A stretch of DNA of 64,000 nt from Allolobophora icterica (lineage: Eukaryota; Annelida; Clitellata; Crassiclitellata; Lumbricidae): assembly GCA_963556255.1 (NCBI GenBank), contig OY744616.1, positions 28,086,408-28,150,407 on the forward strand. The letters are read 5' to 3'. Shown piece by piece: positions 1 to 64,000 of the stretch. Position numbers and translations under genes: made by a program. The notes beneath the pieces were generated by a model, which had not been told where the DNA came from, did no database searches, and was given only the letters and a program-made list of their open reading frames with translations. Position 1 is the stretch's first letter. Each line of letters starts with the position of its first letter.

Positions 1-149
1 CCCTGGATGTCCTGGTTTTTCGCAATGTTAATTTTGAGTTTAAATTCGATGTAGAATTGTTTCGGGTAATAAATTAACTCGAAATTTAGAAAAAAAATCA
101 TTCTTTTCATAATCTTACAAGAAGGACTATCCTGAGGGACGATGTAAAT

Positions 150-1055
150 AATATATTTTGGGCTCCCGTATCTCGCAAGTTATTTCAACTAAATTTCTAG
201 GAGTATACTTAGACCAGCATCTCACTTGGAAGGAGCACATACAAAATGTCTTAATAAAAAAGGGGTCAAGCAAAAATTTGACCATTATAGACCAATATCG
301 GTACTACCCTATTTTCCCAAATTCTTCAAAAAAATTATCCATGGGACGAATAATGTCATTTAGTTGGTTCAAAAAATATCTTATTCGATGGACAATTTGG
401 TTTTCGAAAAGGTCTCTCCACTCACATGGCCGTCCTGGATATGTACGACTAGATCTCCGAGGCAGGGATAATAACCATTTTTCCATTGAGGTTTTCTTTG
501 ATTTATCGAAGGCCTTTTGATAAGGTGAATCATGAAATTCTACTTAAAAAGGCTGGAAGACGATGGATTCTGGGAATGTTTTTGGCCTGGATTATATAAA
601 GAATAGAATGCAATGTGTTTCTTATAACGGTACGGTTCTTGGATGTTAGATATAAACTGTGGGGGTCAACAGGGCTCCATCTTAGGCCCATTGCTATTTT
701 TGTTATACGTCAATGATATATATCTCACACTGCCAGTTTTGCAATTTACCATGTTCGCGGATGACACCAATGTATTTATGAAAATAACTCCCTAACTGAA
801 CTGGTCAGCGTGCTAAATGCGGAAATTATGGAAGTGGATAGATGGTTTAAGGCGAACAAATTATCGTTGAACTTGAGAAAAACAAATTACAATTCTATTT
901 AGCTCCAAAAGGACAATGGTGGCTAACCATGATTGTCTGATTAACATCAATATTGACGGTCAGAACATAAGGAGCGTGACCTCTGCCAAATTCTTGGGGG
1001 TCCACTTAGACGAACAGCTATCCTGGAAACAACACGTTGCTGATATCCCCTAATT
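150..1055 (+). pseudogene. Decayed non-LTR retrotransposon (LINE) reverse transcriptase
   Basis: Broken frames on the plus strand spell reverse transcriptase landmarks in order: FDLSKAFDKVNHEILL near 495-545, QQGSILGPLLFLLYVND near 670-715, the catalytic box FADDTNVF near 755-778, and KFLGVHLDEQLSWKQHV near 990-1035. Several frameshifts and stops make it non-functional. A second copy of the late RT motif (KFLGVYLDQHLTWKEH, about 193-240) lies before the early motifs, so the 3' part of one copy abuts the middle of another. The motif style suggests the Jockey/CR1 group; the clade is not certain. It lies just beyond the 3' end of gene A in opposite orientation. Confidence 0.85.
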
Positions 1056-1633
1056 CACTCAGCATGACCGACACACACATTTATGTAACTTTTGAACATA
1101 TTCTTTTGACAGCGTCGATGAATAAGTTGGTTTCTCTTACGTGAATTTTGTGTAGCGCCGAGACATTTCGAAGATTTACACTACAATACATTTAAAGTTT
1201 GTAATCTACTGGCTATGATTTCAACTTAATGCCAGAAAAGAATACTAAATTTAGCATACTATAGACAAATTTACATCTGGTTCCATTGTATTTGTGAGGT
1301 ACTAAAAACGCGCTATAGTATATGTCCTGATACACGCAGATATGCATACATATACATACATGCATACACAGATACATACATACATATTCGTAAATGCATG
1401 CATGAAATAGTGGACGCACGTGATTTCTACTGATAGATTACTGTGTATACGCCTTATAAGGTTCTGAAAGTTTGAAAGAGCAGTTTTATATCAAGTAGCG
1501 CAATATTACGTCAGCTCCGAATTATTGTCACACACGTTATTCGAAGACATGAATGTTTCCATGATAATTGCAAGGTTCTCAGGTTGTTTCATGTGCGAAT
1601 TGAATTGTCGTTGGCTTCTTCTTGTACCGATAG
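1056..1633. other. Non-coding stretch 3' of gene A
   Basis: No coding exon is seen. It holds an imperfect TACA/TGCA-rich tract at about 1335-1400 and otherwise AT-rich unique-looking sequence. It should contain the 3' UTR of gene A, but I see no clear AATAAA on the minus strand. Confidence 0.5.
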
Positions 1634-1755
1634 TTAGTTCGATTTCGATGGCTTTCTTATGGCTTCGTAAACATCATTCGTTTCCGTCACCGCAACCAGA
1701 TCTTGGTAGATAGAATCGTCTGTAGCTTCTCCATTTTGTAAATCTTTTTTACCTT
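1634..1755 (-). CDS. Gene A exon 12: ITAM exon with stop
   Basis: The acceptor tttcttctag precedes a phase 1 exon reading [10 protein letters not shown], then DSIYQDL and DVYEAI, ending in SKSN and TAA. The two Yxx(L/I) boxes are nine residues apart, with Asp at Y-3 of the first, as in canonical ITAMs. Four related exons lie in gene B. Confidence 0.8.
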
Positions 1756-4700
1756 CTAGAAGAAATTTAATCAACATTGTTGTTTAATGTAACGCGCGAC
1801 ATGAGGCTATTTGTGTTCTATGCATATGCTGCAAAATGTAGGACTTCAGCCTATTTCTAAACATGTGTGACCCTGCATTTCTAATAGATCTAATGACACG
1901 AGGTCTATATAGAACCGTTATCATAAATCTGATTTCTAATTTGATGACTTTTATATTGTTTCTGTGGGGTCGTCATATCCATAGATCGCAGACTTCGGAA
2001 AGGAATGTAAGAAGAAACCTCCAGTGGTTGATATTATGCAGTAAGGATTTACAGGTCACAAAAGCAAGGTTAAATCTTTATTTGAATTCTAAAGAATTCT
2101 ACAGAATTCAAATGCAGCTGACTACTAAAACGGAAGTGGGTCTAAACTAAAAATCGTATTAGCTGCCAATGCCATACTTAACCAGCAACTTTTCACAAAC
2201 AGATTTTACATATGAAGGATAAATATCATAGGCCCTATTGCAATTCAGCCTTGATAGCAGAATCATCTTCCTAAAGTGTTATCTTCTTGAACAGTTATTA
2301 CTTCTCTATGCTGCATGAACCTTTGGCATTGGGCACTACTGTTTGGCTGCTGTATTAATGTCATTTGTCAGGTAGGTAACTCAAGTGGATTCATAGCATA
2401 TATGACGTACTTTTAAATTTGAAGATTCCTTGAATGCCTTTGTATACGTTAGCAAAAGTTGACTGTACAGTTGCAGTTTCTTTGGAATCGGCCTTTCTGT
2501 TACCTAAACCACAAAACCACTTCTATAATTATGACTGTTGAATAATTTGGCACACTGTTTATATTTAGGCATATCAAACTGTAATTTAAATTATGTAACA
2601 ATCTGCACTTTTCAAATGCATTGAAAGGCCAGAAAATACTTATATTAAATTCCCAAACTGTAGAAAAGTACACATACCTATGTTATAGTCCTTATATGTA
2701 TGTTTGTTGTATGACACGGTTTATTTTGGTTGCGATACTAGACGGCTGAGACAAATACAGAACTTCAATTGCCCAAAGGGACATAGATTTACAAACGATA
2801 TTCACTTAGCAAATTCCAGTTAACACGATAGGAGCCTAGATGGTGGGAGAGCGAGCTACCTAACTGCAATAAGATACTGAATTTACGAAAGTAGAGTGCT
2901 TAGTTTACTTTTATATGACCATTTATAAATATATTCGTAAAATTTCACTTTGTAGGCAATTAAACCAGCGCATATCTAATCCTAAAACGTTTAAGCTAGG
3001 CCTTAATAAAAAATCTAATAACACTCAGATGCTAGAACAGTGATCTAACTTCGCCATTGAATAACACAAACCTGGAGTGGAACACGAGGCGGTGGTGGAA
3101 CAACACTGTTCCTGTGTACTTAATTCATTGGGCTTTGGCTTGGTCTCCTTTTTTGAGACATCATCAAACTCTTCGTAGACAATATCTGAGGAGTCCAACT
3201 GGGAAGTGCTTGCGTTCGTCACTTGACTTCGGACATCAGCAAACTCTTCGTAGACGATTTCTGAAGAAGCTTGACTTCGAGAGCTCTCTTATTAAGTAAA
3301 AAAGTAAGTAAAGAATCCTTGAAGTAAAAATGCAACACCATGTGCATGCGTTCACTCAAACTTTACAACAGATATGCCATAACTTGCCTGAAACATTACT
3401 AGAGTATAAACAAAGTAGAGTCTTTCAAATCCAAACTTAAGACTTATCTCTTTGCGAAGACCCATTTTATCCAGTTAGTTGATTGTGAGGCGCCCTTGTA
3501 ACGGAAGGTTGTGCTATGGCGTCACAGCAATCGTAGTCGTCATAGTTGTTGTTATTATAATTATTGTTATTATTATTACAATTATTATTGATAAAGGCCG
3601 AGAATTCCGCTAATTCGTAGAACGACAGAAATTTATTGCCATCGAGACTCATTCGTTGTATTTTATTCACATCCACAAATGCAAAATAGCAAATTTGGAC
3701 AACGATGAAATTTATTTGATCATTAGGGTGTATGGTAAAAACCTTGATATACAGAAACAAATTTTACTAGTTCTCTGAATAATGCGTGGTTGCGTAGGCC
3801 TACTAATTGACAAGATGAAGATTTTGTTTTGATTGGCATTTAACTTCGGTTCGGCCAAAGTAGACAGCGCTGATTTGGAAGAGATGCTACATAAAGGTTC
3901 ATTTACAAAATATGTAGGCCTACATACATAGGCCTAGCTACATTCAGGCAAGAGAGGAGGCAGTTGCCTCCTCTTGGTTTAATAAATTAAAAAAATTTCC
4001 TTGGGCTATAGCCCTGCACCTGGATGTTGCCTCCTCTTGAAATTTTTTGTAAAGAATCTCCCAAAATAGGTTTTGTAAAGAATCTCCCAAAAAAGGTCAT
4101 CACATTTTAAAAAAAAGAATCTCCCAAAAAAGGTCATCAAATTTTTTCAAGATCAGTGGTTGCCTCCTCTTAAATTTAAGTCTGGCTACGCTCCTGTGTT
4201 TTCACATTATACATATCTATATTCATGCGGAATACATTATGAGAATATAGCAGAATGAACTATGTGCAGTTGAAAAAAACAGAGCATATATTCTATTTCA
4301 ATGTGATGTCATTCAGTTTAAAGTAAGAAGCCATCTACTGAACAGAAATTCAAACGTCTATTCAGAAAACGTCCGAGCCCTACGTAGTTCGTGAAAACAT
4401 ACGAGAAAGCAATATTGTAACTAAGCTTAAGAATATTAGCACAAGACCGGGGACTTTGGAAAAAACTGATAGATCATGCATTGGACACCTACGGGCCTTC
4501 GACCCACGGATCCTGATGATGATGAACTAAGTATAAACAACACAGTAAATAAGTAAGCAAAGTAAAGCTGCCATATCCCACGAGGGACGCAGAGGAATTA
4601 TTCATTTCCTTCACTCAATCTTTTAAGCCAGCAATGGACGAATCTCAAGGTCCTGGACACGGGAACAGCGCATCGCCGTTTGCTTACCATTTTACGTCGG

Positions 4701-7700
4701 TACCATACTTTGTCAGCATGCCCACACGAAGCCAATATAGGACCAATATTTCCATATTAGACCAGCATAGAGCTCATATGAATCCCTTCTAATGCCCATG
4801 GAAATGTTGGCAGGGTATTAAACTGCAGGGTGACAGAGGCAAGTGTGCGCAAACAACTTGCCCAGAGTCATTACACCTAGTCGAATCCGCAACCTCGTGA
4901 TCAGTGACCAAGAGTGTTACCAATAGACTCACAGGCCGCACTGATTAACTATAAAACGGTAACGAAATAATGAAGGAAAACCGTTTTTCGTTTACTTGTT
5001 TCACTGGGAGTTGAATCGGGCGTCATCGCCTTGTTATCGTAGACGTTCGCTGAAGTCAAAACTGTACTGTTCGGTGTTGGATCTGCTGGTGTTAAGAAAT
5101 TCATGACTATTTATTTAATTGGACCTAACTATTTAATTAATTACGTCGCTGTCATCATCGTTTTCTCCGTTTCGTATTCATCCTTGTCGTCATTATCATC
5201 ATCAGCATAATCAACAGCATAAACGCCGTCGTCCTCGTCATCATCATCATCGATATCATTCTGTAAAAGTGTTAGTAGAAGTTGGTGGTGTGCTGACTAT
5301 GGTTCTAGCCAATAGGATAGGCCTACGTGTCTCTTTGCCATGATTATTGTTTCTTTTTTAGCTAGTTATTCTACCTATTCCAGAGGATTGGTCAGTTAAA
5401 TCATTGGTTTAATTTATCTTTCAACACAGGAAGCATTAGCTTCTGATTTCTAGCGACACAAGACGCGACAGCCAGTTGCCAATGATCACACTGCAAACAC
5501 TTTACGAATACCTGAATAGAAAGCATAGAAAATAACACCTTTCTTATTTCTCTTCCATTGCCCTGAGCGTTTGACGAAGCAGACAACTGCCAAGACGATC
5601 AAGACGATTCCGACAACGACGCAAATTGTGACAACGATGGCCACTTTAGCAGTTCCGTCTGACACTCCTCTGTCATCGTGCCGACCTTATTGCACAGTAA
5701 CGTTGAACATCATTAGAATTAAGCGGTCATGAGTTAAGTATCAAGTTGAAGACATAGCAATCGCATATGTATAAGTTAGGGGCCTACAGTTGGGATTTTA
5801 TATTAAATTTTAGACCTATGAAGAAGAATCATAACTGCAACTTTATTGGATGGTTTCTAAGATTTAAGCCCACTATTTTATGAGTTAGTCTTAATTATCT
5901 ACCGGGACATAGTTGTTGTAGCGAATGTCCTGGAAATAGCTCGTAAGATAAGATACACATTGAATGTTTCTATGGTGAATTTTCACTTACACTTGTAGCT
6001 TCCGATGATGTTTTCGCAAGTAAGGTTTTCATATAGAGTACAATTGTTTGTTAAGGTTTCGCATTCATTGATGTCTGAAAAGGCAAGATAATTTTAAATT
6101 ATAAGCCAGCCTAAAATATACAAAAATCGAATTCTACTGCGGTGGTAGAGTGGGAACTGCCTATGCTGGGAGTTGATATTTTGCCTTTAACCTTAATTTC
6201 CACAGTTCAAGTTCGGGTGCGTCATGTAAAACTTACAACTTGTCAAGTCAGGCAATCCGCTAGACAAAGGCTGTCTTATTGTTGCCGTATTGCGCGTCAG
6301 CCAAGATACTAGTTAACTCCATATCACATCTTTGACGGCAAATGCTTGTAGGGAATGTACGGGTATAAAACATCAGGCTCCACAGACACGTCGGGGCAGT
6401 GTTGGACAACGTTGTCCCAATGTGTGCGCTTGATAGGTAGTGAACGAATCAAATTACATTAAATTACCTAAACTATTAAGAGACACGCAGGCCTACTCGC
6501 ATGCAAAGCATACCACACTGCAACGCTAAACACCAACCAATCGCACGTTACTAGGCACACAACCGACAGGGAAGTGAAAATATTCTTACCACGACACTCG
6601 CTTTGTCCCACTCGCTCGAATCCAGTCTTGCATACGCATTCGTAACTACCGTTGGTGTTCTCACAAGCAAAGTTCTCCAACATGGTGCAGTTGTCTAAGT
6701 GGGCGGTGCATTCATTGATGTCTATGTATAAATGGAACCAATGCATTAACATCTGCCTTGATTGGCCGAAACCTTGCAAAGTATTCTAATATTAGACGAT
6801 TTAAAAAAACGATATTGTAATAGGTAGAATTCTCTAGTAATAGTGAATGTCTGGTGGCTAGCAAATGCACTGCGACTATAAAATCAAATGTTTAGCCTCA
6901 TAAACTAACGCTAAAAACTGAGATAATGCTCGTCATTTTCTTCTGATGATAATGCATAATTATCTTTAGACGTCGAAGACGTCTTCATTTATTTGGATAA
7001 TTGTGAAGCGCCTTTTAAAATCGCACAAGGACGCTTAACCTGACATCTATCAGACCTAAAGGGAAACGTCTTAGAGACTTAGATGGTTTGAAGAAGTGTC
7101 CTGTGCTGTCTGTTATGAAATGGTTCATATGTTTAATGGTAGACTATTCGAGGAGGATGGTTCAAAGTAAAGAAAGCACGATGCACCCGCAGCGTCGTGC
7201 GGAAGAGTGTGACCAGCAGGTCTCACGGGTCACTGTACGAAGTGACCGTCTATTAGGCTGACTGGAAAAATGGCAGTGTTCAATCTAGTCCCCCTCTTCT
7301 GAGGGGGAAACAAGGTTTGTCGGGGGGGGGGACCAACAACGGTGACCTTTTAAGGAAAAATTTCACCCGTGTTCCAACGTCCAAAAAATTTTTGGAGTTT
7401 AGGAATTTCATCTTGATAAGCTGGAATTTCATCTTCAAAAAAGTTGATGACCTTTTGTTTTAGTAATTCGTCCCACTTTTTCCAACTTAAAACTTTGACG
7501 ACCTTTTTAGGAATTCATCTCTCAAAAACTGTCATCTATCTTATCCTATGCTTCTATTACTCGTTTACTCGTCTCTGGGGGGAGCGCAACATGTATCCTG
7601 GGAGGGGGATTCTTCCCCAAAAGAGGTCTCTACATTATAATATTGCTCGTCTCTGGGGGGGGGGAACATAAATCCTGGTGGGGAGGGGGAGGGAAATTCC

Positions 7701-10700
7701 ACCAAATGACGTCTAGAGTAAACATAGCCAAATGGCCGTAGTCTACGATTATAATGACTCATACGAGTTAATAATAATTATACTAAATTAATCGTTTGAT
7801 CTAAATCACGTTTGGAACGTCATGGAATTCTGTAATTGTTGTAAGTCATTCTCATATAATTATATGTCATTGTCATAAGTCAATGTAGACTAGTAAACAG
7901 TTCACGGGCAACGAGAATTTAGAGGTTAGATTCAAGAAAGTACATGGACAATGAAAGTCTGTCAAAGATGACATTTCAGATCATGTATAGATGCGCACGA
8001 AGAAATAATTATGTCTGCCACGATATTTGATGCGACAGTTCACATATGAATTATTTTTCATTTTCTTACTTAAATTCCAACAAGACACCTAAAACATTTC
8101 GTCATCATCATACAAACCAAGACCACAAGGACGTCACTTACCATTGCATGAAAGTCCATTTGATGCTAAACGATAGCCCGCATTACAGCTACATGTGTAA
8201 CTACCTTTCGTGTTAAAACAGTTTTGTTCACATGGAGGTCTTCCTTCTGTGCACTCATCAATATCTGCATTTATCAATTCAGTTTCAAATATTTTAATGC
8301 AAGACTATAATGGTAAATGTTTTCTTTTAAAGAATAGTCAATCGACAGTTATAAACCAACCCTGATTAATGATGTCATAAGAGAAAATATTGCAATGGAA
8401 AGTTATTTATACTGTACGCTTCGACTAATAATTTATTTAACGATGCTTAACAAACACTAAACCCACTTTAGCCTAACTTTCTGGTTTCTCTGTCTACAGG
8501 AATTCGACCTGCCTTGTTCGAAGGATCTCCTTGTCTCCTTGTGCCGTCGGCTCTAGGAGCCCTAGCGATCGTCATGCCACACAGTCTCCGTTGCCGTCTT
8601 GCTACTTCTCCCAGTAGCCCTTGAGTCGCGCTTTGGCCTGGGAGTCCCACCTCAGCGCTCCGGCCTGGGAGTCCCTCCATCCGCGACCATCGGCGTGGTT
8701 TGGTGTGTGGCATGGCGATTTTCTTGGCATGATTAACAGGGGTGGTTTGCCATTGCCTTCCCCTGGTTTTGCCTGCCGTGCCCGTTCGTTCCCCCTCCTA
8801 GGAAGAGTACTTCCTAGGAAGGGTACTAACGGTCCGCACCACGAGAAGGTGGGCACGGAGGACTTTGGTTCACCAGCCCAGGTCGGATCCGAGTCTACGC
8901 TCATCAGAGTCGTCGGTCAGGTCGCCTCCCTGCTTTACTCTGTACCAGAGTGACTGGTGAACCTTTGCGGACCAAGGATAATGATGTCTAATTACGATTT
9001 TACCTTACACGAACCATCGACTGATGGCTTGAGAATTATGAGAATCGCGCTATAGAAGTCACTAAAGTTAATTCAGTTGGATTAAACTCAACTAAAAGCA
9101 TTGATCTACAAAGACGCATTATTCTCCGTGAAGTTACAGCCTGATTTAGACTTTTTCACTCACCATTGCATGACAGTCCATTTGGTGCCAGACTATAGCC
9201 CGCATTGCAGCTACAAGTATAACTTCCATTAGTATTAGAACATATCTGTTCACATGGTTTCTCTTGGCATTCATCAATATCTGCAAACAGGTAACTGTAC
9301 TAATTAGGATACAAATAAATTTACAGTGCAATGCAACAGTCTATGAGGTGGCTCTATGTGGATGGACATAAGACATGGAAGAATACTTGCAAAAGAGATG
9401 TAGACATAGCGAAAACATAACGACAACAGTGGCATCTAATTTTAGATGAGGATAATAATAAGAGGATTACAAACATCTGCAACATGTTGGCTGAGAGTAG
9501 TCCAAGACAGGAGGTGCAGAATTGGGATGAAGGGAATTGTTCGCTACAGAGGAAGTGACCAATTGCAAACTTATACCACAAAGTTTATAGGTAGAATGTT
9601 CAGGAATTTACTGGCAAATTCAACTTCTTCCGGTGCTTTTTAAGGCCAATCAAAAGACTTTTAATGGTGCAGACCTTTACACCGTTGTAACTACCAATTG
9701 AAGGGCTTGCAGCAATAACCAGGTATGTCGGATTTTTTGAGTTTTGGGAAAATGGCTTCAAAGATGTGACACTTCAAACTGTTGTATCTAAGCCATTTTA
9801 CGGGATAGCGACAAGCTGTTTGAAGCGCCATGTGAGTTATTACTGTCTTTCACGAAATTGTTACATAATGCAATGAAAAAGATAACTTTAATGTTTTTCA
9901 CGACATTTTGCTTCATACCTGGTTATTGACACTCAATAACCCAGTATGAAGCAAAAATCGTCTGCTGTTAGTCGACATACCTTATTCTTGCACCAAATGG
10001 TGACTAGCACACAGTACAAATTAACCGTGCAATAAGAAGGTAAGTCATCATAGCTACATTACAGTAAGAAAAAAAATAACGTAAATCAGTGAATTGTAGA
10101 GTAAGTAAGAGACAATAACCGGGTATGTCAAATAACCTGATTATTGCACCGGTTTTAATACAAAGATTACAAGAAAAAACGACAATTTTTTTTATCATAC
10201 CGGGTTATTGCATTGGTGTAATGCTGCCGGCTGCTAAATACCATATGTCGACAAACTGTTTTATCCAAAAGCCAATTAAAAAATAATCAGATTTGCACCA
10301 AATTTGCAGGGTATATAGAATACAATATTCCAAGCACGCTGGCATACTTTTTCACATAAACCAGGTATGTCGACATACCTGGTTATTGAGGCAAGCCCTT
10401 CAATTGTGTTAGTACAGACTTCTGCACACCTTGATGTTCCCATGCACGTTAATCAATATTTCCAAAATGAGTTCAGTGTCTAATATTTGATTAAAAATAT
10501 TAAAATAATGACCTTGTACATGACAATCAAACCTAAATAAACTCATGTTACATAATGAATATCTATACGGATTTCCCCCTTTCAATCAACGTTACATTAG
10601 CAGCCATTATATGCAGAGCCTATAACACTATTGCATTTACAACACTAAAATAATTAACATCACTAACAACAGTGTTACACAGTCTTAGGCTCATCTAATG

Positions 10701-13700
10701 GTTCTATGCAACGTCTGTCTGACCTATTATATGTGTTAAGTGTAATTACCAGATAAATTATGAATCACTTTCATAATATAAATTATGATCTGGAATAGGA
10801 ATGTTCGCAATGTCAGCTATGAATCTCTACAGAAGGAAATATTGGAACTGAGCTATTATCCTTATTCTTTCGAACGTTAGGCCTAAACAGACTACTTACC
10901 ATCACATGATCGTCCGTTTGATGCCAACCTGTAGCCTGTACGACAACTACAATTGTAACTGCCAACAGTGTTAGTACAGATTTGCTCACATACTCGTACT
11001 TCTTCTGTGCACTCATCGAATTCTGCAAAATTTAATTAAATTATCATCATACATTTGTCATCATACATCATGCATACACTTATTATCAAACGTTTCCAGA
11101 TTTCCAGTAAGAATAAAAGTATTATAATATTATTATCAATGCATCTTTCACTCGTCTCTTGACAAAAAAGCGTTACCTGCGTGACAACGTTGTTTGCACA
11201 GATTTTTGCGACTCGTTGTGATCAAAACGATGTCGGTGTAACATGTACAGGACAACGACGGATACTTATTGCAAAGTTTATTTATTTTCCAAGCACTAAC
11301 AAGTTGTAATGGAAATAATATTGCACCCAGATTTACGAGTAGCAGCTGTCTTGTTGATGCGACATCGCGATGGTTTCATCGTTGATTAGGACCTATATAA
11401 ATTAATCTAAGTGCAATGGAGCAAATCTGATGGTTTCATCGTTGATTAGGACCTATATAAATTAATCTAAGTGCAATGGAGCAAATCTGATGGTTTCATC
11501 GTTGATTAGGACCTATATAAATTAATCTAAGTGCAATGGAGCAAATCTGACGGTTTCATCGTTGATTAGGACCTATATAAATTAATCTAAGTGCAATGGA
11601 GCAAATCTGATGGTTTCATCGTTGATTAGGACCTATATAAATTAATCTAAGTGCAATGGAGCAAATCTGACGGTTTCATCGTTGATTAGGACCTATATAA
11701 ATTAATCTAAGTGCAATGGAGCAAATCTGATGGTTTCATCGTTGATTAGGACCTATATAAATTAATCTAAGTGCAATAGAGCAAATCTGATGGTTTCATC
11801 GTTGATTAGGACCTATATAAATTAATCTAAGTGCAATGGAGTAAATCTGATGGTTTCATCGTTGATTAGGACCTATATAAATTAATCAAAGTGCAATAGA
11901 GCAAATCTGATGGTTTCATCGTTGATTAGGACCTATATAAATTAATCTAAGTGCAATGGAGCGAATCTGATGGTTTCATCGTTGATTAGGACCTATATAA
12001 ATTAATCTAAGTGCAATAGAGCAAATCTGATGGTTTCATCGTTGATTAGGACCTATATAAATTTATATAAGTGCCATAGAGCAAATCTGAGCAATGTTTC
12101 TATCGTTTGATCGAGCCTCATGGTGATCATTGACAGTGAAAATTTGCCATGATAAGGAATGGCTTACTGCCTTTACTTGTTCAGAAGTTGTTCTCCAACT
12201 TCCGCCCCCGTCTACAATTAGTATGGAAGTGGATCAAATCGTATGCGTGGGAATAAAGATGAAATTGGTGATAGCATCATACAAGTAGATGCATCAATTT
12301 TACAAAGGTAAATTACTATAACTGAACATCTAAAAGTTTCGCGAAAGCAACGCCTTCTGAGAATGGGGTTACGGAATTTTCGACATCTCTGAAAGCAATT
12401 GAATACTTCAGAAAGATTTTGAGTTTTAACATTCAATGGATGTTGCTAAATATAGTTTAAACTTCAGAGAATTCTTAGATGATGGGGTGGGAGGCATTGG
12501 TGGATTTGAGCTAGAACGATCCTGATAGCTGTCTGTCGTACGCTTTCTTCTATGCTGTATTGAGGACGGTATGCAATGCTGTCAGGTCCTTCTTCATGAC
12601 TCTAATCCGTGTAGTACAAGATTGCCTGGGTTTTCCAATGTTTTTCATGAAATGAAATGTTTTAATGTATTTTTAGTCACAATTAAATGGCTAATAGTTA
12701 CTAATTAAATATACTCACTGCCGCTGTTATAAAACACTTCAGAGGAACATCTTACCGTCGCAGGCGGGGTACGGACTCCAACCTTTCTGACATCTAGTTT
12801 CAGTACTTGATTCGATAGCCGTTTCATCGCGGCAATTGCTGAGAAATAAAATACTCTTGCTCGTTACACTTGTTCTTTATCAGGTACCAAAATCAATAGA
12901 ACATACTAGTCTTCTCTTTGAATTTCATTATCCTGTCTAAATTCAAAATACCAACTGCTTCAACCTAAACCAATTGTTTCAACCTATCCACTATAGCCAC
13001 CCTTTATATTGCCCTATTAACCAGCGGAAGAGGCTCCACTTCTAAGCGGCAATGGCTTGATCTTGCACGTTGTTGGGGGTAACGACTCCACTGAGTTCAT
13101 CAAGTTACCGGTGAAATATTGTCATTCATCATTATCTCATGTTTACCAAAGATCATATACGTATTTTGACCAATGTCACGTTTTGCATACAGCAAGAGAG
13201 GCGGTGTAGAAGTTTACATTAATATAGTCGTCTATTTTCAGTTTCAATCTCCTACGGAGCTTCTCCAATACTACGCAGTTAGACCGCCTATTTGATCATA
13301 GCATCCTGTGACATCATCACAATAGTACAATGTTTACATTGACGAGTGATGACCTGAAATTCGCATGATAATACTGATGAACACAGAATAGGCATATCTT
13401 GCTTATGCCTATTCATCCTGTGACATCATCACGTCCCAAGAAGTTAGTCCAATGTTTACATTGATGACCTGAAAGTCGCATGATAATTATACTAATGAAC
13501 ATAGATATGTGAGCGAAGTTGTGCAAATAGCAACAATAGGCCTACTAGACGACGTTTGAAGAAATTTGTTTTGCTTACTCTGCTTGGCACACATTCCTAT
13601 TAACTATGTGATAAGTCGGATATGTCTCTGTATGACTGCAAAACATACATCAAAATATCTGTGATTCTAAAGAACATTCTATGCCATTATAAGAATTAGT

Positions 13701-15885
13701 ATTGAGAAAACTAACTTTATTTACAGAAAATCAGAACATGCTATAACCATTTTCCGCACACGCAACAGATTTAAAGATAAGGACTACAGCACTGGCTCGG
13801 ACCAGGGTAGGTCGTGATCCACAATAAATGTCTCCCTGACCTGGAGACTCTTGAACCCCGACCTCTCGGGTGATTGTCCAGCGCGCTAATATAATTGATA
13901 TAGTGAAAAGTAATAAAGTATATTAGTATTCTTGAAGTGAAAATATCCCGCTGTTGCTACTAATATAAATTTCCTCTGCATAATAATTAAGTAGTACGCT
14001 GTTCGATCATTGACACGTCTTCCCGATATACTCTCATCTATTCAATCCGATCTACTTCAGTCTAACGACTTCTATAGCGCCAATCTAAGCTGATGACTTC
14101 TATAGCGCCAATCTAAGCTGATGACTTCTATAGCGCCAATCTAAGCTGATGACTTCTATAGCGCCAATCTAAGCTGATGACTTCTATAGCGCCAATCTAA
14201 GCTGATGACTTCTATAGCGCCAATCTAAGCTGATGACTTCTATAGCGCCAATCTAAGCTGATGACTTCTATAGCGCCAATCTAAGCTGATGACTTCTATA
14301 GCGCCAATCTAAGCTGATGACTTCTATAGCGCCAATCTAAGCTGATGACTTCTATAGCGCCAATCTAAGCTGATGACTTCTATAGCGCCAATCTAAGCTG
14401 ATGACTTCTATAGCGCCAATCTAAGCTGATGACTTCTATAGCGCCAATCTAAGCTGATGACTTCTATAGCGCCAATCTAAGCTGATGACTTCTATAGCGC
14501 CAATCTAAGCTGATGACTTCTATAGCGCCAATCTAAGCTGATGACTTCTATAGCGCCAATCTAAGCTGATGACTTCTATAGCGCCAATCTAAGCTGATGA
14601 CTTCTATAGCGCCAATCTAAGCTGATGACTTCTATAGCGCCAATATAATAATGCCAAAGACAACAATATATGGTTGGGTCAAGTGAAATCCCAGTCAACA
14701 ATCGATATCCATTAGAGAAGCCAGATTGATGTCCGGTAGATCAGAGAAACCAGAACCCAGGCTATGGTAGTCAAGCAAGTCGAAAGAGATGGGTCCTAAG
14801 TTTAGACCTAAACGACATGGAAGACTTGACAGAACTCAATGAATTGGGAGCGAATTCCGTGGCTCTGGACCAGCCATCGAGAATGCCCGAGAGCCCAAAA
14901 CTGTTGAAGGAAGTAACGAAGTCACGAAGCAGTAATCACATGAATGGTATCACGACAATTCGTCTACAGACTTTTCGTCTACAACACTTCATATGCAGAC
15001 ATTTCTTCTACTATGACGTTTCCTTGATCTCGCTTCTAGTTTAGGTTATATTTTAATCGTTGATTCCGCTTCTAATTTTAGTTATATTATACTCTTTCAT
15101 CCAGGTTCTACTGTAAGTTATATTTTATTCGTTGATCTGTACACGAAACGTCATAGTAGACGAAATTTCGGTAGAGGAAATGTCTGTATACGAAGTGTCG
15201 TAGACGAAAAGTCTGTACACGAATTGTCGTGGAACTAGTGCTGGTAACGATTAAATTTTTTTAAATAGTTAACTTTATGAAAATTAACGATTAATTAATA
15301 GTTAATTTTAGTTATTTATCATCACATATCAAATTATCAATAAGACAGTCATTTGGAAAATTAGCGCTAATTTAAAGTTAAACTAGGAATTCAGCGACAC
15401 CAGTCACGCAGGCACACCAGCATGTTCACTGTGTTTGGATCATTACTTGCGCTATCCGCCATTGTTGTTTTTTACTTAACGCCCAAAATCTGGTTCCCGA
15501 CTTTCCGGATATGGCAAGTAGGCTAAGTAAGTAAAAAATAATTTTGATTAATCGTTAAGAAAAATTTTAATAGTTAAAATTCATTAATCGTTAACGATTA
15601 AATTAATCGTTAACTTCCGCAGCCCTACGTGGAACCCACATGAATCAGTTGATGAAATCAAGTTAACCCGTAGTAACAAATCATAGTCTACTGGAGAAGC
15701 GTAATCGAAATCCTATTTGTCAGAGAAAACCAGAGTTTACGCTGCGGTGGGCAAGTAATAAAATATGCATGAAACAGATGAGCTCACCTTTCTGTTGTTG
15801 CTTGTATGTCGAAAACTAAAACCCAACAAGCCAAAAGAAAGTATGTGCATGTGATTACATAGTTCTTAAGTTCTATTGCTTTCAT
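1634..15885 (-). CDS. Gene A: EGF-domain transmembrane receptor with ITAM tail (12 exons)
   Basis: Exons in transcript order: 15788-15885, 13579-13635, 12756-12838, 10900-11022, 9164-9280, 8142-8264, 6590-6721, 5991-6074, 5539-5685, 3072-3287, 2411-2503, 1634-1755. Every border is GT/AG and every phase matches; lengths sum to 1395 bases, 464 residues. The order is signal peptide, Cys-rich segment, four calcium-binding EGF domains, half an EGF, one membrane helix, then a cytoplasmic tail with two VYEEF motifs, one VYKGI, and a final YQDL-x9-YEAI. The last pair fits the ITAM pattern used by Syk-type kinases. A surface receptor signalling through tyrosine phosphorylation is inferred; the ligand is unknown. 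Draper/MEGF10/CED-1 receptors have comparable logic, but the calcium-binding EGF ectodomain differs. Gene B is a paralogue with the same exon order. Small extra exons could be missed. Confidence 0.8.
2411..2503 (-). CDS. Gene A exon 11: tail linker with KETAT motif
   Basis: A symmetric phase 1-1 exon of 93 bases with donor GTACGT. It reads [15 protein letters not shown] and then NVYKGI, a Yxx(I) motif. Two 93-base homologues occur in gene B, both without the tyrosine. Confidence 0.75.
3072..3287 (-). CDS. Gene A exon 10: double VYEEF tail exon
   Basis: A phase 1-1 exon of 216 bases. It carries two near-repeats, [12 protein letters not shown] and [12 protein letters not shown], followed by a Lys/Pro segment and [12 protein letters not shown] at the donor GTTTGT. 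The acceptor ttaataag is weak but is supported by alignment with the gene B exon at 38981-39181. Confidence 0.75.
3930..4195. repeat. MITE-like repeat with TGCCTCCTCTT modules
   Basis: TGCCTCCTCTT occurs three times in direct orientation and once inverted (AGAGGAGGCA near 3953). Inside, AAGAATCTCCCAAAA is repeated three times. Terminal repeats and target duplication are not clear, so the element class is open. Confidence 0.45.
4420..4530 (+). mobile_element. LINE ORF2 C-terminal remnant with TGA-repeat tail
   Basis: The plus strand reads [19 protein letters not shown], the conserved C-terminal ending of RTE/CR1-like ORF2 proteins, then a stop inside a TGATGATGATGA tail. Only the 3' end is present, as expected for a 5'-truncated LINE. 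Confidence 0.65.
5539..5685 (-). CDS. Gene A exon 9: transmembrane exon
   Basis: A phase 1-1 exon of 147 bases. It reads [13 protein letters not shown], then a helix of about 23 hydrophobic residues ([20 protein letters not shown]), then [14 protein letters not shown], a basic stop-transfer. The orientation is therefore N-terminus outside. The gene B exon at 40063-40209 has the same length. Confidence 0.85.
5991..6074 (-). CDS. Gene A exon 8: half EGF domain
   Basis: An 84-base phase 1-1 exon with donor GTAAGT. It reads [17 protein letters not shown] and ends at GSYKC, so it supplies cysteines 1 to 4 of a calcium-binding EGF but not 5 and 6. It splices in phase straight to the TM exon. Gene B has the same truncated exon. 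Confidence 0.8.
6590..6721 (-). CDS. Gene A exon 7: calcium-binding EGF domain
   Basis: A 132-base phase 1-1 exon. It begins DINEC and has the [10 protein letters not shown] core, with all six cysteines, ending SECRG at donor GTAAGA. The DxNEC and CxNTxGSYxC signatures are those of calcium-binding EGF modules. Confidence 0.9.
7300..7710. repeat. G-run repeat in gene A intron
   Basis: The phrase CTCGTCTCTGGGGGG occurs twice, near 7567 and 7648, each followed by AACAT, ATCCTGG and a GGGAGG run. A poly-G run lies near 7322-7331. I cannot assign an element; the open frames across it are not convincing genes. Confidence 0.4.
8142..8264 (-). CDS. Gene A exon 6: calcium-binding EGF domain
   Basis: A 123-base phase 1-1 exon. 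It reads [16 protein letters not shown], then [16 protein letters not shown] and ends LSCNG at donor GTAAGT. Six cysteines and the calcium-binding and hydroxylation motifs are intact. Confidence 0.9.
8490..8955. repeat. GC-rich block of unknown origin inside gene A intron
   Basis: This block is clearly richer in G+C than its AT-rich surroundings. It includes repeats of GCCTGGGAGTC, and TTCCTAGGAAG twice. Overlapping frames exist on both strands but none has a recognisable domain. It may be an unclassified SINE or other repeat. Confidence 0.45.
9164..9280 (-). CDS. Gene A exon 5: calcium-binding EGF domain
   Basis: A 117-base phase 1-1 exon. It starts [14 protein letters not shown] and continues [16 protein letters not shown], ending LSCNG at donor GTGAGT. 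It has all six cysteines and is the shortest EGF of the gene, as is its gene B counterpart at 43449-43565. Confidence 0.9.
9700..10401. mobile_element. Foldback (inverted-repeat) element in gene A intron
   Basis: The ends GAAGGGCTTGC and GCAAGCCCTTC are inverted repeats flanked on both sides by AATT. Inside, the module CAATAACC(A/G)GGTATGTC recurs many times in both orientations, including a back-to-back palindrome near 10361-10390 and another near 9915-9950. No transposase is visible. Confidence 0.7.
10900..11022 (-). CDS. Gene A exon 4: EGF domain (first EGF)
   Basis: A 123-base phase 1-1 exon. It reads [15 protein letters not shown] and [16 protein letters not shown], ending RSCDG at donor GTAAGT. 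The junction codon makes EFDEC in place of the usual DIDEC, so calcium binding may be weaker. Confidence 0.88.
11371..12090. repeat. 60-bp minisatellite, 12 copies
   Basis: Twelve units of exactly 60 bases lie head to tail, each starting near TGGTTTCATCGTTGATTAGG and including ACCTATATAAATTAATC. Variants are few: a T/C at unit base 1 and CAATGG/CAATAG near the end. The last unit is the most diverged. It lies in the gene A intron between exons 3 and 4. Confidence 0.95.
12756..12838 (-). CDS. Gene A exon 3: N-terminal Cys-rich segment
   Basis: An 83-base exon, phase 2 in and phase 1 out, donor GTAAGA. It reads [16 protein letters not shown] and then [12 protein letters not shown]. RCxxGWxxYPAC is shared with the gene B exon at 54459-54547 and is faintly like the end of an EMI domain, which I regard as only a suggestion. 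Confidence 0.75.
13579..13635 (-). CDS. Gene A exon 2: small N-terminal exon
   Basis: A 57-base exon, phase 2 in and phase 2 out, with acceptor ttttgcag and donor GTAAGC. It reads [18 protein letters not shown]. Support comes from matching phases on both sides and from keeping the whole gene in frame; there is no homologue to confirm it. Confidence 0.6.
13755..13895 (-). repeat. tRNA-derived SINE, family 1
   Basis: On the minus strand the sequence has a tRNA-like order ending in a B-box-like GGGGTTCAAGAGTCTCC. A second copy is at about 60690-60835, sharing CACAATAAATGTCTC and the flanking layout. It is too diverged to be a tRNA gene. Confidence 0.6.
14067..14645. repeat. 28-bp minisatellite, 20.7 copies
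   Basis: Units of 28 bases starting GACTTCTATAGCGCCAATC repeat 20 times plus a partial copy. By eye all units are identical, which indicates very recent or ongoing amplification. The core CTATAGCGCC also occurs in the SINE tail near 24665-24675. It lies in gene A intron 2. Confidence 0.95.
15236..15627. mobile_element. hAT-type MITE with 8-bp target duplication
   Basis: Ends TAGTGCTG and CAGCCCTA are inverted repeats with one mismatch, flanked by perfect 8-bp duplications CGTGGAAC (15228-15235 and 15628-15635). The interior is rich in TTAACGATTAAT inverted motifs. It is 392 bases, lacks coding capacity, and sits in gene A intron 1. Confidence 0.85.
15788..15885 (-). CDS. Gene A exon 1: start and signal peptide
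   Basis: The start ATG at 15885 opens [16 protein letters not shown] followed by [13 protein letters not shown], a typical cleavable signal peptide. The donor is GTGAGC and the phase is 2, matching exon 2. An upstream in-frame ATG exists at 15975, but starting at 15885 places the hydrophobic core correctly. Confidence 0.75.
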
Positions 15886-15975
15886 GCTGAATGGCAACGT
15901 TAGGCCTAAACCAAAACTGCTTTGCAACACCAAAGAATATCTACAGGTATCTACATGTATAGCCACAAGCAACAA

Positions 15976-17250
15976 CTAAGTATATCCGGAAATACATCGG
16001 CTTGCTAGCTGAACCCCTTTCGAACATGTTAGGTGCAACAATGAGTAGGATCTATTCTTTGCGCTTAGATTTGCATGCAGTTACGGTCATTGATTTCAAT
16101 GCCCAATGCCGACGTACCAGGCGCACAGCCCCGTCTTTTATGAAGCATGTCGTAGACCTGCATGCATAGGGGTTATGAAAACGTTTACTCATCAACACAG
16201 GAGAGGATCATACAGAAGAAGCGTTGAAGAGGCGTGTTTGAAATTAAATGGAAATACCCTAAGGTATAAAAGAGCAAGGTAATTCGTAGTAACACATAAA
16301 TCAATAACAGTACTGTGAACAAAATTCCTCATGATTCGACTCGAAATGATTGCCAGGACATGACGTAGACCCATCAATCATGAAGCCTACACAGCTGCAC
16401 AAAGCCAGGTTTCTAATGCGTTTACCTTTCACTTCTGCTGTTGGGATTCGAATCCAGATGTCTCACATGATATTGTTTACTTCCGTAAAGACATTTAAAT
16501 CATCAGGATTGTCTGGCTGGTTGTCCAGGGTTGATTGTCCGTTTCTTCAACCCAGCACCGTCCCTTTCATAGGGACCATTTTTCGCAAAGGTACGCAATA
16601 TATACCATAATAGGAGTTTCCGCTTGGTTTTGTTGATAAGAGGCACAGTGAAGACAAAAGTAATTCGGTTGGTACTTGGGATGATGATTGTCCGTGGAAT
16701 AGGCCTACCACGTTACCTAGCGTCCTATATTATTCAACGGTTTTAATGAACAGGAAGAGTTTACTTTACCCTAGCCATTGTATGTATGCATGGATGCATG
16801 TAAGCATGTATGTAAAACTATGCATGTATGCATGTATGTAGGTGTGTATGTTTGTAGCTGGGAACGTTGTAGAGCGCATTTGTAAGAATCTCTCAATATC
16901 GCTGTGAACGTGGCTGTCCAAGAAATGTTATAAAATATTCGCATCTTATCAAACGACGAGAATGCACTTCAACTCACTTGGGCCCAGGGGCGTAACTTTG
17001 GTCCAAAAAGTGGGGGATACCAGTTTCGTACACGTAGCAAGGCAGAGACTGCGATCTCTGGGAAGGCACAACAATAAAAGATTGATTGGCATTGTTCAAA
17101 AAGTGTGGGTACGGTACCCTCCAGTCCAAAAAGTTGTGGTACGGGTATCCCTCGCACTCCCACAAATTACGCCTATGCTTGGGCCGTGTTAACAGGAAGT
17201 GTGATTGTTTATCTGAAGGCTTTTTGAGAGACCTAAGCAGGACAACGCGC
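15976..17250. other. Intergenic stretch upstream of gene A
   Basis: It should contain the gene A promoter, but no TATA box or other element is convincing. A TATG/CATG-rich imperfect tract lies near 16780-16855. The short open frames here have no recognisable domains. Confidence 0.4.

Positions 17251-17256
<6 letters not shown>

Positions 17257-17314
<58 letters not shown>
17257..17314. repeat. (TG)n microsatellite
   Basis: An almost perfect TG dinucleotide run of about 58 bases. Confidence 0.95.
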
Positions 17315-17315
<1 letters not shown>

Positions 17316-17690
17316 ACAAGTCTTTTGATCCTCTAAACAGACGTGAATGTACACCCAGTCCATGTTAAGGTAGAGGTGAGTAAGACCCCGCAGAGCATAT
17401 AGTACAATTTACCATCCTGTACAAATACACGTGATTGCTCTCACGTTTGCTTTGGGCTACGTTACCTAATAATATCCAGCATTCGCTGTGTGCATGCGTT
17501 TTAAGTCAGACTCATAAATCTAGAGCTGAGAAGAGAGTGTCGTCAACAACCTTTTTACAGGTTGAGTATACATAGCCCTACATACGGAAAGTTATGTATA
17601 CACAAGTGTACGTGAATGTAACCATAATGGCATGTCAAAGCAGAGTAATTTTTACAGCCTAACACACAGAACATAAGGATATTTCTTAAA

Positions 17691-17824
<134 letters not shown>

Positions 17825-18154
17825 CACGTAATGGTTATCGATGCTGATAATAATAGTCATGATATAAATGATACTAATTACAGGGCGCGCAATAATCTTG
17901 TGCCAAATATGTAGGCCCTATGGGAGATTGGTTTGATGATGGATATGTTTAAGCCATCTTCATTCTGAGACTTTCTATGTTGTGGAGTAGGATCAGATCA
18001 AGGTTAACTGCGTGTAATGCATGTCTTTGAAATAAAGCTTGCGCATTTGCCTACAACCTGTGATGACTTGGATCGCAGAGAGTGAAGCTGATCTCCGTTT
18101 CAATTTAGGGTTCTGTCCACTGTATCGACTTAGCCTTACTCTGTATCGCCCCTT

Positions 18155-18230
18155 CAAGGGAACTACTCAGAGGCGCTCCCGACACCAGCACGTTCAATTA
18201 GTACAGTTTTAAGATTGGCAAGAAACAGAC
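18155..18230 (-). mobile_element. LINE ORF2 C-terminal tip
   Basis: The minus strand reads FLANLKTVLIERAGVGSASE and a stop, like the LKTxLF...SASE ending of CR1/L2-type ORF2 proteins. The following GAGTAGTTCCCTTGAAGGGG tail resembles those at 24660-24720 and 61955-61990. Confidence 0.55.
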
Positions 18231-18954
18231 CAGAGGACCCCAGGGCACAAGTGTAGGCTATATATGTAGTGTGTATATATGTAAGTGCATGTATGTATGT
18301 TTGTGTTCGGTTAGACTTGGATGGATACACGTCCGTGTGCACATGTACATATATGCATGTATGTTTGTATGTAGGCCTCAGGATCAAGACCTTTAATGTT
18401 ACACCCTTTCAGTGTCTCATACAAGCTCTGCACGCATGACTAGATCTCTATGGTCTAAAAATACGTTTTAGGATGTCTGTATTCTTCCGTCTGTAGTAAA
18501 CTTATGACGTGCTTCATTACCAGACTGTGTGTCCAATACATTATTTCCTACACGCTAATTCTGCTGATAGCAGTAAGATGGTATATGCTAAATATAAAGT
18601 ACGGTATCATTAGTCAGTTGAATCAATTACTATAATTAAAAAATGTCACTATAAAACTCAGTAGCCCTTGTTCAAACTACGGAGCGTATCTTGGTAGTTA
18701 CAGCCTAGATATGATCTGCTCGTTACACTTACTGCCTTCCGCTTGACACAATCTGCTGATCTGATCAATACATCCAGCTGAGTTTAATTTTTAATTTTTT
18801 GGAAAGTAGCATTTGCTTCATTGAGCTGGGAGGTCACTATTAACGTTTCAATGTTATCGACTAGAATTATATTTGTCATGCACGAACATCTGAGGATGAG
18901 TATGGAGTACATGTTAAGTCGATAAATCGTTGTTAAGCCGTATAGCTCGTAGAG

Positions 18955-19195
18955 AGAATGCCAGTTGACCGAATCCCACACAGTGCACTACATACAAGAT
19001 TCGAAGGAAAAAGACACAAGGGCAGACCAAGATTACGCTGGATAGATAATATAACTCAGAACATAACATCACTTGGACTAACACTAAGGGGTGTAATAGA
19101 CTTGAGAAATGACCGAGGACAATGGAGATCATTTATTCGTACCCACCGCCGCTAAATGGCTTGCGTCAGGAACTGAAGGTGATGATGATAGCTTG
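18955..19195 (+). mobile_element. LINE ORF2 C-terminal remnant
   Basis: An intact 65-codon frame contains KGRPRLRWIDNI and DRGQWRSFI, the conserved C-terminal block of RTE/Jockey-like ORF2 proteins. It is followed by a stop and a GATGATGATAG tail. The element is 5'-truncated. Confidence 0.75.
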
Positions 19196-19396
19196 CTATA
19201 AAACGTCATAGTGTTTGTAAGTCATCCGAAAATCTTTCACAAGACGACGTCTCTTAGCACCAATGTTGAAAAGGCGTGCAATAACCTTGTCCTATTGTAA
19301 AAGTGCCCATTTAGTTTCTCAAAAATGAATTTTTGGCGCTAGTATAGATAACCGCTTGTAGAAGTTTGATTTTCAATTTTTAGGTGAATCTAGTCG

Positions 19397-19680
19397 AGGG
19401 GTGCTCGATAGTATAGTGGTGATCGTGCTGGACTGTCAACCGATTTCCACAATCTTAGAGAAACTGGAATTATTACATATCCTCGATTAAGTGAAAGCCA
19501 AACCTCTCGTCGGGGGTTCAAATCCCAGTCAGGGCAGAAACTTGGTTCGAGATTTCTGCTCCACCTGATGCCCCTAGCCAACTCAGCTATAATGAGTACA
19601 CTGACCGTACACTATCGGGAGGAAGATGAGACGGCGAGGGAAAGTATTGGCCACACGCTCTTATATGCCGAGGCTAAGAA
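19397..19680 (+). repeat. tRNA-Asp-like SINE with split head
   Basis: GCTCGATAGTATAGTGGTGA matches the start of a tRNA-Asp with its A box, and GGGGGTTCAAATCCCAGTC gives a B box. About 60 extra bases separate the CTGTC anticodon-arm region from the T arm, so it cannot fold as a normal tRNA. A GC-moderate body follows to about 19680. Confidence 0.6.
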
Positions 19681-20044
19681 AATGAAGTCGCTAACACTTT
19701 ATACTCATGGATGCCACTTAGGCTAGCTCAAGGACCGCTCTTCTCATCTGCTTCTTTTCGGCTAATAAAACTTGTTCTAGTAACTAATCCTTTTATTATT
19801 CTCTAGACTGAACAAGAGGATCAGTGAGGTAGAAAATGAGCTGCTGTGTCATTTCTTTGGCTTCTTCTTTATTTTATTTATTTTTTCGTTTCTTTCTTTA
19901 TACTCTCGCTTCTGGTTATGCGGGACTTTTAGTTTGGTGTTGAAAATATTCAAATTTGGTAACGGGTAATGCATGATGGCTTTAGGCACAAGTAGGCCTA
20001 TCTTCTATACCGTATCGCATCGTAGTTGGAAATTTGCATACCGC

Positions 20045-20480
20045 CGCTCACAATTGAGGCCATTCAGTAGCGCTCCCAGTGCGAAGGCCCCGAGAGAAGA
20101 AAAAGGTTTTAAGAACTTAGAGATCCAGAGATACATACCACCAATGATGATATTTCCCAAAGTGAGAGTTCGGCCAGAGTTTTAATCGACAGAGCACCGA
20201 TTGGGACCATAGCAGGTGGTAAAAAAAGTGGTTAGGTCACTATGAAGTAGTTTGGCAATTGGTTCGATCATCTCATCCAAGCACTCCATTCTGATGTTCG
20301 TCCGCAGCCAGATTTGCTAATACCTGATGGACATTCCAGCCATACGCGTAATTCGCAAGACATTACTGAAGCCCGTGATCATAACATCATCGTGCTTTCA
20401 CCGCCATCTCACTGCGCCCACAAATTACAACCATTGGATCTCACATTCATCAGAATCCCGTCCATTTACACTGCTAGGAC
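20045..20480 (+). pseudogene. pogo/Tigger-like DDE transposase remnant
   Basis: Shifting plus-strand frames give YIPPMMIFPKVRVRPEF near 20135-20182, NWFDHLIQ near 20251-20275, then LLIPDGHSSHTRN near 20314-20352 and LSPPSHCAHKLQPLDLTF to about 20450. DGHSSH and QPLD are hallmarks of the DDE_1 catalytic domain in Tigger/Jerky-type transposases. At least two frameshifts or stops inactivate it. The DNA-binding part is absent. Confidence 0.8.
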
Positions 20481-20489
20481 TCGGATATG

Positions 20490-21364
20490 TTTGAACAGTT
20501 GGTGAATTTTTAATAAATCTAAGCTAAACATAGCAGTGCTTGTTACAGTGTCTGACTGTTGAGTGTAAATGAACGCTGATGTGGGCCCCCATAGGCATAC
20601 AGCCATAGTTTATGCCTATCTGCTCAATTTAGCTAATGTGGGTATAATTTCGTCTTCTAAATGCCTTCACATCACATGATATAACAGGAATTTGCGAAAG
20701 CCGATTCACAGTTTGAAGGCGCCATTTCATAGCAGAGGGCTGTAGCAAACTATGGAAATTTCAATGTGTCCTACAGATGTGTTGGCATTTTAAATATTCA
20801 AGAAATTGCTTTAAGGTGCCGAAATTACTCCATTTTACACTATCTTCGCAATTTTATAGTTCATTTACATGCAACAAGCCTGCTAAATATACTGTTCGAA
20901 TAATCATGCATAAACCCTCATACAAGATGACACAAGACTGTCTATTTCCACCGTATACTTACTTGCATTTAGAAATGACTTAAAATACACTCAACTAGGA
21001 CAAAAGCAGTAGGCATGCTGCGTATTAGTTCAAAAATGTAATCTTGAGTCGACTATACGTCCAGAGTTGTATTTCTACGGATTACACAGGCCACACGGCG
21101 TCCAAGAAATTTCGAATGCCACAAACAGTACGAACATAGTGATCATTATTCATATACGAAAAAGAATAACATATATACATAATGGATACATAATTAGTTT
21201 TCAACGATGTAGGCTAGTGAAACGTATATCATACTATATAAACCAGTAGCAAATAAATAAATACTTTAAAAGTTTACAATTACCAGTTTATCACAAAGCA
21301 CATGTATAGTTCAAAAAACGTTACTAAACCACGTATATTATGAAGAAGAGAAACATCTTGAAAC
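20490..21364. other. Intergenic stretch 3' of gene C
   Basis: AT-rich DNA with no recognisable gene or repeat. It probably includes the gene C 3' UTR; I see no clear minus-strand AATAAA close to the stop. Confidence 0.4.
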
Positions 21365-29294
<7,930 letters not shown>

Positions 29295-29548
29295 TTGACC
29301 GAATGTTTTCGCTCGAAATCAGATGAATTGACGAAGGGGATCCTTCATCTTTACATGGATAGTAATTGGTTACTAGGGGTAACAGTGACGTCATAAAGTA
29401 TTGCGAAGCACAGTAGCGATCCTTCAACTGACTGCGCAAGTAGGCTAATATTATTGATGACTAAAGAAACTTTTGGCGTCATAAAACGATTCGAGGTTTT
29501 GTGTATCATACAGATAGTTATAAACAACCAAATTTAATCAGAACAGAA

Positions 29549-29653
29549 ACATACATACATACATACATACATACATACATACATACATACATACATACAT
29601 ACATACATACATACATACATACATACATACATACATACATACATACATACATA
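29549..29653. repeat. (CATA)n microsatellite
   Basis: A pure ACAT run of about 105 bases upstream of gene C. Confidence 0.95.
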
Positions 29654-31102
29654 ATACACAGACAATGTAAATAAGGTCTAGTTTGTAGGTACTACGTCAT
29701 TATACAATCCAAAGACACGTTTAGGCTAATCTAAGTACACGTAGGTCTATAGGCCCCTACTCAATGCTGGGTTTCTTCGTTGGAGATTCGACTAACCTCA
29801 AACAATGTCGTGTGAAATAGCCGATCCTCAAGAACTTGTTCTGTAAGTAGGGGGGCCTACTTGTAACATAATGCAGCTATAGATCAGGCAGTCTTGGATT
29901 CGATTCTGCGATGGCCATTCAGGCTCTTTGAGTTCATATCGACTATTTCATCTGCTTCAATGAGGTTTTCGTCGATGGGTTCGGCAGGAATTCGTCGAAT
30001 AAGAGAAGCCAGAAAAGTCTATGGAGATCTACGAATACGCTGCGTTAAACTCTTCATTTCGTATCTCCTCTTTCTCCTACTCCTCCTTCTCTGCCTAATC
30101 CTCCGCCTACCTCTCCTCCGCATACTGCGCATCCTCCTCCTCCTTCTTCTTCTTGTTCTTCTTCTTGTTCTTCTTTCTTCTTCCTTTTTATCTACCATAT
30201 GTGTGACAGACGAGTGCAAAACTGAGGCTTTTAGTGGACATTCCCTCTACTATACTACTTTTACGAAGGAATTCGGTCACATAACTTTCAATTGTGCCCA
30301 CATATCTATTTACTGATTTTCCAGTCAACAAAAAGGTAACTGTACAGTGTACACGTCCTTTTAAACGATTTCTCAGCTAATAAAGACTGCAATTGCGATT
30401 TTTTCAATGAACAATGTTGAGCTACTGCAGCTGGTCGGAGTTACCTTTCAAGGTGTGTCTAAAATGTACAGCTGATAGCAACTAGGTATTAGACTGATTG
30501 CAGTTTTTAATGATAATATGAGCAAGACAAACAGCTAGACCTAGAAGACGCAAGATATTAATCTGGAGAATGCCGAAGCTGAGTTTAGTAAAGAATATTT
30601 GGGAACAGAACGAACAGCCGTTGGTTAGTAAATAGTTAACACCTGCATAAGATAAATAACAGACTAACCTACAGCAACATGTGAGTTTCTGTGAAACTTA
30701 GACTCAGGAGTCAGAGGTCCCAAAAGAAACTCGTAGCCATTATATATTCCGATACAATAATTTCTTTTTCAGATCTAAATATACCGAAAATTACCGAATA
30801 ACGTTAAATATAGATGAATGCGAAAATACAGAAAATCTATGCACATACAAACATGTCGTTTATAGGGGCCTAACATTCATACGGTGGTTCACGTATGTTT
30901 CAAAAAGCAGTCGTAATACTTGGCAGCGGAATAATATGTTAGCCTTGAATGACTGTTTCGTCATGTACGTTAGTTTACTACATTACACTTTCCATGATTG
31001 TTATTAGGGTTACACATCTTACAAATTTTAAAGTCTATTTTATGTGTGACTTGAATCGTTGTCGACTTCTTCTTGCACCGGTACATCGATCGAATTTGAG
31101 AG
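29654..31102. other. Intergenic stretch between genes B and C
   Basis: No exon is seen. It holds a polypyrimidine tract of CTCCT and TTCTT units at about 30062-30185; the Leu-rich frame across that tract is a by-product. The gene B 3' UTR should lie in the upper part. Confidence 0.45.
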
Positions 31103-31209
31103 TTACTTGTTGATGGGTTCGTATACATTCTTCGTTTCCCACGCTGCAACCAGATCTTGGTAGACAGAAGCGCCTGTAGCTTCTCCGGTCTTTGAATCTT
31201 TTTTCTCTT
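31103..31209 (-). CDS. Gene B ITAM exon 4 (most distal)
   Basis: A phase 1 exon after acceptor gtcatag, reading EKKDSKTGEATGASVYQDL and, nine residues on, YEPI, then NK and TAA. The spacing and stop position resemble the gene A last exon. Confidence 0.75.
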
Positions 31210-34200
31210 CTATGACAAATTTAAAATCAACATATAGGTCAATGCAAAGATTGTTAGAAGCATCGTAGGCATCTAAAATAAAGACCTTCAGTCTATCTCC
31301 AGTTCTCCGCCCATGTGATTGCCCTGCATATCTAATCTCATTCTAGACCTTCCCCAGCGCCATTGTCACGGTGTAACTTTTATTAGAATGTGCCGGTATC
31401 GGCTGCATATTAAGTTATAAACCTAAGTAATACAAAGGCAACGTATTAATTGAATCCATGACTACTTAAAATGGAGGTGGGCCTATTTACTTAACATCTT
31501 ATAAGCGGCCTTAACTAAGCAGAAACTTTCCAAGAACAATATATGAAGGATATCGCCTAACGTGCATTACATATCGCCATGCAGTCCATAGCGGAATCGT
31601 TTTCAGATGTGCTTTTAAAAAGTTTCGAACTTCCTAAAATGCCATACTTCGCAGTCATCCACGTAACTCGTCTTTCAACCTTCTGTATCCACTAGTCATC
31701 ATTCTGTTCGAAAACATTATTATCTGACTTTCTCACGTTATTGCTCAAGTAGAAAAATAGCATACAGGGCATACTTTGAGATTTGAAAAGTCCTTCAACG
31801 CTTTTGTTGACGTCTGTCGAAGTCGACTGTCCAGTTGCAGTTTCTTTGGAATCGGCCTTCCCGCTACCTAAATCATAAAACTAGTTATAGGGCCTATATG
31901 AGTGTTTAATCGTTGTTCGACGCACACATATTTTAAATTTTAATCTTAATTTCCATTATGTAATTTGTCAACTTCGCAAATGCATTAAATGCCTAAGTTG
32001 TGCTGTTGTTAGAGTAATGGCGTGAAGAGCAGTAGGTACCGAGATCGATTCCCGTGGACCCCGTAAGGTTTATTCAGCCTTCCACTCGCTAGGTGGCGGT
32101 GGTGGTTAAATGAATAGTAGGCTGTGATGGTAAGCGCTTAAAACAAGAAAAGATTATTATTATTATTATTATCGTTATTACATAATCCATGACAGTGCTG
32201 CATCGTGGATCAGCCAAGATACCCACATCCTCTGATCGCAGACTTCAGTGAGATCGGTAAGGAGATGCAAGTGGTTGAAGGTAGGTAGGAGTGTATGTTG
32301 TTAGGTTTTTTGGAACAGAAGGGCTAGTTTAAGACTTATCCTGAATTCTACAGAAATCCAAAGCAGTTGACCAAGCAGGGTTGAGGACTTTGTACGAGAA
32401 AATACACTCAATCTCTCACGACCCAGAGAATTTTTTATGCTTTGAAGCCTATTGAATTGAACATCTGAGACACGCGCAATAACCCAGTTGATCGAGAGAG
32501 AAAACAGATAAGAAAGCAAGTCAAGATCTATGACGTGTCATTTATAAAAGCAGACTTATGTGACACATTGCCCTGAGGTGATAGAAACTACATTTTCAAA
32601 GGTTTGCTATGATGTCTCAAATGCCAGATTAGAGTCCAGAGTCCAGAGTCGCCCCAGACGTTTTAGAGTTCTCGCTAGCAACAAAAGTGCCAGTAGGGCC
32701 AATGTGGAATGGGAAGGGAAAGAACGTAGTAGGCATTGTGTGAGCCTAATATGATTCCCACAGATTTGTCTGAACCTGTGGCTAGGCAGCTGAATCTTCA
32801 AGTGTTACCTTGCTCGACTGATCAGTGGGTGATAAGGCAATGTAAAGCTGAATGTCGTTGGCGTAATACTGTAGCTGGACTCCAAAGGTGATTGGCTATA
32901 CTGACCCTACACGGCGGATGGGTATAATGAAAATTCATATATAATAAAGTGTCCCTGTGAGATACCACTAGTGCAAAGAGAAGGACCAATACAAATACCA
33001 GTAGGGCCAATGTGGAATGGGAAAGGAAAGAACGTAGTAGGCATTGTGTGAGCCTAATATGATACCCACAGATTTGTCTGAACCTGTGGCTAGGCAGCTG
33101 AATCTTCAAGTGTTACCTTGCTCGACTGATCAGTGGGTGATAAGGCAATGTAAAGCTGCATGTCGTCGGCGTAATACTGTAGCTGGACTCCAAAGGTGAT
33201 TGGCTATACTGACCCTACACGGCGGATGGGTATAATGAAAATTCATATATAATAAAGTGTCCCTGTGAGACACCACTAGTGCAAAGAGAAGGCCCAATAC
33301 AAATACCCATTTTCTCAGACCTGTTACCAAGGCAGATTCTAGTCAGTTTCAGGCAGTCCCAGAGACCCCAAGAGCTTTAGTATATTTAGAAAGCAGTACT
33401 TGGTTGTCAACAGTGTCAAAATTTGGCGCTTGTTTTAACACTTTTGACCACCAAACAAGCGCCAAGTTGGAGACATACCGAGATTTACACCTTCCCAGTA
33501 CCAACAGCTGAGAAGATGTTGTCCAGCGTAAAGACAAAAACAGTTTCAGTACGGTAGCGTTCACGGTAAGCTGATTTCTAAAGTATAAAAGCTAGGAGAT
33601 GAAATAACGTATTTGATTAAAATCAGTTTAAGGAAGAGAAGTTCAAGAAACTTTTGTCACTGGAATCCTTGTTGGCTTTTCCTTGCACCGATAGCTTGTT
33701 CGGTTTCGAAGGCTTTGTGATGGCCTCATAAACGTTATTCGTTTCCATCACCGGAGCCAGATCTTGATAGATAGTATCTTTTGTAGCTTTTTCATCTTTT
33801 AAATCTTTCTTCCCTTCTAAAACAAAATTTAATTTCAATCAACATTGCAGGTTAATGTACGGCATGACATTAGACTATTAGTGTTGCATTTATACGCAGC
33901 AAAATTATAAGCCTCTAGTCGATCTTAACATAATTATGTGATAACCTTGTACAATGTACATAATTATATTATTATAATCAAATTTAATGACGTACATAGT
34001 TGTAATTTCTTGACTTCTATATTGTCTCTACAATACCATCGTCATATTGCGATGATCACTTCAAGTGAAACTGTAAAATAATTATTAGTTGTAGTATAAA
34101 ACATTTTATTCACTAAAAGTCACGAATTTGTGAATCTGAGGGGCGGTTAGGTAGTCATTAAGTAAAAGTAAACTATAATGGGTCAGAGTGTCTAGTTTAG

Positions 34201-37200
34201 GACACATTTTGAATTCCACAGAAAGCCAAAGCAATAAACCAACCAGTGTTAAGAATTTTATAGGAAAAGATGCGCACGTTATGAATTTTAAATGCGTTGA
34301 AGTCTTCAGGCTCCAAGATCTGAGATGCGCGTAAAAACAGAGGTGGCATGATCGAGGTGAGAGAAGATAAGAATGGAAGACATGTTCTGTTACATTCCAT
34401 GATAAGAACAACCCTATGTGAGGTACTACCGTGATATGATAGAAACTACATTGACAAAGGTTTGTTATGTGGAGTCAGAATGTGAGATTACTGTCCAGAG
34501 CAACCCAATCGTTTAGGAGTTTTTGCTATCAGGAAAACAGTGACAGTAAGGTTAATGCTGGAGTAAGAAGTGAAAGTGCGTAGGCATTGTGTGAGTCTAA
34601 TATGATTGCCTCAGATTTGTCTGAATCTGTGGCTAGACAGCTGAATTAGAGCCATGCATGCACTGAAGAGAGGCAGTCTTCAAGTTTAACCTTGCAGGAC
34701 TGATCAGTGGGCGATAAGGCAATGCAAAGCTGAATATCGTCGGCGTAATGCTGTAGCTGAACTCCAAAAGTGATTGGCTATAGTGACATACATGGAAGAT
34801 TGGTATGATGAAGATGGATTTAAGAGGGAACAAAGAACAGATCCCTGATATCAGCAGTGCAGACAGAAGGATCAGACCGAGGAATTTAAATACCCACTTG
34901 CTCAGACCGTTAACAGAGGTAGAACCTGTAGCCAGTTTAAGGCGGTCCAAGAGACCCCAAGGCCTTTAGTAAATTTAAAAAGTAGTTGTTGGTGGTCAAC
35001 AGTGTCAAAACAAGCGCCAAATTCGAGACATACTGAGATTCACGGCTTCCCAGAACCAAAAGCTGAGGAGATGTTGTCCAGCTTAAAGGCGAGAACAGTT
35101 TTAGTGGAGTAGCGTTCACGGTAAGCTGATTGAAAAGCTTCAAAGTTAGGAGATAAAATAACGTATTTGTTAAGGAAAAGATGTTCAAGAAACTTTTGTC
35201 ACTGGAATCCTTGTGGGTTTCTCCTTGCACCGATATCATCTTTGATTTCGAAGGCTTTGTGATGGCCTCGTAAACGTTCTTCGTTTCCATCACCGCAGAC
35301 AGATCTTGATAGGTAGAATCTTTTGTAGCCTTTTCATCTTTTAAACCTTTTTTTCCTTCTAAAACAAATTTAAAACAATATTGTCGATTATTTAACGCAC
35401 TTACATTAGGCTATTTGTGTTGCATATTATTCGCAACAAAATATAGGCCTTTATCCGATATTCACATATGTGATAACCCTGCACATGTAATTTAATATAA
35501 TGACACATATAATTATTGCAATGCTGTCATAATTATTATTAATAATTTTATGACTTCAATATTGTCTGTACAATGTCATCGTCAAATTATCATAAGTGAA
35601 ACTGTAAAATAATTATTAGTAACAGTATAAAGTTTGTTAACTCGCTAAGAGTTACAGAATTGTCAATCTAAGGGGCGGTTAGTCAGTCATCAAGCGAAGA
35701 TCAACTTGATGTCCAGATATTTTTGAAGTCAGAATTAGTGACTTTTGTGCCATCTCTTGAAGGAAGAGTAACAGTTTCAGCATTATGAGAAAGAGTGGTA
35801 GTTGGTCCACTTTTATACAGGTAGCAACATGTAATGCGCAGAGCCCATGACAGTGCTGCATCGTGGTTCAGTCAAAATACCCAAATCCAATGATCGCAGA
35901 TAGGCTATCGTGGGGGGAAGTAAGAAGATACTAGTGGTTGAAGGTAGGTTGGAGTGCTTTTGTTATTAGGTTTTATGGGTCAGAAATGCTAGTTTATGAC
36001 CTATTCTAAATTATACAGAAGGCCAGAGCAGTTGACCAATGAGGATTAAGGGCTTTGTACGAGAAGATGCACGTAATATTAAGCGACCCACTGATCCAGA
36101 GAAATTTACATACGTCGAAGCCTATGCATTTCAAGATCTAAACTACACGCAAAAATCGAGTTTGCATGATCGAGGTCAGAATGCAGATAAGAAAGCAATC
36201 TATGTTCTCTAACATATCTTTTATAAAAGCATACGTATGTGACCTATAATAATTATTGTCCTGATGTGATAGAAACTACATTTGCAAAGTATTGTTATGT
36301 GGGGTTGAAATTTGAGCTTACTGACCAGAGTCACCCCACGCCTTTTTAAGAGTTTTTGTTGCAGAAAAACAGTGCCAGCAGGGGCAAAGCTGGAATGAGT
36401 AGGGAGAGAACGCAGGCATTGCGTGAGCCTAATATGGTTGCCTCAGATTTGTCTGGATCTGTGGTTAGACAGATGAATCATAATCATGCATGCACTGAAA
36501 AGAGGCACTCTTCAAGTGTTACCTTGCCGGACTGATCAGTGGGTGTAAGGCAATGCAAAGCTGAATATCGTTGGTCGCTTATTGCTGTAACTGGACTCCA
36601 AAAGTGATTGGCTATAGTGACCCTACATGGGTGATTGGTATAATGAAGATTGACATAAGACTGGACCGAGAACAGATCCCTGAGAGATAACAGCAGCGCG
36701 GACAGACGTATCAGACCGGACAATATACTTGTAAATATCCACTTGCTCAGTCCGTTTGCAGACGTAAAAGCTAGCCACTTTTCGGCAGTCCCAGAGACCC
36801 CAAGGCTTTTAATGAATTTTAAAAGTAGTAGCTGGTGGTCAACAGCCTTTCCAGTATCAACAGCTAAGAAGATGTTGTCCAGCGTAAAGGCCAGAACAGT
36901 TTGAGAAGAGTAGCCTTAACGGAAACCTGATAGGAAAAAGACTAAATTTAGGAGATGAGATAATGTATTTCTTTAAATCAGTTCAAGGCATAGATGTTCA
37001 AGAAACTTCACTAGAATCCTTGCTGGCGTCTTCTTGCATCGATATCTTGCTCGATTTTGAAGGCTTTTTGATGGCCTCGTAAGCGTTACTCGTTTCCATC
37101 ACCGTAGCCAGATCTTGATACTTGGAATCTTTTGTAGCTTTATCAGTTTGTAAATCTTTCTTTCCTTCTAAAACAATTTCAAATCAACATTGTTGGTTAA

Positions 37201-40200
37201 TGCCATGCATTTACATTAGGCTATTCGTGTTGCATATATGCGCAGCAAAATATAGTCCTCCAGCCGATCTTCACGTATGCCTTCAAAATGTGATGACTCC
37301 AAGTTTAACCTTGCCACTCTCATCAGTGGGTGATAAGGCAATGTAAAGCTAAATATCGTCTGCTAACTGCTGTAGCTGAATTGCAAAAGTGATTGGCTAT
37401 GCGGGTGATTGGTAAAGAGAACATTGTTAAATTTAGGACCGAGAACAGATCATGTGAGATACCAGCAGCACACAGAGAAGGATTAAACCGAGCAATACAA
37501 ATACCTACTTGCTCAGACCGATTACAGAGGCAGAAGATGGCCAGTTCCAGCAAGTCCTAGATACATCAAAGCTTTGAGTAAGTTTAGAAAGTATTACCTG
37601 TGGTAAACACTAAACAGTGTCAAAGGAGCCGCTAAGGTCGACGCATTCTGTAATTCAGGCCTTTCCAGCGTCAAAAGCTGAGAAGATGTTGTCTAGCGTA
37701 AAAGCGAGAACAGTTTCGGTGGAGTAGCTTTCACGGTAAGCTGATTGGTGAGGACTAAAGTTAGGAGATGAAGTGATGTACTTCGGTTAAATCAATGTAA
37801 GGATATGTTCATGAAACTTTCAAACGTTATCGATGTTGGAGATGAGTCTAAATGTTGGCACTCTGTTGGTGTCTAGGTCGGGTTTCTTTTAAATAAAGTA
37901 AGTAGGCCTAATTAGTTGAAGAAGTCCATTCGAAATCGGTAGTTCAAGTCATTCTCAAAAGAGTGTCTTGCATACCTCATTATTAGATGAAAATGCCTGC
38001 TTTGTCAATTTAGTTACTTTGATCTCTGCATCTCTAAAGTTAAATCTCTTCGCGTCGTCAAGTAAAGGAGCACAGCAAGCCTAAATAAGTAGCTCTGTAC
38101 AGTTGTTAAATTCAGTGAAGGCGTGAAAACAACTGCAACTGCATTGTTTGCCGCGAACAGCCGCCTATCGAGTCCAAAGTGATAAATAGCTGACTAAGAA
38201 AACGGAAGGGGTCAATATTCTAAGTCTTACAAGCTCTCATGCTCAACCAACAACTTTCTGCGAACACATGTTGCATATGAAGGATTCAAAGTAAGATCGC
38301 AATGAAGCCTATTTAGCTATTTTTCTCAGGTCTTCCAGCAAATTTGAACTTCCTAGTCCTGCATAAACAATACATGTTACTTCAGTCTGCTGGGATAGTA
38401 TCCATTAGTCATCACACTTGTCGAAAAAATTATTATCTGACTTTCCCAAGAAGAAAAGTCAAGTAGATAAAAAGCATACATGACATACTTTGAGATTTGA
38501 AAATTGCCTGAAGGGGTTTGCAGTCGTTAGCTGAAGTCGACTGTCCAGTTGCAGTTTCTTTTAAATCAGTCTTTACGCTACCTAAACCATAAAACTACTG
38601 GTATACGATTGTTATTATTTTTCATTTTTATTTCCATCATGTAACAATCTGCACATTGATCGGTCGCGAAATGGTATTATATGCGAAAAACTTGAATAGT
38701 ACGTGGACCTGTGTTTTGAGCATAACACGTAAGGCTGCAGTATGCCACGGTCTCAATTGGTAAGATATTGAACTGAATTTAGGAAACTGGAGTATTAACG
38801 TGAAGGTCATTTAACTTTTATATCACCATTTATAAAAATATTCGTATAGTTTCACTTCATAAGCAATTCTACCACCAATACCTAATTCAAAAACATTTGA
38901 GATATGCCTTAATAAAGCCCAATGTAACCCGATTCAGATGCTAGAGCAGTAGTCTAAATTCGTTATTTAATTACACAGACCTGGTGTGGAACACGAGGTG
39001 GTGGTGGAACAACATTGATCCTGTGGGTTTAAGTCTTTGGTCTTTGGCTTGGTCTTTGGCTTATCCTTGCAGACATTTTCCGAGGACGCCAACTGGGAAG
39101 TGCTTGTATTCGTCACTTGACTTTGGACATCGGCAACCACTTCGTAGTCATTTTTTGAGGACGCTTGTCTTCTGGAGTTCACTTCAATAAAAAAGTAAGC
39201 CAGCAATCCTTGGATTAGAGATGTAACACTATATAAGCCGATAAAGTATGCCAGAATCTGATTGAGAATATATTAAAGTACAAATAAAGATTTAGAATCC
39301 TGCTAATTCGTAGCATGACAGAAATTTAGTGCCATCAGTGCCGGTTTTAGGGGCGTGCGAACCGGGGCCCGCAACTTATGGGGGACCCCGAAAATGTCAC
39401 AGAAAATTAACATGAACAAGACACCCTAATAATAATATTATTGTTTCGATTTAATCATCTCTTTTGTCAGTAAAATAAAAGTCAACTCCCTCTATGTCAC
39501 ACTTGTACTTGTCAACAATCTACTAAAATAACAGGGCCTATGATTGGCAATGAAAAACAATTTGACTTGTGTCATAGGGGCATGTACATTGTACAGTATA
39601 CTCTGCGCGGGGCCCGAAATATGGTGCCATCGAGACTTATTCACTCTATTTGGCCAGATTAACACCAAAAATACAAAAATAGTATATGCATTAAACAGAC
39701 AGTCCAACCATAAAATATATTTGACGATTAGGGTCTATCATAAAAACTTGATAATAGCAGTATATGAACAGATGATATTGAAGGAAACATTTGCTTGCAA
39801 AAGTTTGTGTTTTCCTTCTCAGCATCATAACTGGTTCTCATTGCTATTATCTTTTGATCTAATGGTTTCCATTCTAATTTTGAATTCAATCCTATCAAAT
39901 CTTGTGTAGTCTAGTCCGGCCCAACCAAACCAGTTCATTGCAGTCTATTCCATTTGATTTCAGTTCATTAAATTTTATTATGAGACATATGACGTGTGGT
40001 CGAACAGTTAACACTGTACGAATATTTGAATAATCAATGAATATTAAACATAAAAAGTGCACCTATTTTATTTCTCTTCCGTTCCTTTAAACGTTTGACG
40101 AAGCATACACCTGCTGTGGTGATCAAAAAGATTCCGACGATGACGCCAACTGTGACAACGATGACCAATCTAACAGTTGCCTCTGACATCCATCTGCTGT

Positions 40201-43200
40201 CGCGCTGACCTTGTTGCAAGCAATGTTGAACATAGTTAGAATCAAGCGGTCATTTTAGAAGGACAACATTCGGGTGAATGGGCTTAGTATAAGGTTGAAG
40301 GCGTAACAAATGCATATGTATATATATAAACTACAGGAGTTTATATTTATATTGGGTCTATGAAGAATAGTCATAACTAGGGACAGTAGAAAATCACGGT
40401 AAAAAAATGCCAAAAACACGGCATACTTTTTAAAAAATCGCGAAAAACACGGCAAAAACACGGCATCAAAATTTCACAGTTTTCTTGTAACACATTATAT
40501 GTTTATCTTTCATATTCATTGTTCATTGACAAATTGACAATAATTGTCAACCATTTGTCAGTCATTGGTTCCTTGCTGTAGCAGTTTAGCTGCGAGCATT
40601 GAATACCAATTATACCATCATAACATGAAGCGCTAAATTGTCATCTGTCAAATTTTGACGTTGAGGTGCATTCACCAGTGTGTATTGACTAACGCTCCGT
40701 TCTGCATCAACAGAATTGCCAGGAAAAATTGCAACAAAAACGGCATTTTTTTACGAAAACACGGCAAATGTCAAAAATCACGAAAAACACGGCAAATGCC
40801 GAAAAACACGGCTTCCGTGTTTGCCGTGTTTTCGTGATTTTCTACTGTCCCTAGTCATAACTGCAACGTTGTTAGATGGTTGTTAGATTTAGGCCTACTA
40901 TTCTAATTATCAACCGAAACACAGCTGTTGTGGTGATTGTCCTGAATATGGCTCTTGAGATGAAACACACGTGTTGAATGTTTCTGTTTTGAAGTTTCAC
41001 TTACACTTGTAGCTTCCGATCATGTTCTCGCAAGTCAAGTTCTCGTATAGAGTGCAGTTGTTGGCTAGGGTTTCGCATTCATTGATGTCTGAAAATGCAA
41101 GATAGGTTTAAGGTATAAGTCAGCTTAATGTGAAAAATAAATTTACTTTACTATTCTAGTAAATTGGCAACTGCATTTACCTTTCCTCTCCACGGTTCAA
41201 TTCCGATTGTCAAGTCACGCAATGAATGCGAAACCCTAGCCAACAACTGCACTCTATACGAGAACTTGACTTGCGAGAACATGATCCGCAATCCGCGAGA
41301 GGAAAATGTTGTCTAATTTCAGGCTTGCTGTCGCTGTGATTAAGTTTAAGCCAAACTCAGATGCGCGTTTACAGAAAACTGGACCTAGGCGCAAACATTT
41401 TTAGGACCGCTTCTGAACTTGTTGACTGAGAGTCTGAGACTCTGGTGTTGTTTAGCCTATCATGTGCAAAAACCGCGAAGTTGAACTTCAAAAATTCAAA
41501 ATTCTAAAATGTTATTCTCATTATTGAAAATAATATTTTCATTCGTTTGGGGCCCTAGGCGCGATTAGTGCCCTTATGCGTAAACGAGTCTCTGTCCAAA
41601 CTATCCTTTAACTGCAGATTTCTGCGTATACTGTTGCTTGAAGAGGAATGTATTGAACCCAGACCACACACACTGGCACAATTCTAAACAATGTTGGATA
41701 ACGTTAGGAAGGCACTGTTCAACTGGGTACGTTAGTTGGGAAAAGAGCGTATTAATAGCTTTACCTAAGCTAAGTAAGAAACACGTTAAAGCCTGCATAC
41801 AAAACATAGGCCTATCACGCTGCCACACCAACGACACACGAATCACACCGTTGCTATGGACACAGGTGATAAGAAGTGAAAAATATGCTTACCATGACAC
41901 TCTCGTTGTCCCACTTGCTCGAATCCAGTCTTGCACACACATTGGTAACCACCGATGGTGTTCTTACAGGTAAAGTTCTCCAACATGGCGCAGTCGTCTA
42001 AGTGGGCGGTGCATTCGTCGATATCTATAAATGGATCCCAATTCGTTAATGTCTGCCTCTGATTAGCTTAAACTTTGTTATCAGTATCCCCGACACAGGA
42101 CAATTTCACAAAGTAAAGCTTTACATTAGTAGAGTTCTCCATTAAAAGTGAAACTGCAAAATAATAATTTTAGTGCCCACAAATAAGTGCTGAAAAGCTC
42201 AGAGAAAAATCGTCATGTTCTTCATCTAGGCTCACTCAGCTGATTGAAAATAATTGCATAATAATTGGTGTGTCGTCGAATTTGGTCGGACGCTTTATGT
42301 GGTACTGAGCATTGACATATTCCTGCAGCACACACACACACACACACACTGATATCTACAAGAAAAGCTCGGTAAATTTTTATTATTTGCTTTAAGAATG
42401 TCTCGAATACTTTGGTACAAACGTCATTACACCTAAGCTACTAATAAGCAAACAGTCCATAAACACTAAATGCAAACAGTTCGCAGATAGCAAGAACTTA
42501 AAGGATTTGCTCGAAAAAGCACTAGAATAATGAAAGACAGTCAACAATGACATATAAGATCATTTTAAGATTATGTGCGGGAATTTTATTTTGAGTGACA
42601 CGATATAATGTGACTTTAAAAGAAACTTTTGCATTAATTGTTCATTGTTTAGATTTAAATGCCAGCAATAAATCTAAATGTATCTTAATTACACTATAAT
42701 TATACAAGCTAACAACGACGTAGCTCACCACTGCATGATTGTTTATTTGTTGCCAAACGATAGCTCGCATTACAGCTACATGTGTAACTGCCAATTGTGT
42801 TAGAACAGCTTTGTACACATACAGATTTTCCTTCAGTGCATTCATCAATATCTACAATAGTCAATTCAGTTTCAAATATTTGTAATACATGGATATTAGA
42901 GAAAAGTTTCTCGTGCAAATAACAGTCAATCATGAGTTGGAAACCAAACCCGATTAGAGATACCTTTGTAATGGAGGTATTTCATTGTGTGCGGTTCGAC
43001 AAATAATTGATTTTAAAATATTTTTAACAAACCCTAAACCCACTGTAGCCTTGCCTCTGGTTTCTCTACCTATTGTAATTCGACTAACATTTCCATCGAC
43101 TGATGACTTGCGAATTATGACAATTGGGCTATTGAATTAACTAAAGTAGATACACTTAACTAAACTCAATGAAAGCATTGATCTGCATGAATACGCTGAT

Positions 43201-45107
43201 ATCCATAAAAGCATAAATATATATAAACTCATCAATATTCGGGAAGTTACGGTTTTGACTACAAACTCCAACTCCAAGCGAACAATTTATCTCAACAAAA
43301 ATATGTACCATTATTTTTAAATGCTGACCTCTTCGCTATACTCATTGTCTTACACACCAAACTTTGTAAAAGCGCTGATCTCAACAGGCTTCTTTAACTG
43401 TAATTTTCGATCATTATAGCCAACGGTAGTCCTTCCTTTTTCACTCACCAGTGCATGCCGGTCCATTTGATGTGTAGCCCGCATTGCAAGCACATGTGTA
43501 ACTGCCCACATTATTATAACATATCTGTGAACAACTTGATGTTCTCTCTTGGCATTCATCAATATCTGCAAACAGCTAGCTTCAGTATTAATTTGAATAC
43601 ACATTTTATAGCGTAACGCTGTTTAATAGAAGGAGGCTGTATATGGTTGGGCTCAAGACTTCAAAGAAACTTTCAAAAGAGATGTAGGAGTGGAGGCAGG
43701 GAAAAACCAATAATTTAGGTAAGGAAGAAATGTTTTCGAAACTTTGCATGAGTTGTTGGTTGAAAGTTATGCAGAATTGGGATGAAAAATTGTCCAATGC
43801 AAAAAGATGACAAATTTCAGTCTTATACGCGAAATGTCGCCTGCAAGAAAGTTCTAGATTTTTGGAATGTGTATCAATAACCGATTTAATAACTTATTTA
43901 AAGGCCAACCAAAAGGTCTTTGATAATATAACCAATGATTAGACCTCCGTTTTGAAGTAGCATTAAGAAGTCTAAACTCTATAGCGAGTTTTCTCTTTCA
44001 CTCAATATTACATTACTACAAGCCATTATTTGGAATCCTGCAACACTATCGCAGCTAACAACGCCAATAATAATTAATAGAAATAATAAGACTATAGCAC
44101 AGTCGTAGGCTGGATTATGCAAAGTCTCCCTAAGTATAATTACTTTATTAGGCCTATATGTAATTGTAATCCAGCGTTACAATGCAAGATCTGGATTATG
44201 AGCGTAGTTTAATTGTTAGTAATGTCAGTTATTAATCTTTAGAAAAACAAGTGTAGGAATCAATATAATTATATTCTTATTCTTCTGAACGTTAAACAGA
44301 CAACTTACCTTCACATGATCGTCCGTTTGATGCCAACCTGTAGCCTGCATTGCAGCTGCAAATGTAACTGCCAACAGTGTTAGCACAGTTATGAGCACAT
44401 CCAGATGTTCCTACTGTGCACTCATTGAAATCTGGAAAATTTAGTTATATTATTAGCAAACATTAAATTATGTTTCGCGATTTCCAAAGTAGGCGATTAT
44501 TATCACTGGCGCAAACGTGTCCAAAATATTTGGGGCCATGAGGTCTGGACCAGAGGTGCAAAAAACCAAGTTTCTTTCGAGATTACTTTTTTCTTGTTTT
44601 CTTCGTTTTTTGGTATTGCTGTTTTCGTTATTTGCTTTTTAAGAGTTTCGGATTTTGGATCATAAAAATCATGATAAATGGCACAAACAAGAGCTCCAAC
44701 TCAGTTTAATTCAGTTGCGATTTCTGAAAATTAAAAATCATTCAATCAATGTTATTAAAATAACTTCTACAACAAAAAGTAAATTTATTTTTTAAAAAAA
44801 CAACATTTTGTGGTTTTCTTTTACTGTGTTTATTTAAAACCCAAAACCAAAAAACCCAACTTTTTCCCCTCTGGTCTAGACAATCAGCAAGCCTCAGAGC
44901 CTTCCGGTGTTACATAATGCGTATAGGCTAAATGGGTACGTTTTGTTTACATGTAAATTTGTTTCATACTGAAGATATTGAAGATAGAAATAAATGTTTG
45001 TTTTCATTACGAATTTCTGATAGTATTTCAGTTCTGTGTCTCTGTTTTTCTGTTTCTGAAGAAATTTGTCTATATCAAAACGTAATCTATATATATAAAG
45101 AAGAAAC

Positions 45108-45193
<86 letters not shown>

Positions 45194-48100
45194 ACAGATC
45201 TTTGACCGGAATGCATTTCTACACCTTTCGAGCTTTTCACTCCAAACCTTCACTGCTGTCTCGGGGTGGGCATAACACAGCCAGTGTGAGGTTTCGATTT
45301 CCCCGTTTTCACCGCTACCATCAGTGCCTCCACTCATTGGGAATTTTCCCAAGATCTTGGGAATTGGCGGATCGACTTGGGATCTGGGGATTTTCCATGG
45401 CAATCTGGGGATTTTTAACTAAGGTCTATAGTCATAATATAATATTAATATTACATATGGAATTATAACAATAATCACTTGTTGACTTCTTGTCGTTGAG
45501 TGACTCTTTGGACATGTGTCTACGGCTACTGGTCGTTTACTTCTGTACCTTACTTACACTTATCTTGTGAACAACATGATGTCATACTTCATCCGTAGAT
45601 TCCGTAATCCATAGTTCCATACATTTTACCGCCGATACGGACGTTCCAAGTTTTAACGCAATTATTAAAGGAAACGGACTAAATCTGGATGAATCATAAA
45701 GTCGTAACAGTTTTAAACCGGAAGTTGTCATGTCTGATTCTGAGTCTGAGTCTGGCGACACTAGCGCCGAGCCGTGTTAGAAAGCAAAGGTATGGTAAGG
45801 ACAACTGTTCAACGAGGAATGGCTGAAAATCGATGAATTTAAACTTTGGCTTAAACCAAAGCGAGGAGATAAAATTAATGTGCAGCAAAACGTAACGTTT
45901 GTTCCAAAACACTGACTGGCGTTAACAGGTCGGCACTAGTGAAACACGCAGAGCCTGCAAAACAGGTTAAAGACTACGAAACACAACAGGGCATGATTTG
46001 TATCAATAAGTTCTTTAAAAACGCGACCACTCGCACAATTGACTGTATGTCAATTAGGCCAACTTGGGATTTTTAGTACAATCTTGGGATTTTTGTGGCA
46101 AGATCTTGGGATTTCTGAAAATGGAGAGTGGAAGCACTGGCTACCATGGTCTCCCGGCCAAAAACCTACCCTCGCCATGCATTTTTACCTCATAACAGAA
46201 CCTTAGACTAAACCTATTTTCACTCGCCAGATGGAGCTGCCAGGTTAAGCAGCTACAGTACGGATTCGCTAGAGGGATTGAAACTTTGACAATGGTGATG
46301 ATGCAGCTACAGTACGGATTCGCTAGAGGGATTCAAACTTTGACAGTGGTGGTGGGTGGTGGTGGTGGTGGTGGGTGGTGGTGGTGGTGGTGGGTGGTGG
46401 TGGGTGGTGGTGGTGGGTAGTGGGTGGTGGTGGGTGTTGGTGGTGGTGGTGGGTGGTGGTGGGTGGTGGTGGTGGGTAGTGGGTGGTGGTGGGTGTTGGT
46501 GGTGGTGGGTGTTGGTGGGTGTTGGTGGTGGTGGTGGTGGTGGTGGTGGTGGGTGGTGGTGGTGGTGGTGGTGGTGGTGGTGGTGGTGGTGGTGGTGGTG
46601 GTGTGGATTGAAACTTATAACCCCGGGCAACGCCGGGTAAACCAGCTAGTATTTAATATTTGAGGAAGTGCTCCTCTCAATTATTGGGGGCATTGCCCCA
46701 CCTCCTCAATTATTGGGGGCACGTGCCCCGCTGCTCCCTAGAGTCTACGCCTATGGTTATTATATTATTTTGTTAATGCTTATTGCGCTCGTCTTTTAAT
46801 GCGGACTTCTGCGCAGTCATTGTAATAAAAACAATCTCAATGTTAGTTGTGCAGGACATCGAATCCAATATAATAATCGTTGGTCAGAAATAAAATAGGC
46901 AGGTGGTCTGAAAATGTCAGTAATTAGTATTACAGAGGTTTGGTTGTCGGTTAGAATGTTAGTGGGTGTAATGATCTCCCAAACCACACAATGATTCCCA
47001 GCTACACAACATGCTATAAGATGTTATAGTGTAGAGAAGAATCTATTTAGATTATATAATGTAGGGTAGTAGAGCTACATAAATGTAACTTAATTAAAAT
47101 GCCAGCAGCTAAGCCAGCATTGTAGGGATTAATTAATATTAGATAGAGGGGTTCATCATATCTACGCAAAGGACAGCAGACGATGTGGACTCACCTCATT
47201 GGTCAGTACGAACAGCTGATCAAATACCGTTATGGCGAAGCGGCTGACGACTCGGTAACCAAGCAACCGTGGTGACGTGGCGTGGAAATGCAGCAGTTCG
47301 ATTTTTGATTTCAACTGAACAAGACGTTCTAGAAATCTTGAGTGGATCGACTCGGTGGATGTTAGACTAAGTCGATGAGAGGGCATCGTTAGTCAGTATA
47401 CGATCGGTTTTGCGAAACGATCGATGCAGTTGAGTTTATAAGTCGAGACGTTGGACAGCGAGGATCGAATAATTCGAGTGAAACGCTCTCGTAACAAACC
47501 GTTGCGAAGCGTGACTTTCCATCATAGGAAGTCAACATTTGCGAAGCGATCTTGTCAACGGACTTAAGGAGTTATTCCGCGAGTGAAGTGTACGTTACTC
47601 TGGAGTAGTAAAGCACACACTCGGGTTGTAACGACGGTCTCTTTGGGAGAGACATCAAGCTACGAGAAGTCACGAGAACGGTGGACAGTCGAGCTTCGAC
47701 GAGGGAGAAACAAGGCGATTTGCGAACGGATCTGCGAACTCATAAGATGAACAAACGGATGAAAGACAGCTCTTCCACAAGGAACAAACTGTGAGAACAT
47801 TCCGTGCTAAAGGGTCTTACTGGGAGGTAGCAATAGGCAATAAAATCTAGATAGCAAAGATGCTGGCTAGGTAGGGAATAAGGCAAAGTAGACATAGGAT
47901 AACTAGACATTGAACTGTTACATGCTTTAACTGATATACATTATATTCTTATTCATTTAAATGCATACCCATGTGTTCTCTGTTCATTTCCCTAGTCAAA
48001 TAGATAGGCCTATGCATTTCCTTGTCCAGTAAAGACAAGATGAAACAAAACTAAAGTAGTCGTGGGTGTAGAACATAACACTAAGCACTCTTAGTATAGG

Positions 48101-51100
48101 GTGGCGCTACATAAATGGGGGCTCGCTCTCGGGATTGAATTGTATAATCAATTAAGGACATTGATTAAATCGATCTGGGATCATATCTTAGACACAAGTG
48201 GTGTATTTAGATAGGATAGAATAAGTAAACAGAGATATTTACTTACGCGCTAGATATAGCATATCTTGTCGTCTGCGGTATTCATTAATACGCATGACGT
48301 AATTGAATTTTGAATTGTGACCAATCATACGTTGTCGAAGGTGAGGTCAGGTCAACGGTTGCAAATCGCAAAAGCTAACTATTGGTAAGAGTTAGGTCAG
48401 GTCAAGGTTGTTCAGTGTTTAAGTTATAAACAAGGTGAACTAGCTTTGAAATCTGAAATTTATCTTGAGCCTTATATCAAAGAAAATTGATATAGCGCAA
48501 TGGCTGGTGAGATTCAAAAGTGGATTAAGGTGGCGCAGGACCTTGGATACGCAGAAGATGCTGTTAGAGAATATGTCAAGGAGAGGCAGAATGAGATTAG
48601 GGAAGATAAAAGACGTGAGGCTGAGGAAAAGCTACGTCTAGCGGAAATGGAAAAAGAAGAGAAAAGACGCGAGACTGAAAGGGAAGATAAAAGACGTGAG
48701 GCTGAAAAGGAAGATAAAAGACGCGAGGCTGAAGAAAAGCTACGTCTAGCTGAACTGGAAGATAAAAGACGTGAGGCCGAAGAGAGACGGATCTCCGAAG
48801 AAATGAATTTGAAGAGGATAGAAATGGAAAATCAGAAGGAGATAAAACTAAAAGAACTAGAGCTTCAGATGACACGTGAGACAAGACGAGAAGATGGAGA
48901 TAGGATAAGACTTGATGGAGATGGAGAGTATTCTGGACAGGCAAATAATGCCAAATATGTTAAGATGCCCATCTTCAGAGAAGAAAAAGATTGTTTAGAT
49001 GCCTATCTCCTCAGATTCGAGAGGACCTGTACAGCATACAGAGTTCCGAATGAGTTATGGGTTCTGACACTAGTGAAGTCGCTTCAAGGAAAAGCGCTCG
49101 AAGTGTATGAACGAATGAGTATAGAAGAATCTCAAGACTATGAAAAGTTAAAGGAGAGACTACTCATAAGGTTCAAATTGTCAGAATCAGGGTACCGAAA
49201 TTTGTTTAAACAAAGCCCTAGAGAAAAAGACGAAACTCCGGAACAATATGTAGGAAGACTTAGACGTTACTTAAGACAGTGGCATCAAATGTCAGGCTTT
49301 AGTGAAGACAAAGAGGGTTTGGAACAACTCATACTGAGAGACCAGTTCTTCATTATGTGTGACAATGATATGAGACGCTTTCTAAAGGAGAAAGGGAAAC
49401 TAAATCTTGAGGACATGTTGGAACAGGCCCAAAACCTTATAGAAGCGAGAGAATCGGATGAAATGAAATGGATTCATACTCAGAAGAATAGAGACAAAGA
49501 ATCCAAAACGCAACCGAGGGACAATAAGCAGAAGAGTTTTGAGAATACAAGCAACTCTCACAACAAATTTAGAGAACAGAGGGAGTTCAGAGATAAAAAT
49601 CAATTCAAGAGTAATTGGAAGTTCTCCGACAACAAGAAATATGGAGTAGAAACAGAAACCCAGAAGACGGGATGTTTCCGCTGTGGATCAAAATTTCACA
49701 GAATAGCCCAGTGTAGTGAGAAAGATAAGACAGGGAGAGAACATAGAGTAGCAACAATGCAATGCGACGAGGAATCAAGTGAAAATGGAGATAAACAAGA
49801 GGCAGTAATTTCATACTGTTCCGCATACGTTGAACAAGAAGGAAAGTGTATAATAGAAGAACATAAATATCAGGGACCAGTTGTAATTAATGGATGTGTA
49901 AAGAAAGGAGTCTTTGACACTGGTTCAAATTGTGTTGCTGTAAGAGAGAGTCTGATCAAAAAAGACGAATACATAGGTCGAAATATGATATGTACTTTCA
50001 TGAATGGTACTAAACATGAGTATCCGATGGCAAAAGTCGCAATACAGAGCGAATACCTCACAGGCGTGGTAGAAGCCGCTGTGATCAAAGACCTAGAAGA
50101 AGAAGCTATCATTGGATCAAGAGTAGAAACTATTGAAGATTCTAAATTGAATTTGTGTTATTGTGAGGCTGAAGTAGTAAAGTGGAAGAAAGAGGCAGAG
50201 AAAGATACTGAAGAGTTCACTAGCAAGGTCAGAGTAAATGAAATAGATACTATATGCCTTTATGATACAGGAGCAAATTGTGTCGCTGTGCAAAAGAGAT
50301 TAGTGAAACCAGAACAATACACAGATAAATTTATGGTGTGCAGATTTGCTAATGGCAAGAAAGAAAAATATCCCATGGCAAGAATTAAGATTGAAGGTAA
50401 TGACTTCAAAGGTGTGACGGATGCTGTAGTAATAGAATCCTTGGTGATAGGATTAATCACGGGTCCATGTTTGTACGAGAAGAGTATAAACAGAATCCAA
50501 CCGAAAGGAAAACATGATAAAGAGAAGACGGATAAATCATGTGAACCTAAAATTAGTAGAGCCAAAGAGGAGAAAAAGAAAGAATGGAATGTAAAGGGTT
50601 GTGACGCTGAAGGGATGAGATGCAATAAGGCTAAATCATCCATAGAAATCCAGAACACAACTGGACATGATTGTGAGATTATCACAGAAACAAGAATAAA
50701 TGAACGAAACGGCAAAGCAGAAGTGGTAATAGCAGGATGCACGACACGAGCACAGGATGAGATAAAACGGAGACGTGTCGAACGACCACTGAAAATACCA
50801 GAAGTAGCAGGTTTATATCTCAAACCAGAGGAGATAATGGAACCTATAGAACCCAGGTCTAGCAGAAGAAACCATTTAGTGGAGAACAGAAATAATGAAG
50901 AGAATAAGAAAATGGGATATAGGAAAGGAAGAAATTGGCAGGAGTCCAAGTCATATTACATGAAGACATCCGAGAGAGCGGATGTAACGGAAAAGAAGAA
51001 TTACGGAAATGACGGGAGATTTCATAGGTCTGATCAACAGGCGATGCAGACAAATTATAGATACGGAGATAATACGTGGAATTGGCGAAGGCCAAGATGT

Positions 51101-54100
51101 AAGTCAAGCTGGAAGACACGTGAGGACTATGAGAAGAAAGATTACAGTAATGATAATAGAAAGCAATACAGACCATGGAAGGATTGGAAGGCCAACAGAT
51201 GGAGAAATTCTGGGAGAAACCTAGAAAGATCCTGGAGAAGAAGTGGAGAAGAGGAGTCTGTAAAGTGCAAAGGTGAAGATAGCTATTCGAGAAGTGATAG
51301 CGATGAGTCGGTCGATGGTAAATGGTTGAGTTGGAGAGAGGGGAAAGTATGACAGGAGGAAAGGAAATCCCAGGTATCATATGACATGGAGATGTCGAAA
51401 TGATTAGAGAACAGTTGAAAGATAAGCCCAGTGCGAGGTATTTAAGTAATTTCGTGAGGCAATTTAACGAGGAAAATTCTGTAATTAAGGGTTATAGATA
51501 TATACAATGATTTTATATTTTGAGTTAAGGAAATGATCACTAGGAGTGATCTTTGAATTAAGTTAGTCAAGAGCTACAGAAGGGCAGCTGTAGGAAATTT
51601 AGAGAAAATAAGTAGATGAGAAGTTAGTGGAACTTGGTGTTGAGATAAACAGACATGAAGTTCAGGAGTTATTTAAAAAATAAGTAGTTGTAGAGGTAAG
51701 ATGTAATTAAGGTTAAGATGCAAGGAGAGAATCCTTGTGGTAAGTGGTCAAGTGAAACCTAACTTTGGTAGTGAGGAAAATTTAAGGAAGTTAAACAAGT
51801 AAGAAGTTTTCTGGGAGCAGTCAACTATTACAGGAAATTCATACCAAACTGTGCGATGATAATGAAACCACTCACAGAATTAACCAAGAAAAATGCCAAA
51901 GTAATTGTGGAATGGACTAACGAATTGGAGAGTGCATTCACAGAACTCAAGAAGGTGTTATCAGAAGCACCAATATTAAAACTACCAGACCTAGACAGAG
52001 AATTTGTAGTTAGAACAGATGCATCGAATGTAGCTGTAGGAGGTGTACTTATGCAAGAATACAATGGAGTGATGCATCCGGTGTCATATGTAAGCAGAAA
52101 GTTGAGCGACGCAGAAAAACGATATTCTGTAGAGGAACGAGAATGTTTAGGAATGATATTCGGGTTGAAGAAATTTAACAGGTATCTTTATGGAAAGGAA
52201 TTTGTGATGGAAACAGATCATTGTAGTTTACAATACTTGAAGACAGGTAATGTGAAGAATGATCGTGTGATGAGATGGAATCTGTTATTGCAAAACTACA
52301 AGTTTAGGATAAGGTACATTAAAGGTAGTGATAATGTAGTGGCAGATTACTTAAGTAGAGGATTAGAATAAGCCAATTAGAATAGTCATAAGTAAGATAG
52401 TAACGTAAGTTATGAGATGATAGGATAGTTTATCATTTCATGTATGATTAGTTAAGAGATTAAAATGTGTGTTGCTTCAAAGTATAAGTTAATAGATTAT
52501 TAAGCCAAGTTAATATATATTTCACTAGTTAAAGTTAAACCAATTGGAACAGTAAATGGTCTTACTACTAGATAACTGATTATGTTAATATAAGTTGTGT
52601 AGATAAGAATATTGTGTAGTTAGGTAAGGAGTCATAGTATTTTAAGAAAGAATGTATTATTTCTTTGATTGTGGGGGGTGATGTAATGATCTCCCAAACC
52701 ACACAATGATTCCCAGCTACACAACATGCTATAAGATGTTATAGTGTAGAGAAGAATCTATTTAGATTATATAATGTAGGGTAGTAGAGCTACATAAATG
52801 TAACTTAATTAAAATGCCAGCAGCTAAGCCAGCATTGTAGGGATTAATTAATATTAGATAGAGGGGTTCATCATATCTACGCAAAGGACAGCAGACGATG
52901 TGGACTCACCTCATTGGTCAGTACGAACAGCTGATCAAATACCGTTATGGCGAAGCGGCTGACGACTCGGTAACCAAGCAACCGTGGTGACGTGGCGTGG
53001 AAATGCAGCAGTTCGATTTTTGATTTCAACTGAACAAGACGTTCTAGAAATCTTGAGTGGATCGACTCGGTGGATGTTAGACTAAGTCGATGAGAGGGCA
53101 TCGTTAGTCAGTATACGATCGGTTTTGCGAAACGATCGATGCAGTTGAGTTTATAAGTCGAGACGTTGGACAGCGAGGGTCGAATAATTCGAGTGAAACG
53201 CTCTCGTAACAAACCGTTGCGAAGCGTGACTTTCCATCATAGGAAGTCAACATTTGCGAAGCGATCTTGTCAACGGACTTAAGGAGTTATTCCGCGAGTG
53301 AAGTGTACGTTACTCTGGAGTAGTAAAGCACACACTCGGGTTGTAACGACGGTCTCTTTGGGAGAGACATCAAGCTACGAGAAGTCACGAGAACGGTGGA
53401 CAGTCGAGCTTCGACGAGGGAGAAACAAGGCGATTTGCGAACGGATCTGCGAACTCATAAGATGAACAAACGGATGAAAGACAGCTCTTCCACAAGGAAC
53501 AAACTGTGAGAACATTCCGTGCTAAAGGGTCTTACTGGGAGGTAGCAATAGGCAATAAAATCTAGATAGCAAAGATGCTGGCTAGGTAGGGAATAAGGCA
53601 AAGTAGACATAGGATAACTAGACATTGAACTGTTACATGCTTTAACTGATATACATTATATTCTTATTCATTTAAATGCATACCCATGTGTTCTCTGTTC
53701 ATTTCCCTAGTCAAATAGATAGGCCTATGCATTTCCTTGTCCAGTAAAGACAAGATGAAACAAAACTAAAGTAGTCGTGGGTGTAGAACATAACACTAAG
53801 CACTCTTAGTATAGGGTGGCGCTACAGTGGGTATGCCATCAATTAGCGCAGGAATGAGGGGAGTTATTCTGGTTGTTCAAAGAATTGCAGGCATTAATTG
53901 GTGATGCATTAATATATTGTAAAAAGTTTGTATGCAGGTTGGTTACATGAAGATTCTAAGAGTGGCTTATTATCAAGAATTATAATCGAAGTTCTTTGTA
54001 TTTACAGAATTTCGGATATAAATCCAACATTCATCAACATCCTTCTGTCTCTTTCTATATATGTCTGTCTCTCTTTCTCTCTCTCTAACGTTTTCTCTCT

Positions 54101-54547
54101 CTGGTCGATGTGGCGTCAAGCTACGGCTTATGTCATATTGCATATAGAGGTCCACATGCAGGTATTAATGTTTCAGTGAATCCAAAGATTTTTCAGAGAA
54201 TTCAGAGATTCCAGATATCTTTCTCCACGACTCTAATCCATGTTGTCGTAGTTCGAATGATGCAATAAATCTGTTGTCATTGTCATTGTCATTGTCATTG
54301 TCATTGTCATTGAATGCTTGGTCTTTTTCAATATTTTGCATCGGTCGACATTATTCATCATGTACTAAATATAGTTCAATTAAATGGTAACTGATTATTA
54401 ATTAGAAATAGGCCTACTTCACGTCATTGTAATAAAATGCTTCAGAGAAAAATCTTACCATTACAGGCAGGGTATGGAATCCAACCTGTCTGACATCTGT
54501 GGGCAGTCACCGAGACTTGAACCGAATAATTACTACATCGGATAGAG
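31103..54547 (-). CDS. Gene B: paralogue of gene A with four ITAM exons (5' end not found)
   Basis: Exons in transcript order: 54459-54547, 44309-44431, 43449-43565, 42729-42851, 41893-42024, 41005-41088, 40063-40209, 38981-39181, 38489-38581, then ITAM exons at 36998-37167, 35358 downwards, 33623-33816, a second KETAT exon 31775-31867, and a last ITAM exon 31103-31209. EGF, half EGF, TM and KETAT exons have exactly the gene A lengths. The ITAM exons all enter in phase 1 and three have their own stop, so they could be alternative last exons. The protein is predicted to be a membrane receptor with calcium-binding EGF modules outside and tyrosine signalling inside. A signal-peptide exon and the counterpart of gene A exon 2 were not identified upstream of 54547. 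One intron is swollen to about 10 kb by transposons. Which tail exons are used cannot be read from the DNA. Confidence 0.75.
31775..31867 (-). CDS. Gene B second KETAT linker exon
   Basis: A 93-base phase 1-1 exon reading [15 protein letters not shown] and ending FKSQ at donor GTATGC. It pairs with ITAM exon 4 as the gene A exons 11 and 12 do, so this end may be a duplicated tail cassette. Confidence 0.72.
31995..32125 (+). repeat. SINE family 2 fragment
   Basis: GGCGTGAAGAGCAGTAGGTACC, AGATCGATTCCCGT and CCACTCGCTAGGTGGC match the element at 63048-63310. It lacks the first part of the tRNA-like head. Confidence 0.6.
32590..33560 (-). pseudogene. CR1-like LINE reverse transcriptase fragment
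   Basis: Minus-strand frames give FDTVDNQVLLSKYTKALGVS, then GLRKWVFVLG, and YANDIQLYIALSPTD, matching the FDTVDHxLLL and YADDIQL blocks of CR1-type RT. Stops and shifts interrupt it. It follows ITAM exon 3 in the same orientation. Confidence 0.75.
32691..33304. repeat. 308-bp tandem duplication
   Basis: Two nearly identical copies, each starting CAGTAGGGCCAATGTGGAAT, lie head to tail (offset 308). They duplicate part of the LINE fragment around its YADD box and differ at few positions. Confidence 0.9.
33623..33816 (-). CDS. Gene B ITAM exon 3
   Basis: A phase 1 exon after acceptor ttttgttttag. It reads GKKDLKDEKATKDTIYQDL, nine residues, YEAI, then a tail ending NFSSLN and TGA. This is the clearest canonical ITAM of the array, with Asp at Y-3. 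Confidence 0.78.
34490..35165 (-). pseudogene. CR1-like LINE reverse transcriptase fragment
   Basis: The catalytic box reads HYADDIQLCIAL near 34725-34760, preceded by blocks for the AYRERYST region near 35105-35125 and GLSKWVFKFLG near 34885-34910. It is interrupted by shifts and has the same layout as the other copies beside ITAM exons. Confidence 0.72.
34937..35358 (-). CDS. Gene B ITAM exon 2, frame runs into LINE sequence
   Basis: A phase 1 exon reading GLKDEKATKDSTYQDL, nine residues, YEAI, then TKPSKSK. The stop found in exon 3 is lost through small changes after KSFLN, near 35170, and the frame continues out of LINE phase to a stop at 34937. The true exon end is unknown. Confidence 0.6.
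36280..36955 (-). pseudogene. CR1-like LINE reverse transcriptase fragment
   Basis: Minus-strand remnants parallel the two copies downstream, including the AATCACTTTTGGAGTCCAG region before a damaged YADD box near 36555-36590. Its frame is more degraded. Confidence 0.6.
36998..37167 (-). CDS. Gene B ITAM exon 1 (nearest the membrane exon)
   Basis: A phase 1 exon reading GKKDLQTDKATKDSKYQDL, nine residues, YEAI, then KKPSKSSKIS and a stop after EVS. The stop differs in place from exon 3. Acceptor is ttgttttag-like (attgttttag). Confidence 0.75.
37240..37790 (-). pseudogene. CR1-like LINE reverse transcriptase fragment
   Basis: A fourth copy of the same RT region, with the GTGATTGGCTATG and CAGTGGGTGATAAGGCAATG blocks shared by the others. 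It lies upstream of ITAM exon 1 in transcript order. No intact frame. Confidence 0.6.
38489..38581 (-). CDS. Gene B first KETAT linker exon
   Basis: A 93-base phase 1-1 exon with donor GTATGT. It reads SVKTDLKETATGQST and ends FKSQ. The tyrosine of the gene A exon is replaced (NDCKPL in place of NVYKGI). Confidence 0.75.
38981..39181 (-). CDS. Gene B tail exon, degenerate VYEEF region
   Basis: A 201-base phase 1-1 exon with donor GTCTGT. The first motif reads NDYEVVADV and the second has lost its tyrosine (SSENVCKDK). The CCSTTTSCSTPG end matches gene A. Confidence 0.78.
39337..39623. mobile_element. 287-bp insertion with 8-bp target duplication
   Basis: GTGCCATC flanks both ends (39329-39336, 39624-39631). 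Gene A near 3624-3650 has the uninterrupted site. The start AGTGCCGGTTTTAGGGG and the GGGGCCCG blocks suggest a hAT-like non-autonomous element, although terminal repeats are poor. Confidence 0.75.
40063..40209 (-). CDS. Gene B transmembrane exon
   Basis: A 147-base phase 1-1 exon. It reads MSEATVRLVIVVTVGVIVG and on through IFLITTAGVC to FVKRLKERKRNK, one helix with a basic inner flank. Donor is GTGCAC. Confidence 0.85.
40378..40853. mobile_element. hAT-type MITE with 8-bp target duplication
   Basis: Perfect inverted ends TAGGGACAGTAGAAAATCACG are flanked by GTCATAAC on both sides. The interior is filled with AAAACACGGCA modules in both orientations. Gene A retains the empty site near 5826-5842. 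Length is 476 bases. Confidence 0.93.
41005..41088 (-). CDS. Gene B half EGF exon
   Basis: An 84-base phase 1-1 exon reading [17 protein letters not shown] and ending GSYKC at donor GTAAGT. It is nearly identical to gene A exon 8 and also lacks cysteines 5 and 6. Confidence 0.82.
41893..42024 (-). CDS. Gene B calcium-binding EGF exon
   Basis: A 132-base phase 1-1 exon reading DIDECTAHLDDCAMLENF, then NTIGGYQCVC and ending RECHG at donor GTAAGC. It is the orthologous position of gene A exon 7. Confidence 0.9.
42729..42851 (-). CDS. Gene B calcium-binding EGF exon
   Basis: A 123-base phase 1-1 exon reading [16 protein letters not shown], then [16 protein letters not shown] and ending SCSG at donor GTGAGC. 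Confidence 0.9.
43449..43565 (-). CDS. Gene B calcium-binding EGF exon
   Basis: A 117-base phase 1-1 exon reading DIDECQERTSSCSQIC, then NNVGSYTCACNAGY and ending ACTG at donor GTGAGT. Confidence 0.9.
44309..44431 (-). CDS. Gene B calcium-binding EGF exon (first EGF)
   Basis: A 123-base phase 1-1 exon reading DFNECTVGTSGCAHNC, then [16 protein letters not shown] and ending RSCEG at donor GTAAGT. The intron upstream of it carries the large transposon cluster. Confidence 0.9.
44551..44873. mobile_element. hAT-type MITE with 8-bp target duplication
   Basis: Ends CAGAGGTG and CCCCTCTG are inverted repeats with one mismatch. Flanks GTCTGGAC and GTCTAGAC are an 8-bp duplication with one difference, which suggests an older insertion. 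The interior is T- and A-rich. Confidence 0.75.
45108..45193. repeat. (CTGT)n microsatellite in Helitron
   Basis: About 86 bases of CTGT directly after the Helitron 5' end. Confidence 0.95.
45322..46139. mobile_element. hAT element remnant nested in the Helitron
   Basis: Inverted ends CAGTGCCTCCACTC and GAGTGGAAGCACTG (one mismatch) are flanked by perfect GCTACCAT duplications (45314-45321, 46140-46147). Inside, plus-strand frames give QLFNEEWLKIDEFKLWLKP and KHAEPAKQVKDYETQQG, like the BED-finger N-terminus of hAT transposases, with stops. The catalytic part is missing. Confidence 0.88.
46346..46610. repeat. (GGT)n-rich microsatellite in Helitron
   Basis: About 265 bases of GGT, GGGT and GTT units. 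The poly-His, poly-Pro and poly-Val frames are artefacts. A direct repeat containing GCAGCTACAGTACGGATTCG precedes it twice (46250 and 46303). Confidence 0.93.
46967..48111 (+). repeat. 5' LTR
   Basis: 1145 bases bounded by TG and CA. It is identical to the 3' LTR except at 47464. A TATA-like TATATAATG lies near 47053. Frames within it are not coding. Confidence 0.95.
48116..48136 (+). promoter_or_regulatory. Putative primer-binding site
   Basis: Four bases after the 5' LTR the sequence TGGGGGCTCGCTCTCGGGAT begins. Its first ten bases equal the tRNA-Pro binding site of many retroviruses, but two extra bases disturb the rest, so the priming tRNA is uncertain. Confidence 0.55.
48500..51352 (+). 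CDS. Gag-protease polyprotein of LTR element
   Basis: An intact 950-codon frame. Residues about 15-130 form a highly charged coiled coil with a repeated EDKRREAEEK unit. Residues about 155-320 are the capsid-like domain; its end (SPREKDETPEQYVGRL and later EGLEQLILRDQFF) resembles SCAN and Gmr1-type Gag. A zinc knuckle CFRCGSKFHRIAQC lies at 392-405. Two retropepsin-like segments follow, with active-site FDTGSN at 472-477 and YDTGAN at 588-593, each ending in an Ile-Gly or Thr-Gly flap-like motif. The C-terminal 230 residues are basic and rich in Arg, Asn and Trp. RT does not follow in frame. The reading frame has no break, so it may still be translated. Confidence 0.9.
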   Translation: MAGEIQKWIKVAQDLGYAEDAVREYVKERQNEIREDKRREAEEKLRLAEMEKEEKRRETEREDKRREAEKEDKRREAEEKLRLAELEDKRREAEERRISEEMNLKRIEMENQKEIKLKELELQMTRETRREDGDRIRLDGDGEYSGQANNAKYVKMPIFREEKDCLDAYLLRFERTCTAYRVPNELWVLTLVKSLQGKALEVYERMSIEESQDYEKLKERLLIRFKLSESGYRNLFKQSPREKDETPEQYVGRLRRYLRQWHQMSGFSEDKEGLEQLILRDQFFIMCDNDMRRFLKEKGKLNLEDMLEQAQNLIEARESDEMKWIHTQKNRDKESKTQPRDNKQKSFENTSNSHNKFREQREFRDKNQFKSNWKFSDNKKYGVETETQKTGCFRCGSKFHRIAQCSEKDKTGREHRVATMQCDEESSENGDKQEAVISYCSAYVEQEGKCIIEEHKYQGPVVINGCVKKGVFDTGSNCVAVRESLIKKDEYIGRNMICTFMNGTKHEYPMAKVAIQSEYLTGVVEAAVIKDLEEEAIIGSRVETIEDSKLNLCYCEAEVVKWKKEAEKDTEEFTSKVRVNEIDTICLYDTGANCVAVQKRLVKPEQYTDKFMVCRFANGKKEKYPMARIKIEGNDFKGVTDAVVIESLVIGLITGPCLYEKSINRIQPKGKHDKEKTDKSCEPKISRAKEEKKKEWNVKGCDAEGMRCNKAKSSIEIQNTTGHDCEIITETRINERNGKAEVVIAGCTTRAQDEIKRRRVERPLKIPEVAGLYLKPEEIMEPIEPRSSRRNHLVENRNNEENKKMGYRKGRNWQESKSYYMKTSERADVTEKKNYGNDGRFHRSDQQAMQTNYRYGDNTWNWRRPRCKSSWKTREDYEKKDYSNDNRKQYRPWKDWKANRWRNSGRNLERSWRRSGEEESVKCKGEDSYSRSDSDESVDGKWLSWREGKV
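51353..51774 (+). other. Spacer left by deletion of the RT core
   Basis: About 420 bases between the gag-protease stop and the RNase H frame. A Gypsy element should have about 1 kb of RT fingers and palm, including YxDD, here; none is seen. Confidence 0.7.
51775..52371 (+). pseudogene. Gypsy RT end and RNase H remnant
   Basis: The frame begins with VRSFLGAVNYYRKFIPN, the RT thumb-connection motif, then RNase H with RTDAS, SRKLSDAEKRYSVEEREC and ETDH supplying the catalytic Asp-Glu-Asp set. It ends DYLSRGLE, the usual RNase H end. It has no start of its own after deletion of the upstream pol, and integrase is absent. Confidence 0.88.
52671..52681 (+). promoter_or_regulatory. Polypurine tract
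   Basis: GTGGGGGGTGA ends directly at the 3' LTR, in the place of the plus-strand primer site of LTR elements. Confidence 0.7.
52682..53826 (+). repeat. 3' LTR
   Basis: 1145 bases, same ends as the 5' LTR, single observed difference at 53179. Confidence 0.95.
54281..54312. repeat. (TCATTG)n short tandem repeat
   Basis: Five to six copies of GTCATT in a row. Confidence 0.9.
54459..54547 (-). CDS. Gene B N-terminal Cys-rich exon
   Basis: An 89-base exon, phase 2 in and phase 1 out, acceptor atttctcag and donor GTAAGA. It reads SIRCSNYSVQVSVTAHRC then QTGWIPYPACNG, homologous to gene A exon 3 with two more codons. Confidence 0.78.
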
Positions 54548-56330
54548 CTGAGAAATAAAATATGCGTGTCATCATTAAATACTGAAATCACTGGAACATG
54601 CTAGTTTCATTCATCATAAAGACCACCAGGATATCGATTATATTTTAGTTCAATGAAATACACGTGAAATCGACACAAACACAGTCTGGGATTTTTTCGT
54701 TTAGCATAAGAAAAACAAAGGTTTTAAGCGGTTCAGAAGACGTGTAGTATGTGTTCGAACAACTTCAAGTTAACCTATAGAACATTGAATAGCCCAATTT
54801 CTTGCTTCTTCCTAAAAGCTATCAAAGTGTCCACTGACACAGTAGATTACTATCATCCAAACCACTCCACACGTCTACGACACTTCACCGAAAAAGTTCT
54901 GCTATAATATTCCTTTTGGCGTCGTAAACCTATTGTTAAATAATTAATCTGGCTGCGTCGACTTGGCTGAGTTGAACATTTTTACATTGCATCAAATTCT
55001 ATAGCTATAGTAAGAACTCCAGACATGTCTTTGTAGAAAGTTTACAATTGTATTAAAAATCAGACAATTTAGCAGTCATTGCATAAATGAACCTAATCAC
55101 CGAAGAGTGGCGTTTTCTAATCTATACAAGTAGGCTATTATTAGCCTATCTGGATCCTTTGCTGGTATACAATTGTCTGCTTCTCACCCGTAGATAGTAG
55201 AGACCAGTTCGTGTGATTCGGTTAAAATTCTCTTCTTTTTCTCATGAGTTCAATGGTAAGTTACTTACAAGATATTTCTTCCGACGTTTAGCGATAAAGT
55301 ATGCATATTTCGTCTATTCACCCATAGACAGGAATAAGATAAATCCACATCGTCTATACGTTAGTACTTGAACAAACTTCTGATAATCCCTCAAACTTCT
55401 TCACAAACGATCGTTCGTAGATCGCAAAGTATCAACTTTCCATAGCCATCAAATGCGCAACTGTTTTATGGTAGGCCTATATCTGTCGCCGCTGATCTTA
55501 CTCAAAAGTTCGCATGAGTTCCACGAATCGATGTCACGTCTTAATGGTTAAGCCCGTGATCTGATCGACACATAAACCTATCGATTTATTACCCAAACGA
55601 AGGTTTCTTCACTTCGATTTTCACGTTGGATCGCCACCAACTAATCCGCCTTCTTGCTCAATGATTTCAAGTCTGTCTGCTCGCGCACCCATTCGTTGAC
55701 TGCCTTGGTTACTATGGGAATTTATACGTCATTTTGGATCACGTGATGTTTTTAATTACCACACATCAACGGTTCTCTCTGTTAAGGAAACATCGTCAAA
55801 CTGTCTCAAAACGCGCTTATTGTTCTGTTAGTACTTTTATGTGCTACTTAAACCGTGCTATTTCAAGTGGATTTTTACACACACATATATACATGCATGT
55901 ATTGAGGAGCATATTAATTAGTGTTTTTTCTTTTGTGTTGCTTCATTAGTCAATGACCTAAGCTTACACCTACTGTGTTCTTGAACTTGGTCTTATTAAA
56001 ATTAAGTGGGTTCTTAATTTCATTTGTACAAATATGATTCTGTCTGATATAAATGAGACAAATACTTTGTTCGGGACCACAGCAAGTTCCTTTGACAGTG
56101 GTGGAACAGGTGCACAAACATCGCAACCTGGCGCGATAATCAAAGATACGGCTACAGCAACCGAAACTGCAGCGTCATGTAACTCTGCTGCACGAAAAAG
56201 TCTTATTTAATAGCTATTTGGCCAGTACAGCACAGGATCTTCGGTGATCCCGAGCCCCCATCATCACAAGTAACAACAGTTTAGTTGACTATCAAACGCC
56301 ATGGTGACTTTGATGATGGCGATTAAATTA
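54548..56330. other. Region upstream of the first identified gene B exon
   Basis: The missing 5' exons of gene B should lie here or further up. A weak candidate is 55266-55310, phase 2 out with donor GTAAGT and reading NMHTLSLNVGRNI, but its acceptor is poor. No signal-peptide exon is seen. Confidence 0.35.
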
Positions 56331-56339
56331 ATTATTTGT

Positions 56340-56505
56340 GGTTCTGAAAATGCAGCGAATCTTCTTGACAAACTCTATAAACCAACGCTTACAATATTGA
56401 GTGTGTCTGCATCTAGCTCACCTCTTGAACGCGTGTTTAGTTAAATTCGACCGAATCCGAGTGACAAAAATGCTCATATCAATTATATTTCTCAAGAGTA
56501 ATTCT
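56340..56505 (+). pseudogene. hAT transposase C-terminal remnant
   Basis: The plus strand reads LYKPTLTILSVSASSSPLER followed by VFS, a stop and IRPNPSDKNAHINYI. SASSSPLERVFS is the conserved hAT dimerisation block. A stop inside the block and missing upstream parts show it is dead. Confidence 0.78.
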
Positions 56506-56949
56506 AAAGTAGCGCAGATATCTTACAACATGACCAGTGAAAATACAATATTAATTATTTAGCCAAAAATGTTAAGAAAAAATATTCATTTGCTCTTGCA
56601 GTTACTGTAGCCAAGTGCACGCACTTGCATTACAACCTAAGTAGACCATTTGTACTCGTTCTTGAAATCGAAACCAAAGTACTTTTACTTGCAACCTAAG
56701 TACTTGAAACATCTCGGCTAATTCTTAAAAGTAAACACTGATCTCAAATATTTATTGAGTACTTCAGTAGCTTCCACATCACAGTAATTTCTCTATTTCC
56801 CTCGTCACATTTCAATGGCCCTGTAATTTCTTTTCCTTCTCTGCATACTTCTAACATATTACTCAGTGGACGCAAAATCGCAAACATATTTAAGACATAA
56901 AACATTGCCAGTCATTCTGGTCAGTCAGCGGTCATCATCATTCATGTGA

Positions 56950-57135
56950 AGGGTATAGAGCAATGGTAACACTCAGGGCCAGGAGAGCATTAGAACGCGG
57001 TTTGAAATCCGTAACCCCCTCTACGGCGGCGCCCTGCATGGCTGTCAAACCGTGTGTTTAATTAAGATCTTTATTGTACTGATGTCATGTTTCAATTTAA
57101 TCTTACTGCGTACTTGTCAGTTTGAATTAATAAAG

Positions 57136-57136
<1 letters not shown>
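56950..57136 (+). repeat. tRNA-derived SINE with ATT tail
   Basis: GGTATAGAGCAATGGTAAC resembles an A box and GCGGTTTGAAATCCG a damaged B box. The element ends AATTAATAAAG and runs directly into the ATT repeat that follows. Confidence 0.5.
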
Positions 57137-57440
<304 letters not shown>

Positions 57441-57802
57441 GCTCACGAAATACAATAAAAATGCTGTTTTGCTTTGACATTTTTTCTGTGCACTAGGCCT
57501 ATACTATAGAGTGCTTGACTAAAGTATGTACTTGTAGTGCAATATAGGACCCTAATAGCCTGCAACATAATTATGTGCATATAACTGATATTAAAGTTTT
57601 AAATTCTAAAATCTAAATATAGGCCTGTTATTCCAACATTAAATATTACAGTTTAATTTAATTTAATAAAATTTTGAAAAATTGAACGGGTGAAACATGC
57701 AGGGTTCCGTGAGCAAAATAATGAGTGCTTTGTGTAAGGTGCCATCAGTATAAAAACGTTGAAACCACTGCCCTAAGCAAATTGTGTAACGCGTCATCAT
57801 AT

Positions 57803-57982
57803 CAGTGTGATTCTCGCTAACGATAAAGGTAGCGAAAATGTTTCCGTGAACGAAAATAAAATGATTTCGTTAACGATAACTATAACTGTAACTAAAAAAT
57901 AATACTAACTATAACTAAAATGAAAACCATAACTATAACTGTAACTGTAACTAAAATAAAATCTGTAAGGAGAATCACACTG
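57803..57982. mobile_element. Putative small inverted-repeat element
   Basis: CAGTGTGATTCTC at the left matches GAGAATCACACTG at the right as a 13-bp inverted repeat. The interior is made of TAACTATAACTG repeats. No clear 8-bp target duplication is seen. Confidence 0.55.
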
Positions 57983-58598
57983 GCTCAGTTTAGGAAATTG
58001 CGAGAGAAACAAGCAGTAGCTGCAGCAAGTTCCGTGGATTTTATGGCAGCGCTTTTGAGAGACACTCATTCCTTAGCAGTTACGTATGAACGAGACAATG
58101 TACGTACAGACAGTACGACACAAAAAGTTTCATCAGTCAATAACTTCGTTCATCAAAATGAAAGTTATTAAATCCCATTTGCAGTCTACAATGTCACAAT
58201 TAAGAGAGACCAACAAATATTGCTGCTCTTCCCATTGAGAATGAAGTGGCTTCCATTAATTTGGTAAAGTTCTTAAAGACTGCAGCTATCAAGACTAGAA
58301 GTCTTGTTTTGAGTCTGGTTTATGTTGTCGATTAACGTTCAACACATTACGTTTCTCTAGTTTGCCGTGTTTTGTTAAAATTCAAATTTCCCGAGCACCA
58401 AAATGTCTGGATACGCCACTGTGCAAATAGCAATTAACACGAGATGAAGTATGAAGAGGATTCTTTTCTATTGCTTACCAATCTTTAATGGTGTTCCTGC
58501 TCCCATTGCTGTCGTACTCACTTCTTTCACTACTAGTAGGTTCGCACGTTTGTCTGTAAAACGTCTCGTAAATTACATATGTTTCTGTACGACTGTAA

Positions 58599-58599
<1 letters not shown>

Positions 58600-58635
<36 letters not shown>
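58600..58635. repeat. (TA)n microsatellite
   Basis: A pure TA run of about 36 bases next to a LINE tail. Confidence 0.9.
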
Positions 58636-58637
<2 letters not shown>

Positions 58638-58840
58638 AATCAAATCAAATCAAAAAGTCTTTATTGCAACCAAAAAACCAAAACGTAACAAGCTTTCCAT
58701 ATATCAACGTAAAAAACCACCAGAAAAAATACATCTTTTCGATTATAAATACAACATATAAATACTGGTTAAAGGTTGCAAAGGGTGGCCTCAAAGGGAT
58801 ATAATCCCGCTAGGCGGGGTCACCCATACAACGTATTATA
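58636..58840 (-). mobile_element. LINE 3' end with GATTT-repeat tail
   Basis: On the minus strand GGGTGACCCCGCCTAGCGGG leads to GCAATAAAGACTTTTTGATT and repeated GATTT. The GGTGACCC, GGCGGG and AATAAA elements recur at 63700-63880. No coding part remains. Confidence 0.55.
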
Positions 58841-59219
58841 ATTTCTAAATTCATGGCTGGCTTTTCTTAATTAAGTTCAAAGTCGCTTAACTAAATTCTT
58901 AACTAAATGGCTCAACAGCCGGGCCCCGGTGCACGTAGGCTACACGCCCACCAATTGGAGATGTCTCTTCTGTTAATTAAGCTTTTGTCATATCAAACTG
59001 GGTCATATCATATATATATATATATATGAATATGAAATGATTTTCTATAAAATGAACGTAATATGTATATGAAATAAGTTTTCTAGGTTTTAAGATAAGA
59101 GGATTGGTTTCAGAAACCAAGCTGCGAAGAGTAAATTTAAACTCTTCTTTTAAACATGTATGATAGAAGGAAAGTTTCTCTAATGTCTTTTTTTCTCTAA
59201 TGTCTTTTTTCTCTTATAG

Positions 59220-60484
59220 CTCTTACCTTGAGCTATTTAGAATACTAAATAACGAACTAAAATTGCTATATGACTGGTTTAATGCAAAACAAGCTCTTGT
59301 TAAATCTTAACAAAACTAATCATCTTTTATTTTCCTCACACAAAAAGAAGGCTCCTCATCCACCCGGAAAACTTATAATTGACCAGGTTGAAATTCCCAA
59401 AGTGTCCTCTGCAATATTTCTGGGAGTTTACTTAGACCAATGCTTAACCTGAACTACCCACATTGAGCATATTTCTCACAAAATTGCAAAAAACATAGGA
59501 GTAATAAAAAGAATATCTCACCTGATTCAACCTAGCATTCTAATAACCCTCTACTACACAATGATCTACCCATACTTAAACTACTGTGCTATGGTTTGGG
59601 CCTCGAATTATGCCACCAGACTTTATAAGCTTAAGATATTACAGAAAAGAATCATACGCATTTATATACAAGATCCCACTGGCTAGCTCACACGGAAGGT
59701 CTATTCCCCCAGCTAGGACTCCCAAATCTGGACCAAATATATGTCTACCAAATCAGTATCTTTATGTACCGCTCCATGAACAAAGCACTACCATATGAAT
59801 ATGAGTCTCTCTTTGCCACCAATTCCCTGGTTCATTCCCACAACACACGTATACTGCCGCAGACATGAGGCGTGTATATGCCAGAACAAATACTCGTAAA
59901 TTTCTACTTCTTTTACTCGTAAATTTACAATAATATGCAGGGGCCCCTTATTTTGGAACCTCTTGCCCAAAAGGATCAAACTTCTTCCAACCCTCAGTTT
60001 GTTCAAAAACCATCTCAGGAAATGGCTGCTCTCGGAGGGCATCTCGGTCTCCTCTTTGTCAGATCTAGAACTTCCCTCTAGTGGCTAATGGTCGTTTATT
60101 GGTCCTGACTAGCATGGCTCAGCATTAATAAAGCAAAGAAGTACTAACTATGACCTTACCATCGTTATTAATTACTGAACTAGGGGTGCTCTACCCAGCG
60201 GGAATTCTTCCCTTCTGAGCATCCCATTGAGATCCTACTCCTTATACCTTGAAGACTACTTCTTGCATATTTCTTCTCTACTTGATTTATTATATTATCC
60301 TTAACAAACAGAGTTTTCTTTCTTAACCTGAATAGGAACTGATTTATTTAAGAATTAGGCCCTACTATTATTTCTGTTTGTTATTTTGAGCTGATTGTTT
60401 AGAGTTTGTTGTTACAGTCTAGGAAAAAATTTAATATCTGCAGTTTTGGACCAATAAACGTTATGTTATGTTATGTTATGTTAA
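59220..60484 (+). pseudogene. CR1-like LINE 3' part with TTATG-repeat tail
   Basis: Plus-strand frames give DWFNAKQALVK-type sequence, FLGVYLDQCLT near 59419-59450, HIEHISHKIAKNIGVIKRI and LYYTMIYPYLNYCAMVWAS near 59550-59610, the C-terminal third of ORF2. Stops and shifts break it. It ends in AATAAACG and four TTATG repeats (60464-60484). Confidence 0.82.
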
Positions 60485-60689
60485 GTCGCGAGCGATGGCA
60501 AAAGCATTCCAGTAGGCTACCTTGACGTCGAGCATCCGCAATTTTAGAGTTGCAACTTTTTGGCTTTAAGAGGAAAATGACTTTCTATAAGGATGTTTAC
60601 TTCAAACGAACTTTTTTCCATACTCCAACGCTCCGACAAGAACTAGTAGGTCTACTAACAGAAGAATTTCCTGTGCTGCAATAGATTTA

Positions 60690-60835
60690 GTTATAGATAA
60701 GGGGCTATAGCACTGACTCGGACTCGGAAAGGTCGTGGTCCACAATAAATGTCTCTCTGTCCTGGAGGAGACTTGAACTCCGACATCTCAGTTGGAAGTC
60801 AAGCACTTACAATAGAACGATTTTAGGAAGAAAGG
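60690..60835 (-). repeat. tRNA-derived SINE, family 1, second copy
   Basis: It shares CACAATAAATGTCTC and the tRNA-like head with the copy at 13755-13895; the B box reads GGAGTTCAAGTCTCC on the minus strand. Confidence 0.6.
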
Positions 60836-60839
60836 AAAT

Positions 60840-61537
<698 letters not shown>

Positions 61538-61904
61538 TTGTGTCCTCTGCTTTGCTATGCTGTCCTTAGTATGCAATGTGAAACAGATGGTTGGTTGGTA
61601 GGTATAGGTAGGTAGGTATGTAGGTAGCTAGGTAAGCAGACTGGCAGGTATGCGTCAAGTGAAAGCTGATCTTCGTTCTTGCTTTACAATTTTTAAAGCT
61701 ACATAATTAGAGGAATAATTCTCATTCAATGGAATTAACTGATTGTAGTTGCAAATATATTCAATTCAAATATATATTAAACTTAAAGAAAATTTTTTAT
61801 CGCTAAATCGTAATCGTAAACCTCAAATTTCCAAAACTCTACTTTAAAGGGTCAGCTGCCGCCCTGTTTTCGTGAGCATAAAATTTGCAGATCAATCTAT
61901 CTAT

Positions 61905-62240
61905 ATATAATAACATAACATAGCATAACATCTTATATGGCTTATATGATCTTACATAGCGCCCCTTCTCTACTCAGTGACGCTCCCGACCCAGGCCCGG
62001 TCAAAAAGAAAGGTCTTAAGAAAGTCATAGAAAGTACCTGAGAGGTCCCTAGGGAAGGAGCGAAGGGAGAGAGGGAGGTCATTCTAGACGGTAGGACCCA
62101 CAACGGAGAATGCCCTAGACTGCGCCGTAGCAGTACGAGCATATGGGACAACAAAATCACCCCGGGAGGCCGAGCGCAAGGCACGGCGCCCCGAACAAGC
62201 GGAAGTTAAAGTAAAGAGCTCGCAGAGGTAGGCCGGGGCC
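61905..62240 (-). pseudogene. CR1-like LINE ORF2 C-terminus and 3' tail
   Basis: The minus strand reads NDLPLSLRSFPRDLSGTFYD then FLKTFLFDRAWVGSVTE, the terminal block of CR1/L2 ORF2 proteins, then GGGCGCTATGTAAG and a TTATG-like tail. A stop replaces the Trp of the usual LWNDLP block. Confidence 0.75.
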
Positions 62241-62640
62241 CGCTCTAGGACACATATGTAAGTAGGACAAATATGTAAGTATACGTGTAGGCCTATGTAG
62301 CCTTTGTTAGTTAATTATTTGACAAAATGACATGCACTGCATTATATACAACGACTACAGAAATAGAAAACATAATTTATTACAATGAAGTCAATACATA
62401 GTCGACGGACATTCACAACTAGGCTAAGTGTAAGTAAGTAAGTAGGCTATATCGTTTATTAATGCAACTGCTAACAGCACTTTGGTTTACACATGGTTGC
62501 ATAATTACATCGGTTCGCTGATCCACGTTTGAATTTTTATAAATAGGTCTATATGTATAGTGTTTAATTTATATATTTGTATTTAACGATCAATATTTAT
62601 AACGTATGGAATTTTTCTAAAAGGTAAGTAAGTAACCTTA
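62241..62640. other. Non-coding stretch
   Basis: AT-rich; contains GTAAGTAAGTA short repeats near 62428-62442. Nothing else recognised. Confidence 0.4.
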
Positions 62641-62644
62641 GTAT

Positions 62645-63045
62645 CTCCGTGATCTCTACACTATCCAGCAACCCGCTCCACCCGATTCTCCTCCTTTCTC
62701 AGTCTTTCTCGACCCTAGTCACTGCTCATCTCAAGTTTTCCAACAGAGCCACATCCAATACAGCACCACGCCTCTGGAACGATCTCCCCTCTGAGTTCTG
62801 CAGATTCTCTGTTCCTCCATCATCATTCCAACCCGTTCTCTATCCTCCTCCTCATGCTCCTCAACCAGGGCTTTCCACTGAAAACTGGTCTCACCTTTTC
62901 AGGAACTCCTACCCAGGCTCATCTGATCCTCCGCTTTCCAATTCTTCTCGCCCTAACCGACACCTGATTTAACAGATGCCGTACCTCCTCTCGTGACCTA
63001 CCCCCATGGTAACTGGACTCGGACTTCCTCTTGACTACTCTTTGA
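62645..63045 (+). pseudogene. LINE ORF2 C-terminal remnant
   Basis: A plus frame reads SNRATSNTAPRLWNDLPSEF followed by a Pro- and Ser-rich tail to a stop at 62972. The APRLWNDLP block is typical of the C-terminus of CR1/Rex-type ORF2 proteins. The segment is 5'-truncated. Confidence 0.72.
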
Positions 63046-63047
63046 AA

Positions 63048-63310
63048 GGGGGGAGGGCCGTAGAGTAGTGGATAACACACTGGCGTGAAGAGATGAAGGT
63101 ACCAAGATCGAACCCGTAGTCCCGCAAGGTTATAAATTCGGCCTTTCCACTCGCTAGGTGGCAGCAGTGGTTAAATGAATTCTGCATGTGGAAAACCCAG
63201 AGCTAGTCCCTAAAGAGGAGGGTCGGACGAATGGGTGCAGATACTTCGCCGTAAAGAAAAAGACGATAGAAATCCACTATCCAGTGGACACCTACGGGCT
63301 ATCAGCCCAT
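63048..63310 (+). repeat. tRNA-derived SINE, family 2
   Basis: GGGCCGTAGAGTAGTGGATAA gives an A-box-like head and AAGATCGAACCCG a B-box-like element. The body includes CCACTCGCTAGGTGGCAGC and ends near GGACACCTACGGGC, also found beside the LINE tail at 4480. Confidence 0.62.
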
Positions 63311-63699
63311 GTATAATAGGAAGAAAGGAAGGGACTCTTTGAAACACCTCTCTGATTTGACGCAGCGCTCGTGAATAGGCTGGTGCCCTGCGCTTGGCCT
63401 TCGAATGGCGCTTTTATAAGTTTGGAGATTACGATTACGACGATTACGATTCAGCCATAACCGAGATTCCACGGCTGAGATGAGCAGAAGCCTAAATTTA
63501 GGGTGAAGCTCGACTGTTTAGTCAAGAAACAGCTGCTTCGGGCGCATTCTAACTGTTATGTTTAATGCAGAGCATGTATTTAAGTAAACAAATTAAATTA
63601 GTATTAGGGTTGCGCAATTTAAATCCGGAACAAACCACAGGATAATGCACTAAGTCAGCTTTCCTGGTTTGTTTCTTTTCTTGTTCCCATTAACCGCAT

Positions 63700-63885
63700 C
63701 TTCGCTTTGGACTGATCATTGATCGATGTTTTTAATCAATATCAATCAGTTTATTGGATAGCAATAGGCCTAATAACAATCAATTTACAGTCACTCAAAG
63801 AAAGTATTAGAAGGCGTCCAAAGTTGAAACCAGAAGGGGCAACAAGTCCCGCCAACAGGGTCACCTATTCTTAGAAGAGAATTCA
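63700..63885 (-). mobile_element. LINE 3' end related to 58636-58840
   Basis: On the minus strand GGTGACCCTGTTGGCGGGAC precedes CCCCTTCTGG and AATAAACTGATTGATATTG. The arrangement parallels the other copy. Confidence 0.5.
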
Positions 63886-64000
63886 AGACGGCATCTTCAA
63901 CAATGTCACAGTTCATCAGGTTTTGTTAATTTCATACCTGCAGTGCTATTTTAAATATTTTTTATAACAAAGCGCAATTAATCTTTGATATATTATTTAT

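Follow-up and report, generated by a model that had tools for sequence, protein, structure and literature searches.

Gene B, on the minus strand of the window (the whole stretch of 64,000 nucleotides analysed), carries four homologous exons that each encode the ITAM-type motif YQDL-x9-YE(A/P)I, share a common entry phase and hold their own stop. We tentatively read the gene as a single-pass EGF_CA-type receptor in which these are alternative last exons with their own short C-termini, at least two of them being used, a model to which we give somewhat less than an even chance. The sequence itself gives four homologous exons in one phase with own stops, weak downstream donors and a tandem origin of three of them (B1–B3).

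Architecture of gene B and its paralogue

Gene B comprises five EGF-type exons (the fifth being a half domain), one exon each for the transmembrane (TM) segment and the tail, two KETAT linkers of 93 nt and the four ITAM exons (Table 1), with the 3' exons in the order linker 1-B1-B2-B3-linker 2-B4. All nine upstream exons are phase 1-1, lack internal stops and frameshifts and keep all of their splice dinucleotides; as the tail exon also exits in phase 1, it could be joined directly to the ITAM exons. A Pfam scan of ten ORFs revealed no EMI domain, and the N-terminal exons of the receptor were not located. No NPxY occurs in the tail, linker and ITAM exons scanned in genes A and B, a set that does not include a possible extra tail exon of gene A.

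An earlier, sequence-only reading had described four ITAM exons in gene B, the same module in gene A, an AG acceptor with phase-1 entry in every copy and KETAT linkers that exit in phase 1. Motif positions and a DNA profile built from the five ITAM exons bear this out: those five alone lie above the inclusion threshold, the linkers are present in three copies, and the profile detects no decayed sixth ITAM copy. The same reading counted an own stop in only three of the gene B exons, which is wrong, since all four have one. In B2, the open frame runs for ~85 codons into the neighbouring repeat before its stop.

Gene A is a paralogue of gene B, and its in-window part holds a single ITAM exon. It is unlikely that gene B is dead or unexpressed and that gene A is the working locus: gene B keeps intact frames and splice dinucleotides across its nine upstream exons, and A/B dN/dS is 0.37–0.40 for EGF4 and the tail exon, against which stand high values in other exons (TM 1.56, EGF1 1.07) and a half-EGF/TM junction that reads TAG in gene B and TAC in gene A. 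Because this junction would read TAG, the half-EGF exon of gene B is probably skipped in the membrane form.

Table 1. Positions of exons and repeat segments in the window
Feature	Position	Strand	Details
Gene B EGF exon 1	44309..44431	-	phase 1-1; cysteine pattern and splice sites
Gene B EGF exon 2	43449..43565	-	phase 1-1; cysteine pattern and splice sites
Gene B EGF exon 3	42729..42851	-	Pfam EGF_CA E=1.1e-10; splice sites
Gene B EGF exon 4	41893..42024	-	Pfam EGF_CA E=1.1e-10; splice sites
Gene B half-EGF exon	41005..41088	-	splice sites; A/B dN/dS 0.05
Gene B transmembrane exon	40063..40182	-	hydrophobic stretch and splice sites; weak donor (88th percentile)
Gene B cytoplasmic tail exon with YEVV	38981..39181	-	exits phase 1; homologous to gene A 3072-3287
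Gene B linker exon 1 (KETATGQ)	38489..38581	-	phase 1-1, 93 nt
ITAM exon B1	36998..37167	-	YQDL-x9-YE(A/P)I at 37120-37070; own stop 37000; 55 full codons
ITAM exon B2	34937..35358	-	YQDL-x9-YE(A/P)I at 35311-35261; own stop 34939; 139 full codons
ITAM exon B3	33623..33816	-	YQDL-x9-YE(A/P)I at 33769-33719; own stop 33625; 63 full codons
Decayed repeat segments, read as LINE-like	32187..37820	-	between, before and after B1–B3; self-alignment
Gene B linker exon 2 (KETATGQ)	31775..31867	-	phase 1-1, 93 nt
ITAM exon B4	31103..31209	-	YQDL-x9-YE(A/P)I at 31162-31112; own stop 31105; 34 full codons
Gene A linker exon	2411..2503	-	DNA profile
Gene A ITAM exon	1634..1755	-	YQDL-x9-YE(A/P)I at 1708-1658; only copy of gene A within the window

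Motif criteria

The ITAM consensus is Y-x2-L/I twice, with a textbook spacing of 6–8 and a relaxed one of 6–12. All five exons have a spacing of 9, which lies within the relaxed range and outside the strict one. ITAMs also typically carry an acidic residue at -2 or -3 of the first Tyr; it is present (D at -3) in B1, B2, B3 and A and absent in B4. By the gene model, the ITAM exons are cytoplasmic, i.e. in phase behind the TM exon. No ITAM model in Pfam matches any of the five exons up to E=10, the motif being very short.

A loose six-frame scan (Y-x2-[LIV]-x6-12-Y-x2-[LIV]) returns 51 matches, the five ITAM exons and 46 others, while a stricter pattern ([DE]xxYxx[LI]x6-12Yxx[LI]) returns four, all of them ITAM exons (B1, B2, B3, and A). 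The stricter motif occurs 0–4 times per shuffle (40 shuffles, mean 1.55), so the count by itself is unremarkable. The case rests on homology, location behind the TM exon and conservation, not on motif number.

Splice donors and poly(A) signals

Donor strength was expressed as a percentile among GT sites, using an approximate scoring matrix. The phase-1 GT sites after the ITAM reach the 82nd percentile at best, whereas donors of the nine upstream gene B exons lie between 88 and 99.9 (e.g. linker 1, 93.8; linker 2, 92.0; TM, 88.2), and the gene A TM donor is at 86.8. Downstream donors are thus weaker than upstream ones by a small margin, and the ITAM exons look like last exons. The earlier reading is thus supported in part: the ITAM exons of this one receptor gene are homologous, phase-compatible and terminal in type, each with its own stop, and their mutually exclusive use is a possibility.

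Serial splicing of the ITAM exons into a multi-ITAM tail like that of CD3-zeta is very improbable. It would be served by phase-1 entry throughout and by phase-1 GT sites near the ends of B1–B3 (37011, 35202 and 33660), and weak donors also exist upstream (TM exons, 87–88th percentile). However, these B1–B3 sites are in the 81st–82nd percentile, below all upstream donors scored (86.8–99.9), which makes ITAM-to-ITAM joining unlikely, with the margin narrow and the matrix approximate.

The hexamers AATAAA or ATTAAA are found 187, 829 and 594 nt past the stops of B1, B2 and B4, respectively, and neither occurs within 1000 nt past the stop of B3 or of the gene A exon. Poly(A) hexamers are thus inconsistent across the ITAM exons, and the evidence from them is weak.

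Origin and conservation of the array

Self-alignment indicates that B1–B3 originated by tandem duplication of an exon together with an old repeat. Four open pieces of this repeat gave no reverse transcriptase match in Pfam that would identify it as a LINE. Allelic or assembly duplication is an unlikely source of the array, the copies being 10–23% apart across the exon core and adjacent flanks. An exon lost before B1 was also considered, as the repeat at 37820–37297 starts near the start of the repeats after B1–B3; it is unneeded, because that copy extends further in the frame of the repeat (read by eye).

Divergence among B1–B3 is 0.096–0.154 in the exon core against 0.144–0.227 in nearby introns, and that of the C-terminal extensions (0.167–0.229) is not below the introns. 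dN/dS is ~0.9 for both B1/B2 and B1/B3, and models with omega free or fixed at 1 are 0.75 lnL apart, which is not significant and does not reject neutrality. Despite this near-intron divergence, retention of YQDL/YEAI and of the reading frame in B1–B3 exceeds chance. Specifically, motif columns are invariant more often than others both across all five exons (7/8 vs 14/34; P = 0.0039) and within B1–B3 (8/8 vs 23/34; P = 0.027), and the 152 exon nt of B1–B3 are free of indels, against 4.2 predicted from the rate in introns close by (P = 0.015). Frame and motif were both retained in 3.4–8.4% of neutral simulation runs for B1–B3 and in 0–0.5% for all five exons. Narrower tests in B1–B3 were not significant, i.e. 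the four defining residues alone (P = 0.19) and indels in the 104-nt core (P = 0.055).

These data bear on another reading, in which a single ITAM exon is used (B1, the first met, or B4, with its own linker) and the rest are passive, young duplicates produced in tandem by the repeats. We regard this as a genuine possibility, if clearly short of an even chance. Repeat copies account for the duplication without selection, B2 lacks a compact stop, B3 lacks a hexamer inside 1 kb, exon divergence is close to intron divergence, and the omega test is not significant; on the other hand, the profile detects no decayed copy in addition to the five ITAM exons, and the lack of indels and the complete motif retention go beyond chance.

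Relatives of the ITAM exons

Among 262 candidates, P0003 is the sole match to the five-exon profile (E=1.8e-11); it keeps YQDL-x9-YEPI and clusters with B4 (89% ultrafast bootstrap). A spliced TM-tail-ITAM query found no relative among 632 candidates, and PDB gave no match for the ITAM exon or for the 24993 ORF. The linker-2/B4 pair resembles the gene A linker/ITAM pair in spacing.

Proposed model

Under the alternative-tail model, each transcript would join the last common exon (the tail exon or a linker) to a single ITAM exon, a choice that would fix the C-terminal extension and, with B4, also the residues preceding the first Tyr. Src-type phosphorylation would come next, and a tandem-SH2 kinase of the Syk type would then dock. 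Linker 2 and B4 are probably the original tail and B1–B3 a later expansion, possibly via recombination between repeat copies.

The phases, the donor gap, motif and frame retention, P0003 and precedents for spliced ITAM/ITIM tails favour this model. Against it count the near-intron divergence of B1–B3, the non-significant omega, the run-on of B2 into the repeat and the uneven poly(A) hexamers; in addition, the ITAMs are nearly alike, so the benefit of choosing among them is doubtful. It is possible, though clearly short of an even chance, that the array serves as a tail selector, i.e. one ectodomain with interchangeable activating tails, kept and enlarged by repeat-driven exon duplication. If so, it would be an expandable, exon-level form of invertebrate tail-motif splicing, would show how tail repertoires grow under a constant ectodomain and would make gene B a clean test case for regulated ITAM tail choice. 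Should a single ITAM exon be in use, the locus would be an ordinary case of repeat-mediated exon duplication.

Comparison with known systems

Spliced signalling tails are already known from Draper, Botryllus FcoR and shrimp Dscam, and the tandem ITAM exons of gene B, if used as alternative tails, would belong to the same kind. An alternative last exon also alters the ITAM tail of CD247 (CD3 zeta/eta), which carries different ITAMs in series and is not known to have a single ITAM exon duplicated in tandem. Titles and abstract openings of a few papers on ITAMs with alternative last exons or with mutually exclusive tandem exons mention no such array, which does not prove its absence in print.

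The oyster CgIgIT2 is a membrane receptor with a classic ITAM, for which recognition and ERK signalling are reported (PMC11999971); unlike gene B, it has five Ig domains and, in the passages available, no alternative ITAM exons. In Penaeus monodon, Dscam has alternative cytoplasmic exons, with two stop-bearing last exons and a skippable predicted-ITAM exon (PMC6851185). It differs from gene B in its Ig/FNIII ectodomain, the PDZ motifs on its last-exon variants and its single ITAM exon. The fester co-receptors (FcoR) of Botryllus have ITIM/hemITAM tails, and oligomorphic loci can exchange one motif for the other by alternative splicing (PMC12065747). By contrast with gene B, their ectodomain is Ig/sushi, their motifs are hemITAM/ITIM rather than full ITAM, and the accessible passages describe no ITAM exon array.

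Drosophila Draper, a relative of MEGF10 and CED-1, shares with gene B an EGF-like ectodomain and an ITAM tail. An EMI domain marks the Draper/MEGF10/CED-1 group, and Draper further has NIM repeats and an NPxY motif that CED-1 also carries in its tail; gene B has EGF_CA-type EGFs and no NPxY in the tail exons found. The splice isoform Draper-II has an ITIM in place of the ITAM (PMC8092387, PMC4503800), whereas gene B presents the same ITAM type throughout a tandem exon array.

Exon anatomy of the receptor genes

A loose six-frame scan returns 51 ITAM-like matches, five of which read YQDL-x9-YE(A/P)I: four in gene B (an EGF-type receptor gene) and one in its paralogue, gene A. All five lie on the minus strand, and the remaining 46 matches are unrelated. 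The same five places exceed the inclusion threshold of a DNA profile built from the five exons and their flanks. Scan and profile thus bear out the sequence-only reading, in which four gene B exons shared the ITAM module of gene A: the array is real.

Based on splice junctions, gene B runs EGF1, EGF2, EGF3, EGF4, half-EGF5, TM, tail, linker1, B1, B2, B3, linker2, and B4, where B1–B4 are the ITAM exons and the linkers are 93-nt KETATGQ exons. Gene A has the same exon kinds and order, and holds a single linker and a single ITAM exon; this count applies within the window, the edge of which lies ~1.6 kb past that ITAM exon, and more ITAM exons of gene A may lie beyond it. All nine upstream exons of gene B (five EGF-type, TM, tail, and two linkers) have AG/GT borders, a length that is a multiple of three, and phase 1-1, so each can be joined in phase to each ITAM exon; the earlier proposal that the linkers exit in phase 1 holds for both. 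EGF3 and EGF4 of gene B and the EGF4 exon of gene A pass the Pfam EGF_CA cut-off; no N-terminal receptor exons were located.

Coordinates of exons and other elements in the window
Feature	Position	Strand	Remarks
ITAM exon, gene A	1634..1755	minus	
Linker, gene A	2411..2503	minus	
Tail exon, gene A	3072-3287	minus	two YEEF
Possible extra tail exon, gene A	~4996-5082	minus	27 residues
Half-EGF exon, gene A	5991-6074	minus	
Near-perfect tandem array	11369-12090		60-bp unit x12, 97%
Near-perfect tandem array	14067-14648		28-bp unit x20.8, 99%
Long open frame	21368-22168	minus	
Long open frame	24993-25484	minus	
B4	31103..31209	minus	
Linker2	31775..31867	minus	
Repeat segments	32187..37820	minus	
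Recent 308-bp duplication in array	32690-33307		98% matches
B3	33623..33816	minus	
B2	34937..35358	minus	
B1	36998..37167	minus	
Linker1	38489..38581	minus	
Tail exon, gene B	38981..39181	minus	one YEVV
TM exon, gene B	40063..40182	minus	
Half-EGF exon, gene B	41005-41088	minus	
Partial inverted half-EGF copy	41221-41298	plus	
LTR-type retrotransposon	~47165-53107		
Its gag-like ORF	48491-51349	plus	
Its RT_RNaseH	51775-52368	plus	

Given their tail motifs, the A and B tails differ before the ITAM as well. A linker DNA profile recovers the three linkers and a weak fourth match (5071-5006, E=0.0082) in what may be an additional gene A tail exon, with a phase-1 entry and a YxN motif.

The half-EGF exon is the most conserved among the A/B exons compared (26/28 residues, dN/dS 0.05). 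Its donor, T|GTAAGT, interrupts a Cys codon; unspliced, the exon ends in KCK-stop in both genes, and its junction codon with the TM exon is TAG in gene B and TAC in gene A. It may be an alternative exon yielding a secreted form. The inverted copy lies in the intron immediately upstream.

ITAM exons as possible alternative last exons

Three ITAM exons had been credited with their own stop, but all four have one in the acceptor-set frame, 55, 139, 63, and 34 full codons from the split codon in B1, B2, B3, and B4. No phase-1 GT site between ITAM and stop scores above the 82nd percentile of same-strand GT sites, against 88.2–99.9 for the nine upstream donors of gene B, a narrow gap under an unfitted scoring matrix; the four gene A donors scored lie at 86.8 (TM), 94.6 (linker), 95.8 (tail), and 96.6 (half-EGF). 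Within 1 kb past the stop, AATAAA/ATTAAA occurs at 187 nt for B1, 829 and 951 nt for B2, and 594 nt for B4, and is absent for B3 and the gene A ITAM exon. The ITAM exons look terminal, with putative 3' ends, and alternative last exons are, tentatively, the best-supported reading of gene B.

A close second, somewhat less probable, is that one ITAM exon is used and the remaining copies are passive duplicates. Among B1–B3, the 104-nt core diverges by 0.096–0.154 vs 0.144–0.227 in well-aligned flanks within 700 nt (farther flanks align partly poorly), while the 48-nt C-terminal extension is flank-like (0.167–0.229). Pairwise dN/dS is 0.90, 0.89, and 0.35 among B1–B3 and 0.37–0.74 against B4 and A, and freeing the parameters of a codon model (lnL -354.96) gives no improvement over fixing omega at 1 and kappa at 2 (-355.71). 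Pointing the other way, invariant columns are concentrated in the motif (five exons: 7/8 vs 14/34 in the remaining exon, P=0.0039; B1–B3: 8/8 vs 23/34, P=0.027); restricting the test to the four defining residues gives P=0.022 and 0.19, respectively. No indel occurs across 152 nt of the B1–B3 exons vs 4.2 expected (P=0.015; core alone, P=0.055). In neutral simulations on star trees, with B3 as ancestor and branch lengths that we set from distances, frame and motif survive in all of B1–B3 in 3.4–8.4% of runs and in all five exons in 0–0.5%. The evidence that the copies were kept is moderate, because the tests draw on common data and it was the motif that first drew attention to the array.

Origin of the array and relatives

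Including downstream flanks, B1 and B2 are 73.6% identical over 1361 aligned columns and B2 and B3 73.5% over 1230, while B1 and B3 align with flanks in pieces (444–824 columns, 69–80%). Homology of B1–B3 to gene A stops shortly past the coding part, where the repeat starts. We read this repeat as a decayed LINE from its reverse-transcriptase-like stretches; the four pieces tried gave no Pfam match to reverse transcriptase. Unequal recombination between repeat copies would likely have expanded the array. By coordinates, the linker2-B4 pair resembles the linker-ITAM pair of gene A in the gap between its members (~570 and ~660 nt), vs 1320 nt between linker1 and B1.

A spliced TM-to-ITAM query has no match among 632 candidates. 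The five-exon profile finds one protein among 262, P0003 (E=1.8e-11, 61 aa, source 'lgn'; it contains YQDLAAVTEANDFYEPI). As its similarity extends into residues read from the intron end of B4 (VDFKFVIE), P0003 probably represents genomic DNA. In a protein tree, B4 pairs with P0003 (ultrafast bootstrap 89%) and A joins them next (78%), with B1–B3 separate, which is weak evidence given the 37-column alignment.

The EGF-type receptor Draper has an ITAM tail, which gives way to an ITIM in splice form Draper-II (PMC8092387, PMC4503800), splicing exchanges ITIM and hemITAM at Botryllus FcoR loci (PMC12065747), and shrimp Dscam has stop-bearing alternative last exons and a predicted ITAM within a skippable exon (PMC6851185). 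A change of signalling tail on one ectodomain is thus of a known kind; among the publications listed on ITAMs with alternative last or mutually exclusive tandem exons, none was seen to describe a tandem array of several ITAM last exon copies.

Other features

The two long open frames lying between the receptor genes pass no Pfam cut-off and are possibly NLR-like in our reading; the longer has two relatives (60–65% identity across 97–98% of its length). The retrotransposon upstream of the first EGF exon of gene B carries an identical 76-aa minus frame at each end.
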